DNA of 64,000 nt from Breoghania sp. L-A4 (GTDB lineage Bacteria; Pseudomonadota; Alphaproteobacteria; Rhizobiales; Stappiaceae). Of this stretch, positions 1 through 64,000 are shown in pieces. Position 1 is the stretch's first letter; each line of letters opens with the position of its first letter. The notes beneath the pieces are model-generated. The model was not told the origin of the DNA, ran no database searches, and saw only the letters and a program-made list of their open reading frames with translations. A program made the position numbers and the translations under genes. The stretch spans positions 1,899,579 to 1,963,578 of the forward strand of contig NZ_CP031841.1 of assembly GCF_003432385.1 (NCBI RefSeq). Reading direction: 5' to 3'.

Positions 1-249
1 CTGGCGGGCGCGGCGCTGTTCATTCTCGTGGGTTTCGTCAGCGTCATCATCGCCATGCGGACGGGCGAGATCTCCGTGGTGGCGCCGTTCCGCTACTCGA
101 TCGTGCTGTGGGCGATCCTGCTGGGCATCGTGATCTGGGGAGAGTACCCCGATCCTGCGACACTGGCCGGCATCACCATCATCATCGGCACCGGGATCTA
201 CACCTTCGTCCGCGAGCGCAAGGCCCGCGCCCAGGCGGCCCGAGGCTGA
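1..249 (+). CDS. EamA/DMT-family transporter, C-terminal end (partial)
   Basis: The reading frame is open from the first base and ends in TGA at 247-249, so the true start lies left of the window. The 82 visible residues hold two hydrophobic helices separated by a short polar stretch with EYPDP, and end in a basic tail (VRERKARAQAARG). This matches the last two helices of the drug/metabolite transporter (EamA) fold, a ten-helix inner-membrane carrier. The substrate cannot be inferred from this fragment. An alternative is another small multidrug-type permease of the same superfamily. Confidence 0.75.
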   Translation: MAGAALFILVGFVSVIIAMRTGEISVVAPFRYSIVLWAILLGIVIWGEYPDPATLAGITIIIGTGIYTFVRERKARAQAARG

Positions 250-277
250 ATTGAAAAAGGCCGGCGCCGGCGCTGCT

Positions 278-354
278 GTCCGTGGAGCCGGTGGCGCCCT
301 CGTTGGCGTTGCGCGCGATTTCCGCGGTCACCACGTTCTGTTCCTCGACCTCCG
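278..354 (-). pseudogene. Chemoreceptor (MCP) gene remnant, 77 bp
   Basis: Read on the minus strand, this stretch encodes EEQNVVTAEIARNANEGATG. It aligns almost base for base with 2716-2792, part of the signalling domain of the full chemoreceptor 2 kb downstream. The sequence just to its left (about 254-272, a run of A followed by ccggcgccgg) also resembles the terminator of that chemoreceptor. No reading frame extends beyond it. I infer a deletion remnant of a second copy, or an ectopic recombination scar. Confidence 0.7.
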
Positions 355-457
355 TCATAAAGCCAGATAAAGGGTCTGCCGCCGTGGAATTCTCCCGCCG
401 GACAATGCATTTCTCGCCATTGACCGCAGTTGGCCCTGAGCGGAAATCCGGCCAAAA

Positions 458-1366
458 TTACCGGACCGGGGTTTCGTCGCGGCACATATCAATGAATGCG
501 CGTAACGGTGTCGATGTGAAGCGGCTTGGATAATAGAGGCGCGGTCCTTCGTGCTCGGCCCACCAGTCGGGCAATACCGGAACCAGAGTCCCGGCACGGA
601 GGTCATCATCAAGCCAGTTGCGGAACGTGCCGATAATGCCCAGTCCGGCTTGGGCGTAGCTCAGTCCCGTGTTCAATGCGCTTACGCTTAGAATGAGTCG
701 CGTCAACGGCTTGACGTTTTCCGTTTTGTCTCCGTTTCGCAACGCCCAGGGAACAAGCGGTCCGCCGGGCAGGCCATATCGGATCGCATAATGGTGCGTC
801 AGTTGACGTGGGGTCTCAGGGAGGCCGTGCTTCTCGATGTAGAATGGCGCCGCCGCAAGCGCCAGCTGCTGCACGCGAGGACCGATTGGAACGGAAATCA
901 TATCCTTCTCGACGGACGCGCCGTAGCGGATGCCCGCGTCGCATCCTGCCTCAATGATGTCGACGAGACTGTTCTCCATAACGATCTCGACCTCCACGGT
1001 CGGATGTCTGCGTTGGTATTCCACGATAAGGGGCGGCAGGATGTCCGGCATGACCGCACCTGGAACGTTCAGTTTCAGGCGCCCTTTTACGACGTCTGCC
1101 GAGTGCACCGTTTCTACACAAGCCGTCTCCATTTCGGTCATCAGAGGCTGTATGCGGCTTGCCAGGACCTGGCCTTGTTCCGTTGCCCGAACGCTCCGGG
1201 TGGTTCGCAGGAGAAGCGGCACGCCGAGTTGCTTCTCGATCCGGGAGACCGTCGTGCTGACCTTCGATGGCGCAATCCCCAGCCGTTTTGCGGCAGCCCG
1301 GAACCCTCCTTCGTTCAGCACTGTCAGGAACACCTGCAGGTCGTTCGGAGAGACATTGTTCTTCAT
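458..1366 (-). CDS. LysR-family transcriptional regulator
   Basis: This is a 302-residue protein of standard LysR length. Residues about 5-65 form the N-terminal winged helix-turn-helix (NDLQVFLTVLNEGGFRAAAKRLGIAPSKVS); the rest is a periplasmic-binding-protein-like effector domain. It lies divergently from the NmrA-like oxidoreductase gene with about 110 bp between the starts, the classic layout for a LysR regulator and its target. The ATG at 1366 has only a weak ribosome site, but the N-terminus aligns with the family from there. The inducer is unknown; the paired gene suggests quinone or electrophile sensing. Confidence 0.9.
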   Translation of the reverse strand: MKNNVSPNDLQVFLTVLNEGGFRAAAKRLGIAPSKVSTTVSRIEKQLGVPLLLRTTRSVRATEQGQVLASRIQPLMTEMETACVETVHSADVVKGRLKLNVPGAVMPDILPPLIVEYQRRHPTVEVEIVMENSLVDIIEAGCDAGIRYGASVEKDMISVPIGPRVQQLALAAAPFYIEKHGLPETPRQLTHHYAIRYGLPGGPLVPWALRNGDKTENVKPLTRLILSVSALNTGLSYAQAGLGIIGTFRNWLDDDLRAGTLVPVLPDWWAEHEGPRLYYPSRFTSTPLRAFIDMCRDETPVR

Positions 1367-1476
1367 AGAGAACAGGCTATTCGAGATTCAGCGGATTATC
1401 AATAAAACGGCCTGCAACTAGGTTGATTGCAACAGCCGCCTGTCCGGACAGGACTCTTACTCAAAGGAATTCAGCG
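1367..1476. promoter_or_regulatory. Divergent LysR/oxidoreductase intergenic promoter region
   Basis: The 110 bp between the two divergent starts contains a short perfect palindrome, CAAC-TAG-GTTG, at 1415-1425, embedded in a looser dyad (tgcaactaggttgattgca). LysR proteins bind T-N11-A dyads in such regions. Assigning this dyad as the operator is an inference. Confidence 0.4.
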
Positions 1477-2337
1477 ATGCTCATCGTTACGGGAGCCTCT
1501 GGCAAACTCGGCCGCAAGATCGTCGAAAACCTGTTGCGTCATGTGTCAGCCAGGGAGATCGGTGTCAGCGTGCGTGATCCGAACAAAGTTTTGGATATGG
1601 CGGCAAGCGGGGTGCGCGTGCGCCAGGGCGATTTCAGTGACGCCGCCAGCCTGCGTCATGCGTGGGCCGGTGCAAAACGACTTCTCCTAATTTCCTCCAA
1701 CGCCGCTGCAACAGGTGGCAACCCGTTGGCGCAGCACGCCACCGCCATAAGCGTCGCACGCGAAATTGGCGTTGAACGCATCTTCTACACAAGTCAGGTA
1801 TCCAGTTCGGCTACGTCTTATTTTCCGCCTGGCCGTGATCATGCCGCGACAGAGGCCATGCTGGCCGAGTCGGGTATTGCCTGGACAGCAATGCGTCACG
1901 GTTTCTACGCGGCAAGTGCGCTGATGATGAACAAGCGTGGTTTCCACACGGGCAAGCTGGAAGGTCCTGAAGACGGCAAGGTTGCATGGACGACGCATGA
2001 CGACCTCGCGGCCGCCGACGCTGCGCTGCTCGTCGGGGACGCGGCGATCGACGGCCCGACAGCGCCGCTCACCGGAAGCGAGTGCCTGGACCTTGCCGAT
2101 CTTGCGCGTGTCGCAGGAGAACTTCTGGGCGAGCCCATTTCAAGGACGGTGGTGAGCGAAGAGGATGTGAAAGCGAATGCGCAGGCCGCAGGGATTCCTG
2201 ATGGGGCAGTAGCGGTGATGCTGGGATATTACCGCGCAGCCCATGCGGGAGAGTTCGCGGCAACTGATCCTGCACTTGCTAAAATACTGGGATGCGCACC
2301 CGAGAACATGAGGACATTTCTGAAGAGGAACCTCTAA
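1477..2337 (+). CDS. NmrA-like / SDR-type NAD(P)H-binding oxidoreductase
   Basis: The start at ATG 1477 follows an AAAGGA ribosome site, and the product begins directly with the Rossmann strand MLIVTGASGKLGRKIVENLL. The 286-residue protein carries the GxxGxxG nucleotide-binding loop and the NmrA/QOR2 layout seen in NAD(P)H:quinone reductases such as YtfG (strand, dinucleotide loop, then DFSDAASL and an FYTSQVSSS segment). It probably reduces a quinone or senses NADP in the cytoplasm. The divergent LysR gene is the likely regulator. An upstream in-frame ATG at 1423 would add 18 non-conserved residues and is less likely. Confidence 0.85.
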   Translation: MLIVTGASGKLGRKIVENLLRHVSAREIGVSVRDPNKVLDMAASGVRVRQGDFSDAASLRHAWAGAKRLLLISSNAAATGGNPLAQHATAISVAREIGVERIFYTSQVSSSATSYFPPGRDHAATEAMLAESGIAWTAMRHGFYAASALMMNKRGFHTGKLEGPEDGKVAWTTHDDLAAADAALLVGDAAIDGPTAPLTGSECLDLADLARVAGELLGEPISRTVVSEEDVKANAQAAGIPDGAVAVMLGYYRAAHAGEFAATDPALAKILGCAPENMRTFLKRNL

Positions 2338-2501
2338 TGCGGCTCTCTTTTTATAATAGCGGGCAACTGGGTTAAGTCCGCTGTTGACGCAATGCGACCG
2401 AAGCGCCGCTTTACGGCGATTGTGGTTTTATTCGCCAATTCACGATCATCCAACCGAGGTGGGATCAGTACATCGCCTAAGCATCGGACGGGCGGCGCTG
2501 C

Positions 2502-2532
2502 AAAGCAAAAGGCCGGCGCTGAACGCCGGCCA
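2502..2532 (-). terminator. Rho-independent terminator of the chemoreceptor gene
   Basis: On the minus strand, an 8-bp GC stem (GGCCGGCG / CGCCGGCC, 2511-2531) with a five-base loop is followed by TTTTGCTTT. It lies 30 bp past the chemoreceptor stop codon. Confidence 0.85.
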
Positions 2533-2562
2533 TGGTTGCTTGCGAGCGCTTCGTCCGCGGCT

Positions 2563-4326
2563 TCAGGCGGCGCGGATGGTCATCAGGAAGCGGCTCAATT
2601 CTTCCTGCAGCAGCGCGGACTGCTGCGACAGGGTGCCGACCGTGCCGATCACCTGTTCGGCGCTGGCGCTGCTGTCGGTCGCCGCCTGGCTCACATCGGA
2701 GATATGGGCCGAGATGTCCGTGGACCCTGTCGCGACCTCATTGGCGTTGCGGGCGATTTCCGCGGTCACCGCGTTCTGTTCCTCCACCGCCGAGGCGATG
2801 CCGCTGATCTGCTCGTCGATGCGCGCGATGGCCTTGACGACCGCGAGGATGGCGTCCGACGTCAGCGCCGATCCGTTTTGCATCTCGCCGACCTGCTGGC
2901 TGATGTCCTCTGTCGCCTTGCCGGTCTGGGTGGCGAGCATCTTCACTTCCGAGGCGACAACCGCGAATCCCTTGCCCGCTTCGCCGGCGCGCGCCGCCTC
3001 GATGGTGGCGTTGAGCGCCAGAAGGTTCGTCTGGTCGGCGATGTCGCTGATCAGCCGGACCACCTCATCGATCTTCTGCGCGGCGGCGGACAGCCCCTCG
3101 ACCGTCTCGCTGGAGGTCCGGGCCCGATGGGTCGTGGTCGTGGTCTCCTGCATGGCGTTGGAGACCTGACGGCTGATTTCCTCGATCGAGGCCGAGAGTT
3201 CGACGGAGGCCGAGGCCACCGTCTGGACGTTGGCCGAAGCCTGTTCCGCCGCCGCCGCCACCGCGCTTGCGCGCTGCGAGGTCTGGGTGGCGTTGGCCGC
3301 CATGCCGTGCGCCGTGGTTTCCAGTTCGGCGACGGCGCCGGCGATGCGGTCCGAGACCGACTTCACGGTCCGTTCCAGCTCATCGGCCAGCCGCATCGTC
3401 GCGTCGCGCTTTTCCTCCTCGATGCGGATTTCCTCTTCCTTGGCTTCCTCGCGCAGGCGCTTCATCTCGATGGTGTTTTCCTTGAAGCGCTCGAAGGCCA
3501 CGGCCACCTGGCCGATCTCGTCATGGCTGCGCACGTCCAGTTGAACGTCGGTGTTGTCCTTGGCCAACTCGTCGAGCGCTCCGGCCACCTTGCGCAGCGG
3601 GGTTGAGATGCAGTTGCGCGACAGAACCAGCGAGAGCATCACGCCCAGCACCAGCGAGACGACGGACACCATGGCCAGTTGTCTGATGCCGCTGTGTTCG
3701 TGCTCTTCGGCAAGCTGTGCCGAGGCCAGCGTGAAGCCCGCGAGATTCTCCGACAAGGCGATCAGCTCGTGATCGAGTTTCTCCTCCTCCACGACGATCT
3801 GCTCCGCGAGCGTTTCCGCTTCCGCGATCCTGCCGTCGTTGATCATGCCAATGACGGCGTAGACATGTTCGTCGTAAGCGGCGTGTTCGGTCTCGATCTG
3901 TTTGAGGCTAGCGAGCACGGCCTTGAATTCGTTGGTTTCCTTCACGCTGACCGAATGCGAGAGCGCTTCCTCGGCCATTCTCTCGGCCGCTATGATTTCG
4001 GCCTCGACCTTCTTCGCAAGCGTCTCGAAACTCTTCTCCACATCACCCAACCGGTTCCTGGCGTCCGGCGCGTTGATGTTCCCAAAGCGCAGCATGCGCT
4101 CGAGCATCAGCGCCTGCTCAAGCTGGTGGGTGGTGACCCGGTTGACCGCTCCGCTGAGAGGAATGTCCTTCTCGGCGATCGACTCGAGTTCCTGACCGAT
4201 ACTGTCCATCTTGAGAATGCCGATGGTGGCTACAACGATTGTCGCCGTACTGATCAGGGCGACCAGGCCCAATATTTTCGTCGAGACGGAACGTATCTTG
4301 ATCAGGCCAGCCATGGAACCAATCAT
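2563..4326 (-). CDS. Methyl-accepting chemotaxis protein
   Basis: This is a 587-residue chemoreceptor. The start at 4326 (MIGSMAGLIKI) is chosen because GAGGAAG lies five bases upstream; the frame stays open much further but without family similarity. Residues about 17-38 are the first membrane helix, followed by a periplasmic four-helix-type sensor region, a second helix (LAMVSVVSLVLGVMLSLVLS), a HAMP segment and the cytoplasmic signalling domain. That domain includes the conserved hairpin ISDIADQTNLLALNATIEAA. It relays ligand binding to CheA/CheW. The ligand is unknown. A fragment of a close relative lies at 278-354. Confidence 0.92.
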   Translation of the reverse strand: MIGSMAGLIKIRSVSTKILGLVALISTATIVVATIGILKMDSIGQELESIAEKDIPLSGAVNRVTTHQLEQALMLERMLRFGNINAPDARNRLGDVEKSFETLAKKVEAEIIAAERMAEEALSHSVSVKETNEFKAVLASLKQIETEHAAYDEHVYAVIGMINDGRIAEAETLAEQIVVEEEKLDHELIALSENLAGFTLASAQLAEEHEHSGIRQLAMVSVVSLVLGVMLSLVLSRNCISTPLRKVAGALDELAKDNTDVQLDVRSHDEIGQVAVAFERFKENTIEMKRLREEAKEEEIRIEEEKRDATMRLADELERTVKSVSDRIAGAVAELETTAHGMAANATQTSQRASAVAAAAEQASANVQTVASASVELSASIEEISRQVSNAMQETTTTTHRARTSSETVEGLSAAAQKIDEVVRLISDIADQTNLLALNATIEAARAGEAGKGFAVVASEVKMLATQTGKATEDISQQVGEMQNGSALTSDAILAVVKAIARIDEQISGIASAVEEQNAVTAEIARNANEVATGSTDISAHISDVSQAATDSSASAEQVIGTVGTLSQQSALLQEELSRFLMTIRAA

Positions 4327-4779
4327 CTTCTTCCTCGTCCTGTGAGAGAGGCATTTCGGGCGAAATGCGTAAAGTGAATATGAGCGAATTATTCGATTCA
4401 GGGGCGAGCGCAGGGCGTTCGCTCCGTTTGTTTGTAGATTTCCCGTCTCGATATTTTTTACATTGCTGATGAGATTGTATTTTGTGTGCGACTTTATTGA
4501 AATGTCGACTGGGCGATTAAAATGAATATTCGCTAACATACAATTAATCATTCGTTTACGAACAAATACATAGAGGTGTGGAAAATTGAATAGAATTTGC
4601 GAAGCGACATTTAGTTGCGAGGTCAAGGAGTGCCGCCTTCCGGCGGTTGAGAATTGTTGGATTCTCCGATCGCGCATAAAGTGGTGATCTGTTCGCGGCG
4701 TCTTGCGATCGTTTCGTCTGCGGGATTTCGGGGCCGCACAATCACACCGGGGCGATGCCCGGTTCAGGGAGAAAAGCCT
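4327..4779. other. Intergenic region, AT-rich, upstream of chemoreceptor and multicopper oxidase
   Basis: The two genes are divergent across about 450 bp, and the part from 4370 to 4620 is much richer in A+T than its surroundings. It must hold the promoters of both. I see no clear operator, RNA gene or repeat. Confidence 0.5.
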
Positions 4780-6210
4780 GTGCACAATCGTGATGGAATG
4801 CCTGACCGGCGCCGGGTTCTGGCCGGAGGCCTCGCCGTTCTGGCCTCAGGCGCGGCGCCACGCCTCGCCCGCGCCGCGAGCGCGCCGGCCATGATCATGC
4901 GCGAGATCGAAGCGCGCGCCGGTACCGCGAGCCTGCTTGAGGACGGCGGCCCGCTGACCGATATCTGGGGCTTTGGCGGCGGCGTTCCGGGGCCTGTCCT
5001 GAGGGTTGAGCAGGGCGCGCGCGTCCGCGTGCGCCTGAAGAACAGCCTGCCGCAACCCACCACGATCCACTGGCACGGCATCCGCATCGATAATGCCAAT
5101 GACGGCGTCGCGGGGCTGACCCAGGAGGCCGTGCCGCCCGGCGAGACCTTCGACTACGACTTCGTCGCGCCTGACGCGGGGACATTCTGGTACCACCCGC
5201 ACAACCGCTCGTGGGAGCAGCTCGCGCGCGGCCTCTATGGCACGCTGATTGTCGACGAGCCGGAACCGCCCGCGGTCGATCAGGATCTGGTGCTGAATTT
5301 CGATGACTGGCGGTTGGATTCGGCCGGCAAGCTGCATGAGGAAAGCTTTGGCAGCCTGATGGACTGGAGCCATGCGGGCCGGCTGGGCAATGTGCTGACG
5401 GTCAACGGGAAGCCTTTCGAGACCATTTCGGTGAAGGCCGGCGATCGGCTGCGTCTGCGGGTGCTGAACACGTCCAACGCGCGCGTTCTGTCATTCCGGT
5501 TCACGGATCATGTGCCGATGCTGATCGCTCTTGATGGCCAGCCGGTGGAGCCCGCGGCCCTTGCGGGAGATCTGATCCTGGCGCCGGGTGAACGCGCCGA
5601 CGTGATGCTCGACATGGCGCTTGCGCCCGGAGCCAAGGCCTCCATTGAGGAAGTCAGCGGACAGGATGGGCTGGAAATCGCGCGATTCGTCTATCACCCA
5701 AGCGAGACGGCTCGGGAGCATCCGCTGGACGCGCCGATGCGGCTTGCCGCCAATCCGCTCGTCCGCGGGCTTGAACTCGGCGACGCCCTGTCGCAGGACC
5801 TGCTGATGGAGGGCGGCGCCATGGGTGGCATGGCCGGCGCGCGCATGGGCGGGGAAATGATGGACATGCGCGCGCTTGTGGGGCGTGGCATGGCCTGGGC
5901 GTTCAACGGCGTCGTCGGCATGGAGCAAACGCCGCTGCTGTCGGCGGCGCGTGGGCGCACGGTGCGGATTCCGATGATCAACGATACCGGCTGGCCGCAT
6001 GCGATCCATATCCATGGTCACCATTTTCGCGTGCTCGAGCGCAATGGCGCGCCGGTCGCCGGAGAGGCGTGGAAGGATACGGTTCTGGTCGCGCCGCGCG
6101 AGCGGGTGGTGGTGGCCTTCGTCGCCGACAATCCCGGCAAATGGATGCTGCACTGTCACATGCTCGAGCATCAGGCGGCCGGAATGGGGACCTGGTTCGC
6201 GGTGGCGTGA
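4780..6210 (+). CDS. Multicopper oxidase with Tat signal
   Basis: This is a 476-residue exported laccase-like oxidase. The GTG at 4780 is chosen because AGGGAG lies eight bases upstream; ATG 4798 is the alternative. A twin-arginine signal (PDRRRVLAGG near residues 8-17) precedes the mature protein. Copper motifs are complete: HWHG (97-100), WYHPH (137-141), HIHGHH (410-415) and HCHMLEH (458-464), giving the type 1 and trinuclear sites. A methionine-rich insert (GGMAGARMGGEMMDM, about residues 345-365) resembles the substrate-gating segment of CueO-type cuprous oxidases. It probably oxidises Cu(I) or phenols in the periplasm. It is followed closely by the DUF5076 gene. Confidence 0.9.
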   Translation: MHNRDGMPDRRRVLAGGLAVLASGAAPRLARAASAPAMIMREIEARAGTASLLEDGGPLTDIWGFGGGVPGPVLRVEQGARVRVRLKNSLPQPTTIHWHGIRIDNANDGVAGLTQEAVPPGETFDYDFVAPDAGTFWYHPHNRSWEQLARGLYGTLIVDEPEPPAVDQDLVLNFDDWRLDSAGKLHEESFGSLMDWSHAGRLGNVLTVNGKPFETISVKAGDRLRLRVLNTSNARVLSFRFTDHVPMLIALDGQPVEPAALAGDLILAPGERADVMLDMALAPGAKASIEEVSGQDGLEIARFVYHPSETAREHPLDAPMRLAANPLVRGLELGDALSQDLLMEGGAMGGMAGARMGGEMMDMRALVGRGMAWAFNGVVGMEQTPLLSAARGRTVRIPMINDTGWPHAIHIHGHHFRVLERNGAPVAGEAWKDTVLVAPRERVVVAFVADNPGKWMLHCHMLEHQAAGMGTWFAVA

Positions 6211-6305
6211 AGAGGCGCGTGCACTGCTGGCCTTTTGGGTGCTTGCGCTTTATGCCTTTTCCATGAGGGAAGCGCGCCCGCGCCACAAAAGACAAGGGAT
6301 CAGGG

Positions 6306-6602
6306 ATGGAAGACAAACCGGCCAACCGGCAGGAACGCCGCGCCGCGCGCGCGCAAGGGGACCTTGACGCCGCCGCGTTTCTGGAACTTGCGGGCAAGTT
6401 CATCGACGTTGCGAACCGCGAGAACCAGAAGGTTCCGGCCACGCAGTTGCACATGATTTTTCTCTTCGCCGCCGCGCGCTACAACGCCCATGTGGCCAAA
6501 TCGGTGATGGAGGTGGAGAACCACGAAGAGTTCGTCGAGCACATGGTGAAGCAATACACCGAGATGCTGCGTCAGCACCTGGCCGATCCGGGGCTGGGCT
6601 GA
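6306..6602 (+). CDS. DUF5076 domain protein
   Basis: A 98-residue soluble protein with a charged N-terminus and an alpha-helical core (AAFLELAGKFIDVANREN, then QLHMIFLFAAARYNAHVAKS). It matches the DUF5076 family of alphaproteobacteria, whose function is unknown. There is no signal peptide or membrane segment. It lies 95 bp downstream of the multicopper oxidase on the same strand and may share its transcript. Confidence 0.8.
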   Translation: MEDKPANRQERRAARAQGDLDAAAFLELAGKFIDVANRENQKVPATQLHMIFLFAAARYNAHVAKSVMEVENHEEFVEHMVKQYTEMLRQHLADPGLG

Positions 6603-6694
6603 CCGGGATCGAGCTGAGGCGTGCCCCGGCCCGCGGCGCAAACCGCCCCGCCGCAATGCGCCGGGTCGCTCTTGCTGTTTGACCGCCGCAGGCG

Positions 6695-6919
6695 TCAGGC
6701 CGGCTGTTCCTGCGACATGGACGGCAGGCAGGCGCTGTCCTTGATGGTCCATTCGGGATGCTTGCGCGCCCAGCGATCGATCTCCGGCTCGCCGTAGCGG
6801 ACGCATTCCTTGACCGGAATGTTGGTGGTGAAGAACGGCAGATGCACGTTCTTGCAGGTCTCGGGCGCCTGGGCCAGGCAGACGGAAAGCGCAAGTATCA
6901 GCATATCGATCGTCCCCAT
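6695..6919 (-). CDS. Small cysteine-containing exported protein, paralogue A
   Basis: A 74-residue protein beginning with a hydrophobic segment (MLILALSVCLAQA) that reads as a short signal or anchor sequence. After it come four spaced cysteines and a tail of the form GEPEIDRWARKHPEWTIKDSAC. The neighbouring gene at 7008-7217 encodes a clear paralogue with the same cysteine spacing and the same GQPEIAKW...HPKWTVKKWRC tail. I do not recognise a named family; similar small proteins are widespread in Rhizobiales. The conserved cysteines suggest disulfides in the periplasm. Confidence 0.7.
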   Translation of the reverse strand: MGTIDMLILALSVCLAQAPETCKNVHLPFFTTNIPVKECVRYGEPEIDRWARKHPEWTIKDSACLPSMSQEQPA

Positions 6920-7007
6920 TGCGTATTGAAAAGCCGGGTAGTCGGATATCGAACTGCGTATTGGATGCGGCGCGCTCCCCGATGAGACCGCGCCCCACCG
7001 GGAGGCG

Positions 7008-7217
7008 TCAGGCGGATTTGGAAAGGCGGCTTTCGGGCACGCAGCGCCATTTCTTCACCGTCCACTTGGGATGGCTGACGGACCATTTGGCGATTTCGGG
7101 TTGCCCCATACGGATGCATTGCATGGGGGTGGCGTTGTCCGCCATGAACGTCAGATTGACGTCCTTGCAGGCGGCGGGCGCGGCGGAAAGGCAGACGGAG
7201 AGTGCGAGCACAAGCAT
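7008..7217 (-). CDS. Small cysteine-containing exported protein, paralogue B
   Basis: A 69-residue protein starting at ATG 7217, where the hydrophobic leader MLVLALSVCLSAAPAAC begins; the longer frame upstream is unlike any coding sequence. It has the same cysteine pattern and tryptophan-rich C-terminus as the gene 90 bp downstream at 6695-6919, so the pair arose by tandem duplication. The function is unknown. The ribosome site is weak, so a start a few codons upstream remains possible. Confidence 0.7.
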   Translation of the reverse strand: MLVLALSVCLSAAPAACKDVNLTFMADNATPMQCIRMGQPEIAKWSVSHPKWTVKKWRCVPESRLSKSA

Positions 7218-7659
7218 GACCAGATCCAGGTTGCGCCTCTTCGAGGCTGTGCGGAATGCGAGCACCTGGCAGTCTGTGGCTGGGTGCCGCGAATTCGACG
7301 GCCGTCTTCGCGGCGTTGGTCGATGATGATGTTTCCACCCTGGTGAAGCAATTCGGCAATCTACCACCTAGACATTGCCTCTAAGAAATAGTGCTGACTA
7401 GAGTGTTAACGCCGAATTAATTGTCAGGCTTCTGTCTGAAAAAATTGCAGATCGATAATTAGTGCCGAGTGCTTTGCGCTTGCTGTCCAAAAACTTTGGA
7501 AAATCAGTCCGCATAAATCTCGATCATGCCAAAAAAACAGGCGGCTGTTCCGGCCGGGCAGCGCGCGTCCGCGCGCCCTGACGGGCGCCGAAACGCCTCA
7601 CAGGCCGCCGGAGACGCCGGCATGGCGGATTGCATGCGCGCGCGTCCGGCGTGATTCGA
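7218..7659. other. Intergenic region between small secreted protein and ferredoxin gene
   Basis: About 440 bp with no supported gene. The stretch 7376-7530 is unusually AT-rich and probably contains the promoter for the two small minus-strand genes. The rest, up to the end of the ferredoxin gene, is GC-rich with no terminator that I can defend. Confidence 0.5.
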
Positions 7660-9738
7660 TCACTCGCCCTTCAGGAAATCATCGACCGAGAGCCCCTTGT
7701 CGCGGGCGTTGGTGTAGTCCGACGTGGTGCGCGGGCGGGGACGCTCGCCACCGCCGAACGGATTGTTCGGCATGGTCCACTGGGCGGCGACGCGGCAGTC
7801 GTCGCACATCTGGATCAGCTTGATCTGGTCGCTGGACTGGAACATGTAGTGATTGCCGGCGAGCCGCTCGGTGATGCGGTTGATGGTCGACTGCGTGCCG
7901 AAGGGTTTGCCGCAGGAGAGACACGTCGCCGGCTCCTCCTCATGCAGCACCGCGGGCTGGGACGCGTCGGCGCGGAAGGAATAGCGCGGCTCCAGCGTGA
8001 TGACGCCTTCCGGGCAGGTGTCCGCGCACAGCCCGCATTGCACGCAGGCGGCCTCGGTGAAGCGCACCTGCGGCCGGTCGGGATTGTCGGCCAGCGCGTT
8101 GGCGGGGCAGGCGGAGACGCAAGACAGGCACAGGGTGCAGCCTTCCGACGCAATCGCGATCCGTCCATAGGGCGCGTCTTCGGGCAGGGCGACCACCTCG
8201 GACGGCGCCGGCGCGATCGCGTGCAGGTGCGACAGCGCGGCGCGGGCCACGTCGCGTTTGCCGCCGACAGGGGCGAAGCGCTTCGCCTCGAGCGCCGGGC
8301 GCGGCGCGAGCGCGTAGAGCGCGGCTTCCACGCGATCGGGGTCGCTTTCCTCCAGAATGCTGAAGCGGCCAACCATGTCGAAGCCGAGACCCTGGCCGAG
8401 CGCCTGGGCCAGGGTCAGCTCGCGTTGCAGGGCGGGCAGCTCGTCTGCCTTGCGCGGATCGGCGAGCCACACGACGTGCTGCGCGCCGGCGAGGAAGCCC
8501 GCCAGGATGCTCTCGTGCCCGGTGGCGGTCACCGCGTGCAGCGACATGGGCAGCACATTGTCCGGCAGGCCGCGGCCGTGGCGCGCCATGGCCGCGATGA
8601 TCCCGCCGCCGTGGTCGCCATCGTGCAGCAGCAGCACGGGATTGGTCCCGCCGGCGTCCAGATAGTGACCCAGCAGCGCCTGCATGCGGGTGATCAGGCC
8701 GGCGCGGCGCGGAAAGGCGTAGGAGACGGCGCCCGTGGGGCAGGAGGCGGCGCAGGAGCCGCAGCCGGCGCAGATGGCGTGGTCGTAGGCGACAGTGTCG
8801 CCGTCGTCGGTGATCGCGCCCGCCGGGCAGACGTCGAGACAGATGGAGCAGCCGGTCCTGCCGGAGCGCGAATGGGCGCAGATGTCCGCGTTGTAGGAGA
8901 CGTAGAGCGGCTTCTCGAAGGTGCCGACCATGTCGGAGATCTCGAAGATCGCCCGGGCCACGGCGGCCGGATCGCCCGGATCGGCGCGCAGGTAGCCGTC
9001 GCGCTTCTCCCAGCCGGTGACCAGCGGCGCCTCGCCCGACAGATCGAGGATCAGGGAGCACTGCGAGCGCGCGCCGTCCTTGCCCATCAGGAACTGCGGC
9101 TCGCCGCGCGACGACGGCAGGATCGGCGCGTAGCCGTCCACCGTCACCTCGAAATGCCCCAGCGATCCCGAGGTGTTGCGCACCCGGCCGTGGTAGATCG
9201 GCACGTCCATCACCGACGGCAGCATCATGTCGCCCGGCGCGCTGAGCAGCAGCGTCACCGACAGCTTGCCGTTGAGCGCGCGCGCCGCGTCCAGCGCCTG
9301 CTGGCCCGCGCCGTAGACGAGGCACATCCCGTCGCTGGCAATGGACTTGAGGCCGGCGGGTTCGCTGTCGAGCACCGCTTCGTGCAGCAGTGCGGCGATC
9401 TTGGCGTGCGGGTCCTGGCCCTTGTCGGTCCAGCCGGCGCGTTCGCGGATGTTGACGAAGCGGACGCGCTCCTCGGCGCCGTCCTCCTGCGGGCCGGTTT
9501 CCTCGGCGATCTCGGAAAACAGCGGCGCTTCCTGGGTGCAGGCGACCAGCAGCGGCTCGCCGGTCTCAAGCGCCCGCTCGAAGGCCTCTATCTGGGTGCG
9601 GCACAGGTGGCGGTGCATCACCGGGTCGCCGCCCTCGATGATATCCGATTTCCCCAGAGCCTCCCGCAGCCGGTGCGGATCGAGATCCATCGTGCCTTCG
9701 CAATTGCACACCAGAAGCTTGCGGCCGGCGATTTTCAT
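7660..9738 (-). CDS. Multi-cluster 4Fe-4S protein of formate-dehydrogenase accessory type
   Basis: This is a 692-residue iron-sulfur protein; ATG 9738 is preceded by GGGAGAGAG. It has four cysteine clusters of ferredoxin type: CSICLDVCPAGAI, CAGCGSCAASCPTGAV, CTLCLSCVSACPANAL and CVQCGLCADTCPEGVI. Two further CxxC pairs near the C-terminus (CLSCGKPF and CDDCR) could bind a metal. The N-terminal part resembles heterodisulfide-reductase-like domains. In many alphaproteobacteria this gene lies beside DUF3305 and DUF3306 next to a formate dehydrogenase, and here DUF3305/DUF3306 are its divergent neighbours. An electron-transfer or assembly role for a molybdenum formate dehydrogenase is inferred. 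No formate dehydrogenase subunit is in the window. Confidence 0.85.
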   Translation of the reverse strand: MKIAGRKLLVCNCEGTMDLDPHRLREALGKSDIIEGGDPVMHRHLCRTQIEAFERALETGEPLLVACTQEAPLFSEIAEETGPQEDGAEERVRFVNIRERAGWTDKGQDPHAKIAALLHEAVLDSEPAGLKSIASDGMCLVYGAGQQALDAARALNGKLSVTLLLSAPGDMMLPSVMDVPIYHGRVRNTSGSLGHFEVTVDGYAPILPSSRGEPQFLMGKDGARSQCSLILDLSGEAPLVTGWEKRDGYLRADPGDPAAVARAIFEISDMVGTFEKPLYVSYNADICAHSRSGRTGCSICLDVCPAGAITDDGDTVAYDHAICAGCGSCAASCPTGAVSYAFPRRAGLITRMQALLGHYLDAGGTNPVLLLHDGDHGGGIIAAMARHGRGLPDNVLPMSLHAVTATGHESILAGFLAGAQHVVWLADPRKADELPALQRELTLAQALGQGLGFDMVGRFSILEESDPDRVEAALYALAPRPALEAKRFAPVGGKRDVARAALSHLHAIAPAPSEVVALPEDAPYGRIAIASEGCTLCLSCVSACPANALADNPDRPQVRFTEAACVQCGLCADTCPEGVITLEPRYSFRADASQPAVLHEEEPATCLSCGKPFGTQSTINRITERLAGNHYMFQSSDQIKLIQMCDDCRVAAQWTMPNNPFGGGERPRPRTTSDYTNARDKGLSVDDFLKGE

Positions 9739-10015
9739 CGAACTCTCTCCCACCGGGCCTCTTCGCCCGAACATACTCTCGTTATTCCGTTCTACGCACG
9801 CCCGCGGCCATTGCCAACCGTTTCTCCGCCCCTACTATACAAGGCGCGGCGACGCACTCATGCCGCTGCCGCGCGGGCTCGACGGGGCCGGCGCCGGAGG
9901 GGACCGGAGCGCGCGGCGAGATACGACAGAAATACGATAGGAAATCGCATCACGCGCCACAAGCGCGCAGGGCCGCGCGGGGCCGGGGCGAGGGATACCG
10001 GGGAAAGGATGCGCC

Positions 10016-10555
10016 TTGCAGGCGGAAGTCTCAATCAGGGTCGGCGTGGTTGTCGAGCGGCTGCGGATCGACAACCGCTGGGCGCAATGGTCGTGGCGGC
10101 CGGTGGCGGTGTTCACCGATGCGCCCGAGGACGACGCCTGGCGCGTGCTGGTGGCCGACGGCGACGTGACGCGGTTTCACGCCGGCAACGCCACCGTGAC
10201 CCTGCATCGCAAGCTGGTGGAGGCCTATCGGGTCAATCTGGCGCGCGACGCGCCGAGCCTCTGGGTGGTGCTGCGCGACGCCGAGGAGGCGGATGCGGGC
10301 GACATGCCCTATGCGGTCGCCGCCGTCACCGCCAGTCCCTACGAGGCGCAGGACTATGCCGATTCGGGCGAGGGGCTGATCGAGCCGGTGCCGGTGCCGC
10401 CGGAACTGCTCGCCTGGCTGGTCGACTTCGTGCGCGCCCATCCCGCGCAGGAGGAATTCAAGAAGCGCAAGCGCGACAAGCTGAGGATCGAGGAGCAGAA
10501 ATTCGGCAAGGAGCCGATTTTCAAACGCTCCGGCAACGCGCCGGACCAGAGCTGA
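10016..10555 (+). CDS. DUF3305 domain protein
   Basis: A 179-residue soluble protein. The start is TTG 10016, set by the strong ribosome site GGAAAGGA seven bases upstream. The sequence (EVSIRVGVVVERLRIDNRWAQWSWRPVAV) matches DUF3305, a family of unknown function nearly always found with DUF3306 and formate dehydrogenase genes. The last codons lie inside a perfect 17-bp tandem duplication (10541-10574) that repeats the stop codon. The DUF3306 gene follows 32 bp later and is probably cotranscribed. Confidence 0.85.
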   Translation: MQAEVSIRVGVVVERLRIDNRWAQWSWRPVAVFTDAPEDDAWRVLVADGDVTRFHAGNATVTLHRKLVEAYRVNLARDAPSLWVVLRDAEEADAGDMPYAVAAVTASPYEAQDYADSGEGLIEPVPVPPELLAWLVDFVRAHPAQEEFKKRKRDKLRIEEQKFGKEPIFKRSGNAPDQS

Positions 10556-10574
10556 GGCCGGACCAGAGCTGAGG
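10541..10574 (+). repeat. 17-bp perfect tandem duplication across the DUF3305 stop codon
   Basis: The unit ccggaccagagctgagg occurs twice in direct succession (10541-10557 and 10558-10574). The first copy encodes the protein's last residues and stop; the second is untranslated and lies just before the DUF3306 ribosome site. Confidence 0.9.
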
Positions 10575-10587
10575 AAGAAACGCGAGC

Positions 10588-11438
10588 ATGGCCGAGGACG
10601 ACCGCAAGGGCATTGAGGCTCCGGCGCAGGGCGCGTTCCTGTCGCGCTGGGCGCGGCGCAAGAACGCGGCGGCCACGGGCACGCCCGAGCCGGAGCTTGA
10701 CGAGCTTGCGGCGCGCGCCGAGCAGGCCGCGGCCGAGGAGCGCGCGGAACGCGAGCGCGCGGCGGCTGAACGCGCCGGGCGCGAGGCGGAAAACCGCGCC
10801 GCCGCCGAGGCGGTCGATCTCGACACGGCCGACGAGACCACCGACTTCAAGCCGTTCATGAAGGACGGCGTGCCCAAGGCGCTGCGCCAGGCCGCGCTGC
10901 GCAAGCTGTGGAGCGTCAATCCGGTGATCACCGCCATCGACGGGCTCGACGATTACAACCAGGATTTCAACGTCACCGACACGATCCTGACCAAGTTCGA
11001 GTCCGCCTGGAAGGCGGGCCGGGGCTACAGGAAGAAGACCAAGGAAGAAGTCAGCAAGATGATCGAGGCCGGCGAGGCCCGCGCCGAGGCCGACCGGGCG
11101 GAGGCGGACGCGCGATCGGATGCCTCAGCGGAGCAGGCGGAGCGGGCGGACGCGGAGCGTGATGAGGCTTTCGGGACGCATGACGCCTCGCCGGACGGAT
11201 CCGCCGGCGACGGTTTTGATGCCGGCTCCGGCGACGCATCCGGGGGCGCATCCGGTCATTCGGGGATGCCGCCGGTCGTGCCGATGTGGCCGGTTCCGCT
11301 GGTCGTGCGGATGTTGCCGGCCGCTTTGATGCGGCTGATCCCGATGATGCCGCCGCCGGTTCCGCAAATGCGGCCGATCCTGACGCCCCGCCCCGCGTCC
11401 CCCTCCGCCGCCGCTTCGCGCTCAAGGACTGGGAGTAG
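10588..11438 (+). pseudogene. DUF3306 domain protein, frameshifted near the C-terminus
   Basis: The N-terminal part (FLSRWARRKN, then the conserved FKPFMKDGVPKALRQAALRKLW) is DUF3306, the usual partner of DUF3305. The frame from ATG 10588 runs into a proline/methionine-rich tail and stops at 11448. The family's normal C-terminus, PLRRRFALKDWE followed by TAG at 11436-11438, is present in the -1 frame. The shift falls at about 11262-11265, where GGGG would need a fifth G. Either one base was lost from the sequence or the gene is truly truncated. The SIR2-domain gene begins only 45 bp downstream. Confidence 0.8.
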
Positions 11439-11483
11439 GGGGCTCTAACGTAGCTTGTCCCATCACACTTTGAGGTGCTTGAG

Positions 11484-14400
11484 ATGAGATTTATCGCGAG
11501 CGGCCCTTCAATACCCGACGAATTGCTTCTTGCTCGCGATCAAGGACGCGTCGTGTTTTTTTGTGGCGCAGGCATTTCACGCGCCAAGGCGAAGTTGCCT
11601 GACTTCTTTGAACTGGCAACTACGGTTACCCGTGCTCTTGGGGTTGGTGAAAACGATCCGGCAATGAAAATCATTGCCGAAGCGAGAGAAATAGGTCAGC
11701 GGACGGGTGTCGATGGTCTCATCTCCGCAGATAGAATTTTCGGTTTACTTGAACGTGATTTTTTTTCGCGCGATATTCAAGAAGCTGTAGCGCGGGCACT
11801 TACGCCGAATATTCCAACGGACCTCAGTGCACATCAGGTATTGCTGAGGCTTGCAACCACCCAAGAGGGTTTGGTTCGTTTGGTGACAACCAATTTTGAT
11901 CGGCTGTTCGATGAATGCCGCGCCGGCCTAACGACCTTTTCTCCGCCGAAGCTTCCTGACCCATCGCGTGCTACTGACCTCAATGGAATTGTGTATCTAC
12001 ATGGAAAGATAAACTCTGAGGGTAATGGAGCCGAAGGAGATGGCTTCGTCCTTTCAAGTTCCGAGTTCGGAAGAGCGTATTTGTCTGACGGGTGGGCGAC
12101 GTCATTTGTTCGAAGTGTCCTACGCAAATACTCAGTCGTCTTCATCGGATATTCTGCGGACGACCCGCCTATGCAGTATCTTCTGGAAGCACTTCACCGA
12201 ACAGCTGGATCTGTAGACGAGATATATGCGTTTCAATCTGGTGATGAAAACTACGCAAATTCCAGATGGCAACACAAAGGTGTTGCCGCGATTCCTTATG
12301 ATAGTGCGAATGGCCACTCGGCGCTTTGGAGCACATTAGAGGCTTGGGCCGTTCGAGCAGATGACCCCAACGCATGGATGCAGGGTGTGGTGGATCGGGC
12401 GAGGTCAGGCCCAGAGAGTCTGCAACCTCATGAACGAGGGCAGGTTGCCCATATCGTCTCCACAATTGAAGGCGTACGGAAGTTTGCAGAAGGAGACAGT
12501 CCTCCTCCAGCTACATGGCTTTGTGTTTTTGATCCTTTTCGGAGATTCGCTGAGCCGGGCCGGCAGGGCGGCTTCATGGAGCAGGGTCCATACATAGATC
12601 CTTTTGAACTTTATTCACTCGACTCAGACCCGATTCCTGAAAAAAGCACCCCGGAAGATAACTATTCCAAGCGCGAAGTGCCCAACGAGGTATGGGATGG
12701 GTTTGCTCTGAATGAGTTAGACCGTACTGGGCTTAGGGACGATAATACTAGCTCATTACGGGGGCATTGGTCCCGGCAACCGCCGCGTCTACCGGCCAGG
12801 CAAGCTCAATTTGGTTTCTGGATCAGCAAAATTGCACATCAGCCAGAGACTGTTTGGTGGGCTGTTCGTCAGCTCGGTTTGCATCCGGAAATATTACAGA
12901 AAATCACTTGGCAGCTGGAAAAATCTGATCCGGGAATTCCAGCGGCGGTCCGCGAGGCATGGCGTTATCTCTCCGATTATTGGGAGGTAGACCGCACAGA
13001 AATTCGACGAGGTTGGTATGAGTTGGGAACCGCCATCGTAGCCAGCGGGTGGAATGAGATCATTCAACGGCGCTTTGCTGATCTCGGGCAACCATGCGTA
13101 AAAGTGAAGCAGAATCACTGGGGAGGCCCGGTTCCTGGGTTCAAAGAAGAAATTCGCCTACAAGACCTTATTAGCCTTGATGTCGAATACACAGACTTGC
13201 CACGTAATATATCAATTCCCGACGAGTGGATTGAACGGGTTGTGATTGTCTTGCGTAAGAACCTCGAAACAGCGTTGGAATTGGAAAATGAATTTGGCGG
13301 ATATGGTTTGAATGACATTTGTCCAATAACTCCAGATGAAAATCCCGACGGAGATTCGTACTCCCGAACTCACGGTTTGTCGGCGTGGGTTCTCTACTTC
13401 ATCAGCCAGTTTCAGAGATTGATGGACTTGAATCTGGATGCTGCGAGAACCGAATTTCAGTGCTGGTCCATCGAAGACGCCACCATATTTGCCAGATTGA
13501 GAATTTGGGCATTGGGGCAAGACAGGCTTGTAACCAGTGAAGAGTTTGGAGATGCCATCAGGAAATTGCCTGAGAAGGCGTTTTGGGATGCATACCATGC
13601 TCGGGATTTGCTTTTGGCGCTTTCCTCCAGATGGATCGAATTAGGTTTGGATGACAGAAGCGAAATTGAGCAGCGTATTCTTCATGGTCCAGAGCGGTGG
13701 TCGGATGAAGAAGATGGCCATTTTGAAGAGAGGAAAGCTTGGGCCAGTGTCAACAGGTTGAACTGGCTCCATGAGGAGGGTTGCATACTGCAGTTGAACT
13801 TGGAAAAAACCACTGAAGAACTGCGTAAGAAGGTTCCAAAGTGGCAACCCGAATATGCGAGAGGGGCCGCTGAATCGCTGGAAGGGCATGGTGGCTGGGT
13901 TCGAACAGAGACTGATCATTCCGCACTTTTGAATGAACCATTGGGCACTACGCTTGCGAAGGCGATGGAACTCTCCGGGAGGCAGGGGAGCGAATTGGTT
14001 CAGTACGATCCGTTTGCGGGTCTTTCAGCAGCGTATCCAGCACGTGCGTTTGCGGCACTAAGGCTGGAAGCAAAACGGGATAGCTTTCCTGACTGGGCTT
14101 GGAGGGCGTTCCTGGATTCTGACCGCCGGAAAACGGATGGAACGAGGTTTGTTGGACTGATAGGAGAACAACTTGCGCGTTATTCTGCGTCTCAGTTGAC
14201 CTCAATAATTCGCCCCGTAGCCGAATGGATAAAAAAGTCAGCAAAGGTCCTCGCAAAAAAATATCCCGATATATTCAAGCGATTGTTCTTAAAGGCCATT
14301 GAGGTGCTGTCGCTGGAAACAGATGAAAGTACCTCATCAGTTGTTCGGAGCAACAAAGAAATCGATTGGACGATGGAGGCGATCAATTCGCCTACCGGAA

Positions 14401-15311
14401 AACTGGCCGAGGCACTTTTTGACGATCCACAAAAGGATGGCCTGTCAAGAGGACAAGGACTTCCTGAAGAGTGGTTGCGACTCGTACAAGGCTTGTTGGC
14501 TTTACCCGACGACCTTCATCGGCATGCCCTTGTTATTTTTGCGCATAATCTGAGTTGGTTTTTTGCCGTGGACCCGGAATGGACGTACGTCAACTTACTA
14601 TCGGCCTTGGATTCAAGCGTCGAGCAGGACCGAGAGGCCTTTTGGGGAGGTTTTCTTTGGGGAGGCAAAGCCGAAGGGCGTGAGTTGTTCGAAAACCTCA
14701 AGCCGCACATGCTGCGACTTGCCGTGTCAAGTAATCTTGAACGCCGAGGTCACGCTGAGACTTTATCAGGTCTGATATTGTCTGCATGGGCATTGACCGA
14801 CGATGATACGGGCGAAAAATGGGTATCCGATCAAGAATTGCGCAATGTTCTGTTAAATTCAAACGATGATGTTCGTTCTCGCATTTTGTGGCAGGCGGAA
14901 CGTTGGGCCAAAGAAAAACAAGAAACTTGGGCGCCACTGTTGCTCGATCTTTTGCGCAACGTTTGGCCAAGGCAGATTGCAGCCAAATCGGGCATCGTAT
15001 CCGCTCGATTGTGCGACATAGCTTTTTCCGACGAAGCACGTTTTCCAGAACTGGCGGCGGCTGTTCTACCATTGCTCACAAAAATTGACCGTGACCATTT
15101 GATGCTTCCAAACCTTCGCCGATCTCGCGACAATATTGTAGATTTGCACCCTCGCGAAACATTAGAGCTACTTCATGCTGCGCTCCCGGACAACGTTGCC
15201 GCTTGGCCCTACGGTATAGATGCAACGATTACCCGTATTGGTGAGGCCGACAGCGCCCTCAACAGCGACGAGCGACTAATTGAACTCAAGCGGAAATGGG
15301 ATGCGCGCTGA
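11484..15311 (+). CDS. SIR2-domain large defence-type protein
   Basis: This is a 1275-residue protein; ATG 11484 has TTGAGG eight bases upstream, with GTG 11475 as the alternative. Residues about 1-250 form a SIR2 NAD-binding domain: GAGIS at 28-32, TTNFD at 135-139, the catalytic-type HG at 173-174 and GYSADD at 222-227. The remaining thousand residues are mostly helical with no membrane segments, resembling the SIR2 plus long helical (DUF4020-like) proteins of bacterial defence loci. In such proteins (DSR1/DSR2) the SIR2 domain hydrolyses NAD on phage infection and the C-terminal region senses phage proteins. The gene is clearly richer in A+T than its neighbours, which suggests horizontal acquisition. 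No partner gene is visible. Confidence 0.8.
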   Translation: MRFIASGPSIPDELLLARDQGRVVFFCGAGISRAKAKLPDFFELATTVTRALGVGENDPAMKIIAEAREIGQRTGVDGLISADRIFGLLERDFFSRDIQEAVARALTPNIPTDLSAHQVLLRLATTQEGLVRLVTTNFDRLFDECRAGLTTFSPPKLPDPSRATDLNGIVYLHGKINSEGNGAEGDGFVLSSSEFGRAYLSDGWATSFVRSVLRKYSVVFIGYSADDPPMQYLLEALHRTAGSVDEIYAFQSGDENYANSRWQHKGVAAIPYDSANGHSALWSTLEAWAVRADDPNAWMQGVVDRARSGPESLQPHERGQVAHIVSTIEGVRKFAEGDSPPPATWLCVFDPFRRFAEPGRQGGFMEQGPYIDPFELYSLDSDPIPEKSTPEDNYSKREVPNEVWDGFALNELDRTGLRDDNTSSLRGHWSRQPPRLPARQAQFGFWISKIAHQPETVWWAVRQLGLHPEILQKITWQLEKSDPGIPAAVREAWRYLSDYWEVDRTEIRRGWYELGTAIVASGWNEIIQRRFADLGQPCVKVKQNHWGGPVPGFKEEIRLQDLISLDVEYTDLPRNISIPDEWIERVVIVLRKNLETALELENEFGGYGLNDICPITPDENPDGDSYSRTHGLSAWVLYFISQFQRLMDLNLDAARTEFQCWSIEDATIFARLRIWALGQDRLVTSEEFGDAIRKLPEKAFWDAYHARDLLLALSSRWIELGLDDRSEIEQRILHGPERWSDEEDGHFEERKAWASVNRLNWLHEEGCILQLNLEKTTEELRKKVPKWQPEYARGAAESLEGHGGWVRTETDHSALLNEPLGTTLAKAMELSGRQGSELVQYDPFAGLSAAYPARAFAALRLEAKRDSFPDWAWRAFLDSDRRKTDGTRFVGLIGEQLARYSASQLTSIIRPVAEWIKKSAKVLAKKYPDIFKRLFLKAIEVLSLETDESTSSVVRSNKEIDWTMEAINSPTGKLAEALFDDPQKDGLSRGQGLPEEWLRLVQGLLALPDDLHRHALVIFAHNLSWFFAVDPEWTYVNLLSALDSSVEQDREAFWGGFLWGGKAEGRELFENLKPHMLRLAVSSNLERRGHAETLSGLILSAWALTDDDTGEKWVSDQELRNVLLNSNDDVRSRILWQAERWAKEKQETWAPLLLDLLRNVWPRQIAAKSGIVSARLCDIAFSDEARFPELAAAVLPLLTKIDRDHLMLPNLRRSRDNIVDLHPRETLELLHAALPDNVAAWPYGIDATITRIGEADSALNSDERLIELKRKWDAR

Positions 15312-15674
15312 TAAGGCGGGACACTGAGATTACCGAAGCCAATTGTCTTCGCTCGGCCCATCTCCGCGGACACCATCTTTCAGGGCTCGCCTTCCATATG
15401 ATCGAGCCAACCCGCCCCTTCCACCTCGCCCCCCCGGAACCCTTCCGCGTTCCGCGCGTTGAGGGCGGGACCCTGCGCGCTGAAGTGCGCCGGCTCTCTT
15501 CACGCGGCCCTAATGCGTTGGCCGAATGCGTTGGCGGGCGGGGCGCCGGGTTGATAGGATTGAGCGGCCCGGACGCCGCGGCGCCCGTTTGCCGATCATC
15601 TCGCCTTGCCTGCGACCCAAATCCTGGCGCGCCGTCCTGCCCATCCGGGCCGGGCGGGCCCAGCGGAGACCATG
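15312..15674. other. Intergenic region downstream of the SIR2 gene
   Basis: About 360 bp of GC-rich DNA. I see no convincing gene, RNA or att-like repeat. The base composition returns here from the AT-richer SIR2 gene to the host level, so the right border of the acquired segment is probably at about 15.3 kb. Confidence 0.45.
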
Positions 15675-16478
15675 ATGAACCTGAGCATCGGCTACGAACT
15701 GCAATACGACTTTCCCCAGCCGACACCGCTGATTGCGATGCTCAACGTGCATTTCTCGCGGGTCTCCGACCTGGCGCGCCCCGACAACATGATCGTTAGC
15801 CCCTCGGTGCCGGTCTCGGGCTATCGCGACGGCTTTGGCAACTGGTGCAGCCGGCTGCTCGCGCCGGCGGGGCGCATGACGATTTCCTGCGACGCGGTGA
15901 TCCGCGACAGCGGCCTGCCGGATCCGGTGGCGCGCGGCGCGCACCAGCACGCGGTGGAGGATCTGCCGGAGGAAACGCTGGTGTTTCTGCTGGCCAGCCG
16001 CTTTTGCGACAGCGACCGGCTGCTGGACCTGGCGTGGAGCCTGTTCGGCGAGACGGAGCCGGGCTGGGCGCGCGTTCAGGCGGTGTGCGACTTCGTGCAC
16101 AACCACATCGCCTTCGGCTACGAGCACGCGCGGGTGACGCGCTCGGCGTTCGAGGCCTATGACGACCGCCGCGGCGTCTGCCGCGACTACGCGCATCTCG
16201 CCGTCGCCTTCTGCCGCGCGCTGAACATCCCGGCGCGCTATTGCACCGGCTATCTCAGCGACCTCGGCACGCCGAGACCCCATCCGCCGGGCGATTTCGC
16301 CGCCTGGTTCGAGGCCTATCTCGGCGGTGAGTGGCACATGTTCGATCCGCGCAACAACGAGCCGCGGCTGGGCCGGGTCCTGCTGGCGCAGGGCAGGGAC
16401 GCCGCGGACGTGGCGATCACCACGACCTTCGGCGTCAACACGCTTGCGGGCTTCAAGGTCTGGACCGACGAGGCCTGA
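15675..16478 (+). CDS. Transglutaminase-like cysteine peptidase family protein
   Basis: A 267-residue cytoplasmic protein. ATG 15675 is preferred to 15672 because of the spacing from GGAG at 15665-15668. It has the bacterial transglutaminase N-terminal beta domain followed by the papain-like core. The catalytic triad is visible: Cys in RRGVCRDYAHLA, His in GGEWHMFDPRNN and the Asp of the same motif. Proteins of this type act as peptidases or amidases; the substrate is unknown. Confidence 0.88.
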   Translation: MNLSIGYELQYDFPQPTPLIAMLNVHFSRVSDLARPDNMIVSPSVPVSGYRDGFGNWCSRLLAPAGRMTISCDAVIRDSGLPDPVARGAHQHAVEDLPEETLVFLLASRFCDSDRLLDLAWSLFGETEPGWARVQAVCDFVHNHIAFGYEHARVTRSAFEAYDDRRGVCRDYAHLAVAFCRALNIPARYCTGYLSDLGTPRPHPPGDFAAWFEAYLGGEWHMFDPRNNEPRLGRVLLAQGRDAADVAITTTFGVNTLAGFKVWTDEA

Positions 16479-16487
16479 GGCGCGCCC

Positions 16488-16769
16488 TCACTCGCCCGGA
16501 AACTGCGCGCGGCAATAGTCGGTGGCGCGGGTCTTGAAGGCTTTGTACTGGGCGTCGTTGAGGATGGCCTCCGCGCGCATGGTCTCCACCGCGCCGACGC
16601 GCTCGGTGAGGCAGGCGGCCAACTCGGGGTTGCCGGCGCCGGCGGTGGCTTGCTCGGAGGGCAGCAGGGCGGCGCGGTTGATCCAGCCAAGGGCTGAGGC
16701 CGCGAGCAGCGCCACGGCTACGGCGAGGCCGCGGGCGCGAAAGGAATCCAGGAAATGAGTGCCGTTCAT
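16488..16769 (-). CDS. Hypothetical protein with N-terminal membrane segment
   Basis: A 93-residue protein with a hydrophobic segment at about residues 15-32 (LAVAVALLAASALGWI), likely a signal anchor, and a soluble C-terminal part. That part has two cysteines (AACLTERVGAVETMR and DYCRAQFPGE) that could form a disulfide in the periplasm. I do not recognise the family. It lies 16 bp downstream of moaA on the same strand and may be its last cotranscribed gene. Confidence 0.6.
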   Translation of the reverse strand: MNGTHFLDSFRARGLAVAVALLAASALGWINRAALLPSEQATAGAGNPELAACLTERVGAVETMRAEAILNDAQYKAFKTRATDYCRAQFPGE

Positions 16770-16785
16770 GACGCGCCCGCTGCGG

Positions 16786-17865
16786 CTAACCGCCCGTCAC
16801 CGACATGTGGCGGCCGACGGCGGGGGTCTTGCTGCGCCTGTCGATGATGAAGTCGTGGCCCTTGGGCTTGCGGCCGATGGCCTCGTCGATCGCCTGGTTG
16901 AGCAGCTCGTTGCCTTCCGAGGCCCGCAAGGGCGCGCGCAGATCGGCGCTGTCGTCCTGGCCCAGGCACATGTAGAGCATGCCGGTGCAGGTGACGCGCA
17001 CCCGGTTGCAGCTTTCGCAGAAGTTGTGGGTCATCGGCGTGATGAAGCCCATGCGGCCGCCGGTCTCCTTCACGGTGACGTAGCGCGCCGGCCCGCCGGT
17101 CTTGTAGGGAATGTCCTCGAGCGTGTAGCGGTCCATGAGGCGGGCGCGCACCTGGGACAGCGGCAGATACTGGTCGGTGCGGTCGCCGTCGATCTCGCCC
17201 AGCGGCATGGTCTCGATCAGCGTCAGGTCGTAGCCCTCGCCGTGCGCCCAGGCCATCATGCCCTCGATCTCGTCCTCGTTGACGCCCTTCAGCGCCACCG
17301 CGTTGATCTTGCACTGCAGGCCGGCGGCGCGGGCCGCCTCCAGGCCCGCCATCACCTTGGGCAGGTCGCCCCAGCGGGTGATGCGCTTGAATTTCTCCTC
17401 GTCCAGCGTGTCCATGGACACGTTCACCCGGCGCACGCCGCAGTCGTAGAGCTCCTGCGCGTAGCGGGCGAGCTGCGAGCCGTTGGTGGTGACGGTGAGT
17501 TCGTCCAGCGCGCCGGTATCCAGGTGCCGGCCGAGCGAGCGGAACAGGCTCATGATGTTCTTGCGCACCAGCGGCTCGCCGCCGGTCAGCCGCAGCTTGC
17601 GCACGCCCTTGTCGATGAAGGCGGAGCACAGCCGGTCGAGTTCCTCGAGGCTGAGGACCTCGCGCTTGGGCAGGAAGGTCATGTCCTCGGCCATGCAGTA
17701 GACACAGCGGAAGTCGCAGCGGTCGGTGACGGAGACGCGCAGATAGCTGACTTCGCGGCCGAACGGATCGATCAGGGACGCAGGAGCGCCCGCCCCGGCG
17801 CCCGCCCCAGCAGCCGCGTCAGTGGCAGGGTGCACGGGAAACCCGCTGATCGGCCAATCCGCCAT
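16786..17865 (-). CDS. moaA: GTP 3',8-cyclase MoaA
   Basis: A 359-residue radical SAM enzyme catalysing the first step of molybdenum cofactor synthesis, GTP to 3',8-cyclo-GTP. ATG 17865 follows GGGAGAG. The N-terminal SAM cluster is CDFRCVYC (Cys 50, 54, 57). The C-terminal cluster that holds the substrate lies in [12 protein letters not shown], and the protein ends in the conserved double glycine (MSVTGG). An alanine/glycine-rich stretch of about 15 residues near the N-terminus is unusual but does not touch the core. The enzyme supplies cofactor to molybdoenzymes such as the formate dehydrogenase implied by the nearby accessory genes. Confidence 0.95.
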
Positions 17866-18082
17866 GAAACTCTCCCTTACGGTGGGTCCGCGCGCGCGGC
17901 CCGCTTTCTTGTCGTGATGTTGGAAGGTAATGGTTTTTTGCCAAGGAGCAAGAGTGCCCTTGAGCAAAGCTGCTGCGCATTTAAGCCCGCTTCGGGTGAT
18001 CCGATGGCGCGGTGCGGTCGTATACCGGTCACGATGCGTTGATCGCCCGCCCGCCCGGTTCCGGCGATCGCCAGGAGAGAGC

Positions 18083-19517
18083 ATGACCACCATTGTCTGG
18101 TTCCGCCAGGATCTGCGCGTCACCGACAACCCCGCGCTGACGGCGGCGGCGGACAAGGGCGCGGTGCTGCCCGTCTTCATTCTGGATGAGGGCCGCGATC
18201 CGCATCCCTTGGGCGGGGCGAGCCGCTGGTGGCTGCATCACGGGCTTGCGGCGCTCAAGACCTCGCTCGGCGGGCTGACGCTGCTGCGCGGCGATCCGCG
18301 CCTCGTGCTGCCGGATCTGGCGCGGCGCGCGGGCGCTTCGGCTGTCTTCTGGAACCGCTGCTACGAGCCCCATGCCGTGGCGCGCGACGGCGACATCAAG
18401 CATGAACTGGGGGCGGCCGGGCTGGAGGCGCGCAGCTTCAAGGCGGGCGTGCTGTTCGAGCCGTGGGAGGTGACGACGGGAGGCGGCGGGCCCTACAAGG
18501 TGTTCACGCCGTTCTGGCGCACCGCGCGCGCGCTCGAGGTGCCGCCGCCGCTGCCCCGCCCGCAGGCGCTCACGCTGGCGCGCGACGCGGACAGCGAGAC
18601 GCTCGGCGAGCTTGGCCTGCTGCCCAAAGCGCCGGACTGGGCCGAAGGCTGGGACGCGCTCTGGACGCCGGGCGAGGCGAGCGCCCAGGTGCGGCTGGCG
18701 GATTTTCTCGACGACGGCTTGCGCGGCTACGCCCGGTTGCGCGACCGGCCCGACCTCCAAGGCACCTCGCGGCTGTCGGCGCATCTGCATTTCGGCGAGA
18801 TCTCGCCGCGCCAGGTCTGGGCGCGCACCCGCGCGGCCATGGCGCGCGATCCGTCGCTCGGGCGGACGGTGAGAAGTTCCTCGCCGAAGTGGGCTGGCGC
18901 GAGTTCTCGCAGCATCTGATCTATCATTTCCCCAACCTGCCGTCGGAGAACTGGAAGCCGGGTTTCGACGCCTATCCCTGGCGCGAGAGTGCCGGGGATC
19001 TGGAGGCGTGGAAGAGGGACGCACCGGCTATCCCATGGTGGACGCGGGCATGCGCGAGCTCTGGGCCACCGGCACCATGCATAACCGCGTGCGCATGCTG
19101 GCGGCGAGTTTCCTGGTCAAGCACCTGCGCATCCACTGGCGTAAGGGCGAGGCGTGGTTCCGCGACACGCTGGTGGACGCGGATCTCGCCAACAACGCCG
19201 CCGGCTGGCAGTGGGTGGCCGGTTCGGGCGCCGACGCCGCGCCCTATTTCCGCATCTTCTCGCCCATCGGCCAGGGCGGAAAATTCGATCCCGACGGCGT
19301 CTATGTCCGCCGCTGGTGCCCGGAACTGGCGGCGCTTGAGACGCGCTACATCCATGCGCCCTTCGAGGCGCCGCCCGAGGCGCTGGCGGCGGCGGGCATC
19401 AAACTGGGCCGGGAGTATCCGCGCCCGATCGTCGATCACAAGGCGGCGCGCCAGGCGGCGCTTGCCGGCTACGAGGCGGTGAAAGGGGCGCACGCGGAGG
19501 CGGAGAGCGCCGCTTGA
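18083..19517 (+). pseudogene. Deoxyribodipyrimidine photolyase, two frameshifts
   Basis: The start ATG 18083 follows AGGAGAG. The N-terminal domain ([18 protein letters not shown]) and the FAD-binding region (GYPMVDAGMREL, MHNRVRMLAASFLVKHLRIHW, ANNAAGWQWVAGSGADAAPYFRIF) are well conserved, but they lie in three frames. Shifts occur near 18864 (then GEKFLAEVGWREFSQHLIYH) and near 19015-19018 (then GRTGYPMVD). Each is a one-base loss in a G run. Restoring two bases gives a normal light-dependent repair enzyme of about 478 residues. Sequencing error is likely; otherwise the gene is dead. Confidence 0.85.
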
Positions 19518-19566
19518 CCTTTGCGTGCGCCTGCGTATCGTCGCGCCACCACAAAGGGAGATGCCC

Positions 19567-19935
19567 GTGAGCGACGACAAGAAGCCCTGGCCGAGCGAGC
19601 TGCGGCTGTCCAAGGACAAGAAGACACTGACGGTGGGCTTCGACAGTGGCGAGCGCTTCGCGCTCGCAGCGGAATATCTGCGCATCGCCTCACCCTCCGC
19701 GGAAGTGCAGGGGCATTCGCCCGCCCAGAAACAGACCATGCCGGGCAAGCGCGATGTCGGGATCATGAAGATCGAGCCGGTCGGCAACTACGCGGTGAAA
19801 CTGATCTTCGACGACATGCACGACACCGGCATCTTTTCCTGGGACTACCTTTTGCGGCTGGGCCGCGAGTTCGAGACGATCTGGGGTGATTATCTCAAGG
19901 ATCTCGAGGCCAAGGGGCTGAAGCGGGAGGGCTGA
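19567..19935 (+). CDS. DUF971 domain protein
   Basis: A 122-residue cytoplasmic protein of the DUF971 (gamma-butyrobetaine hydroxylase N-terminal-like) family: WPSELRLSKDKKTLTVGFDSGERFALAAEYLR, then IEPVGNYAVKLIFDDMHDTGIFSWDYL. Such small proteins contribute to iron-sulfur or redox functions in some bacteria, but no reaction is established. GTG 19567 is preferred because AAAGGGAG lies seven bases upstream; ATG 19561 would be too close. Confidence 0.85.
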   Translation: MSDDKKPWPSELRLSKDKKTLTVGFDSGERFALAAEYLRIASPSAEVQGHSPAQKQTMPGKRDVGIMKIEPVGNYAVKLIFDDMHDTGIFSWDYLLRLGREFETIWGDYLKDLEAKGLKREG

Positions 19936-20181
19936 GCCGAGAGTTGCGTGAATGCAACGCTGCGGAAGCTTGGTCGCTCATGCGTTGATTTACGGATGTT
20001 TCCGGTTTATCCGCCAAAAATATTGCGATACTTCTTATTCTAACGCAGCGTCCGCGATGGTTTTCCCAAGGTTTCGTGGCTCTGCCCTGGTGACGAGCGG
20101 CCAGGCGCCGCTGTCTGCCCGGACGGCGAGTACCGGCGTTCGCATCGGCTTTCAGAGATTGATTTTGGCGGAGTGACAATC

Positions 20182-20886
20182 GTGAACAGGTATCTTCTTG
20201 GTGCGGCTGTATCGGCTCTGATGGCGGCCGCGGCCGGGAGCGCGCAGGCCGCGGATCCCAGCTACTCGCAGCGGGCAACTGCAACGGACTGGTCCGGATT
20301 CTATCTCGGCGTGCATGCCGGCTACGTGGATGGCCAGACCGATTGGGATCTGGGGCCAGGCGTGCCGCTTGTCGTCGAACCATCCGGCTTCGCCGGTGGC
20401 GCGCTCGTTGGCTACAATCATCAGATCGACAATTTTGTGTTCGGTCTTGAAGCTGACATTACCCTCGGCGACATTTCCGAAGGGCCGAAGAATTTCGGCG
20501 TTGTGGGCGTGCAGAGCGCGGATGTGAATTATATCGCGACCGTTCGCGGTCGGCTCGGTTATGCATTCGATACCTGGATGCCGTTTGTCACCGGAGGTGC
20601 GGGTTTCGCGGATCTCGAGATTTTCGACAGCATTGGCGGCGGACCGACCCGCGACAGTCAACTCCTGACCGGCTTCGTGGTTGGTGCGGGTGTGGAGGCC
20701 GACCTCAGCCGGCTTTTCGGCCTGCAGATCGGCGGCGGCTCGCTGACGGGCCGGGTCGAGTATATGTACGGCCAATATGGCAGCGAGCTGTTCCAGATCG
20801 GCGCCACGCCCGAAGGCGCTGACCTGGAGACGAATACGGTGCGCGCGGCACTGGTCTGGCGCTTCAGCGGTCTCAGCGCCATGTAA
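20182..20886 (+). CDS. Outer membrane beta-barrel protein (Omp31/porin family)
   Basis: A 234-residue exported protein. GTG 20182 is placed eight bases after GGCGGAG; GTG 20173 is the alternative. A signal peptide (LLGAAVSALMAAAAGSAQA) precedes AADPSYSQRATATDWSGFYLGVHAGY, the usual start of the small eight-stranded barrels of Rhizobiales. Alternating beta strands continue to the terminal WRFSGLSAM. It is a structural outer-membrane protein, sometimes immunogenic in Brucella and Bartonella. A strong bidirectional terminator follows. Confidence 0.88.
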   Translation: MNRYLLGAAVSALMAAAAGSAQAADPSYSQRATATDWSGFYLGVHAGYVDGQTDWDLGPGVPLVVEPSGFAGGALVGYNHQIDNFVFGLEADITLGDISEGPKNFGVVGVQSADVNYIATVRGRLGYAFDTWMPFVTGGAGFADLEIFDSIGGGPTRDSQLLTGFVVGAGVEADLSRLFGLQIGGGSLTGRVEYMYGQYGSELFQIGATPEGADLETNTVRAALVWRFSGLSAM

Positions 20887-20931
20887 TCAGGCTTTCCGCG
20901 CGCTCGTTCGGAGCGCACGCGCGCGGATACG

Positions 20932-20971
20932 GAAACAGATACGGCGGCCCTCGGGCCGCCGCATCTGTTTC
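20932..20971. terminator. Bidirectional terminator between porin and cytochrome c genes
   Basis: A long inverted repeat, gaaacagat ... ggcggccc-tc-gggccgcc ... atctgtttc, lies between two convergent genes. The inner stem is 8 bp of pure GC and the outer arms give A- and T-rich flanks on both strands. Confidence 0.75.
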
Positions 20972-20976
20972 GGGCG

Positions 20977-21375
20977 TCAGTCCTTCGTGTCCGCCGCCAA
21001 CTGGTCGGCATAGGCGAGGAGCGCGTCCACGTCCGCGTGGCTGAGGATTACCTCGGCGATGGTGGCGGGCAGATCCTCAGGGCGTTCCGCGTCGCCTTCG
21101 AAGCGTATGTGGGCCGGATGCGGCGGCCGGTCGAAAAAGGTCGCGAAGCGGTTGCGCCAGTCCTCGAGCGCCTTGATCAGGATCATGAACGACGGCGTGG
21201 AACTGATGCCGCCCATGCGGGTCTGCTCGCTGACCACGTGGCAGCGCGCGCAATGGGTCTCGGCCAGGTGCCGTCCGCGCTCGCTCAGCGCCGAGGCCCG
21301 GAGCGCGCCCGTGCTCGCCAGCACGATGACGAGGGCGCCAAGGATTGCGGCACCGGTCACGCGCCATTCGTCCAT
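20977..21375 (-). CDS. Exported cytochrome c-type protein
   Basis: A 132-residue protein; ATG 21375 is preceded by GGGAGAG. An N-terminal hydrophobic signal (VTGAAILGALVIVLASTGALRASA) leads into a single haem-binding motif CARCH, followed by a long helical C-terminal part with a conserved methionine region (RMGGISSTPSFM). It is a class I-like monohaem cytochrome acting in the periplasm. The partner is unknown. Confidence 0.85.
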   Translation of the reverse strand: MDEWRVTGAAILGALVIVLASTGALRASALSERGRHLAETHCARCHVVSEQTRMGGISSTPSFMILIKALEDWRNRFATFFDRPPHPAHIRFEGDAERPEDLPATIAEVILSHADVDALLAYADQLAADTKD

Positions 21376-21493
21376 GATTGCTCTCCCTTCAATCACGCCT
21401 GCGCTCCGAACAGGGAGAAATGATTGCAACAGGAATTCATCGGCGCAAGGGGCGGCCGGCAATGGCGCTGCAGATGTGTCCCAGGCGAGACAC

Positions 21494-21530
21494 AAAAAAG
21501 CCGGCGCTGGATCACTCCAGGCCGGCTTCT
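21494..21530 (-). terminator. Rho-independent terminator of the L,D-transpeptidase gene
   Basis: On the minus strand, the stem AGCCGGCctgg/ccagcGCCGGCT is followed by TTTTTT. It lies just past the L,D-transpeptidase stop. Confidence 0.85.
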
Positions 21531-21552
21531 TGTTCAGATCAGGACCGGCGGA

Positions 21553-22161
21553 CTAGCGCTGGACGACGACCTTCGCGCCAACCTCAACGTTTTCATACAG
21601 ATGCATGACGTCTTCGTTGGCCATGCGGATGCAGCCCGAGGAGACCGCGCCGCCGATCGTCCAGGGCTCGTTGGAGCCGTGGATGCGGTAGATGGTGGAG
21701 CCGATGTACATGGCGCGGGCGCCGAGCGGGTTGTTCGGGCCGCCTTCCATGTGGGCCGGAAGGGTCTGGCCGTTGCGGGCGGCGCGGGCGCGCATGGCCG
21801 GCGGCGGGGTCCAGCCCGGCCATTCCGCCTTGCGGCTCACGCGGTGGGTACCGGACCACTGGAACCCGTCGCGGCCAACGCCGATGCCGTACTTGCGGGC
21901 CTTGCCGTTTTCCAGCACGTGGTAGAGGCGGCGCTCGGCCGTATCGATGACAATCGTGCCCGGCGCGTAGTTGCCGTCGTAGCTGACGACTTCGCGCTTG
22001 ATCGGCGACTTGCCGCTGTGGCTCAGCCTGCTGCCGTATTCGACCCAGCGCTTTGTGGTCGGATCAAAAAACTTGTTGGCGGCCGAAGCGGCCGTAACAA
22101 TGGTGGTTGCCGCCACCGCGCCCGTGATCAATGCCGTCACGACCAGGAAAAACCTGCGCAT
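21553..22161 (-). CDS. L,D-transpeptidase (YkuD family)
   Basis: A 202-residue secreted enzyme with a signal peptide (FFLVVTALITGAVAATTIVTAASA) and the YkuD catalytic domain. The catalytic motif HGSNEPWTIGGAVSSGCIRM is complete, with the nucleophilic Cys in SGCIRM. It forms 3-3 peptidoglycan cross-links or attaches lipoprotein to peptidoglycan in the periplasm. The gene is monocistronic, with its own terminator downstream and a CRP-like palindrome upstream. Confidence 0.92.
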   Translation of the reverse strand: MRRFFLVVTALITGAVAATTIVTAASAANKFFDPTTKRWVEYGSRLSHSGKSPIKREVVSYDGNYAPGTIVIDTAERRLYHVLENGKARKYGIGVGRDGFQWSGTHRVSRKAEWPGWTPPPAMRARAARNGQTLPAHMEGGPNNPLGARAMYIGSTIYRIHGSNEPWTIGGAVSSGCIRMANEDVMHLYENVEVGAKVVVQR

Positions 22162-22274
22162 CCTATTCCCCTTTGATGCCTCTTGAATGTCCGCGCCCTG
22201 CGGGACCCGTGCCTGCTGTTAACCATGTCAAGCGGCGGTTGCGATGATGTTAACGCGCGGCCGCTTTCGCAAGC

Positions 22275-22290
22275 TGTGATCATCATCACA
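22275..22290. promoter_or_regulatory. CRP/FNR-type palindrome TGTGA-N6-TCACA
   Basis: The sequence TGTGATCATCATCACA matches the CRP consensus half-sites exactly with six-base spacing. It lies about 114-129 bp upstream of the L,D-transpeptidase start. Binding by a CRP/FNR-family regulator is an inference. Confidence 0.5.
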
Positions 22291-22450
22291 CGGTCGTCGA
22301 ATGCATATAACGCAAGGTCTGTTGTGAATAGGCCACATTTTCGCCCGAAGCTTTCGAAACCCGCATTCATATTGAACAAAAAGTGATCACGGACGGGGCG
22401 TTATCCCGCAATTCCGCGTATGCGCGGCGAACCGGCCAAGACACGCGAAC

Positions 22451-22474
22451 GGGCGGCGAAGTGATTCGCCGCCC
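22451..22474. terminator. Perfect 10-bp hairpin downstream of fumarase
   Basis: gggcggcgaa-gtga-ttcgccgccc is a perfect stem-loop 37 bp past the fumarase stop. No T-run follows on the minus strand, so it may be a processing or weak termination signal rather than a classical terminator. Confidence 0.5.
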
Positions 22475-22510
22475 GCTGGGCCGGTTCTGAAGATCTTGCG
22501 CCGCCCGGTG

Positions 22511-24151
22511 TCAGCCCAGATTCAGTTCCTTGAAGAAGTCGTTGCCCTTGTCATCAATGACGATGAAGGCGGGAAAGTCCTCGACCTCGATCTTCCAGAT
22601 CGCTTCCATGCCGAGCTCTTCGTATTCGACACATTCCACCGACTTGATGCAGTCCTGCGCAAGACGCGCCGCCGGTCCGCCGATCGAGCCGAGATAGAAC
22701 CCGCCGTGCGCCTGGCACGCGCGGCGCACCTGGGCGGAGCGGTTGCCCTTGGCGAGCATCACCATGGAGCCGCCGGCGGCCTCGAACTGGTCCACATAGG
22801 CGTCCATGCGCCCGGCCGTCGTCGGGCCGAAGGAGCCCGACGGCATGCCCTCGGGCGTCTTGGCCGGCCCGGCGTAATAGATCGGGTGGTTCTTGAAATA
22901 ATCGGGCAGCGGCTCGCCCGCCTCCAGCCGCTCGCGCAGTTTCGAATGCGCCAGATCGCGCGCCACGATCAGCGGACCGGAGAGTGACAGCCGCGTCTTG
23001 ATCGGGTGTTTCGTCAGCTCTCCGAGAATCTCGGTCATCGGCCGGGTGAGGTCGATCTTCACGACCGTGTCGTCGAGATGCTCGTCGGTCACTTCCGGCA
23101 TGTATTTTTCCGGGTGCATCTCGAGCTGCTCGAGAAAGATGCCGTCCTTCGTGATCTTGCCGGTGGCCTGGCGGTCGGCCGAGCAGGAGACGCCGAGCCC
23201 GATGGGCAGCGAGGCGCCGTGGCGCGGCAGCCGGATGACGCGGACGTCGTGGCAGAAATATTTGCCGCCGAACTGCGCGCCGACGCCGGTCGCCTGCGTC
23301 AGCTTGTGGATCTCTTCCTCCATCTCGAGATCGCGGAAGGCGTGGCCCAGTTCCGAGCCTTGCGTCGGCAGATTGTCGAGATAGCGCGCGGAGGCCAGCT
23401 TTACGGTCTTGAGATTCATCTCGGCCGAGGTGCCGCCGATGACGATGACGAGGTGATAGGGCGGGCAGGCGGCGGTGCCGAGCGTCAGCACCTTCTCCTT
23501 CAGGAACTCGATCAGCCGGTCATGGGTGAGCAGCGACGGCGTGCCCTGGAACAGAAACGTCTTGTTGGCCGAGCCGCCGCCCTTGGCCATGAACAGGAAC
23601 TTGTAGGAATCCTCGCCCTCGGCGTAGAGGTCGATCTGAGCGGGCATGTTGTTCGACGTGTTCTTTTCCTCGAACATCGACAGCGGCGCGAGCTGCGAAT
23701 AACGCAGGTTCTTGTGGAAATAGGCGTCGCGCGAGCCTTCGCCCAGCGCCGCCTCGTCCGAGCCGTCGGTCCACACGCGCCGGCCCTTCTTGCCCATGAC
23801 GATCGCGGTGCCGGTGTCCTGGCACATGGGGAGAACGCCATGCGCGGAAATGCTGGCGTTTTTCAGCAGATCGAAGGCCACAAACTTGTCGTTTTCGGTG
23901 GCTTCCGGATCATCGAGGATCTTGCGCAACTGCTCCAGGTGGCCGGGGCGCAGGAAATGGTTGATGTCCTTGAAGGCTTCCTCGGCGAGCAGCCGCATGC
24001 CCTCGCGCTCGACCACCAGAACCTCCTCGCCGTTGAAGCTGGCGGTGGAGACGAAGTCGGAGGTCAGCTTGCGGTAGGGCGTGGTGTCCTCCGACAGCGG
24101 ATACATGGAGGAATGGGTGTAGTCCGGCGGGGTCTTCGGCTGGGCGGTCAT
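22511..24151 (-). CDS. Fumarate hydratase, class I
   Basis: A 546-residue iron-sulfur fumarase, the homodimeric class I form that hydrates fumarate to malate in the TCA cycle. Both catalytic parts are present in one chain: an N-terminal alpha domain (with [17 protein letters not shown] and [15 protein letters not shown] carrying cluster cysteines) and a C-terminal beta domain ([27 protein letters not shown]). Its length is typical. It is cytoplasmic and oxygen-sensitive. The gene stands alone. Confidence 0.95.
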
Positions 24152-24323
24152 AGTTGTGCGGCTCTCCCAAAAAGCGCGGCCAAGGGGATTGCATGCCTTT
24201 TACGCGGGATGGGGGGAAGGCCAAGGGGCGGGTGGCGCGGCGCGACATTACCAAAGATTAACAGGACAATCATCGCCGCGGCATTTAGCTGTTTCAGGGT
24301 GTTCCATCTGTGAGGCGCCTCCC

Positions 24324-24823
24324 ATGCCCGGACTTTTCTCCCGCTACGCGACCCCTTGCTGACCGGTCTTTTCATCGTCTCGCTGGTCTCCGGCATCGCC
24401 CTGTTCTTCCACTGGGGGCAGGGGCTTTTCCACGGCATGCACGAGTGGCTGTCGATGGTGCTGATCGCGCCGTTCGTGCTGCATGTGTGGAAGAACTGGA
24501 AGCCGTTTCTCGCCTATTTCAGGCGCACGCCCATGGCCGTCGCCCTGGCGGTCTCGGTGATCGCGGCGGTGCCTTTCGCATGGCCGACATCCGGCGACGC
24601 GCCGTCGGGCAATCCCATGGTGATGGTGCTGCGGTCCGTGCAATCGAGCCCGCTCGAGGCGGTCGCGCCGGTCTTCGGGCACACGCGCGAGACGCTTGTC
24701 GCGGCGCTTGAGCAGAACGGCTACTCGGTGCCGTTGGATGCGCTCAACCTGCAGCAGGTGGCGGCCGCCAACGGCAAGTCCGATCGCGACATCGCCGGCG
24801 TGCTCGCGCACCTTAAGGATTGA
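24324..24823 (+). pseudogene. DUF4405-type membrane protein, frameshifted near the start
   Basis: ATG 24324 begins MPGLFSRYATP, but the frame stops after 12 codons. One extra C in the run at 24352-24355 would continue into LLTGLFIVSLVSGIALFFHWGQGLFHGMHEWLSMVLIAPFVLHVWKNW. This is a DUF4405-like domain with two haem-ligand-type histidines in membrane helices, as in small cytochrome b-like proteins. The C-terminal half is soluble with a DUF4405-type helical repeat. The full protein would be about 166 residues. A sequencing gap of one base is likely. Confidence 0.7.
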
Positions 24824-24866
24824 GGCGCGCCCGCTGAGCTTGAGGAAAGACCCCCGAACTCTTGTT

Positions 24867-24943
24867 CGTCATGCTCGGGCTTGTCCAGATCACCCATAAG
24901 TTATTGAAAAGAATGGATCCTCGGCACAAGGCCGAGGATGACG
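24867..24943. repeat. Palindromic intergenic repeat
   Basis: Arms cgtcatgctcgggcttgtcc (24867-24886) and ggcacaaggccgaggatgacg (24923-24943) are near-perfect inverted copies around an AT-rich centre with atggatcc. Such cgtcatcctcgggcttg palindromes are common mobile intergenic repeats in alphaproteobacterial genomes. It lies downstream of two convergent genes. Confidence 0.7.
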
Positions 24944-24997
24944 ATCGAGGGTATGAGCCTTGTCCGCAAGTGCCGTGCGGACCTCAGGCCCGCAGCG

Positions 24998-25545
24998 CTA
25001 CTTCGTCGCCGCCACGATCTCGAACATCACCTTGACGCCGCCGGCGACGGTGGCTTCCGAAATATCCTTGCCGATGGCGTAGTCGCCGCGCAGCACCTCC
25101 GCCGTGCCGGAGGCGGTTGCCGTGTCGCCGTCGATCGTCAGTGTGAACGGCAGCACCATGGGCATGGCGATGTCCTTGATGGTCAGGGTGCCGATGGCCT
25201 CATAGGCGCCGTTGCCGGTGTCGATCACGTCCTGCGCCTCGAAGGTGGCTTTCGGGAAGGCGCCCGCGTTGAACCAGCCCTCACCGGGCAGCATCTGGGC
25301 GGCCTGCGCGTTGGCGCTGGTCACCGAGCCGGTGTCGATGGTGACGCGGATCTTCGCCGCCGCAAGGTCTTGGGGTCGAAGTCGATCTCGGCGTCCCAGG
25401 TCCGGAATTGGCCCGGCACCGCGGCGCCCGCCTGCGAGGCCTCGAAGGTGAGGCTGCTGTTGTCGTGATCGATCTGCCACTGGGCGGCCTGCGCGCCGGT
25501 GCTTGCCAGGCCGAGGCTGGCGGCGAGAGCGAGAATCTTCAGCAT
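24998..25545 (-). pseudogene. YceI-family periplasmic protein (copy 1), frameshifted
   Basis: ATG 25545 follows GGAGA and starts a signal peptide (LKILALAASLGLASTGAQA). Then comes AQWQIDHDNSSLTFEASQAGAAVPGQF, the opening of the YceI lipocalin-like barrel. The frame is lost after FDPKTL at about 25361-25372 and resumes one frame away as AAAKIRVTIDTGSVTSANAQAAQMLPGEGWFNAGAFPKATFEA, ending normally at 24998. A single missing base repairs it to about 182 residues. YceI proteins bind isoprenoid lipids in the periplasm and often neighbour cytochrome b561 genes, as here. Confidence 0.8.
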
Positions 25546-25563
25546 GGGGATCTCCAAAAAAGG

Positions 25564-26144
25564 TCACGCGCCGCGGGCGTAACGCGGCGATGTCATGCGC
25601 CGCACCGTGTCGTCGCGGGCAATCAGGTGGTGCTTGAACGCGGCAGCTATATGAAGGCCGAGCAGCGCGATCAGGCCCCAGGCGAGAAGCTCGTGCGCCT
25701 CGCGAAAGACCCCTCGACCGCCGCCTTGGAGCCCAGCGCGTCGGGGATCGGCAGATGCGGCATGGTGAGCGTGCCAAACAGCACCGTGGGGATGTTCCAC
25801 GGGCTTGCCGAGACCATCGCCCAGCCGGTGAGCGGTATCGCCAGCATCAGGGCGTAGAGGCCGGTGTGGCCCAGATGCGCTGCGCGCTTTTCCCAACGCG
25901 GCATGGTGGCGGGCAGCGACGGCGAGGGGTTGGCGAACCGCCAGGCGAGCCGCAGGCCGGCCAGCGCCAGCGCCACAAACCCGAAGGACTTGTGCAACTG
26001 GTAGAGCTGGAAAGTGGCCGGGTCGGCCTGCGGCAGTTCGTGCATGTAGAGCCCGAGCCCCAGCATGCCGAGGATCAGCACGGCCATTGTCCAGTGGAAC
26101 GCGATGGCGATGGCGCCGTATCCGGAAGGGCTGTTGCGCAGCAT
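25564..26144 (-). pseudogene. Cytochrome b561, frameshifted in the last quarter
   Basis: The protein starts MLRNSPSGYGAIAIAFHWTMAVLILGMLGLGLYMHEL with haem-ligand histidines in four membrane helices, typical of prokaryotic cytochrome b561 (quinol-oxidising). The frame shifts at the G run 25710-25713, after GSKAAVEG. The true last helix, FREAHELLAWGLIALLGLHIAAAFKHHLI, is in the next frame and ends at 25564. One added G gives a normal protein of about 193 residues. It lies between two YceI genes on the same strand, probably one operon. Confidence 0.82.
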
Positions 26145-26204
26145 GGTCTGTCCTTGGGCGGTGGGGCGGGGACACGCCGCGGGCGCGGCGTGTCTTTCAG
26201 CGGC

Positions 26205-26795
26205 TTACTTCTGGTTCAGTTCCAGGTCGATGCGCACCGGGATCTCGTCGGAGACGGCGGGCACATAGGTCGACATGCCGAAGTCGCTGCGCGTCAGCGT
26301 GGTGGTGCCGACAAGGCCGATCGTCTGAACCTGGGTCGCCGGGTTCGGCGCGCTCTTGTTCACGGTGAAGGTGATGGTCACCGGCTTGGTGACGTCGAGC
26401 AGCGTGAAGTCGCCGGTGACATCGAGCGTCGTGTCGCTGGTCTTCTCCACCTTGGTGCTGGTGAACGTCGCCTTGGGGAAGGCCTCGACGTTGAAGAAGT
26501 CGGCGGTCTTCAGGTGTTCGTCGCGCGGATCCCAGAAGGTCTCCAGGCTCGCCGTGTCGATGGTCACCGCGACCTTGGAGTTCTCCGGCGCTTCCTCGTC
26601 GATCACAACGGTGCCGTCAAAATCCGAGAACCGGCCGTGCACGGTGGAATAGCCGAAATGGTTGACCGTGAAGGTCAGCGCGGCGTGGCTGTGGTCGATG
26701 GCGTAGTCGACCGGTTCGGCGCTGGCCGTGCCGGCGAGAAGGGCAGGGGCGGTGAGCAGGCTGGCGGCGAGAAGCGCGGTGGAGAGACGGGACAT
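26205..26795 (-). CDS. YceI-family periplasmic protein (copy 2)
   Basis: A 196-residue intact YceI protein; ATG 26795 is preceded by CAGGAG. The signal peptide (LSTALLAASLLTAPALLAGTASA) is followed by the barrel, with DYAIDHSHAALTFTVNHFGYSTVHGRF and FPKATFTSTKVEK motifs. It is the first gene of the YceI-cytochrome b561-YceI set. It probably carries a polyisoprenoid or quinone-like lipid in the periplasm. Confidence 0.9.
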   Translation of the reverse strand: MSRLSTALLAASLLTAPALLAGTASAEPVDYAIDHSHAALTFTVNHFGYSTVHGRFSDFDGTVVIDEEAPENSKVAVTIDTASLETFWDPRDEHLKTADFFNVEAFPKATFTSTKVEKTSDTTLDVTGDFTLLDVTKPVTITFTVNKSAPNPATQVQTIGLVGTTTLTRSDFGMSTYVPAVSDEIPVRIDLELNQK

Positions 26796-27062
26796 GGAAG
26801 GCTCCTGAAACGGGTGCATGACGTGTTTTGGTGGCGCGGGCGCAAGGCAACGCGCTCGCCCTCACATCGCGTCGCGCATGCTGCACTGCAACTGCACGCA
26901 CTGTTCAGCCGTGGCGAACAATCGGGTCGCGGTGTTGGCACGCTTGCTGTTGCGGTGGGGGACGGCCGTGGCGGTTGACCGAAACGGCCGTCGCGGTCAC
27001 GGTATGCGCCGAATCCGGATCCTGTGTCCGGCCAGCCAGTCAACCGTCATGAGGACCAATAG

Positions 27063-27455
27063 ATGGACGAACGCGAGCGCCACGCGATGGGCATGAAGAC
27101 CCGCCGCACGGTTCTGGGCAATGCGCATGTGGACCGCGCGGATGCCAGCAAGACCTCGTTCTCGGAGGAATTCCAGGATCTGATCACCCGCTATGCCTGG
27201 GGCGAGATCTGGACGCGCGAGCGCTTCGACCACAAGACCCGGCGGCTGCTGGTACTCGCCATGATGGTGGCGCTGGGGCGCTGGGAGGAATTCGTCATGC
27301 ACGTGCGCGCGGCCCTGTTCGAGGGCGAGCTGGAGCCCGATGACATCAAGGAAGTGCTGATGCAGTCGGCCATCTATTGCGGCGTGCCCGCCGCCAACAC
27401 CGCCTTCAAGGAGGCGGCGGCGACGGTGGCCGAATACGAAAACAGCAAGGCCTGA
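27063..27455 (+). CDS. Carboxymuconolactone decarboxylase-family protein (PcaC-like)
   Basis: A 130-residue protein matching gamma-carboxymuconolactone decarboxylase along its whole length: RTVLGNAHVDRADASKTSFSEEFQDLITRYAWGEIWTR, then LEPDDIKEVLMQSAIYCGVPAANTAFKEAAATVAE. In the beta-ketoadipate pathway PcaC removes CO2 from 4-carboxymuconolactone. The other pca genes are not adjacent, so the pathway role is likely but not proven by context. The ribosome site is GAGGA upstream of ATG 27063. Confidence 0.85.
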   Translation: MDERERHAMGMKTRRTVLGNAHVDRADASKTSFSEEFQDLITRYAWGEIWTRERFDHKTRRLLVLAMMVALGRWEEFVMHVRAALFEGELEPDDIKEVLMQSAIYCGVPAANTAFKEAAATVAEYENSKA

Positions 27456-27554
27456 GCGCGTCACACGGCCATCCGGGCCGCGGTGCGGCTGGCGGTGGTG
27501 CGCCCGGGATGGCGGCGTCGACACGCGCGCCGCGGATCAAACGAGGGGGAAGCA

Positions 27555-28184
27555 ATGATCGATTTCTATTCCTGGACGACACCGAACGGCCGCAAGGTCT
27601 CCATCATGCTGGAGGAATGCGGCCTGCCGTACGAGACGCATGCCATCAACATCATGCAGGACGAGCAGTTCGCGCCGGAATTCCTCGAAATCTCGCCCAA
27701 CAACAAGATTCCGGCGATCGTCGACCGCGAGACGGGCACCACGCTGATGGAGTCGGGCGCGATCCTGCTGTATCTGGCGAAGAAGACCGGAAAATTCCTG
27801 CCCTCCGACGAGGCCGGCTACTGGAAGGTGATGGAGTGGCTGATGTGGCAGATGGGCGGTTTCGGCCCGATGCTGGGTCAGGCGCATCATTTCGTGCACT
27901 TCAACCCCGACAAGGCGCCCTACGCGACCGAGCGCTACAAGAAGGAGGCGCGGCGTCTCTATGGCGTGCTCGACAGGCAGTTGGCCGACAATGATTATGT
28001 CGCGGGCGACTATTCCATCGCCGACATGGCGATCTGGCCCTGGGCCTCGCGCTTCGAGTGGCAGGACGTGGATCTGAACGACTTTCCCAGCGTCAAGCGC
28101 TGGTATCTCGACGTGGCCGCCCGTCCCGCCGTGCAGCGCGGCTATCAGGTGCCCAAGGACATGGGCCCGATCCCGATGCCGTGA
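27555..28184 (+). CDS. Glutathione S-transferase family protein
   Basis: A 209-residue cytoplasmic GST; ATG 27555 follows GAGGGGGAAG. The N-terminal thioredoxin fold (MIDFYSWTTPNGRKVSIMLEECGLPYE, with NNKIPAIVD and MESGAILLYLA) binds glutathione. The C-terminal helical domain contains YSIADMAIWPWASRFEW. It resembles the YghU/GstB-type nu-class enzymes with disulfide reductase activity. It lies 100 bp downstream of the PcaC-like gene. Confidence 0.9.
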   Translation: MIDFYSWTTPNGRKVSIMLEECGLPYETHAINIMQDEQFAPEFLEISPNNKIPAIVDRETGTTLMESGAILLYLAKKTGKFLPSDEAGYWKVMEWLMWQMGGFGPMLGQAHHFVHFNPDKAPYATERYKKEARRLYGVLDRQLADNDYVAGDYSIADMAIWPWASRFEWQDVDLNDFPSVKRWYLDVAARPAVQRGYQVPKDMGPIPMP

Positions 28185-28200
28185 GGAACAGCGCGACAGG

Positions 28201-28226
28201 GCATCCGGCCCGGCCGGCCCGGATGC
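28201..28226. terminator. GC-rich hairpin downstream of the GST gene
   Basis: gcatccgg and ccggatgc form an 8-bp stem around a 10-base GC loop, 17 bp past the GST stop. No T-run follows, so termination is only possible. Confidence 0.4.
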
Positions 28227-28433
28227 TTCCGGACGGTCGCGCTGACCCGGACGGCGCGCCCGGCCCTCGTGAATTGCCGGCGAAAGCGGGTCGATTTCAG
28301 CGCGAATGCCACGCGCACTCGGCAGGCTTTGTCGGCGTTTTCGGGCGTGCTTGCGCCCATCGGTCGCCGAAAATCATGTGGAAAGGCACCTCCACCCTTG
28401 CGCCGCCCGCCGCACTCCCTTACAGACGGAATT

Positions 28434-28525
28434 GGAGAGGTGGCCGAGTGGTCGAAGGCGCTCCCCTGCTAAGGGAGTAGGCGGGTTAAACTGTCTCGAG
28501 GGTTCGAATCCCTTCCTCTCCGCCA
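28434..28525 (+). tRNA. tRNA-Ser (anticodon GCT)
   Basis: A complete class II tRNA. The acceptor arms GGAGAGG and CCTCTCC pair and are followed by G-CCA. The anticodon stem ctccc/gggag encloses GCT (ccctGCTaaggg), and there is a long variable arm and a GGTTCGAATCC T-arm. CCA is encoded. The sequence just after it changes in composition and leads into the dnd genes, so the 3' end of this tRNA is a plausible integration site for the island. Confidence 0.96.
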
Positions 28526-28551
28526 TTTGCCCAAACGAAAGCGCTCTCCCG

Positions 28552-28573
28552 ATCCGGCTGCGGCCGGATTTTT
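28552..28573 (+). terminator. Rho-independent terminator of the tRNA gene
   Basis: Stem atccggc/gccggat with a four-base loop followed by TTTT, 27 bp after the tRNA. Confidence 0.85.
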
Positions 28574-28852
28574 GCGTTGTTTTCGAGGGTTATGCGGGAG
28601 GGGCTGAGCACCGGTCCTGGTGTCAGGAGGCCCAGAGGCGTTCTCTCCGGGCCCATATTCTCCGGACCTCATGACTGCGCCGTTTTGGTGAATTTCTTGC
28701 AAATACCTGGAATTGCGAGTCTTTTTCGAGTCTGCGGCTGAGCACTTCGACGTCAGTGGCACTTGGCTTATGGAACCAAGATCCAAACCTGAAGGGGAGC
28801 TTTTTCCATTTGATGCGCGAGCTGACCGAACAACTCATGATTGCGATACACC
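28574..28852. other. Intergenic region, tRNA-Ser to dndB end
   Basis: About 280 bp without a convincing gene; short frames here resemble no protein. This is the presumed left border of the island. I find no second copy of the tRNA 3' end elsewhere in the window. Confidence 0.5.
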
Positions 28853-30088
28853 CTACGTGATACCGATAGCTTCCTCGATGGCGCGGCGGATCACTGTTCG
28901 CCCAGATCCAGATGGATTTCGGAAACGCTCCGTTGCGAAGTCAATCGGGCGCGCGCCCTCCAGAAGCGCTGTGAAAAACCCAACGCTGATATCCTTCGCC
29001 TCCAGTGATTGCCCGGCGACTTTTCGAAGTATGTCGAAGATGGCCTGAACGCCAATTGTCCGGAATATGAAGGATTCCTCACTGGCATTCTTCCAGAAGA
29101 CATCCTCACTCGCTTTGAGATAGTTCAGAACCATTTTGTAGATAAGCGCGTCATTTCCTTCGATGAAGACCTCGCGGAGCGGTGAGCGATCGTTTGGTCC
29201 GTCCTTCAATCCACGGCGCGGTCTCGCCTCGTCCTTTCGCATAAGATTGGCGTCGCGCTTCGGATTGCTTGAGAACAGGCGAAGGATTCCATCTACGATC
29301 ACGGCTGTCGAAACACGCCAATTCGCCTCCGCCGCCAGTTTCTCAAGGGCGACATCACGCTTCGGCGCAACCATGATCCTTCCCTGAAGCGGCGAGTCGG
29401 AATCAGTACCGAGTTTACGCGTGAAAAATACGGCCAGCTTATCTGGCGTCCAGTATTCCTCAGCCTCGTCCGATACGTTGTAGCCGAACAGCTCATAGGT
29501 CAGACTGCGGTCCACACGCTTCTGCGTCGAATTGATAGTGGCGAAAACTTGAGCCTGGAGCGCCTTAGGCAGATCGAGGAAAACCGAACATAGCAAAGTC
29601 ATGCTGTCCATGGCATCAGCTTCGGCGCGAGCGAACGAAAAGAGCCGATGCTGGCCATCGATAATGGCAGCTAACTTCTTCGAAGACGGGATTGTGAGCT
29701 TGTGGCAGCCATCTTTAGATTCGGTGATCGACCAGACGTCCGATCTAACAAGCGGAACCCCTTCCTCGTCTGAGGACATGTATTCCAACTCGCCTTGATC
29801 GAAACCGGTATCAATATCATAATTTGCGGCCACGATGATCGAATTTGGGAAGGCGGAATCCACACGGTTGATGTAGGATGCAATCTCGTTCAGGCGCTTG
29901 TCTTGGATGAGACGCTGGGTACCTTCAAGAGTGTAGCCGCTGCCATCCTGCTTCATAGTCGCTCGCATCCGGTCACTGGCGGCAACTTGCAGAAGAAGTT
30001 CTGCCGGGAGGGCAACAACGAAAAAAGTGCCTAGGCGTTGGTCGACACGAAGGGCGTGGGTCTCATAGGGGAAGCTGAATTTGGTCAT
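28853..30088 (-). CDS. dndB: DndB-like DGQHR-domain protein
   Basis: A 411-residue protein with the signature DGQHR at residues 144-148 inside AAIIDGQHRLFSFARAEAD, followed by NSTQKRVDRSLTYELFG. DndB proteins regulate or limit DNA phosphorothioation together with DndC, DndD and DndE. Its start codon overlaps the stop of the membrane-protein gene upstream (ATGA), so it is translated as the last gene of the operon; in classical clusters dndB comes first. It could also be one of the phosphorothioation-associated DGQHR proteins rather than DndB proper. Lower GC than the host. Confidence 0.8.
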   Translation of the reverse strand: MTKFSFPYETHALRVDQRLGTFFVVALPAELLLQVAASDRMRATMKQDGSGYTLEGTQRLIQDKRLNEIASYINRVDSAFPNSIIVAANYDIDTGFDQGELEYMSSDEEGVPLVRSDVWSITESKDGCHKLTIPSSKKLAAIIDGQHRLFSFARAEADAMDSMTLLCSVFLDLPKALQAQVFATINSTQKRVDRSLTYELFGYNVSDEAEEYWTPDKLAVFFTRKLGTDSDSPLQGRIMVAPKRDVALEKLAAEANWRVSTAVIVDGILRLFSSNPKRDANLMRKDEARPRRGLKDGPNDRSPLREVFIEGNDALIYKMVLNYLKASEDVFWKNASEESFIFRTIGVQAIFDILRKVAGQSLEAKDISVGFFTALLEGARPIDFATERFRNPSGSGRTVIRRAIEEAIGIT

Positions 30089-30639
30089 TCTGTGAACCCA
30101 GTTGTACTGCCTGGAAGCTTGCGGGTCACACTACCGCCAACGGCGTCTTCAGGTTTGGGCTTCGTTTTTAGGTCTGGGTTATCTGCGTTCGCGACTGTCC
30201 AAATCCAAAGCCCAAAAAGCGACAAAATAAATGACAACGAAAAAATATGCTTCGGCCCCTCTTGGCGGAATTCTTGTATGCCAAGAACAGCCGCTGCAAT
30301 CAACATTATCAAAAGTGAGCTGATTGCAAAGACCGCCATCAAGGTTTTCGAATTCTTGACTGCCTCAAGCGTGAGCTGTAAAGACGCGGCACCTATTAGT
30401 GCGGGATAGAACACAGCCAATGCGGCACGCACACCCTGTAAGCCTTGGACGTCCAAAGGGCTTCCCGAGAACCAATACTTTACAATCTCCACAAAGACGC
30501 CAAAACCACTGAAGAGGACTACGCCAAAAACTAGATAGAAAATGAAGGTCAGATCGGACAAGGGCGTTTTCGTACGGCGCCTCAACTCTTTAAGAAACTC
30601 ACGATTATATTCGGAGTTTGTTTTATCCACTTCACTCAT
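30085..30639 (-). CDS. Four-helix membrane protein within the dnd operon
   Basis: A 184-residue protein beginning MSEVDKTNSEYNREFLKEL. After a charged cytoplasmic N-terminus come four hydrophobic helices: FIFYLVFGVVLFSGFGVFVEI, ALAVFYPALIGAASLQLTL, LMAVFAISSLLIMLIAAAVL and FSLSFILSLFGLWIWTV. A polar C-terminal tail follows. I know no family. It starts four bases after the dndE-herA stop, and its own stop overlaps the dndB start, so it is translationally coupled to both. An effector or membrane-anchoring role in this Dnd variant is an inference. Confidence 0.75.
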   Translation of the reverse strand: MSEVDKTNSEYNREFLKELRRRTKTPLSDLTFIFYLVFGVVLFSGFGVFVEIVKYWFSGSPLDVQGLQGVRAALAVFYPALIGAASLQLTLEAVKNSKTLMAVFAISSLLIMLIAAAVLGIQEFRQEGPKHIFSLSFILSLFGLWIWTVANADNPDLKTKPKPEDAVGGSVTRKLPGSTTGFTE

Positions 30640-30643
30640 TTGA

Positions 30644-32179
30644 TTACCAGGCTCTGATCTTCTTGGTGTTTTTGTCGAACCGCACGAAGCACTGGCCTGT
30701 CTGAAGGTTCGTAAGGTTGGCACCCTTGCCGAGAACGCGCGCTGCAGCCCCTGGCTTTGCGTTGGTCGCGAACGCTGCGACCAAGCCCATGTTGTCCAGG
30801 AACTCATCGTCTTCGCCGGAAAAGTCATCGGGAGATTGAGAGACCAGCATAACAACGCCGCCTTTGGATCGGCTCATACGGATCAGACGAGATAGCGAGG
30901 GCAGCTTGGTCCCGAGGATCTGGTGCGCTTCATCGATCATGCACAGGATGCGAAGACCCCGCGCGCCATCTGGGCTTGTCTCGGCATCCACAAGGCCATT
31001 CAGATACTGGTCCAGCGCATCCAGCAGTAGGTTGACGACAATTGTACGACTGTCTTCCGGGACGTTTGGCGGCAGCTTGATGATCCAGCTCTTCTGGAAG
31101 AACTCCGCCGGAGAGAACTTTGGCTCGAACAGCGGAAACCGGCACAACTCTTCCATGCTTGAAACGGCGCCGTCTTCCTTGACCTCATGCTCCTGATAGA
31201 CATCATGCAAGCGGTCGCGGATGTGCCGCAGTTCACAGGGTTCCTCCGAGGAAAGCGCTCGACTGGCCGCTTCATGGACGTAGTTGCGCTGGATGTTTCC
31301 CAGCTTTGAGCCCTTTAGCCGCGAGAAGGACTCGCGGAACCGCATCGCCGCCTCGTCAATCCCGAACTGGTCTTTCTGCGAGAGTGCAAGAACATCGAGC
31401 GGGATGGGCATGCGCGGAGGCTCGATTACCTGTGCCTCAAAGGCTTCACCGAGTGCGGTTTGAGCCTTCGTGCCAGTAAAGCCTGCGAGGTCCCCCTTGA
31501 AATCAAAGGCCAGCAGCGGCACCGGAGCCTGCTCACGAATGGAACGCAGCATGGCGGCTGCCATAACCGTCTTGCCCGAGCCGCTACCGCCCATGATTGC
31601 CGTGTGGGGCGCGCCACCCTTACCATTCAGGCTCCAAAAGACCTTTTCCTTGGTGGCGACATCCTCCCCGATCTCGCCGAGGGGAACTTTGATCTCGCCG
31701 CTGGAGAAAGTGGCGCCGGATGCGCCCGCGCCGCCGGACGTCGGCAAACGGCCTCCCGCTGAGGGAAGTTCAGCCACGTCTACAAGACGCCGGATAAATT
31801 GTCCGAGATCGGCTCCAGCCTGTTCCCACTCGTCGTCTAGCTTTGCTAGCCCACGCCGCCAATGGGCACCGACCAGCGTGACAAGTCTTTTGATATCGAC
31901 GTCCGGCTCCCCGGCACGCTCCACGATCAGCGCCAGCCATACGGAAAGCGCTGTGCCTGTGCCGAAAAGCGTGTCGCCCTTGATCACTTTTCCCGGCTCC
32001 AGCTCATCAGCTGAAAGGGAAATTGGAGCGCTCATCGCCAGGGAACGCGAGATTGCTAAGCGGGCGGGGAGATAGCGTTTGCGCATCCCAAGCCGCCCCA
32101 TGAAATCTGTGTTGAGCTTGTCGCTGTCGTAATCTGTGCGGAAGTTGGCGCCCGCGACTTCAACGAGGGAAATGCTCAT
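30644..32179 (-). CDS. dndE: DndE domain fused to HerA/FtsK-type ATPase
   Basis: A 511-residue protein with GGGAGGA before ATG 32179. Residues about 15-125 match DndE, the small protein that binds nicked DNA in phosphorothioation (YLPARLAISRSLAMS, GDTLFGTGTALSVWLAL). A glycine-rich linker leads into a HerA/FtsK-like ATPase: Walker A GGSGSGKT at 197-204, Walker B ILCMIDEAH at 411-419, then SKGGVVMLVSQSPDDFS. In most dnd systems DndE stands alone at about 110 residues. The fusion puts a DNA-translocase-like motor in the modification complex. It lies 44 bp after dndD. Confidence 0.85.
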   Translation of the reverse strand: MSISLVEVAGANFRTDYDSDKLNTDFMGRLGMRKRYLPARLAISRSLAMSAPISLSADELEPGKVIKGDTLFGTGTALSVWLALIVERAGEPDVDIKRLVTLVGAHWRRGLAKLDDEWEQAGADLGQFIRRLVDVAELPSAGGRLPTSGGAGASGATFSSGEIKVPLGEIGEDVATKEKVFWSLNGKGGAPHTAIMGGSGSGKTVMAAAMLRSIREQAPVPLLAFDFKGDLAGFTGTKAQTALGEAFEAQVIEPPRMPIPLDVLALSQKDQFGIDEAAMRFRESFSRLKGSKLGNIQRNYVHEAASRALSSEEPCELRHIRDRLHDVYQEHEVKEDGAVSSMEELCRFPLFEPKFSPAEFFQKSWIIKLPPNVPEDSRTIVVNLLLDALDQYLNGLVDAETSPDGARGLRILCMIDEAHQILGTKLPSLSRLIRMSRSKGGVVMLVSQSPDDFSGEDDEFLDNMGLVAAFATNAKPGAAARVLGKGANLTNLQTGQCFVRFDKNTKKIRAW

Positions 32180-32223
32180 GCCTGTCCTCCCGTCTCGTCA
32201 AAGTATCCGGGACGAACCGTGGA

Positions 32224-34260
32224 CTAACCGATATCACCAACCCGCTCAAAGTGGACCAGATACTTTTTCTGCACGTGCGGCGCAATTTCCCGAAGATACT
32301 CTCCCACGACTTCGGTGTTTGTGGAGAGCAAGATAACCTGATGTTCGCGCTGCACGAGATGATTCAGCACACCCTTACGATGCTCGATATCAAGACGTCC
32401 GAGCGGCGTATCGACCACCATTGGAAAGCCGCGGCCCGAAACCGACGACACGGCAGAGATCAAGGCTTGGGTGAAGATTTGCTTTTCACCAGCCGAGAGG
32501 TCGTAACCACGCAAGTCAACGCCAGCAGCATTTAGGAGCTTCACGTCGCAATTCTCATCGATGGCGATACGCTCCACCAGGTCTTTCTTGTGTGCCATAG
32601 AGCGGTGCGCCGTCGTCATGGCCGCCGCTATTGCGTCAATCTGGCTTGGCACTGCTTTTGCCACGATCTGGTCGACCATCATCGCGACCTTGTTCGCACG
32701 CGCGGCGCGCCGGGCGGACGGGGCAGCTTGGTCAAGCTGACCAGAGAGCTTCGTCAGATCCGTATTCTTCTGGCCAATTTGGCTTTCCAGCGAGGCCATC
32801 TCACGCCGCAGCGCCCCGATCTCCTGATCAAACCTCTGAAGTTCGCTGCCGACATGGGATAGGCGCTCGCGCTTCGTATCCACATGTGGTGCTACCGCTT
32901 CGGTGCGCATGACTTCATCTTGCAGACGCTTAAGCGCCTCTTCGTTGGCTGCAATGCTGGCCAACAGTTCGACAATCGCCGGCGCTCCCAACTCATCCAG
33001 CTCTTCGAGCCGGTCGATCACTTTGGAGCGTTCCAGCTCATTCAGGTATGGGTGCAGATAGACCTCTGCACAGTTGTCGGGAGGCGGATACCAGAGCTTC
33101 TCCCAAGCACTGCGAGCGCTGTTCAAAACGCCTTCTCGCTGGCCACCCGTGAGCGCCGGATCAAGCTCCTGCATGCCGGCATCGACCGAGGCAAGGAAAC
33201 GCTCCAGATTGCTGTCTCCCTGGCTTTTCCCATTCTCCCAGCGCTCGAGCACGCCCTCGCTCAGAAGCCGGGCCTTGACGCTCTTTCGAAGCGGTAGGCC
33301 GCACAGCGCCAGCGCAAGGTCTTTCATCATCAGATCTTCGAGCTGTGCATTTCCGTCTTCAATAGCGCGCTCATAGTTCTTGATCTGCTCGAATTGTTCT
33401 TGAAGTAGGGCCTGCGAACCAGCGCCAAAGCTGGCCAGTTCGCGGATCAGATGCTCCTGCTCTTCCTTTAGAGCGGCGCGACTGGGTTCTATTTCGGCCA
33501 GACGAGTTGACTTCTTGTCATACTAGAAGGTGAGCGTGTGTCGCTCGAGTTCCAGCTTTTCGATAGTCTTGTCGGAAACGTTCGGGGACTCCTTGCGCCG
33601 AACTTCTGCATAGGAGCGCAAGTCCTTTGCAAGTTGTTTCAGAACTGGAATACCGAGCAGACCTTCGATGCCAGCACGAACCTGCGCCGACATCTCCCGC
33701 TCTGCAAGCACGCTCACCTGTTCGCCATCGAACATGAAGAAGTGCGCCAATGTGAAGGGCAGAAGATTTTCTGCAATGTACTCGCGAAACCAATCTGCGC
33801 GGTCGTTTCCCTGCAACGCCCCTGGGCCAACGGCCTTGCGGGTTGAGCCCTCGTAGATGTGGATTTCCTCATCTTGAGGGCGATACGCGCCAGAGTCGCT
33901 GAAATGCCAGATGCGCTGAATTTCAAGCGGCTCATCATTGTCGTCGGTGAAGATCAGTTTCACAGAACAGGACGTACGCCCCGCCGCAGTTGCGCCACCA
34001 TGAAGCGCTTTCTCTAGAAAGTTTTTGTAGGAGGTAGCGAGACGCTCCTTGTCCGCACCTGAAAACGGCGAACGGGCGATCAGCGGCAGGCCATCCCGCC
34101 CGAACATCCCAAGCACAATGGCCTCAAAAAGACTTGTCTTGCCGTAGCCATTGGGGGCGCCGATCAAAACGATATTTCGACCGCTTGCCGGTGCCGGGAA
34201 ATCAAAATTGGCCGTCGTATAGGCCTTCCAGTCCCGCAACGTGATGTGTGAAAGATGCAT
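32224..34260 (-). pseudogene. dndD: DndD ATPase with in-frame amber codon
   Basis: The full frame is 678 residues, normal for DndD, an SMC/RecN-like ATPase of the phosphorothioation complex. The N-terminal half has Walker A GAPNGYGKTSLFEAI near residue 35. The C-terminal half has the ABC signature DLSAGEKQIFTQAL and Walker B FPMVVDTPLGRLD, separated by coiled-coil sequence. A TAG at 33523-33525 (codon 246, between TLTF and YDKKSTRLAEIEP) interrupts it with no change of frame. The natural stop is also TAG. It could be a nonsense mutation, a base-call error or a suppressed codon. Both halves otherwise look under selection. Confidence 0.88.
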
Positions 34261-34266
34261 GGGCTG

Positions 34267-34467
34267 TTATTCGTCCACTTGAATGCGGTCAAGGATATCG
34301 TCAAAGGAATCCCACAGGCCAGCTCGGCGTTGCTTTCCCGTTTGTTCAACCTCAGCCTGTACCAGCTCTTCAAACTCGGCGAAAAGCATCCCATTGGCCT
34401 TGCAGGCATCCTTGATCATGGTCCGTCCATCTGGATTATCGAGAAGCACAACAACATTTCGCGGCAT
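34267..34467 (-). CDS. Small dnd-operon-associated protein
   Basis: A 66-residue acidic soluble protein (MPRNVVVLLDNPDGRTMIKDACKANG ... WDSFDDILDRIQVDE) between dndC and dndD. It directly abuts dndC upstream and leaves six bases to dndD. It matches the small proteins repeatedly found in DNA modification operons. No activity is known; a structural role in the DndCD complex is plausible. Confidence 0.75.
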   Translation of the reverse strand: MPRNVVVLLDNPDGRTMIKDACKANGMLFAEFEELVQAEVEQTGKQRRAGLWDSFDDILDRIQVDE

Positions 34468-35622
34468 CTACTTGTCCTTCACGATTTCACGGACACTCAT
34501 TGTCCTCGACTTGCTGTGGCCCGCGATCTCTTCGGACCAAATCTGGTGGATGAGATCAACTTCTTCCTCTGTGATCAAGCTTTGTCCAGTCTCCTCCTCC
34601 AAGCCGCGGAGCCGTTCGAAAACCTCAGCGCGGGTCTGGAGGGTAAAGGGGCCAGGGATAAACGTTCCGCCATCCGTAATCGTGATGCGGCCGTCACGTC
34701 GCCGGGCTTGGCGGCGCTCCTTCTCGTTGCGGATCGAAACCAGCCAGTCCCGGAAGTCCAGAAGGGGCGTGAATTCGGCGTAACCGGACTCTACGAAGCC
34801 CTCAAGGCTCCGGTCTTTCTCCACAACCGTGCAGGTCCAGCAGCCAAAGCGCGAGGACGTCGTACCGCAGGACGGTGCATCATCCTTGGAGGTGACGACC
34901 GGGCACTCCCCACCGCTTGCATTGCGATAGAGACCGATAAGCTTGAGATGCGAACCGCCCCAAGGCGGTTCGTTAAGGGCCAGAAACTCCCAGACATCAT
35001 CGGTATGCAGTTCGACAATGGGTCGAAAGACCATGCAGCCAACAAGATCGTTGTGCTTGTTCAGGCGCTCTCCATTGTCATAGCGCCCTACCGAGGCGGC
35101 GCGCGTCGCGCTCTCTGATCGGCGCACCCCGAGCAGGAGAACAACCTTTCCGGCTTGGTCAACCTGGCTCTTGATGTACCGGCTGGTGGGAAGGATTTTC
35201 ATCCGATCTGTACACCAGCGGAACGAGCGATTCGGGGAAGGATAGCCCCGGCCAATCAGGTTTACCCAGAAGGACTGGTCCGGCGAAGGCCGCGTGATCT
35301 TGGTGATGACCGGAAGCCTGAACGCGCTGGCCGCTCCTTCGATCTCTTCCATGCTTTCGATGATGTGCTGGACGACAAGAGGGCTTTCGACCAGAGTGTC
35401 GTTGGCCACTACGTGCACCGGACGCGTGCGCTGCGAAGGTGGAAGGGACAAAAGCATCTCGAACACGAGATGCGTGACCAGTGTGCTATCCTTGCCCCCG
35501 GAATAGCCGATGATCCAAGGCCAATCGTGATCTTGGCGATACTCATCGAGTAGTTCTGCCTGAATAGCATCAAAGAGCGCTGCGCTCTCATCTTCAATGG
35601 CGAGTGCTTCAGCGCCGTCCAT
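34468..35622 (-). CDS. dndC: DndC, PAPS-reductase-like phosphorothioation protein
   Basis: A 384-residue protein and the first gene of the operon; ATG 35622 has GGGGGA eight bases upstream. The PP-loop SGGKDST lies at residues 41-47. Cysteines in FRWCTDRMK and in CPVVTSKDDAPSCGTTSSRFGCWTC can hold the 4Fe-4S cluster that carries sulfur from a cysteine desulfurase to DNA. DndC activates DNA with ATP and delivers sulfur into the backbone with DndD and DndE. It is somewhat shorter than many DndC proteins. dndA is missing, so a host IscS-type desulfurase is presumed to supply sulfur. Confidence 0.92.
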   Translation of the reverse strand: MDGAEALAIEDESAALFDAIQAELLDEYRQDHDWPWIIGYSGGKDSTLVTHLVFEMLLSLPPSQRTRPVHVVANDTLVESPLVVQHIIESMEEIEGAASAFRLPVITKITRPSPDQSFWVNLIGRGYPSPNRSFRWCTDRMKILPTSRYIKSQVDQAGKVVLLLGVRRSESATRAASVGRYDNGERLNKHNDLVGCMVFRPIVELHTDDVWEFLALNEPPWGGSHLKLIGLYRNASGGECPVVTSKDDAPSCGTTSSRFGCWTCTVVEKDRSLEGFVESGYAEFTPLLDFRDWLVSIRNEKERRQARRRDGRITITDGGTFIPGPFTLQTRAEVFERLRGLEEETGQSLITEEEVDLIHQIWSEEIAGHSKSRTMSVREIVKDK

Positions 35623-35818
35623 CAAACTACTGTCCCCCTTGTGTAGGCGCGATTCACTCGCTTTATCTGTGTCTTGTGTAGCAGTCTCCGCGACCCACTG
35701 TAAATTGGAGATGTCGCCAGAGCCGAGCCGATTCTGTGCTGGGCGGCCGAGAATGACGCTTGTGCGGCCCGTGTGGGCGTCAAGGGCGCCGAGTAAGCAA
35801 GCTTGATGGTTGTTCCGA

Positions 35819-36175
35819 TCACTCCACCGGAACCGGCTCCAGCAACCGCGCCAGCGTCACCTCCGGCCCCTGTCGCCCGTCCAGGATTGCCTCGACGATG
35901 TCGGGCGCGAGCAGAGTTAGCTGCAGGACGCGGGTCATGTAGGAGGAGGCGATCCCTTCGCGCTCGGCAAGCTCGGCGATGTTCGTGAACTCGCCGGATT
36001 CCAGCATGCGTTTCCAGCGAAATGCGCGGGCCAGCGCCTTGATCAGCGTGTTGTCGGTCTTGCGCTTTTGAGGCGAGTCCTCAGACAGCTGCATCTCCTT
36101 GCGCCCGCCGCGCTTCACGACACGGAACGGGACATGGAGTGTCACCGTCTCGGGGATCGGCGTCGCGCGGGTCAT
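35819..36175 (-). CDS. Small helix-turn-helix protein of the recombinase cassette
   Basis: A 118-residue protein starting at ATG 36175, which overlaps the recombinase stop (ATGA). The central segment NIAELAEREGIASSYMTRVLQLTLLAPDIVEAILDGRQ is a helix-turn-helix of the KorB/ParB type often encoded after phage-type serine recombinases in alphaproteobacteria. It probably binds DNA, perhaps as a recombination directionality or regulatory factor. That role is inferred only from position. Confidence 0.75.
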   Translation of the reverse strand: MTRATPIPETVTLHVPFRVVKRGGRKEMQLSEDSPQKRKTDNTLIKALARAFRWKRMLESGEFTNIAELAEREGIASSYMTRVLQLTLLAPDIVEAILDGRQGPEVTLARLLEPVPVE

Positions 36176-36971
36176 GCTGCCGCGCCCATGTCGCCGGCCG
36201 GCAACTCGCGCGCGAGGCCGTGGAGGCCATCCACCCGCAGCCGAATGTCGAGCCCCTCGGCGCCGATATCGACTCTCTCGATCAGCAGCGCCACGATGCG
36301 CGCCTGCTCGGCGGGAAAGAGTTCGTCCCACAGCGGGTCAAGCTGTTGCAGGGCGGCGCGGGCGTCGGCCTCGGTGATGTCGCCGTCTTGCGCCCGGGCC
36401 GCCTTCCAAGTCCCCGCCACGATCTCGGGCTGGCGGAACACGACGCGGAACTGGTTGATGACGGCGGCTTCGATCTCGCCCGCAGGAACGCGTCCGACCG
36501 GACACGACCCTGCGCCATGCTTCAATACCGTCTGGCTGACGTAATAGCGGTAGAGTTTCCCACCCTTCCGGGTATGCGTCGGCGAGAACGCGGCACCGTC
36601 CGGGCCGAACAGCAACCCTTTCAGCAGCGCGGGCGTGTCGGCGCGGGTGCGGGCGGCGCGCTTTCGGGGCTCTCTTGCAGAATGACGTGGACCTTGTCCC
36701 ACGTCTCGCGGTCGATGATGGCCGCGTGCTCGCCGGGATAGCTGTCGCCCTTGTGGACCGCTTCGCCGATGTAGGCGCGATTGTTCAGCATCCGGTAGAG
36801 GTACTTCTTGTCGATCCGGTTGCCGCGCGGCGTGCGGATACCGCGCGCGCCGACCTTCCGCGCCAGTTCCGTGCAGGATCCGATCTCGAGGAAGGGGGCG
36901 AAGACCCAGCGGACATGCTCGGCGCGCTCATCGTCGATGACCAGCTTCCGGTTCTCGACGCGGTAGCCGTA

Positions 36972-37813
36972 GGTCACATACTCATAAAACGGGATTCCCT
37001 TGGCGCGAGAGTTCTGATTCACTGACCATCATCAATGGAGGTCAGGATGGCTCGCTTCGATCTGACGGATTTCGAGTGGTCTGTGATACAGCCGCTTCTG
37101 CCGACAAAGGTGCGTGGGGTCCCGCGCGCCGATGACCGCAAGGTGCTGAACGGCATCTTCTGGCGGCTGCGCACGGGAGCGCCTTGGGCCGACATTCCGG
37201 CGCGCTATGGCCCGTACACGACCTGCGTCAACCGCTTCAACCGCTGGCGCAAGGCTGGCCATTGGGCACGCATTCTTGAAGCGGTATCAAATGCTTACGA
37301 CGGTGACGTGCAGATGATCGACTCGTCATCGATCCGCGTTCACCAGCACGCCGCCAACGGCCAAAAAAAGAGGAGCGATCCCGTTGCATGGGTCGCTCGC
37401 GCGGCGGACTGACCACCAAGATCCATGCGCTCGTCGACGCCGAGGGCCGGCCGATCCGCCTCAAGCTGACCGAAGGCCAGGCCCACGACGGACGCTCGGC
37501 CGCCGACATGTTCGAAACGCTCAAGGCCGGTCACATCCTGCTCGCCGACCGCGCCTATGACAGCGATGCCTTGCGCGCCGAAATGGCCGCGCGGGGCGCA
37601 TGGGCCAACATCCGCGCCATGCCGAACCGCGTCAAAACCTTCCCCTTCAGCCCCTGGGTTTATCGGCAACGCAACGCCGTCGAGCGTTTCTTTAGCAAAC
37701 TCAAACACTTCAGGGCCATTGCCACACGATACGACAAGCGCGACGCCAATTTTCTCGCGTCAGTCCAACTCGCTTCAATCCGCATATGGCTGCGAACTTA
37801 TGAGTCGGTCACC
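36972..37813 (+). mobile_element. IS5-family (IS427-group) insertion sequence, 842 bp
   Basis: Imperfect terminal inverted repeats are visible: left GGTCACATACTCATAA and right (reverse complement) GGTGACCGACTCATAA. The target dinucleotide TA is duplicated at 36970-36971 and 37814-37815, as expected for this group. The single transposase is encoded in two overlapping frames. The element interrupts the serine recombinase and appears complete, so it may still be active. Confidence 0.92.
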
Positions 37814-37816
37814 TAG
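37047..37816 (+). CDS. IS427-type transposase, made by -1 frameshifting
   Basis: Frame A starts at ATG 37047 (GGAGG five bases upstream) and encodes MARFDLTDFEWSVIQPLLPTKVRGVPRADDRKVLNG with the first catalytic Asp in VQMIDSSSIRVHQHA; it stops at 37412. Frame B, in -1, encodes GRSRGGLTTKIHALVDAEGRP, the second Asp in LLADRAYDSDALR, and the Glu in NAVERFFSKLKHFR. The join is a canonical slippery heptamer A-AAA-AAG at 37364-37370. The stop TAG at 37814-37816 is formed by the duplicated TA plus the next host base. Together the frames give a DDE transposase of about 256 residues. Confidence 0.9.
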
Positions 37817-38336
37817 GGCGGGACGCCGCCCATCCACATGCCCTTTCTGCGGCTCGCGGCGACCTTGTCGCGGATGCGTTCGGCCGTCACCTCGCGCTCG
37901 AACTGCGCGAACGACAGCAGGATGTTCAGCGTCAGCCGACCCATGGAAGTCGTCGTGTTGAACGACTGCGTCACCGAGACGAAGGTCACCCCGTTCCGGT
38001 CGAACACCTCGACCAGCTTGGCGAAATCGGCGAGCGAACGACTGAGACGGTCGATCTTGTAGACGACGACCACGTCGACCAGCCCGTCCTCGATATCCTC
38101 CAGCAACCGCTTCAGGCCGGGGCGTTCCAGCGTACCGCCCGAAATGCCACCGTCGTCATACTGATCGCGGACCAGCACCCATCCCTCGGACCGCTGGCTG
38201 GCGATGTACGCCTCGCAGGCCTCGCGCTGGGCGTGGAGCGAGTTGAACTCCTGCTCCAGCCCTTCCTCACTGGACTTCCGGGTGTAGACGGCACAGCGCA
38301 GCTTGCGGACGACCTTCGATTTCTCCGGCGGCTTCG

Positions 38337-38792
38337 TCATGTCCGCCCCCTGTGGTTCTTGAGCCCGAAGAAGACCCAGCCGTTCCAGCGCGTCCCGGTG
38401 ATGGCCCGCGCGATGGCGGACAGCGACTTGTAGGGCCGCCCCTGCCATTCGAAGCCATCGGCGGTGACGGTGACCACCTGCTCGACACCCTGCCATTCTC
38501 GCAGGAGGCGCGTGCCAGTGATCGGGCGGTCACGGTCGGCGCGGATGCCGCGCTTGGATCGGTCGCCGCCGTCCAGTTCCTCACCGAGCCGCTCCAGGCG
38601 CCGGACCGTCTCCGGTTTCAGTCCGCCATAGGCCAGTTCCTGGATACGATAGGCGATGCGGCTTTCGAGAAAGCGCCGGTTGAACGGCGGCGGCTCGCTG
38701 TCGAACAGGTCGCGCCACTGTTGCTTCAGATCGGGCGTCGGCGTGGTCTTGAGCGCGGCCAGGCGCGCGGGGATGGGATCGGGCTTGTTCAT
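38337..38792 (-). CDS. DUF2924 domain protein
   Basis: A 151-residue protein; ATG 38792 has GGAG seven bases upstream and the stop overlaps the recombinase start (ATGA). DUF2924 features include PPPFNRRFLESRIAYRIQELAYGGL, GTRLLREWQGVEQVVTV, and FEWQGRPYKSLSAIARAITGTRWNGWVFFGLK. The family nearly always precedes a phage-type serine recombinase. DNA binding in excision or integration is a reasonable guess, but no activity is known. Confidence 0.88.
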   Translation of the reverse strand: MNKPDPIPARLAALKTTPTPDLKQQWRDLFDSEPPPFNRRFLESRIAYRIQELAYGGLKPETVRRLERLGEELDGGDRSKRGIRADRDRPITGTRLLREWQGVEQVVTVTADGFEWQGRPYKSLSAIARAITGTRWNGWVFFGLKNHRGRT

Positions 38793-38992
38793 GCATTTCT
38801 CCGGTGAGTTGGAGTTGCATGACGGCATTGGTCGGGCGGATAGTGTAGGCAACGTTCTCCAGTATCGTCAGATACTTCGCCCCCATCCCGCATCCGCAAC
38901 CGAACCAGCCCGAGCGCCAGCAAGCGGCACAGCTCGGCGCGACGCTCGGCGGCGGGCAGCTGGTCAGGTGGGAGCGGATTGGGACGTTTCAT
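38789..38992 (-). CDS. Small hypothetical protein of the recombinase cassette
   Basis: A 67-residue protein starting at ATG 38992: MKRPNPLPPDQLPAAERRAELCRLLALGLVRLRMRD, then CLHYPPDQCRHATPTHRRNA. Homologues of this form commonly sit directly upstream of DUF2924 in the same cassette. Its stop (TGA, 38789-38791) overlaps the DUF2924 start codon by three bases (ATGA). Function unknown. Confidence 0.7.
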   Translation of the reverse strand: MKRPNPLPPDQLPAAERRAELCRLLALGLVRLRMRDGGEVSDDTGERCLHYPPDQCRHATPTHRRNA

Positions 38993-39180
38993 GTCTCGTG
39001 GCCGTGTTCGGTGGTGGATACCGAACAAAAGCCACCCGGCCACCCGGGATGGGACATCTCATGAAAGCGGGATCAGGAAATGCGAACAGGAAGAGAACAT
39101 CAGGGCTTGCCGATCACGGATTTGTCCATGATTATCGCAGGTTGAATCAAGCAAGAGCAGTAGTTCGTTGAGGTAAGATC

Positions 39181-39357
39181 ATGGCGCGTAAAGCAACTCC
39201 GATCAGTCCCCTTGTCCTGGCGCTGATCGAGGATGCGCGCGTGGCTCTTGCCCCAGCGATTCTCTCGGCCCGGGAGGGAGGTGATAGTCACCGCAGTCCC
39301 CAGAGACGACATCGCGGTGTCAAGCGCCGAGCACGGCCCCGCAATCGCGATCTATAG
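39181..39357 (+). CDS. Small basic hypothetical protein
   Basis: A 58-residue frame with GAGG upstream: MARKATPISPLVLALIEDARVALAPAILSAR followed by an arginine-rich tail. It lies in the stretch where the start of the RuvC-like gene should be. It may be real or a product of rearranged DNA; I have no family match. Confidence 0.3.
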   Translation: MARKATPISPLVLALIEDARVALAPAILSAREGGDSHRSPQRRHRGVKRRARPRNRDL

Positions 39358-39384
39358 TCCAAATCAGCATTTCCGGAGATTTAT

Positions 39385-39912
39385 ATGGTACGCGCCCCGG
39401 CCAGAACTTGCCCCAATCTTTCTCGGCTATTCGACGATGCAGAGCCGGAACTGCTGTCTGGATTTCTTGAGAGCAAGGCTTTCGAGAGGCTGATCCGCGC
39501 CCATGACGGCCAGATCACCAGCGGCACCGTCTCGCTGCGCCCCGGCCGCTTCGACGGCGGTGGTATGCGCTACCTCCGTTTCACCAACTGGCTAACCGAG
39601 ATCGACCGGCTGTCCGGTCCTGTCGCCGCGATCTGGTTCGAGGAAGTCCGCCGCCACGCGGGCACCGACGCGAGCCACATCTACGGCGGGCTCATGGCCA
39701 CGCTGACCGCATGGGCCGAGCTGCGCGGCGTGCCCTACGAGGGCGTCCCGGTCGGCACGATCAAGCGTCATGCCGCAGGCAAGGGCAACGCCGACAAGGC
39801 CACGATGGTCGCCGCCGTCCGTGCCCGCGGCTTCAGCCCGGCCGACGACAACGAGGCCGACGCCATCGCCATCCTGCTCGGGGCGATCGAGACGAACGGA
39901 GGTGTCGCATGA
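39385..39912 (+). pseudogene. RuvC-like endonuclease lacking its native N-terminus
   Basis: From about residue 35 the protein reads AHDGQITSGTVSLRPGRFDGGGMRYLRFTNWL, IWFEEVRRHAGTDASHIYGGLMATLTAWAELRGVPYEGVPVGTIKRHAAGKGNADKA and FSPADDNEADAIAILLGA. This is the phage RuvC-like Holliday-junction nuclease family. The normal start, a strand with the first catalytic Asp (of the form LALDLGTTTGW), is replaced by an unrelated 34-residue segment (VRAPARTCPNLSRLFDDAEPE). With that aspartate missing the enzyme should be inactive. A ribosome site (CCGGAGAT) precedes ATG 39385, so a protein may still be made. Confidence 0.75.
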
Positions 39913-39913
39913 G

Positions 39914-40108
39914 ATGGCACCCCATGGCTACGGCGGTCGGCGCCGCGATCCCGAGCAGGTCAAGCGCGAGGACTGGCGGGAACAGGGCGTCCTCGCGGTC
40001 TCCGCCGATGACGACCGCCTCATCTGGCCCGAGCGTGAACTGGTCCGCCAGCTGGGCGAGAAGCTCTACGGCCCGCGCCCTTCCGACAGGGAGGCGCATC
40101 ATGGCTGA
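39914..40108 (+). CDS. Small prophage protein, unknown function
   Basis: A 64-residue charged protein (MAPHGYGGRRRDPEQVKREDWREQGVLAVSADDDRLIWPERELVRQLGEKLYGPR) that begins just after the RuvC-like stop and overlaps the start of the next gene by eight bases. This packing and its even composition support translation. The same small gene appears to be a standard part of related alphaproteobacterial prophages. Function unknown. Confidence 0.65.
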   Translation: MAPHGYGGRRRDPEQVKREDWREQGVLAVSADDDRLIWPERELVRQLGEKLYGPRPSDREAHHG

Positions 40109-40482
40109 TCGTGAATGGACCGCCGACTGTGTCGCCGATCATTTCGAGGAGGCGTTCCGCACCCCGCGCAAACTGCCGCCAGTGAAGGCGCCAGGGCTAC
40201 TTCAACACCTGGCCCGACATCTTGCACACCAGCCGCGAGATCGCGGCGATGGAACCGCAGCCGATGCGGGTCTGGCCCTCGGCCGCCGCGATCACCCGGC
40301 TCGAGCAGACCTTCGACTGGGTGCTCTGGATCGAGGAGGCGGAGCGCAAACTGGTCTGGTCTCGCGCGGCCCGCGTGCCGTGGAAGCAGATTAGCGGAGA
40401 ACTCGGTTGCGACCGCACGACCGCATGGCGGCGTTGGCAGCTGGCGCTGACCAAGATCGCTGCGCGCCTGAATGCACAGTGA
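40101..40482 (+). pseudogene. DUF6362 family protein, frameshifted
   Basis: ATG 40101 starts MADREWTADCVADHFEEAFRTPRKLPPVKA. The family continuation, GYFNTWPDILHTSREIAAMEPQPMRVWPSAAAITRLEQTFDWVLWIEEAERKLVWSRAARVPWKQI ending in TTAWRRWQLALTKIAARLNAQ, is in the +1 frame. The shift lies at about 40188-40196 and requires one base less (or two more), unlike the other shifts in this window. DUF6362 is a phage helix-turn-helix-type protein found near terminase genes. Intact length would be about 126 residues. Confidence 0.75.
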
Positions 40483-40899
40483 CTCCAATGTGTTGCAACA
40501 CTTTTTCCTTCGACATCTGCAACATGATCGTGCTATTCCGAAGGCAAGATGGGGAGAGTGCGCTGGAAAGCCCGCTCTCCCCTTTGCGTTGACGGGGGCC
40601 TGCTGGACCCCGGTATCCAGCGGGGGTCCGGCCGGGGTCCAGCCCACGGCAGTTTCCGGTTCCTTCCTGGCGATATTCGTATGCTGGCGGGCGAAGCGCG
40701 GGACATCGCCAGCGACAGGGCCGGATTTTTGGGAAGCCACCCGGAAGCCGGATCCACCCGAGCCCCGCGCAAACCCCAATGAACGCTGGCCTTCGGGCTG
40801 GATAGCCCTGACGCCGCTGGACCCCGCGTGGAGTCCGGCGCGGCATCCGGTGTCCGGAGTCCGGCCAGCATCCACCTGAACATCGGGAACCACCCGCCC
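40483..40899. repeat. Gene-free segment with gtccgg/ggacccc repeats
   Basis: About 415 bp with no convincing gene. It holds many copies of gtccgg and ggacccc and short dyads such as gctggaccccggtatccagc (about 40602-40621). Similar repeat-rich spacers lie before this methyltransferase in related prophages. A regulatory or packaging role cannot be judged. Confidence 0.4.
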
Positions 40900-42234
40900 A
40901 TGACGCTGAGCTTCGCCCCGGACACGATCGAGATGTGGCCGCTGGCCAAGCTTCAGCCCTACGCGAAGAACGCGAAGGCGCATGGCGCGGACCAGGTCGC
41001 GAAGATCGCCGCCAGCATGGCGGAGTTCGGCTGGACGGTTCCCTGCCTGGTTGCCGAGGACGGCGAGCTGATCGCCGGGCACGGGAGAGTGCTGGCCGCG
41101 ACGCAGCTCGGTCTGGCCGAGGCGCCAGTGATCGTGCTGGGGCATCTGACCGAGGCGCAGCGGCGGGCTTACCGCATCGCGGACAACAAGCTGACCGAGC
41201 TCAGCACCTGGGACGAGGCGCTGCTGTCGGCGGAACTGAATGACCTGCTGGCCGAGGATTTCGACCTGTCGCTGGTCGGCTTCTCCGACGGCGAACTCGA
41301 CAAGCTGCTGGCCTTCGTGCCGGAGGTGGACGGGCAAGAAGGTGGCGCCGGGGGCTCCGTGCCGCCGGTGACCATCCCCGAGCCGCCGCGGAATCCGGCC
41401 TCGCGCACCGGCGATCTGTGGATCCTCGGCGACCACCGGCTGCTCTGCGGGGACTCGACCAGCCACGACGATGTGCGTCGCCTGATGAATGGCGAGCGCG
41501 CGATCCTGTTCGCGACCGACCCGCCTTATCTTGTGGACTATGACGGCTCGAACCACCCGACCCGGAACAAGGATTGGTCGGCGTCCTACGGTACGACCTG
41601 GGACGACAGTTCGCAGGGCGCGGAGCTCTACGACGGCTTCATCGCTGCGGCCGTGGCCGAGGCCATCGCCGAGGACGCCGCCTGGTATTGCTGGCACGCC
41701 TCGCGTCGCCAGGCGATGCTGGAAGCCTGCTGGGAAAAGGCAGGCGCCTTCGTGCACCAGCAGATCATCTGGGTGAAGGACCGCGGGGTTCTGACCCGCT
41801 CCCATTACCTCTGGAAGCATGAGCCCTGTTTCATGGGCTGGCGGCGTCCGAACCGCCCGCCGAAGGTGGCCGATCAGACGCTGCCCTCGACCTGGGAGAT
41901 GCCGTCCTTCGCCAAAGACGAGCGCCCCGACCATCCGACGCCCAAGCCGCTCGACGCCTTCGGCATCCCGATGCGCCAGCACGTCGCCCGCGGTGGCCTC
42001 TGCTACGAGCCGTTCTCGGGCTCCGGCTCGCAGATCATGGCGGGCGAGGCCAATGGCCGCCGCGTCTTCGCGATGGAAATCAGCCCCGCCTATGTCGATG
42101 TCGCCGTTGAGCGCTGGCAGGCCGCGACCGGCCGCGACGCGATCCTCGACGGCGACGGTCGGACCTTCGCGCAAGTGAGAGCCGAGCGGCTGGGCGAGAA
42201 CCCGGCCGCGCGGGAAAAGGAACTAGGACTCTAG
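40900..42234 (+). CDS. ParB-domain DNA methyltransferase (N4/N6 type)
   Basis: A 444-residue protein. Residues about 5-110 are a ParB/sulfiredoxin-like nuclease domain (MWPLAKLQPYAKNAKAHGADQVAKIAASMAEFGWT, IAGHGRVLAATQLG). The second half is an adenine-N6/cytosine-N4 methyltransferase with the catalytic DPPY (FATDPPYLVDYDG), a target-recognition segment and the S-adenosylmethionine motif YEPFSGSGSQIMAG near the C-terminus. The order is the beta/group N6-N4 type common in phages and prophages. It is probably an orphan enzyme that protects phage DNA; no nuclease partner lies next to it. The start is uncertain because an in-frame ATG at 40828 is also possible. Confidence 0.9.
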   Translation: MTLSFAPDTIEMWPLAKLQPYAKNAKAHGADQVAKIAASMAEFGWTVPCLVAEDGELIAGHGRVLAATQLGLAEAPVIVLGHLTEAQRRAYRIADNKLTELSTWDEALLSAELNDLLAEDFDLSLVGFSDGELDKLLAFVPEVDGQEGGAGGSVPPVTIPEPPRNPASRTGDLWILGDHRLLCGDSTSHDDVRRLMNGERAILFATDPPYLVDYDGSNHPTRNKDWSASYGTTWDDSSQGAELYDGFIAAAVAEAIAEDAAWYCWHASRRQAMLEACWEKAGAFVHQQIIWVKDRGVLTRSHYLWKHEPCFMGWRRPNRPPKVADQTLPSTWEMPSFAKDERPDHPTPKPLDAFGIPMRQHVARGGLCYEPFSGSGSQIMAGEANGRRVFAMEISPAYVDVAVERWQAATGRDAILDGDGRTFAQVRAERLGENPAAREKELGL

Positions 42235-42244
42235 AAGCAGTCTG

Positions 42245-42661
42245 CTACTGTGATGGGATTGGATAGACAGTCGTGGTGTACGAACAGTCGATGTAGAAGA
42301 CCTGCCCGATTTGATCATATCCGCCGCCGCTTTCAGCGTGAAGACTGGCACACATCGATGTAGGTGCTAGGAGCCCACCGATTGGAACGCCCTGAGCACT
42401 TGTGCTCGCCTCCCGGCACCAGTGAGTTCTAGGCGAGTTGATGCTAGCGATCTGGCCGCTAACGGACTGTCCTGCCGCAAAATAGCTTCCCTCAGGCGCG
42501 TTGGCGCAAACGATTCCATCCGCAGTGCAGCCACGGCCATCAGCTGGCTTTCTGCATTCAACTCGTAGGTTAAAGGAATGGGATTCTTGCGCAATTACTT
42601 GCGAACTCACTACGGACGAAAATGCGCCAACTGCAAACGCGGTAAAAAAAAGTGCTTTCAT
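42245..42661 (-). CDS. Secreted cysteine-rich hypothetical protein
   Basis: A 138-residue protein with a clear signal peptide (ALFFTAFAVGAFSSVVSSQVIA) and five or six cysteines in a small soluble domain (VECRKPADGRGCTADGIVCANAPEGSYFAAGQ ... THWCREASTSA ... DCSYTTTVY). It lies antisense between two methyltransferase genes, where the N-terminal half of the second one has been lost, and its GC is lower. I do not recognise the family. It looks like a cargo gene carried by the prophage. Confidence 0.65.
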   Translation of the reverse strand: MKALFFTAFAVGAFSSVVSSQVIAQESHSFNLRVECRKPADGRGCTADGIVCANAPEGSYFAAGQSVSGQIASINSPRTHWCREASTSAQGVPIGGLLAPTSMCASLHAESGGGYDQIGQVFYIDCSYTTTVYPIPSQ

Positions 42662-42731
42662 GTGGGCCTCCTATCGCCAATGCACAATCTAAAGTTGCCA
42701 CAGACCGAGTAATTTACCTAACGTAAAATAG

Positions 42732-43445
42732 TGGCCCTTCGTCTTCCTCGAGAACGTCGCCCATCATCTCCGCCTCGGCTTCCCCGAAGTCGCCGGCGGA
42801 CTGGTCGGCATGGGCTACAAGCTTGCGGCAGGCCTCTTTACGGCGGCGGAAGTCGGTGCGCCCCACAAGCGCGAGCGGCTCTTCATCCTCGCCATCCGCG
42901 AGGGACACGAACTGGCCGACCCCGCGCGCCTGCTCTGGCACCCGGTCGAGTGGCGGGAACCGGACGGAACTGCTGCGGCTTTGGCCGACGCCGCGAGCCA
43001 GCGCCAACGAGAACAGGCAGACGAAGCCGACGCCGTCGCAGACAGCGGGCCAGCACGGGATGAACCTCGCGACGACGGCCGCGCTCTGGCCGACGCCGAT
43101 GGCGAACGACGGCTGCAAACCGAGCGCAGGCAACCGCAAGACGGCCGATCTGAGCCACGCCAGCCGTATGTGGATGACGCCGACAGCGCGCGATCACAAG
43201 GATGGGACGACGACATTGGCGAACACACCGGTGAACGGCCTGCTTGGCCGCCAGGTCCTGGTGACGCCGATGGCTGGGAGCGATACCTCGGAGCCGCGCC
43301 GGCCCTTGAACCCGCTGTTCGTCGAGGCGCTGATGGGCTGGCCCACCGGGTGGACCGGCTTCGCCTCTGTGGCAACGGCGTGGTCCCCCTGGTTGCGGCG
43401 CATGCGCTGCGAACTCTCGCGGCTGAACTGCTGGCCGATGGATGA
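42732..43445 (+). pseudogene. DNA cytosine-5 methyltransferase, C-terminal remnant
   Basis: A TAG at 42729 precedes the frame, which begins at WPFVFLENVAHHLRLGFPEVAGGLVGMGYKLAAGLFTAAEVGAPHKRERLFI. This is motif VI (ENV) and motif VIII of Dcm enzymes. It ends with the motif X sequence VDRLRLCGNGVVPLVAAHALRTL. Motifs I and IV, including the catalytic PCxxxS, are gone, so the remnant is inactive. A second frame one base on (to 43458) is also open across the same region and carries other Dcm-like signatures. Confidence 0.8.
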
Positions 43446-43454
43446 GGTGACGGC

Positions 43455-43730
43455 ATGAAGCAATCGCGCGCCATGTCGCTGCTCGAGTCCGTCGCCAACG
43501 TGATCGTCGGCTACGGCGTCGCCGTGGTCACGCAGATCCTTATCTTCCCGGTCTTCGGGCTGCACACGACGCTGGCCCAGAACCTGAAGATGGGTGCGGT
43601 GTTCACCGTGGTGAGCATAGCGCGGTCCTACGTCCTGCGGCGCCTGTTCGAGGCGATCCACTATCGGTCGCTGGTTGTCTTTCCGAAGAAGGGGCTTAAG
43701 AACCTGGATCACCTTGGCCCTCGGTCCTAG
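43455..43730 (+). CDS. DUF7220 family small membrane protein
   Basis: A 91-residue protein (MKQSRAMSLLESVANVIVGYGVAVVTQILIFPVFGLHTTLAQNLKMGAVFTVVSIARSYVLRRLFE) with two hydrophobic helices, matching the DUF7220 family of phage proteins. Its start overlaps the end of the alternative frame of the methyltransferase remnant. The last 25 residues are unlike the family and may be acquired by loss of the original stop. Function unknown. Confidence 0.8.
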   Translation: MKQSRAMSLLESVANVIVGYGVAVVTQILIFPVFGLHTTLAQNLKMGAVFTVVSIARSYVLRRLFEAIHYRSLVVFPKKGLKNLDHLGPRS

Positions 43731-43782
43731 TTTTGAGGTATGCACAGCATGCAGCTGAATTCTCGTAGCAAGGACGCCCAGG

Positions 43783-44528
43783 GTGCCATCAATTGATAAC
43801 TTGGACGAAGGAGATCGTGATGCTGAGCGCGTCCAAGGTCTCATGGTTGATGTCGAATCTTCATTTGCGACCCGTGTCCTGCCGAGCCTAGTGGCGATTT
43901 ATGCCTCACATCACCTGAATCCCGAGGCCCCAGTCCAAGTGGGCACGGGGATCTTGATAGACCACAAGTCGCGTCCGGTCCTTGTGACCGCGCGGCACGT
44001 ACTTCGTGGCCACAACTTCGACGAGGAGCCCGCTGAGAAAGCATTTCATATTGACGGAAGGTGGGTCTACGTCGGTGACGGTCCCAGATCTCTATCTGAG
44101 GCTAAAGATCGAGATCTAGCTGCGTTCTACGCCGATGAATTTAAATTTCGCCAACTCTTGCCGCCACCCGCTGTAACTGCCGCCAACGAGACGGCGAACG
44201 TAATCACTATCGGTGGGTTTCTCTCGCGCGATTTCAAAAGGGATGGGGTGTTCTGCAGCCCAAGCCGTGGGTCTACAGCAACAAAAGTGTCGGGGATGAA
44301 AGCGGCATGGTCGGTCTTCTCTACCCGAAGCGGCACAACGTGGAGTCCAAAACAAGCGAAGCGATATTCAATTCTATACCACGCGGCCTCTCGGGTGGGC
44401 CGATGTTGAATACAGTGAATCTTTTGAACGGAATGGTCGAAATAGTTGGAGTATTCACTGAGCAAAGCGATGGAACTGCGCGGGGAGAATGCGCCACCCT
44501 CGTTTCAAGTTTGTTGAACCAAATGTAG
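43783..44528 (+). pseudogene. Trypsin-like serine peptidase, frameshifted
   Basis: The first frame (GTG 43783 or ATG 43843 as start) carries LPSLVAIYASHH, GTGILIDHKSRPVLVTARHVLRGHN with the catalytic His, and KDRDLAAFYADEF with the Asp. The second frame, reached by adding one G at 44245-44248, continues PKPWVYSNKSVGDESGMVGLLYPKRHNVE and IPRGLSGGPMLNTVNL with the nucleophilic Ser. All three catalytic residues are therefore present when the shift is repaired, giving about 248 residues. There is no signal peptide, so it should act inside the cell. The lower GC suggests recent acquisition by the prophage. Confidence 0.7.
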
Positions 44529-44618
44529 CGGCAGGGCGAATTTGTCTGGGTTTGCGCGATGATGAGAAACCGCCGCCCAGATGGACGGCGGTATCGAGCT
44601 CGACTTTCGGCGTGCGCG

Positions 44619-45191
44619 TCAGTCGCGCGGCAGGCTGTAGACCCGCCCTCGGCCCTCGACCTTCTCGGAGGTTACTTCGAGCCCGAGCTTCTTCTTCAGG
44701 GCCCCGGCCATCGCGCCGCGCACCGTGTGCGACTGCCAGCCCGTCGCGGCCATGATCTCCTCGATGGTCGCGCCGTCCGGTGCGCGCAGCATGGCGATCA
44801 GCGTGGCCTGCTTGGTGCCCTCGCGCGGCGTGCGCGCCTTGGGCGTGGCTTCGGGTCCGGTGGGGGTGTCCGGCGCGGGCTTCTCTGTCGGCGCGTCCGT
44901 CGCGCCCGCAGGCGCGGTGTTCGCGTCCTCGGGCTCGATGCCGATGGCGGCGAGGCCAGCGTCGGTGGCGACCAGTGTGACGCCGTGGCCGTCTCCGGTC
45001 TCGCGCCAGACGGGTTCGCCCTTGCGCATGTCCGCGTCGACCTCCTGCAGGAAGCCCTTCGCGAGCATCGCGCCGACCACCTTGGCGGCAGCGCCGCCGC
45101 GCAGGCTCTCGGGCAGCGGCAGGGCGATGCGGTCCTCGCGCTGTGCGGCGGCGCTCAGGATCAGGGCTTGGGTATCGGAAAGCTTGGACAT
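44619..45191 (-). CDS. DUF3489 domain protein
   Basis: A 190-residue protein with two DNA-binding-like modules. The first (residues 5-85) has LSDTQALILSAAAQREDRIALPLPESL. A linker rich in Pro, Ala and Thr follows, then the DUF3489 domain with REGTKQATLIAMLRAPDGATIEEIMAATGWQSHTVRGAMAGALKKKLGLEV. The latter is a winged helix-type fold found in prophages. It probably binds DNA as a regulator. Confidence 0.88.
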   Translation of the reverse strand: MSKLSDTQALILSAAAQREDRIALPLPESLRGGAAAKVVGAMLAKGFLQEVDADMRKGEPVWRETGDGHGVTLVATDAGLAAIGIEPEDANTAPAGATDAPTEKPAPDTPTGPEATPKARTPREGTKQATLIAMLRAPDGATIEEIMAATGWQSHTVRGAMAGALKKKLGLEVTSEKVEGRGRVYSLPRD

Positions 45192-45281
45192 CGTCGTCTC
45201 CCGTATCGGGGCGCGCAGGATGCGGGCCCTTCTACGAGGTCGAGCCCGCCAGTCGGCGGGCGGGACCGGGAGCGGGTCGTC

Positions 45282-45506
45282 TCACTCGGCGTGTTCGCCT
45301 TCGCTGAAGGCCATGTCGGTGATCTCGCGCAACTTGGTGCGGTAGTGGTTCAGGGTGCCGACATGGCCCCAGTTGATCTCGTCGGGGCTGGTCTCGAAAT
45401 GGTCCGCGCTGAGGGCGGCGAGCCGCTCCAGCATCGCGTCGATCTCGGTCTTCGCGGCGATGAAGGCGTCGAGGGCTTTCGTGATGTCGGTCGCGCGGCG
45501 GGTCAT
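45282..45506 (-). CDS. Small prophage protein, unknown function
   Basis: A 74-residue acidic helical protein (MTRRATDITKALDAFIAAKTEIDAMLERLAALSADHFETSPDEINWGHVGTLNHYRTKLREITDMAF); ATG 45506 has AAGGAG upstream. It lies 91 bp downstream of the DUF3489 gene start, reading the same way. Homologues are usual in this type of prophage next to DUF3489. Function unknown. Confidence 0.7.
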   Translation of the reverse strand: MTRRATDITKALDAFIAAKTEIDAMLERLAALSADHFETSPDEINWGHVGTLNHYRTKLREITDMAFSEGEHAE

Positions 45507-45619
45507 CGGGGTGGCTCCTTGGGTCGAGTTGCATCGTTGCGTTGGAGTGACGTTCGCTCCGGTGGCGACGCTTATCAACTCGATAAGCACATGATTTAGA
45601 ATGATAATCGGAGCCGCCG

Positions 45620-46215
45620 ATGCAGGGCATGAGCGAGCGCCAGTACGCCGCGCATGTCGGGCTGTCGCGCGGTGCGATCCAGAAGGCGAAGACGGCCGAG
45701 CGGCTGGTCCTCTATCCCGACGGCAGCATCAACGCGGCCGCCAGCGACGCCAGACGGGCCGAGACGACGGACCCGTCGAAGACGAGAAAGCCGCCCGCGC
45801 CGAAGCTGAAACCCGTCCCGAGGCGGCGGTAGCGGCCGTCGGCGATACTTTGCGCGAACAGGGTCTGGCGGTCCCCGCCATCGGCGGCGGCACCACGTTC
45901 CTGCAGGCGAAGACCGCGAACGAGGTGCTGAAGGCGCAGGAACGGCGCATCCGGCTCCAGAAGCTGAAGGGGGAGTTGATCGAGCGGGCCCGCGCGCTGG
46001 CGCTGGTGTTCCGGCTGGCGCGGGAGGAACGGGACACGTGGGTGAACTGGCCTGCGCGCGCCGCGGCGCTGATGGCGGCCGAGCTCTCGGCCTCGTGCAG
46101 CGACGCGACGGGCCAGCAAATCACCGTGGAGCCAGCCGCGATGCAGAAGGTCCTTTCGAGTCATGTACGCGCCCACCTCGACGAACTCGCCGAGGTCCGG
46201 CCCGACTTCCGGTGA
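45620..46215 (+). pseudogene. Terminase small-subunit-like protein, frameshifted
   Basis: ATG 45620 follows GGAG and begins MQGMSERQYAAHVGLSRGAIQKAKTAERLVLYPDGSINAAASDARRAE, a Nu1-like helix-turn-helix start. The frame ends early at 45832. One added C in the run at 45817-45819 continues into the conserved remainder: GGTTFLQAKTANEVLKAQERRIRLQKLKGELIERARALALVFRLAREERDTWVNWPARAA. The complete protein of about 198 residues resembles phage DNA-packaging small subunits of Rhodobacter and Rhizobium prophages. It lies directly before the large terminase and overlaps its start. Confidence 0.8.
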
Positions 46216-47548
46216 TGATGACGCACTGACGGACCCCGGATCGTTGTTAGGGGCAAGCTTCGATGGCGCGGGCGAGATCCTGCGCGCCTGGGGCAACGGG
46301 CTCCGGCCCGACCCGGACCTGACCGTCTCGGAATGGGCGGACCGGCACCGGATGCTGTCGGGCCGCGCCTCGGCCGAGCCCGGCCGGTATCGCACGGTGC
46401 GCACGCCCTACATGCGCGAGATCATGGACCGGCTCTCGCCCGGCGATCCCACGCAGCGGATCGTGTTCATGAAGGCCGCGCAGGTCGGCGCGACCGAGGC
46501 GGGGAACAACTGGATCGGGTTCGCGATCCACCAGGCGCCGGGCCCGATGCTGGCGGTCCAGCCGACTGTCGAACTGGCCAAGCGCAACTCGCGCCAGCGG
46601 ATCGACCCGCTGATCGACGAAAGCCCGGAACTCCGGGAGCGGGTCAAACCGGCCCGGTCCCGCGACGCGGGCAACACAATGCTGTCGAAGGAATTCGCGG
46701 GCGGCATCCTGATCATGACGGGCGCGAACTCGGCGGTCGGGCTGCGGTCCACTCCGGCGCGGTACATCTTTCTCGACGAGGTCGATGCCTATCCGGCCTC
46801 GGCCGACGAGGAAGGCGACCCGGTGACGCTGGCCGAGGCCAGGTCACTGACCTTCGCCCACCGGCGCAAGGTGCTGCTGGTCTCGACGCCCACCATCCGG
46901 GGGCTGTCGCGCATCGAGCGGGAATACGAGGCGTCCGACCAGCGGCGGTTCTTCGTGCCGTGCCCGCATTGCGGGGCGATGCAGTGGCTGAAATTCGACC
47001 GGCTGCGCTGGCAGAAGGGCCGCCCGGAGACTGCGGAATATCACTGCGAGGGCTGCGACACGCCCATCGCGGAACACCGCAAGACGGCGATGCTGGAGGG
47101 CGGCGAATGGCGGGCGACCGCCGTGGCCGCCGATCCGACCACGGTCGGGTATCACCTCTCGGCGCTCTATTCGCCGATCGGCTGGCTCAGCTGGGAGCGG
47201 ATCGTGCGGGCATGGGACGCGGCTCAAGGTTCGGACGAGGCGATCAAGGCGTTTCGCAACACGATCCTCGGCGAGACATGGGTCGAAACCGGGGAAGCCC
47301 CCGACTGGCAGCGGCTCTACGACCGGCGTGAGCGCTCGACATCCGGCACCGTGCCTGCGGGTGGGCTGTTCCTGACGGCCGGGGCCGACGTGCAGAAGGA
47401 CCGGATCGAAGTCGATGTCTGGGCATGGGGCCGTGGTCTGGAAAGCTGGCTCGTCGATCACGTCGTCATCGAGGGCGGCCCCGACCGGCACGACGCGTGG
47501 TCGGAACTGACCGCGCTGCTGGATCGAACCTCCGCCCCGCCTTCCTGA
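46163..47548 (+). pseudogene. Terminase large subunit (GpA family), C-terminally truncated
   Basis: The ATPase part is well preserved: VFMKAAQVGATEAGNNWIGFAIHQAPGPMLAVQPT with the Walker-A-like loop and YIFLDEVDAYPAS with Walker B. Zinc-ribbon cysteines (PCPHCGAMQWLKFDR, HCEGCDTPI) follow. The nuclease part begins (GADVQKDRIEVDVWAWGRGLESWLVDHVVIEG) but breaks off after WSELTALLDRT, roughly 150-200 residues short of GpA length. At that point the DNA continues in another frame as the end of a capsid gene, so a deletion has removed the rest. Start uncertain. Confidence 0.88.
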
Positions 47549-47880
47549 TCGTGCCCGCCTCGCTGGAGCTGAAGGCCGAACAGCTGGTCGCGCAGAACCT
47601 CGTGCCCGCCGCGACGTCCAGCGTCGTGCCGCAGTCGATCCGGACGCTGGCGCCGATCAGCGAGCCCCGGCTCGACGCCGCCAGCGAGACTGCCTGGTAC
47701 CTGGCGGCCAGTCCGAACCAGATCGACACCATCGAGTACGCCTATCTCGAGGGTCAGCAGGGCGCCTACATCGAGACCCGCAACGGCTTCGACGTCGACG
47801 GCGTCGAGATCAAGTGCCGCCTCGACTTCGGCGCCAAGGCCATCGACTGGCGCGGCCTCTACAAGAACCCGGGCGCGTAA
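47530..47880 (+). pseudogene. Phage major capsid protein, C-terminal remnant
   Basis: From about 47530 one frame reads LRPAFLIVPASLELKAEQLVAQNLVPAATSSVV and DTIEYAYLEGQQGAYIETRNGFDVDGVEIKCRLDFGAKAIDWRGLYKNPGA. This is the C-terminus of the Mu gpT-like major head protein, or of the ClpP-protease/capsid fusion found in such prophages. Nothing of its N-terminus, nor of portal, head-tail or protease genes, is present upstream. The remnant abuts the truncated terminase. It cannot build a head. Confidence 0.82.
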
Positions 47881-47957
47881 CCCGCACCCCATGCTGAACC
47901 CTGACATGCGGGCGGTCCTGACGGGCCGCCCTTCGTCTTTCCACGAGGATCACCCCC

Positions 47958-48293
47958 ATGAAAACCTACGTCCAGCCCGGCAACACCATCACCCTGACAG
48001 CGCCCTATGCCGTCGCCTCGGGCGATGGCCTGCTCGTCGGTTCCATCTTCGGCATCGCCGCCGGGGACGCCGCCATCGCCGAGCCCGTCGAGACCGCGCT
48101 CGTCGGCGTCTTCGACATCACCAAGGTCGGCTCCCAGGCCTGGACCGTCGGCGCCAAGGTTTATTGGGACGACACCAACAAGCGCTGCACTACGGTCGCG
48201 ACTGACAACACGCTGATCGGCGTGGCCGTCGAGGCGGTGGCGAGCGGCGCGGGCGACACCATCGGCCGGGTGCGCCTGAACGCGACGTTCTGA
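47958..48293 (+). CDS. DUF2190 capsid-associated protein
   Basis: A 111-residue protein matching DUF2190: MKTYVQPGNTITLTAPYAVASGDGLLVGSIFGIA, VKVYWDD-type strand with TTVATDNTLIGVAVEAVASGAGDTIGRVRLNATF. Members are capsid decoration or head-associated proteins of phages. It follows the capsid remnant at the expected position and overlaps the next gene by one base. Intact. Confidence 0.88.
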   Translation: MKTYVQPGNTITLTAPYAVASGDGLLVGSIFGIAAGDAAIAEPVETALVGVFDITKVGSQAWTVGAKVYWDDTNKRCTTVATDNTLIGVAVEAVASGAGDTIGRVRLNATF

Positions 48294-48604
48294 TGAGCGC
48301 CTTCGCCGCCGCGCTCAGTGCGCTCTTCGCCAATCCGAACATCGGCCGGGACGCGGTCTACATCGCTGATGGCGGCGCGCCCGTTCTGGTGCGTGCCGTC
48401 GCTCGGCGCGCGGATGTCGTCTCCGACTTCGGCGATGCGCGGCTCTGGTCCGAAACCACGCGGATCGACTTGCGCGTGGCCGAGGTGGCGAACCCGCGTC
48501 CCGGCGACCGCCTCGAGATCGACGGCGATGCCTTCCTGATCCAGGGCGAGCCCGTTCGCGACCGCGAGCGGCTGGTCTGGGCTGTCGATCTGAGGGCCGC
48601 GTGA
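48293..48604 (+). CDS. Head-tail joining protein
   Basis: A 103-residue protein (MSAFAAALSALFANPNIGRDAVYIADGGAPVLVRAVARRADVVSDFGDARLWSETTRIDLRVAEVANPRPGD), typical of head-completion/head-tail joining proteins (gpFII-like beta fold) in alphaproteobacterial prophages. Its ends overlap the genes on both sides by a few bases, as in a compact phage operon. Intact. Confidence 0.8.
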   Translation: MSAFAAALSALFANPNIGRDAVYIADGGAPVLVRAVARRADVVSDFGDARLWSETTRIDLRVAEVANPRPGDRLEIDGDAFLIQGEPVRDRERLVWAVDLRAA

Positions 48605-49233
48605 AACTGAAGCTCGACATCGATTCCGACATCGTCGCGATGATGGCGGCGGAGGTCGCGGCGGGCGAACGCGCGGTGACGGCCGCCATGCGCGAGGCCG
48701 GGACCGGGCTGAAGACGGCGTGGCGGTTGCAGATCACCGGCGCGGGGCTCGGCACACGGCTGGCCAACTCGATCCGCAGCCAGAACTTCCCGAAGTCGGG
48801 CGAGAGCCTGGATGCGGCGGCGCTGGTCTGGTCCAAGGCTCCGGTCATCGTCGGCGCGCACGACACGGGACCGCTGATCCGCTCGAAGGACGGGTTCTGG
48901 CTGGCGATCCCGCTGCCCGCCGCAGGCAAATCCCTGCGCGGCGGCCGGATCACGCCCGGCGAATGGGAGCGGCGGCGCGGCCTGCGCCTGCGGTTTGTCT
49001 ATCGCCGCACTGGCCCGAGCCTGCTGGTAGCCGAGGGCCGGCTGAACACGAAGGGCCAGGCCGTGGTGTCCCGCTCGAAGACCGGGCGCGGAAGGGTCAC
49101 CGCGCCGATCTTCCTGCTGGTGCCGCAGGTCAAGCTGCCGAAACGGCTGGACCTGGCGCGGGATGCGGAGCGCGCAGTGGATGGTATACCGGGGATGATC
49201 GTGGCGAATTGGGTGGAGGGTTACGTTGCGTGA
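48601..49233 (+). CDS. DUF6441 phage protein (tail-completion type)
   Basis: A 210-residue protein with a GTG start overlapping the previous stop. MKLKLDIDSDIVAMMAAEVAAGERAVTAAMREAGTGLKTAWR begins the DUF6441 family, which lies between head-tail joining and tail tube genes in these phages. The C-terminal part (SKTGRGRVTAPIFLLVPQVKLPKRLDLARDAERAVDGIPGMI) is the conserved core. A neck or tail-completion role is inferred from the position. Intact. Confidence 0.85.
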   Translation: MKLKLDIDSDIVAMMAAEVAAGERAVTAAMREAGTGLKTAWRLQITGAGLGTRLANSIRSQNFPKSGESLDAAALVWSKAPVIVGAHDTGPLIRSKDGFWLAIPLPAAGKSLRGGRITPGEWERRRGLRLRFVYRRTGPSLLVAEGRLNTKGQAVVSRSKTGRGRVTAPIFLLVPQVKLPKRLDLARDAERAVDGIPGMIVANWVEGYVA

Positions 49234-49348
49234 CCCGCCCCAGCCTTCACAAACGCTATCTGGTTGACAACGAAGCATTGTCTGACCTGCAGGCGCATCG
49301 CCAGATCGATGGTATTCTCGCGATGCTGTTTCAACGTGGAGAATCGCT

Positions 49349-49669
49349 TTGCCGACGCGGAAAGAGATATTGGAGGCGCTGGCTGAGAACCTCGACGACT
49401 TGTCCGATCGAATGGGCGAAAGCAGTGACAGGTATAGGGACGCCGCCGACAGACACGGCAAAAGTATTGAGAAGGCCGGTAGTGATTTCGTTGCGGGTCT
49501 CGTCGGCGGAGCCGCCGTTCTTGCAGGTGGCATGATCGTCGGTGGCGTTCTACGGATCTTCTGGGACCTGCTGGGGGTCTTGAAGGAGCGGGCAGAGGAG
49601 ATCCAAAAGAAGATACAGATGATCGAGTCGATCATCGCGATAAAAAAAATACGGCCCCATGGATTATGA
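49349..49669 (+). CDS. Hypothetical protein with glycine-rich membrane segment
   Basis: A 106-residue protein with a TTG start, eight bases after GTGGAG. An acidic, helical N-terminus (TRKEILEALAENLDDLSDRMGESSDRYRDAADRHGKS) is followed by a glycine-rich hydrophobic helix (FVAGLVGGAAVLAGGMIVGGVLRIFW) and a basic helical end. The layout of coiled coil plus one glycine-zipper helix resembles small membrane-acting proteins, but I have no family. It is the first of a group of lower-GC genes inserted in the tail region. Confidence 0.5.
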   Translation: MPTRKEILEALAENLDDLSDRMGESSDRYRDAADRHGKSIEKAGSDFVAGLVGGAAVLAGGMIVGGVLRIFWDLLGVLKERAEEIQKKIQMIESIIAIKKIRPHGL

Positions 49670-49889
49670 CTTTGTCGCCAAGAGGTCTTTCGCTGTTTCC
49701 TCGACGATTGAAGAGCGGAAAACTATCCTTAACGGCCTGATATTTTATGAGATTGTTCAAGAAACCTCAGCTCAGGACGGGATGCTTTTGTCGATTGATC
49801 CCGAAAGCGAGGCATTGAATGATTTCTGGGATTGGCTGGACGAAATGAATGAAAACCTGAGCCAGATCGGACATGAGACGACTGCCTAA
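49659..49889 (+). CDS. Small acidic hypothetical protein
   Basis: A 76-residue acidic protein (MDYDFVAKRSFAVSSTIEERKTILNGLIFYEIVQETSAQDGMLLSIDPESEALNDFWDWLDEMNENL) starting inside the end of the membrane-segment gene upstream. Such coupling of a small glycine-zipper protein and an acidic partner recalls toxin/antitoxin or toxin/immunity pairs. That is only a hypothesis; no family is recognised. Confidence 0.45.
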   Translation: MDYDFVAKRSFAVSSTIEERKTILNGLIFYEIVQETSAQDGMLLSIDPESEALNDFWDWLDEMNENLSQIGHETTA

Positions 49890-50034
49890 CGTGGATCCAT
49901 CTCATCAGAGACAATGAGATGACTCCGGCCAGATGTTCAAAGCCTGCCGCCCCAAAAAGAGCGGTCTTGAGAGTCATCAGAAACAGATAGGGAGCCGCGT
50001 CTCGGCGGCTCCCCACTTTACGCTGGCTGCACGG

Positions 50035-50238
50035 TCAGTACTTGGTCGTGCGCGTATTGCCCTTGGGATCCGTCGTAGTGGTGGAGGTCGCCTTCCACCC
50101 GGGCCCCATGATCGTCCGCGAAAGGCCGCTTCCTGTGGCCTTGTAGCTCGTGGACTTGGTGTGGCCACCGCTGCTTTCGGTGACGGTCTTACCGGTGAAG
50201 TTGCCGTTGGTGGAGTGGTAGCTGGTCTTCTTCGTCAT
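50035..50238 (-). CDS. Low-complexity Ser/Thr/Lys-rich small protein
   Basis: A 67-residue protein (MTKKTSYHSTNGNFTGKTVTESSGGHTKSTSYKA ... WKATSTTTTDPKGNTRTTKY) composed mainly of Thr, Ser, Lys and Gly in beta-hairpin-like repeats. It resembles small uncharacterised proteins seen in many bacteria. It is antisense to the surrounding phage genes and part of the inserted group. Function unknown. Confidence 0.5.
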   Translation of the reverse strand: MTKKTSYHSTNGNFTGKTVTESSGGHTKSTSYKATGSGLSRTIMGPGWKATSTTTTDPKGNTRTTKY

Positions 50239-50370
50239 CGTTCCGGTCCTTTCCCTTTACTGGAACCCTGATCGATTTTTCGCTTGAACCCCCGCACTCC
50301 AAGGATGCATAAAAAAGAAGAATCTCGTATCTCAGTAGGATCAAAGAAATTGAGACTCGAGGTGTAAAGG

Positions 50371-51132
50371 TTGCCAGTTCCCATTAACCCCGAACTTCTG
50401 AAGTCCTTAATCGAGGGTCGTTTTGGTTCAGTGGATGACTTTGCGGTGGCGTGGGGGGAACGCGTCAAGGAAAAGCGGCAGTGCCGTGGGAATGCACGCG
50501 ATCGAAACACAATCTATCGGTGGCTGAATAACGGAATTCCGTCGCGGGTCGACGACTTGTTTGGAATCTGCGGAGCTTTGGATATCGATCCGGTGACATT
50601 GCTTCCCTTGGACCAAGATTTCATAGAACATCAGTTCGCCAAAGAACGGCTACGTATCCAAATAAATCCATCTCGACGAACCGATCTTGCGCCCTTTGAC
50701 GCGATTTTCTTGCCCGGTGTTCATTGGCCCTCCAATGAAGTGGCTAACTGCTTCTATGGAAGATCCTGGACGGTTGAGGTCCGCGAACATACTCCATCTG
50801 TTGTATCAGGCGTTTATGCTGCTTTCGAACTAAGTGTGAACGCCGACCAAACCATTCCTCTGGCATTCCACTTTGCTTGGCGAAGGACCAACGCTCGGGA
50901 CCAGATGTGGCGGCCGTACGGCTCGGTGGTACGATATTCTGACCGGACGCTGCTGGTTTCGGAGAGTGGCGATCTTCAATCAGTGAGCGTCAAAAACGCC
51001 GACGACCCGACAGTTGTGGAAACTTTTTTCGGTGCAGGACCCGCGATGTTCAAGATCGCAAGCATACACAGTTTCAGTCTCTCCGTTCAGGTGCCATCTC
51101 AAGCACCGCAGGCCGTTCGCTTTAAGGCCTAG
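50371..51132 (+). CDS. HTH-domain protein with unknown C-terminal domain
   Basis: A 253-residue protein starting at TTG 50371. Residues about 1-85 read as an XRE-like helix-turn-helix (INPELLKSLIEGRFGSVDDFAVAWGERV, NTIYRWLNNGIPSRVDDLFGICGALDIDPVTLL). The remaining 165 residues form a beta-rich domain of unknown type (SWTVEVREHTPSVVSGVYAAFELS, FHFAWRRTNARDQMWRPYGSVVRYSDR). Low GC and position between head and tail genes mark it as cargo. It could be a regulator or a sensor protein of a defence gene. It ends three bases before the tail terminator gene. Confidence 0.55.
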   Translation: MPVPINPELLKSLIEGRFGSVDDFAVAWGERVKEKRQCRGNARDRNTIYRWLNNGIPSRVDDLFGICGALDIDPVTLLPLDQDFIEHQFAKERLRIQINPSRRTDLAPFDAIFLPGVHWPSNEVANCFYGRSWTVEVREHTPSVVSGVYAAFELSVNADQTIPLAFHFAWRRTNARDQMWRPYGSVVRYSDRTLLVSESGDLQSVSVKNADDPTVVETFFGAGPAMFKIASIHSFSLSVQVPSQAPQAVRFKA

Positions 51133-51134
51133 AT

Positions 51135-51554
51135 ATGCCCACCCTCCGTGAAACCATCCTCACCGCGCTGCACGCGCGGCTTTCGGCGTTGCCCGCCACC
51201 GCCCTGCGCGGCGTCGTGCTGCCCGAGCGCGTGCCCAAAGATGGCCTGCTGATCCTGCGCGACGGCGAGCCGGGCGAGCCCGAGGTGACACTGTCGCCGC
51301 TGGCCTACCACTACCAGCACCGCGTCGAGATCGAGGCGGTCGTACAGGGCGGTGACCGTGACGCTGCCTTCGACACGCTGACCGCCAGCATCGGCACGGC
51401 ACTCGCCGCCGACCGCACGCTGGGCGGGCTCTGCGACTGGGTCGAGGCGGAAGCGCCGCGCCCGGTCGATCTGCCGGTCGAGGGCGCGGCCAGCCTGAAG
51501 GCCGCCGTGATCCCGGTCGTGCTGCACTATTCCACGGCCGATCCGCTCGGCTGA
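51135..51554 (+). CDS. Tail terminator/tail completion protein
   Basis: A 139-residue protein (MPTLRETILTALHARLSALPATALRGVVLPERVPKDGLLILRDGEPGEPEVTLSPLAYHYQHRVEIEAVVQ), a family sometimes mislabelled acyl-CoA transferase in databases. It sits before the tail tube in siphophage-like prophages of this class. The alternating strands fit a tail terminator fold. Intact and followed 24 bp later by the tail tube gene. Confidence 0.75.
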   Translation: MPTLRETILTALHARLSALPATALRGVVLPERVPKDGLLILRDGEPGEPEVTLSPLAYHYQHRVEIEAVVQGGDRDAAFDTLTASIGTALAADRTLGGLCDWVEAEAPRPVDLPVEGAASLKAAVIPVVLHYSTADPLG

Positions 51555-51578
51555 TCCCGACAACCCGAGGAGAAAACA

Positions 51579-52517
51579 ATGGCACGAGCCCAGGGGGCGC
51601 GGGCGCTGATGGCGCTTGCGTTTGAGACGACCTATGGAACGCCGCCCGCCAGCGGCTTCACCCGCATGCCTTTCGCCAGCACCTCGCTCGGCGCAGAGCA
51701 GCCGCTGCTGAACTCGGAGCTGCTGGGGTACGGCCGCGATCCGCTGGCGCCGATCAAGGATGCGGTCACGGCCGACGGCGACGTCGTGGTGCCGCTCGAC
51801 GCCGAGGCCTTCGGCTTCTGGCTGAAGGCGGCCTTCGGCGCGCCGACCACCACAGGCACCGGCCCCTGGACGCACGAGTTCCAGTCCGGGTCCTGGACGC
51901 TGCCCAGCATGTCGATCGAGACCGGCATGCCCGAGGTGCTGCGCTATGCGATGTATTCCGGCTGCGTGCTCGACCAGATCACCTGGCAGATGCAGCGCTC
52001 GGGCCTGCTGACGGCAACGGCGCGGTTGGTGGCGCAGGGCGAGACGGTCGGCACGACGACCAGCGCTGGAACACCCGCCGCGCTGGAACTGAAGCGCTTC
52101 GGGCACTTCAACGGCGCGATCACCCGCAACGGTACCGCGCTCGGCAACGTGGTCTCGGCCGAGATCACCTATGCCAACAACCTCGACCGGATCGAGACCA
52201 TCCGCTCGGACGGGCGCATCGACGGGGCGGACCCGTCCATCGCCGCGCTGACCGGCCGGATCGAGGTCCGCTTCGCCGACCAGACGCTGGTGACGCAGGC
52301 GATCAACGGCGAGGCCTGCGAGATGGAGTTCGCCTACGTCCTGCCCTCGGGCGAGAGCTTTACCCTCACCGTGCACGCCGTCTACCTGCCGCGCCCGCGC
52401 ATCGAGATCTCCGGGCCGCAGGGCGTGCAGGCGACCTTCGACTGGCAGGCCGCGCGCGACAGCTTGGTCGGCCGGATGTGCACTGCAACCCTCGTGAATG
52501 ACGTGGAGACGTATTGA
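51579..52517 (+). CDS. Phage tail tube protein
   Basis: A 312-residue protein of the phage tail tube family: MARAQGARALMALAFETTYGTPPASGFTRMPFASTSLGAEQPLLNSELLGYGRDP, WTHEFQSGSWTLPSMSIETGMPEV and ITYANNLDRIETIRSDGRIDGADPSIAALTG. It forms the stacked rings of a long non-contractile tail. Its stop overlaps the start of the chaperone gene. It appears intact, one of the few complete structural genes left. Confidence 0.88.
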   Translation: MARAQGARALMALAFETTYGTPPASGFTRMPFASTSLGAEQPLLNSELLGYGRDPLAPIKDAVTADGDVVVPLDAEAFGFWLKAAFGAPTTTGTGPWTHEFQSGSWTLPSMSIETGMPEVLRYAMYSGCVLDQITWQMQRSGLLTATARLVAQGETVGTTTSAGTPAALELKRFGHFNGAITRNGTALGNVVSAEITYANNLDRIETIRSDGRIDGADPSIAALTGRIEVRFADQTLVTQAINGEACEMEFAYVLPSGESFTLTVHAVYLPRPRIEISGPQGVQATFDWQAARDSLVGRMCTATLVNDVETY

Positions 52518-52952
52518 TGCTCACGCTCGACCTGACGAACGCGCCACGCTGGCATGACCTCCCCCAGGCGTCCGGGTGCAGCTCCGCCCGCTGACCACCG
52601 CGCTGATGGTGGCGACCCGCAGCGATCCGGCCGTCGAGGCGGTGCCCGATGAGACGCCCGACGAGGAGCGCGCCGTCGCCTTCGCGAAAGCGCTGGCGCG
52701 ACGGGCCGTGCTCGCCTGGGAGGGCATCGGCGACGCCGACGGCAAGCCCATCGATCCGAGCCCCGAGGCCATCGACGCGCTGCTCGACGTCTGGCCGATC
52801 TTCGAGGCCTTCCATCTGACCTATGTCTCGAAGGGCCTGCTGCTGGAGCAGGAAAAAACGCCTCCGCGCTCTCGCCGAATGGTCCTTCGGTGGGGGCGAC
52901 CGATACTGCGAAGCCTGCACGCAAGCGTGCCCGGACTGCCCGGCGCGGCTGA
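52517..52952 (+). pseudogene. Tail assembly chaperone, frameshifted
   Basis: ATG 52517 begins MLTLDLTNAPRWHDLP. One extra C in 52561-52565 would continue into GVRVQLRPLTTALMVATRSDPAVEAV and ALARRAVLAWEGIGDADGKPIDPSPEAIDALLDVWPIFEAFHLTYVSKGLLLEQE. A second shift point is the run of six A at 52853-52858. The -1 frame there gives KNASALSPNGPSVGATDTAKPARKRARTARRG and a stop at 52950-52952. Tail chaperones often use programmed frameshifts at such runs, so this second site may be functional. Position between tail tube and tape measure fits. Confidence 0.75.
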
Positions 52953-53179
52953 ACCGTCCGGAAACTCCGGAAGGTTGGCAGGTCTGGGATCTCGTCGGCC
53001 GTCTCGGCGGCCAGCTGCGTGTGTTGCCCGGCGCGGTGATCGGCTGGGACATGTCGGCGGCGCTTGCTCTCGGCGACGCGCTCGGGGTCTCGCCGCCCGC
53101 CATGGCCGAACTGCTGCCGGTCATCGAAACGGTGATGGTCACGAAGCTCAACGAACAGATGGATCATTCCCATGGCTGA
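52823..53179 (+). CDS. Phage tail-region protein, overlapping frame
   Basis: The +1 frame relative to the chaperone is open from ATG 52823 to 53179. It reads LAEWSFGGGDRYCEACTQACPDCPARLNRPETPEGWQVWDLVGRLGGQLRVLPGAVIGWDMSAALALGDALGV. It may be a separate small gene that starts within the chaperone's end, or the extension made by frameshifting at the A run. The four-cysteine cluster at the start suggests metal binding. It overlaps the tape measure start by eight bases. Confidence 0.55.
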   Translation: MSRRACCWSRKKRLRALAEWSFGGGDRYCEACTQACPDCPARLNRPETPEGWQVWDLVGRLGGQLRVLPGAVIGWDMSAALALGDALGVSPPAMAELLPVIETVMVTKLNEQMDHSHG

Positions 53180-55184
53180 GAAGAGGGTCAGCGTCCGCCT
53201 CGCGGCCGTGGGCGGACGGCAGGTGCGCGCCGAGCTGGAAGGCGTGGGCGAAGCCGGGTCGCGCGGTTTCGGACGGCTGAGCCGGGAGATGGAAGCCGCC
53301 AACGCCCGGCTCGCGGCCTTCTCGCGGCGGGTGCGGGTCGTAGCCGCCGCCGCCGTGGCAGCTGCCGCCGCCGCTGGCGTGGCGATGATCCGCTCGGGCC
53401 TGCAGACGGTCGATGCGCAGGCCAAGCTCGCCCAGTCCCTCGGAACCACCGTCGCCTCGATCCAGACGCTGAAGCGCGCGGGCGAGCTGGCGGGCGTGTC
53501 GATCTCCGGCATCGAACAAGCCACAAAGGATCTGACGCGCCGTCTCAGCCAGGCGGCTGCCGGGAGCGGCCCGGCTGCCGATGCGCTGGACCGGCTCGGG
53601 CTGTCGGCCAACGAGCTGATCGCCTTGCCGCTGGACCAGCGGGTTGGTGTGATCAACGCGGCCATCGAGAGCTTCGTGCCTGCCGCCGAACGCGCCGCCG
53701 TTGCGGGCCAGCTCTTCGGCGAGGAAGGCTCCATCGCCATGAGCCGGATCGACACCGCGACGCTGCGCCAGGCGACAGAGGACGTACTCGCGTTCGGTGT
53801 CGTGGTGTCGGAGCAGGACGCCGACCAGATCGAGCGGACGAACGATGCCATCTCCCGGCTCGGGTTGATCTGGCGCGGGCTGTCGAACCAGCTGGCGGTC
53901 GCAGCGGCTCCGGCGCTGGAAGCGGTCGCGAATGCCATGGCGGCGGTCGCGAGCCGCACCGGCCCGCTCGGCATCGCGATCCGCGGCCTCTTCGACAATA
54001 TCGGCCGCCTGACCACCTATGCCGTGACCTTCGCGACCTTCCTCGCGGGCCGCTGGGTCACCGGGTTGGCCGCCGCCGCACTGTCGGTCCGTGGGTTTGT
54101 CACCGCGCTCGTCGTGTTGCGCGGAGCGCTGATCCGCACCGGAATCGGCGCTCTGATCGTCGGCGTCGGCGAACTCATCTATCAGCTGTCCCAATTCGTT
54201 GCCCGCGTCGGCCGGGTCTCCGTCCTCGACCGGGACCTGACGGCCCCGCCCGGCAGCCCTGCGGATGGCGACCGTTACATCGTCGGCTCGGGCGCAACGG
54301 GCGACTGGGCGGGGTGGGACCTGAATGTCGCGCTCTGGGCCGACGGCGCCTGGCTTCGGCTGCCGCCACGAACGGGCTGGCGGGTATGGGTCGAGGACCA
54401 GGGGCTGTTGCTGGTCTACGACGGGTCCGGCTGGATCGGGACCACACCGACGGCGCTGCAGAACATGGCGCTGCTCGGGGTCGGCACGACGGCGGATGCG
54501 TCGAACCCGTTCTCGGCCAAGCTGAACGCCGCGCTCTGGACCGCGAAGACCGTGGCCGAGGGCGGGACCGGCGATCTGTTCTACACCATGAACAAGGAGG
54601 CTGCGGGCGACGATCTCGGGCTGACCCTGCAGACCGGCTTCGTGACCAAGGCGCTGGTTGGGCTGTTCGGTTCCGACCGCTTCCGCCTCGCAGTCTCGGC
54701 TGACGGCAGCACCTTCTTCGACGGGCTGAGCGTCGACAATGCGAGCGGCATCGTCGACCAGCCGCGGCTCCCGCGGTTCAAGGCCTGGACCAACTACGAC
54801 AACTATGTTGGCGTCGGGACCTGGACGAAGATCGGCCTCAACAACACCGACTACAACGATCAGGGCGCGTTCGACGCCGCGAACAACCGTTTCGTGGCGC
54901 CGGTCGACGGCACCTACCTCTTCGGCGCGACGCTGCTCTACAAGATCAACGCCAGCGCCACGGCTCGAATGCGCGGACGGCTCGTGCTGAACGGCGCGAC
55001 AGAAATCCGCGGCTCCCTCGGTGAAGTCTCCGCCACCCACGTCTCGCTGGCCACCGCGATCTGGCTGCAGACCATGGTGCCGCTGACTGCGGGCGATACC
55101 GTCGAGTTGCAGGGGTATTTCCGGGTCGCGAACGGCTACTTCGCCGCCGACCAGACATGCTTCTGGGGCTGCAAGATCGGCTGA
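53172..55184 (+). CDS. Chimeric tape-measure/DUF2793/C1q-like tail protein
   Basis: A 670-residue open frame. Residues 1 to about 345 are the N-terminal part of a tape measure protein (SVRLAAVGGRQVRAELEGVGEAGSRGFGRLSREMEAANARLAAFSRR, SLGTTVASIQTLKRAGELAGVSI, then hydrophobic segments). At about 54205 it changes into a DUF2793 domain (VLDRDLTAPPGSPADGDRYIVGSGATGDWAGWDLNVALWADGAWLRLPPRTGWRVWVED). Residues about 535-670 look like a C1q/TNF-like receptor-binding domain (FKAWTNYDNYVGVGTWTKIGLNNTDYN ... GTYLFGATLLYKINA). In intact phages these are separate genes about 10 kb apart, so an in-frame deletion fused them. Confidence 0.8.
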   Translation: MAEKRVSVRLAAVGGRQVRAELEGVGEAGSRGFGRLSREMEAANARLAAFSRRVRVVAAAAVAAAAAAGVAMIRSGLQTVDAQAKLAQSLGTTVASIQTLKRAGELAGVSISGIEQATKDLTRRLSQAAAGSGPAADALDRLGLSANELIALPLDQRVGVINAAIESFVPAAERAAVAGQLFGEEGSIAMSRIDTATLRQATEDVLAFGVVVSEQDADQIERTNDAISRLGLIWRGLSNQLAVAAAPALEAVANAMAAVASRTGPLGIAIRGLFDNIGRLTTYAVTFATFLAGRWVTGLAAAALSVRGFVTALVVLRGALIRTGIGALIVGVGELIYQLSQFVARVGRVSVLDRDLTAPPGSPADGDRYIVGSGATGDWAGWDLNVALWADGAWLRLPPRTGWRVWVEDQGLLLVYDGSGWIGTTPTALQNMALLGVGTTADASNPFSAKLNAALWTAKTVAEGGTGDLFYTMNKEAAGDDLGLTLQTGFVTKALVGLFGSDRFRLAVSADGSTFFDGLSVDNASGIVDQPRLPRFKAWTNYDNYVGVGTWTKIGLNNTDYNDQGAFDAANNRFVAPVDGTYLFGATLLYKINASATARMRGRLVLNGATEIRGSLGEVSATHVSLATAIWLQTMVPLTAGDTVELQGYFRVANGYFAADQTCFWGCKIG

Positions 55185-55375
55185 AGTTACCATGTAATAG
55201 TGTCGACAGCGAGCGACAAAGGTCGTTGAGATCCCGAAAGTGTATCAGGTGCCCTTGCCTTAGCGCAGCAAGCAAGCCCGAAGGAGACCATATCTCAAAA
55301 CAAGACACCGAAAAAGTATCAAATGAGAGATTTCTTCCTTTGCGAAAGGCTTCAGATCGGCGCTTCTGGTCGGCG
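55185..55375. other. Boundary between prophage tail genes and the giant gene
   Basis: A 190-bp spacer, richer in A+T than its left side. I see no integrase site, tRNA fragment or strong terminator. The two genes converge here. Confidence 0.4.
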
Positions 55376-58300
55376 TCATTCGTTCGACTGCTGACCATAA
55401 AGCTCGCCGGGAAAAGACAACTCGCCGCGCCGCAGCCAGAGAACCCGCGTGTCATCGAAATCCTCACCATCCGGCGTCGCATTGTAGATACGGACGTCGA
55501 AGAGCAGACGACCCAACGGGCGGTTTTGCCCATCGCGGACCGGCCCGCGCAGCGACCACGACATCAGGTTCTCCGTGATTTGGTCCGCGAAGTTATCCAG
55601 AGTAGTGTCGTTGTCTTCTTGATAGCCCGTAATCGCAAATATCATCGGACCGCCGGGTTCGCGCCATTCATCCGCAGTGCCTATGAATGCATCGCTTTCA
55701 TACTCGATCACGATGTCGGTCTTCAGCGGCCGCGCGGCGCCACCGAGCAGATCGTGGATGATGCGCCGCATCTGTTGTTTCAATGCTGCCCCATCGACGT
55801 CGCCTTTGCCATCAGCCTTAATCGGGTCGCTGAGCCGCACCGGCATCTTGTGATCGAGCACTGGTGTGACGGGTTCGCCAGAGCCAACTATGGCGGTGGT
55901 GTAGACGAAATCAGAGTGCAGCTCGGCATTGCCCGCCGTGCGGTTGCGGTCGATCCAATGTTCTGAGACAGCATCGCCTTGCACCAGAGCATCGAGCCGC
56001 TCAAACCTCAAGCTGCGTCGCTGGGTGTCAGGTTCAGGGCGCGGCGCGTATTCAGAGGCACCGCTGCCTGCATCCGGCACCGCAAGCTCCTTGCCTGCGC
56101 CGCCGTCTTCGATGAACCACCGCGCCTTTGGCGCGACCTGATCGAGGCGTGCGAGGGTCACGATGAGCTCGCCTGTGCCGTCTGGCTTGCGTTCGACCAC
56201 TGTAACTGTATCGCGCATCGGTTGCGCCTCCTGAACCCGTTCCGCGCGCAGGGCAGTCGGGGTCACAAGCGCCTCGAGGCGCGCGATAAGCCAGTCTTGG
56301 ACATCGCCTCTGTTCGGCGCAAGGTAGACGTCCTCCACCGGGATTAGCCGGATTTCCTCACCAAAGCGCAGCATGCGTATCGCCAAAGGCTCATCCGCAG
56401 CGCGCTGGAGCTTTTGCCGCACAGTATCTGCCAGACCGCCGGGGGAATAGGTCACCCTGCTCGTGAGCCGGTCCTGGGCGATCATCGGGCCAATGTCGAG
56501 CCGGTGAATCGAAGTCCATTGCCGGAGCGCTCCAAGGCTCACCGGCGGTTGCTCCGGAGAGATCTGGGGCAGGAAGCGCTCGCCCACAAGCACTGGGGCC
56601 TTGGGCACCCGGCGGACCGGAATGATCGCCTTGGCGGCTTCGGAGAGAGCAATCTCCGTCCAGCCCGCAAGCTGCGACGATTGTGACGGATCCTGCGCCA
56701 CTTGGTCGTGCAGTTTCAGCCAGGCGGTCGGGCGGTATCCCGCGCCGTCGCTGCCCGCACTCGCACGCTTGAGACTCTGCAGATGGGTGATACGCAGCCC
56801 GGCGGGCGGCGCGGCCTGGATGTTCTCGGTCTGCACCGGGAAGTAGAGCAACACATCACTGCGTCGGTTGTCCGCCGCTAGGGTCGTCGCCCCGATCTGG
56901 ATCGAGAAAGGTTGTATCGCCAATGTTGGCGGCGCGGCATCGAGCTCCGTTCCGGTGGGCGTCGCCTCCGGCAGGATCAGCTCAGCATAGACTTCGCCCC
57001 CTTCGTCCGAGTCTGCCACGCCGCTTTCGGGGAATAGCAGGAAGCCGCCGGTGGTGTCATAGCGGGTCAAATCGCGCGACAAACGATCGCTCACCCGATC
57101 ACGCATCTGCTGGGTCAGCTCGGCTCCGCTCTGGTTTGCCAGCACAGGCGCGAGTTGCGCATCCACCAGACGGGCGGCGAAGGCGCGCCGCAGCTCCTGA
57201 CAGGCGGCGACAAAGCCATCGAGTTTCGGTGTCACGCCCTTGTCTGCGGCGATACTGGCTGCAATCAGCTTGGGATCGTTTAGGCGTTCGAGGTAGTCGA
57301 TCACCCGGCGGGTTTCAAGATCGACATCCGCATCCACCACTCGCACGTCGCGCTCAGGTGTATTTGGCGGCTGGGAAATCGCCGCGGCACCGGTATCGCC
57401 ACCGAAATCCACGCTCATGCGGCTGTTGCGCAGCGGACGGAAGGCAAAGGCTTTCCCCATGCGCGCGGACAGCGTGCCATCGGTGACCTTATCGAGCATG
57501 GCTTTGGGGATCAGCCAGATCGCGGCGGCCCCGCCCAGCGGGCGGCCTGAGCGGCCCGTGGCCACGCGATGGGATGTGGCCACGGCATTCTCAAGCGCAT
57601 CGAGATAGGCATTGAGCGAGGTTCTTGGGCGGGTGGTTGTGCCCGCTTGCGCTACCGTCGGTTTCTCTGGCGTGGCATCGGTGGCGATGGGCACTTCCTG
57701 GGCGGTGGTAGCAAAAGGCTCCAACGCCGCATAGACCTCGCTGTCGGAGACCAGCCTCGGCAGCGCCACGCGCACATCGTCGAGCGGATAGAGCCTAGGT
57801 TCGTCCTGCGGAGCAGGCCGTTTGACACGCAGCGCCACGGAATATTCCACCGGCGTGGCCAGGTCGGGCAGTGCCACCTTGACCGCCAGCGACAGCGGGA
57901 TCAGCGTGCTCGGGGCTGTGCTCTCAGCAGCTTTCGTCACTTCAGTGGCCATGGCATCGAGGAAGCTGATGATCTCCCCCTTGCGCGTGGCGTCAAAGGC
58001 GGTTGAGGTTGTCTGCGCTTGGGGCCCAAGGCCCAGCTCCAGCGTCACCCTCGTATCGCGCAGCTGCGCTGCCGCCCTCTGCAGAGTGTCCGCGGCAAGC
58101 CTCAGCTGTCCAGGGTCCATCCCATCGCCCATGGCGGCCTTAACTGCCTTGAGATCGAAGCTAAGTTCGAGGTCGATACCAAAGCCGCCGTTCACCGTCG
58201 CGGGGGTCTGCACGATGCGCAGGAACGGCAGCCCCACAATGCCGATCATCCGGTCGCAATAGTGCATGGGAAGGTCACGCGACGCTCCCGCCTTGTTACC

Positions 58301-61300
58301 CCAGAGATTGCCGTAGACGTCGCGCCAATGAACTGCGGTCTCGACCGTTTTTCCCACCATGTCGTAGAGGGTCACATGGCGGGCGACGCCAGCAATCGCT
58401 TCGGTGCGGGCGACGGCCGGTGAAGCTGTATGCCCGGTCAGCTGCCCCACCGCCATAGAAGCCCGGTAACGTAGCGGGGCATCCGCGGCTTCTCGCGCAG
58501 CGCCTTCCTGTTTTTCCTCGTGATCGGGCTGCACTGCCACTGAGCGGTCTCGCGCCAGGATCACATTGCCTTCAAACGACAACTCGAAGCTCGCCGTGGA
58601 GAACCGCTGCGCAAGAAGTTCAACCTCCTCCCTCATCTGTTCGGAGGCTGGATCACGGGTCACATTCACCGGCAGAACACCCGGTTGATGCAGTGGATAG
58701 AGCTCCAACCCCATATCGGCGGCCAGCACCGTCTGCTCCGGCCACGAGGCCGGCGCGCCGATTAGCCGGTTGGCAAATTCTAGCCGGGGATCATTGGCTC
58801 TCGCGAGCCCGGACGGCTGGCCCGGCGTGCCGAGTTCTACCACGATACGCAACCGCAGCCCGCTTTTGAGCGGGTCGCCGCCCCCTTGGTTGGGCTTCTC
58901 TGGCAGGTCTTCTTTGGGCACCAGCAGCGTGAAGCCACCGGTATTGACGATGACAGCCTGGCGGATGAGCTCAAGGAAGGCGGTTCCATCAGTGGCCGAC
59001 ACGACGCTGCGGTCCGCGGCCCGGAAGCCCCTAGCCGCTTTGGCAGGGGCGACTTCGCGGGAAGGATTGGTCTTGATGATAACGGGTCGCCCATCGGGTG
59101 TGGCCCCTACCTCGTTCCCCGCTGTGCCGTCCTTATCCACCAGATAGAGCTTCACCGCACCGATCTCAGGCCGATCCAGACGGTCGGGATCAAGGGCCAC
59201 GTCGAGCAGCGCCCGCGCGGTTTCTTCCATGGCTTGGATCATCAGCGCCGTGATCTCGGGCTCTGAGGTCTCGGTGGCCGGGTTCGTTTGCTCCGAGGTG
59301 TTGGCATTGACCGATAGGTCGAGCACCATGGCCGGCACTAGAGCCGAAAGCTCACCCGGTGTCAGGTCCAAATAACTGAGCGGCGCATTGTCCTTGGTAT
59401 CCGAGCGGCGCAAACGCTCAACCTGCTTGAAGGCCATTTTGCCTTCGCTCAGCAGCTCATCGAGTGACCAGAGAGGCCGACTGTCGATTGTGTCCGCCAT
59501 CCGCAACGCTCCAAAGCGCAGATGGCGCGGGCGGCTGTCGAAGAGCGGGGCACGGGTGAGGTGCGTGTTGAAGAGATTGACCTTCTTGGCATCTGCATCT
59601 TGCTCCAGCGTCTCCGCCGCAGCCTTGAGCGCCACCAACGTGCTAGGCTCGGCGGCTTCGAAATCGATCTCCTGCGGCACAGAGAGCCAGCCATATTGCC
59701 CCGCCGGGATTACCGGCCCGTGGGCGAGATCGATGGGAAATTGCATGCCTCCCAGTCGGAACAGCGGATGGAACCAGTCAGCCTCTGCCCCCTGGGGCGC
59801 GTTCTCCAGCCAGTCGGGGGTGTTGCCGTTCGTGGGCAGCGGAATTCGCGGCCCGGCAATCAGACTGCGCCCGGCCTGCATGGCAACCTCGGCCGCAGGG
59901 CTGCGCAGCTCTATGCTCTTTGCTGTTTCGGAATCATGGGCTTCGCTAAGCCAGGTCATGAGCTGCGCCAAAGACTGCTTTGCATCGAGGTCGGCACTAT
60001 TTGGCTCCAGCGTGTCGAGATAATCGGCCAGCTTGCCAAGCGCGCTACGCATGACCAGAGCGACCCATTCCTGCGTCAGAACATCGGCGACACTCTGCCT
60101 TGGCGCGCCTGGCGTGCCGTCGCTGATATCAGTGAGCAGCTGGTCCTTGGTCAGAGTATTGACCCGGGTCAGATAATCCGCGGTCACGAAGTCGAAATCG
60201 CCAGGCGAAAAGGGCGCATCAGCATTTCGTTTGATCTGTAGCGCAGACGGCAGCGGAATCAGCGCCCCCCGCGCCCCGGTTGACGCGGACTGGGTGCCGC
60301 GGTCGGGAAGATCAAGTGTGGTCGCATCAAACGCATCGGTGAGAAATTGGTATATTTCCTTCACAGTGGGCCGCTGCGCGTGCAGGTTGCGTTCATGTGC
60401 ACCATCATCACCAGCGATGCGGGCAGAGATAGCGCGCAGCAACGAGGCAGTGAGTTTAGTCGGATCGGTGGTATTGGCTTTGATCGCCCAAGCAGTGAGA
60501 CCGCGGACCAGTTCCTCGGCCGCCGAGATCGGGCCAGCAATACGCGTATCGCGTGCCTCATCGGTCAGCTGAGTGGCGAGCAGCATCACCGCTTGCGGCT
60601 CAGGCGCGCCGTCAGAGGCGGCAAAGGCCAGCGTGATATCGGGCTGTAACACGCAGCTAATCGGCACCGTGGGGCCCGTTGCCCCCCAGTCCCCAGGGAC
60701 GGGCATCTCCGCCCAAGCGGAGCCGGCGGTCCGCAAGCTCGTCAGAAGCTTCTTGGAGTTTAAGGCCTCCAGTGCGGACGAACCATATCTGTAGTGCTCA
60801 CGATTCTTGTCCCGGCCAATGGTCTGTTCGATCCGCACTTGCGTGCCGAACGAGAAGCTGACGGAGATCTCGAAGCATTTCCGCCATACGCAGACCCGCG
60901 CAATCACCACGCGGATACGCACCCTTACGCCCACCTCATAATGCAGGCGCAGCGCCTTATCCGTCTCAAAGAGCACCCCAGCTTCGACCCAAAGTGTAAT
61001 ATTCACACCGGCCCGAACTATGCCGAAATCAACATAGCCATAGAGCTCGCCCATAATGCCGACGATGCCCTCGACAAGGATGTATGACGGCGACGCGACC
61101 GGAGCTTTCCCGCTCGGGATACGCAGTCGCCCATACGCCCCGCTGAGATACATGTAGACAGTGAGGGAAAGACCGGCACGGAAGATTCCGCCGCCGACGG
61201 CCAGACCGAGCCCAACGCGGGCCCCCATCTGTACTTCGGTAATCGGATCGTAGCGGGCGAAGGTACCGTCGATGAGTCTCCCCTCACTCGGCAATAGTTT

Positions 61301-64000
61301 TGCCCCCGGTCCAGAGACCCGGCGAAAGGTGAAGCCGCCGGCACCGGTGAAAGGAAAGATATTGAGATGGAAGGCTCGGGTGAAATCCTTGTTGTATGGA
61401 TAACCGAGATCCACGCCCCAGTCGCCGTTGGTATAGATGTCGAAGGCAATCACCGGGATCGTGATGCCCGCCGCGCCAAACTGCCAATGGCGCAGGTTCT
61501 CGGCCAGCGCGACCTCCGCCGAATAGACGCCCAGATCGTCGGCCAGTTTGCGATAGAGCACGTCGATGTCGAAGAGATCGGCAACCTCGACACGAAGCCC
61601 CGCAAGATCGGGATCGCGAATCGCGAGCCCCAAGCCGAGATAGTCGAAGAGCTTGACGTCGAATCCCACGGTCCAGTCCCGCTGCGGCGCGTACCTGACA
61701 TCCGGGATCTCAATCTCTTCCGCAGTGTTATCGCCCACCTCTTTGCCAACGGGCATGCCTGTGGCCCCTTGCGCAAGCTGTTCAAGCACAAGTTGGGTGG
61801 AAATCCGCTCGCCGCTTGCATCGATCCCGGGCAGCGGATCGACGCGCTGGCCCAGCGTCAATTGCCGCAGGTCGATTGATCCGCCCTTCTTTGGTGCCAC
61901 AGTCGAGAGAAGCCAGCCCACCCCGGCATCGATGTTGCCCGGATCAGCGAAGATATAGACCCCGGTTTTCGTACCCTCGGGCGGCAGATCCACGTTGAAG
62001 ACCTTGAGCTCAACCTCGACCCCGCGGAAACCCCAGGCTTTGCCCTCTTCCCCGGTGTTTTTTCATAGGTGAGCTGCACCAGCTCGTATTTTTTCGCTTT
62101 CAGCTCCAGCACGCCCTGAAAGCTGATATCGAGGCTGCCCGAAGGCGATGACGGGAAGGCCATCCCCAGCTCGAGCGCAAATTTGCCCTTGTTGAAGCCG
62201 AAGGCGAGGGCAAGCTCCATCTTGAAGTCTTTGAGCAAAGAGCCCAGCGACCCGAAGCTACCCATATCGAGATCGAATGTTAGGAAAAATTCCGTATCAA
62301 TATTGAATTCATTCTTCAGAGCTATCGAGATGAAATCTATATCGCCCAGCTTAAGCCCGGAGGACAACACTCCAAAGCCCTTCCATTTCAGCGGGAAGGA
62401 ACTGAAGAAACCGCCGCCGGGTTTCTTGTCGCCGCGCAGGAAATCAAAACGGAGCGCACCGGGGCTGAAGTCGAGGTCAAGGCTCCGCACGTCGCCCAAA
62501 GCGTCGATAAGGAACGTCATGTCGATCGCCAGATCGCCAAACTTTACCTTTTCGATGTCGAAGAAGTCGAAGTTGCTTCCCATGCCGAGATCGAAGGGTT
62601 TGAAGTCCATATCGCCATCGATGAGGAACTTACCCTCGACCTTGTCAACAGACTTACCATTCACCTCGGTTGGGACAACCTTGGCCGAATAGCCGATCTC
62701 GTCGATCCTGAGTGATTTGATAAGCGGAAAGTCGTCCTGCATCCTTATTTCGAGATCATCCGTGCTCAGGAATTTGTAGACCTCGACACTGGACCCGTTC
62801 TCGGTGCGGCGCTCATAGCTGCCTTCGAGCGTGACGACATTGGTCTCGACAATTGTGCCGTTCTTGGTGAGCGTCAGCCCGTCATCGCCAAAAAGCTGAC
62901 CGACCCGCAACTCCAGCTCACAATCGAAATCCTGCAGCTTGCCCACAGCAAAGCCCGCAGCGAGTTTCTTGACGTTGAATTCATATTGCTTGGACTCGTC
63001 AGGCTCGAGCGGTTTGCTTTCATAAGTCACAGCCGCAAACGGTTTGGCCTTCGGATTGCTACCGCTATCGCGTACGCGCTGAACGGGAAAACCGATGTGA
63101 TCGGCGCGAAACTCGTCCTTGCCGATCCCCCCATCAGGCCCTTGATCTGGGCCGGCAGGTTCGACGGGTTGATCGACATGTCGAGCACCAGTACGCCATT
63201 CCAATTGGGATCGTCGAGAGCAGTGCGCAGCGCCTCATAGCGCGGATCGTCCTTGAACGCCTCGTCTTTGGTGATTTTTTTATGCAGGTCGCGGACACGT
63301 TTTGCCGCGCCAGCGGCATCGGTGACATAGCGCTTGCCCGACCAGAGCTTGAGGTTGATCGTCTCGACCAATTGCCGGATCGAAAGCCCCTCATAGCCTT
63401 TGAACAACACCAACGCATCCTTGGGCGCGGCTTTGGCAACCTCGGCCGCTGTGCCTGCCTTGGTAAGGAGCTTGGCCTCAAACCCCAGCCCGAGATCGCG
63501 ATCTTACCCTTGATCTGGAACTCGGGGTCTTGCTGACCCAAAGCCGCCTCGCGATCTAGCGCCATGAAAAGTTGGTTGCGCAGGATCGCTGCTGTGAGGT
63601 CTCCGGGTACTAATCCCGGCACGTCGAGCTCGTCCGGTTTGCCCGCCAGGGAGAGCCGACCCTCGATCGTTTTATCCCATGCGCCGCGAGCAAAAACGAT
63701 CTCGCGGATATTGCCCTCGGTGTCTTCATAGATTTCAAAGCCCGCAGTGGTCACTCGAGGTTTGAGCAGCGTCGGAGACAACGTGCGGGCTAAATTTTTT
63801 TGTGTCGCGGACTTGGCTGAGACTTCGGGCATGGCTGCGCGCCGCCGAGCGTTCGACAACTGGGCCGGTACCGGTACGTCCCCGGCAGGCGGCATGCCCG
63901 TCGGTGCGGGCAGGATCGGAACGAAGCCCAGATCACCGCCCAGCTTGGCCCCGGGCAAGGGCCGCGGATCCGGTCTGCGCAGCCGCACGCCAGAGGTGTT
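55376..64000 (-). CDS. Giant protein of unknown function (partial, three frameshifts)
   Basis: The gene enters from the right edge and stops at 55376, at least 8.6 kb and about 2870 residues. It is read in four frame segments joined by one-base losses in G runs at 63489-63491, 63127-63132 and 62050-62053; the last segment alone is 2205 residues. There is no membrane helix or Walker motif that I can see. The region 61.0-63.0 kb is rich in regular amphipathic beta strands (LDIDFSPGALRFDF, GVLELKAKKYELVQLTYE). A beta-rich segment near 60.8-61.3 kb ends in VRIRVVIARVCVWRKCFEISVSFSFGTQVRIEQ. The rest is mixed and asparagine/proline-poor. GC is lower than the chromosome. I do not recognise the family; a secreted toxin, tail-associated cargo or lipid-groove protein are possibilities. 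Confidence 0.7.

Follow-up and report, generated by a model that had tools for sequence, protein, structure and literature searches.

What would act downstream of the modification genes in a Dnd-type operon that has no dndFGH restriction genes? Such an operon lies on contig NZ_CP031841.1 of Breoghania sp. L-A4, within a stretch of 64,000 nt that we analyzed as a whole (the window). Its last two genes encode a predicted membrane protein (TM) and a DGQHR protein. We propose a Dnd-type operon with a mobile TM-DGQHR cassette that would read DNA modification and deliver a phage-defense output at the membrane, a reading that we think could equally well hold or fail.

Organization of the operon and interruption of dndD

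The gene order and the coordinates agreed with the original prediction, and the operon lies on the minus strand. The features are as follows.

34468..35622, minus strand: dndC, PP-loop sulfurtransferase, 384 aa from ATG (TIGR03183 over cut-off)
34267..34467, minus strand: small 66-aa gene directly 3' of dndC, a separate gene in relatives
33523..34260, minus strand: dndD 5' piece, 245 aa, ending at an in-frame TAG at 33523-33525 (TIGR03185)
32224..33522, minus strand: dndD 3' piece (TIGR03185), with its own ORF start at 33330
30644..32179, minus strand: dndE::herA fusion, 511 aa (PF08870, PF01935)
30085..30639, minus strand: TM, predicted four-helix membrane protein, 184 aa (hydropathy, AlphaFold2, family alignments)
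28853..30088, minus strand: DGQHR protein (TIGR04172), 411 aa, predicted ParB/Srx-like fold and C-terminal helical part
28434..28525, plus strand: tRNA-Ser(GCT), flanking the operon

The dndC reading frame is open from a TTG at 35625, and its product scored 368 bits in a profile search with TIGR03183 (cut-off 290). The 66-aa gene was present in 10 of 10 relatives having dndC, and its product weakly matched the DndC C-terminus (E 0.005). Its counterparts in relatives are annotated as "DNA modification system-associated small protein". At the flank, the 3' end of the tRNA was not found repeated in the window as an att site, and a neighboring serine recombinase is broken by an IS.

The reading of this locus as a variant Dnd operon stood for gene order and domains and fell for an intact dndD, since the in-frame TAG that splits this gene had been overlooked. 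The 5' piece matched TIGR03185 at profile positions 1-219 (110.7 bits) and the 3' piece at 377-637 (132.4 bits), both below the cut-off of 245.85. None of the 10 relatives checked had a stop at this position, and the genome held no second copy of the dndD 3' half. An intact DndD ATPase, by which a Dnd phosphorothioation (PT) modification system is recognized, was not found. We considered stop-codon recoding, since both the 66-aa gene and the dndD 3' piece follow an in-frame TAG, and rejected it at both sites: relatives have the 66-aa gene as a gene of its own, in a frame different from that of dndC in L008, L009 and L010, and the relatives checked for dndD carry no stop at the position in question.

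With dndD broken and the nearby serine recombinase interrupted by an IS, we give an even chance to the explanation that the locus, carried along by a mobile element, is decaying and no longer functions in Breoghania sp. L-A4. Against such decay, the other frames are open, both cassette genes included, both halves of dndD remain open as well, and the stop may be a sequencing error. The system is probably silent or disabled in this strain.

Restriction genes and dndA

The absence of dndFGH had been claimed for the window, and a check for these genes elsewhere in the genome agreed with it: DptF (TIGR03238) was absent from the whole genome and was detected in both control records. The best match to the Pbe-type restriction enzyme TIGR04095 reached 21.7 bits against a cut-off of 600 (647 bits in control record L025), and no GmrSD_N/DUF262 protein was found in the genome. 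A lack of dndA had likewise been predicted, and no match exceeded the cut-off, although the desulfurase beside the dnd genes of the control also fell below it (461.5 vs 480). Two other cysteine desulfurase matches in the genome scored 246 and 121 bits.

The DndE-HerA fusion

DndE is indeed fused to a HerA/FtsK-type ATPase, as predicted, in one 511-aa chain with both domains over cut-off (DndE domain, PF08870, 25.6 bits, cut-off 25; ATPase part, DUF87, 32.8 bits, cut-off 23.2); the DndE equivalog TIGR03184 gave 13.6 bits vs a cut-off of 71.85. The chain has a Walker A motif, GGSGSGKT, and a Walker B-like motif, MIDEAH. The solved structure of DptH, 7es4, matches residues 187-460, and in PADLOC the DndH model scored 61.4 bits and the mad8 model 62.5 bits. 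At least 702 relatives of the fusion were found at E <= 0.001 among 7998 candidates scored. DndE::HerA loci numbered 1/397, 3/385 and 5/31 in the genome samples, with one full-length locus in plasmids and one in one of two viral-contig searches; none was found in phages or in the other viral-contig search.

Rakesh, Aravind and Krishnan (2024, PMC10853773) have already described this fusion in a subset of PT-modification systems, in which a DndD-related ATPase accompanies the chain that joins DndE to HerA/FtsK. That paper, in the parts of its text available, describes no membrane gene or TIGR04172 partner, whereas here both are present and dndD is broken. The fusion being previously known, the novelty of the locus sits in its last two genes.

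The predicted membrane protein and the DGQHR protein

The TM gene begins 4 nt downstream of herA, and its last 4 nt are shared with the start of the DGQHR gene. The protein has four hydrophobic segments by hydropathy, an AlphaFold2 model with a pLDDT of 77.9, an N-terminal helix rich in basic residues and a C-terminal GG...GF tail that family alignments show to be conserved in most relatives. The original prediction placed a coupled four-helix protein between dndE-herA and a dndB-like gene; this last gene encodes the DGQHR protein of TIGR04172. Fold comparison gave no convincing match for TM, and PADLOC-DB, which includes Kiwa models, had no model for it at E <= 0.1. When TM was compared by sequence with solved structures, the best hit (E 0.013), to part of an amino acid transporter, was unconvincing. 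An identity as AgrB was also set aside, the window TM having no Pfam AgrB match; the E. coli TM scored 24 bits against the AgrB cut-off of 23, in keeping with its NCBI name, "accessory gene regulator B family protein".

The DGQHR protein scored 489.1 bits with TIGR04172 (cut-off 450) and 37.6 bits with the broad Pfam DndB family PF14072 (cut-off 29.1), and had no match to the DndB equivalog TIGR03233 at E <= 0.1. Family profile searches found no nuclease domain in its 411 aa. Its top structural matches were ParB-type nucleotide-binding proteins, and the protein is predicted to carry a ParB/Srx-like domain with DGQ[QH]R as in SspE and DndI. Among 385 genomes, TIGR04172 exceeded its cut-off in one, that of Breoghania sp. 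L-A4. The DGQHR protein of L045 had two partial phage matches.

TIGR04172 is DPT-associated DGQHR protein 1, described as a new satellite family of DPT that is analogous to DptFGH (ProPhylo, PMC3226654). It is the same DGQHR gene as here, but with no membrane partner: the main text of that paper never mentions "membrane". Our results differ from the family as published there, in the portion available, in that weaker relatives also occur without dnd genes nearby.

TM and DGQHR as a mobile cassette

A predicted membrane protein was encoded directly upstream of all 21 distinct TIGR04172-like DGQHR proteins collected, and none of 43 more distant DGQHR proteins had an upstream product of three or more segments (the DGQHR proteins of L005 and L089, the latter split, stand outside this list). 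Divergence of TM followed that of its DGQHR partner (Mantel r 0.85) and not that of the core (pair vs core, r 0.05) in a test of 20 of the 21 loci, with L031, nearly identical to L090, omitted and L047 standing for L048. Different downstream genes were found on cores 91-96% identical in DNA, and the TM proteins of L006 and L007 are 38% identical. Another locus comparison covered 37 of 40 loci, leaving out L065, L066 and L069. In these comparisons TM and DGQHR behave as a mobile two-gene cassette that is swapped as a unit among closely related operons. We found no description of the membrane partner or of the cassette in the open-licence PMC literature, in so far as its text was available. A GIY-YIG identity for the L005 partner, a resemblance seen by eye, had no support from Pfam (E <= 0.01), PDB sequences or PHROGs and was dropped.

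The pair occurs with canonical dnd genes, with Pbe-type genes and after dptFGH, at the place of dndI in Salmonella, as well as near adenine methylases without dnd genes and alone in a P2-like prophage. Salmonella dndI is reported to lie between dptH and the dnd genes (PMC11662687, available in part), and the pair of E. coli 55989 lies between dptH and dnd genes in a matching position. One check on the original prediction was whether TM occurs mostly outside dnd loci; in 4 of 4 plasmid records, retrieved with two TM queries, it stood beside DGQHR in phosphorothioation loci. More distant TM-DGQHR pairs do occur where the stretches read show no dnd genes.

These contexts bear on two other readings. 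The PF14072 membership of the DGQHR protein, and the reported action of DndB as a negative regulator (PMC10853773, as far as its text was available), would suit a DndB-like PT regulator anchored by TM, the pair tuning modification. We think this quite unlikely, given the missing TIGR03233 match, the separate annotated dndB beside the pair in L026 and L087, and the cassettes for which the stretches read contain no dnd genes. We judge still less probable, indeed very improbable, that the DndE-HerA fusion and the membrane protein form a restriction output, as first proposed. The ATPase does resemble DptH, the restriction-complex ATPase, over the region matched by 7es4, the PADLOC DndH model hits it, though mad8 scores slightly higher, and TM begins immediately behind herA. 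However, the partners of the fusion in the core stay the same across exchanges of the downstream genes, and TM genes are found next to canonical dnd genes that lack a DndE-HerA fusion as well as in places with no dnd genes. The idea of an alternative output from the membrane gene is supported as a hypothesis, with the DGQHR protein as partner and not the DndE-HerA ATPase; the fusion stays with dndC, the small gene and dndD whatever lies downstream.

A proposed mark reader with a membrane effector

SspE (PMC9646914) and DndI (PMC11662687) are described, in the text available, as PT-sensing restriction factors with a ParB-like domain containing DGQ[QH]R and as single chains with a C-terminal HNH nickase; here there is a separate membrane protein, and no nuclease domain was found. 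The DGQHR protein is likely a mark reader, related to SspE and DndI in motif and predicted fold, and TM would take the place of their nuclease. In the proposed mechanism, DndC, the small protein, DndD and DndE::HerA would place PT, with the HerA ATPase serving as the DNA motor of this modification core. The DGQHR protein would bind DNA according to its mark through the predicted ParB/Srx nucleotide pocket, as do SspE and DndI, and would then alter the state of the membrane protein, in place of a fused nuclease. Upon infection, the membrane protein may permeabilize or arrest the cell. Since the DGQHR and TM genes are intact in a strain whose dndD is broken, lack of PT is probably not enough by itself to trigger the effector, which in this respect would resemble SspE, which needs PT, and not DndI.

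Kiwa follows the same two-gene plan, with KwaA in the inner membrane and KwaB binding injected DNA (PMC12904381, available in part). The order of events could also be Kiwa-like: TM would sense infection at the membrane, the DGQHR protein would bind incoming DNA as the effector, and the mark would spare self DNA. The ParB-type structural matches of the DGQHR protein and the tight overlap of the two genes are compatible with this order. We nevertheless regard it as unlikely, as TM has neither a PADLOC match at E <= 0.1 nor a fold match, the DGQHR protein showed no nuclease domain in profile searches, and the adjoining modification genes would be left with a purely protective role. No homology to Kiwa was detected, and the cassette here, unlike Kiwa, is linked to DNA modification genes.

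Beyond this operon, we tentatively suggest, as a possibility less likely than not, a general class that combines a DGQHR/ParB reader with a four-helix membrane effector. Its PT branch would accompany Dnd, Dnd-HerA, Pbe and DndFGH systems; a second branch, for N6-adenine methylation, would lie near adenine methylases of the Dam family or of other kinds, or alone in the P2-like prophage of Dam-positive E. coli. Such a class, if true, would represent restriction-modification logic with the membrane as the output instead of a nuclease. Known readers of the PT mark cut DNA; if the cassette reads the mark and acts on the membrane, modification-based recognition of self and non-self would be joined to abortive infection. 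The cassette could explain the use of marks by some Dnd loci without DndFGH, and the two-gene unit is found in E. coli too.

Organization of the operon

All genes of the operon are on the minus strand, in the order dndC, 66-residue gene, dndD, dndE::herA, membrane gene and DGQHR gene. Coordinates and family matches bear out the gene order and the DndE-HerA fusion that had been read from the sequence.

Genes of the operon and the adjoining tRNA gene (window positions)
34468-35622, minus strand: dndC, DndC family over cut-off
34267-34467, minus strand: 66-residue gene
30644-32179, minus strand: dndE::herA, DndE domain and HerA-type ATPase in a single chain
30085-30639, minus strand: membrane gene, predicted four-helix membrane protein
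28853-30088, minus strand: DGQHR gene, DGQHR protein 1 (TIGR04172), 489 bits
28434-28525: tRNA-Ser(GCT), 327 nt past the DGQHR stop

The membrane gene had no match of weight in Pfam, NCBIfam, PADLOC or PHROG, and no second copy of the tRNA 3' end was found within the window. The fusion is already known: in some phosphorothioate (PT) modification systems, according to PMC10853773, DndE carries a fused HerA/FtsK domain and is accompanied by a DndD-related ATPase. It is also widespread (of 7998 candidate proteins scored, no fewer than 702 reached E <= 0.001), and its ATPase part matches the solved DptH across residues 187-460.

The original prediction treated dndD as one gene, which was not borne out. 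The N-terminal ATPase half is 245 residues long and ends at an in-frame TAG (33523-33525), beyond which the same frame encodes the C-terminal half, whose own ORF begins at 33330. The TAG thus separates the ATPase halves, where the coiled coil presumably starts. A stop at this position was absent from all ten relatives checked, two of which (L008 and L010) have a dndD apparently frameshifted further downstream, and there was no second copy of the dndD 3' half in the 5.03-Mb genome. DndD could conceivably assemble from two pieces, but this is improbable, since translation of the second would have to begin at a separate start, 64 codons further on.

In agreement with the earlier claim that dndFGH is missing from the window, a profile search that matched two positive control records found no DptF elsewhere in the genome. 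The genome also held no TIGR04095 restriction enzyme over the cut-off and no DUF262/GmrSD_N protein, which leaves no PT-linked output among the three types searched for (DptF, Pbe-type enzyme, DUF262 type); there was one copy of the membrane gene. No DndA scored over the cut-off genome-wide, a cut-off that the desulfurase adjoining the dnd genes of a control record also missed (461.5 of 480), but two proteins matched cysteine desulfurases, scoring 246 and 121 bits. IscS is able to substitute for DndA in vitro, according to PMC10853773. We infer that the best candidate for a PT-linked output is the last two genes of the operon, the membrane gene and the DGQHR gene.

Exchange of genes downstream of a conserved core

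We found 15 loci with DndE::HerA, and where downstream sequence suffices, the same core is followed by differing genes. The window's membrane family and TIGR04172 follow in L002, L006, L009 and L014 (L007 also has this membrane family, but a contig end cuts its downstream part), another membrane protein and a DGQHR protein about 29% identical in L003 and L004, and a non-membrane protein and a DndB-like DGQHR protein in L005. Twelve loci, counting the window, plasmid locus L017 and viral locus L024, combine a full core with 1.5 kb or more of downstream sequence; this leaves out L008 (contig end) and L011, L013, L015 and L016 (core only partial). A DGQHR gene lay downstream in 8 of the 12 and was not found by the profile used in L010, L012, L017 and L024. 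The distant cores L019-L023, with less than 1.5 kb downstream present, showed none.

Side observations were made at several of these loci. The L017 core, on the Methylorubrum extorquens AM1 megaplasmid, is 56% identical. The non-membrane partner in the same slot of L005 (11556-12098) appears GIY-YIG-like by eye, and library searches gave this no support. A similar gene of 354-386 residues, in which an N-terminal hydrophobic part and a SAM-methyltransferase-like part can be made out by eye, converges on the operon end in two loci with membrane cassettes (L006:9969-11033, L009:13361-14521) and in one of the non-membrane type (L005:13463-14527).

The cores of L003 and L005 are sisters (support 100/99) and 91-92% identical in DNA; their downstream parts align at 45%. 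Likewise, the cores of L006 and L007 are 93-96% identical and their downstream parts 50%, with membrane proteins 38% identical. Identity matrices of the membrane and DGQHR proteins agreed over seven loci (r 0.85, 37 of 5000 permutations) and over 20 loci (r 0.84, 0 of 5000), values that are inflated by relatedness and, for the seven loci, driven by two cassette types. Neither protein tracked the core over the seven loci (r 0.05 and -0.27). The membrane gene belongs with the DGQHR gene as a cassette.

Association of the membrane protein with one group of DGQHR proteins

The DGQHR proteins of all loci collected were scored with one profile and fell into two groups, 21 distinct proteins at 118 bits or more (11 of which had built the profile) and 43 at 70 bits or less, a size mixture of single-domain chains and SspE/DndI-sized chains. 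A predicted membrane protein was encoded upstream in 21 of 21 high-scoring cases, with four hydrophobic segments in 17, five in one, three in two and two in one. In the lower group, 26 had an ORF of 110 residues or more upstream and 17 had no such ORF; none of the 43 had one with three or more segments, and two segments were seen in L086 and L062. The two genes overlapped by 4 or 1 nt in 15 of the 20 loci with checked coordinates. The plasmid sample consisted of 14 of 41 records, chosen without regard to the membrane gene. In L086, a Lactiplantibacillus plasmid (2954-4906), one of the more distant DGQHR proteins lies next to MazEF-type genes and is preceded by a protein of 273 residues with two hydrophobic segments, possibly a Gram-positive analogue.

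PT-associated loci accounted for 15 of the 21 pairs. Seven follow the DndE::HerA core (the window, L002, L003, L004, L006, L009, L014). In L028 and L029 the pair adjoins, on the opposite strand, a dndC-small gene-dndD-"FtsK" operon, in L026 it lies beside canonical dndBCDE and a desulfurase on the other strand, and in L027 it occurs with dndC, DndE and FtsK-type genes. L025 and L030 have genes annotated as PT-associated, among them a TIGR04095-type enzyme, and no dndC within the 19 kb read. In L087 and L088 the pair sits between dptFGH-type genes and dndEDCB. A SAM methyltransferase overlaps the end of the L028 DGQHR gene.

Five further pairs lie near an adenine methylase, with no dnd gene in the stretches read: a Dam-family gene overlaps the membrane gene in L048 (same as L047), a Dam-family methylase is near the pair in L032, an adenine methylase and a BglII-type enzyme in L085, and an MT-A70 methylase about 2.6 kb away with a BglII-type enzyme in L031 and L090. 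The L091 pair (same as L045 and L046) stands alone among tail genes of a P2-like prophage, found in 3 of 5426 genomes of E. coli, a species that has Dam. P2-like prophages are described as carrying hotspots of anti-phage systems (PMC9122126).

The L089 cassette query was covered to at least 80% at one place in 109 of the 5426 E. coli genomes (any match, 123), and in strains 55989 and 3985 a cassette of this type lies between dptH and dndE. In 55989 (L098:10057-11217), and likewise in 3985, the annotation gives two ORFs for the DGQHR gene by dptFGH/dndEDCB. Salmonella dndI is reported (PMC11662687) to lie next to dndBCDE and to be cotranscribed with dndFGH.

Neighboring mobile elements

A serine recombinase gene at 36172-38496 is interrupted by an IS4/5-family transposase (37035-37816), which suggests that this route no longer mobilizes the Dnd island. 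Prophage-like genes occupy 39000-48300. In viral contig L024, a relative of the Dnd core adjoins methylase genes similar to the window's, and the core may therefore ride on prophages.

Features of the mobile elements (window positions)
37813-38496: resolvase N-domain
36621-37022: recombinase domain
46163-47548: gpA terminase large subunit
40828-42234: DNA methylase, ParB-like start (by eye)

A possible mode of action

SspE and DndI are described as a DGQQR ParB-like domain with an NTPase stimulated by PT, coupled to an HNH nickase (for DndI, PMC11662687); SspE acts only with PT, whereas DndI is toxic without it. The cassette has the half that resembles their reader, no detected nuclease and, in 21 of 21 cases, a membrane protein upstream, which would stand in for the nickase. 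The existence of a strain with an intact cassette and a broken dndD hints that absence of PT does not fire the cassette, which would place it nearer SspE than DndI. By analogy with Kiwa, the order may be reversed, with the membrane protein as sensor and its DNA-binding partner as effector.

TIGR04172 was already known as a DPT satellite (PMC3226654). In the open-licence PMC literature, as far as its accessible text goes, we found no description of its membrane partner, of cassette exchange or of a non-PT branch. The fusion and TIGR04172 are known; the membrane partner of TIGR04172, the exchange and the non-PT branch appear to be new.
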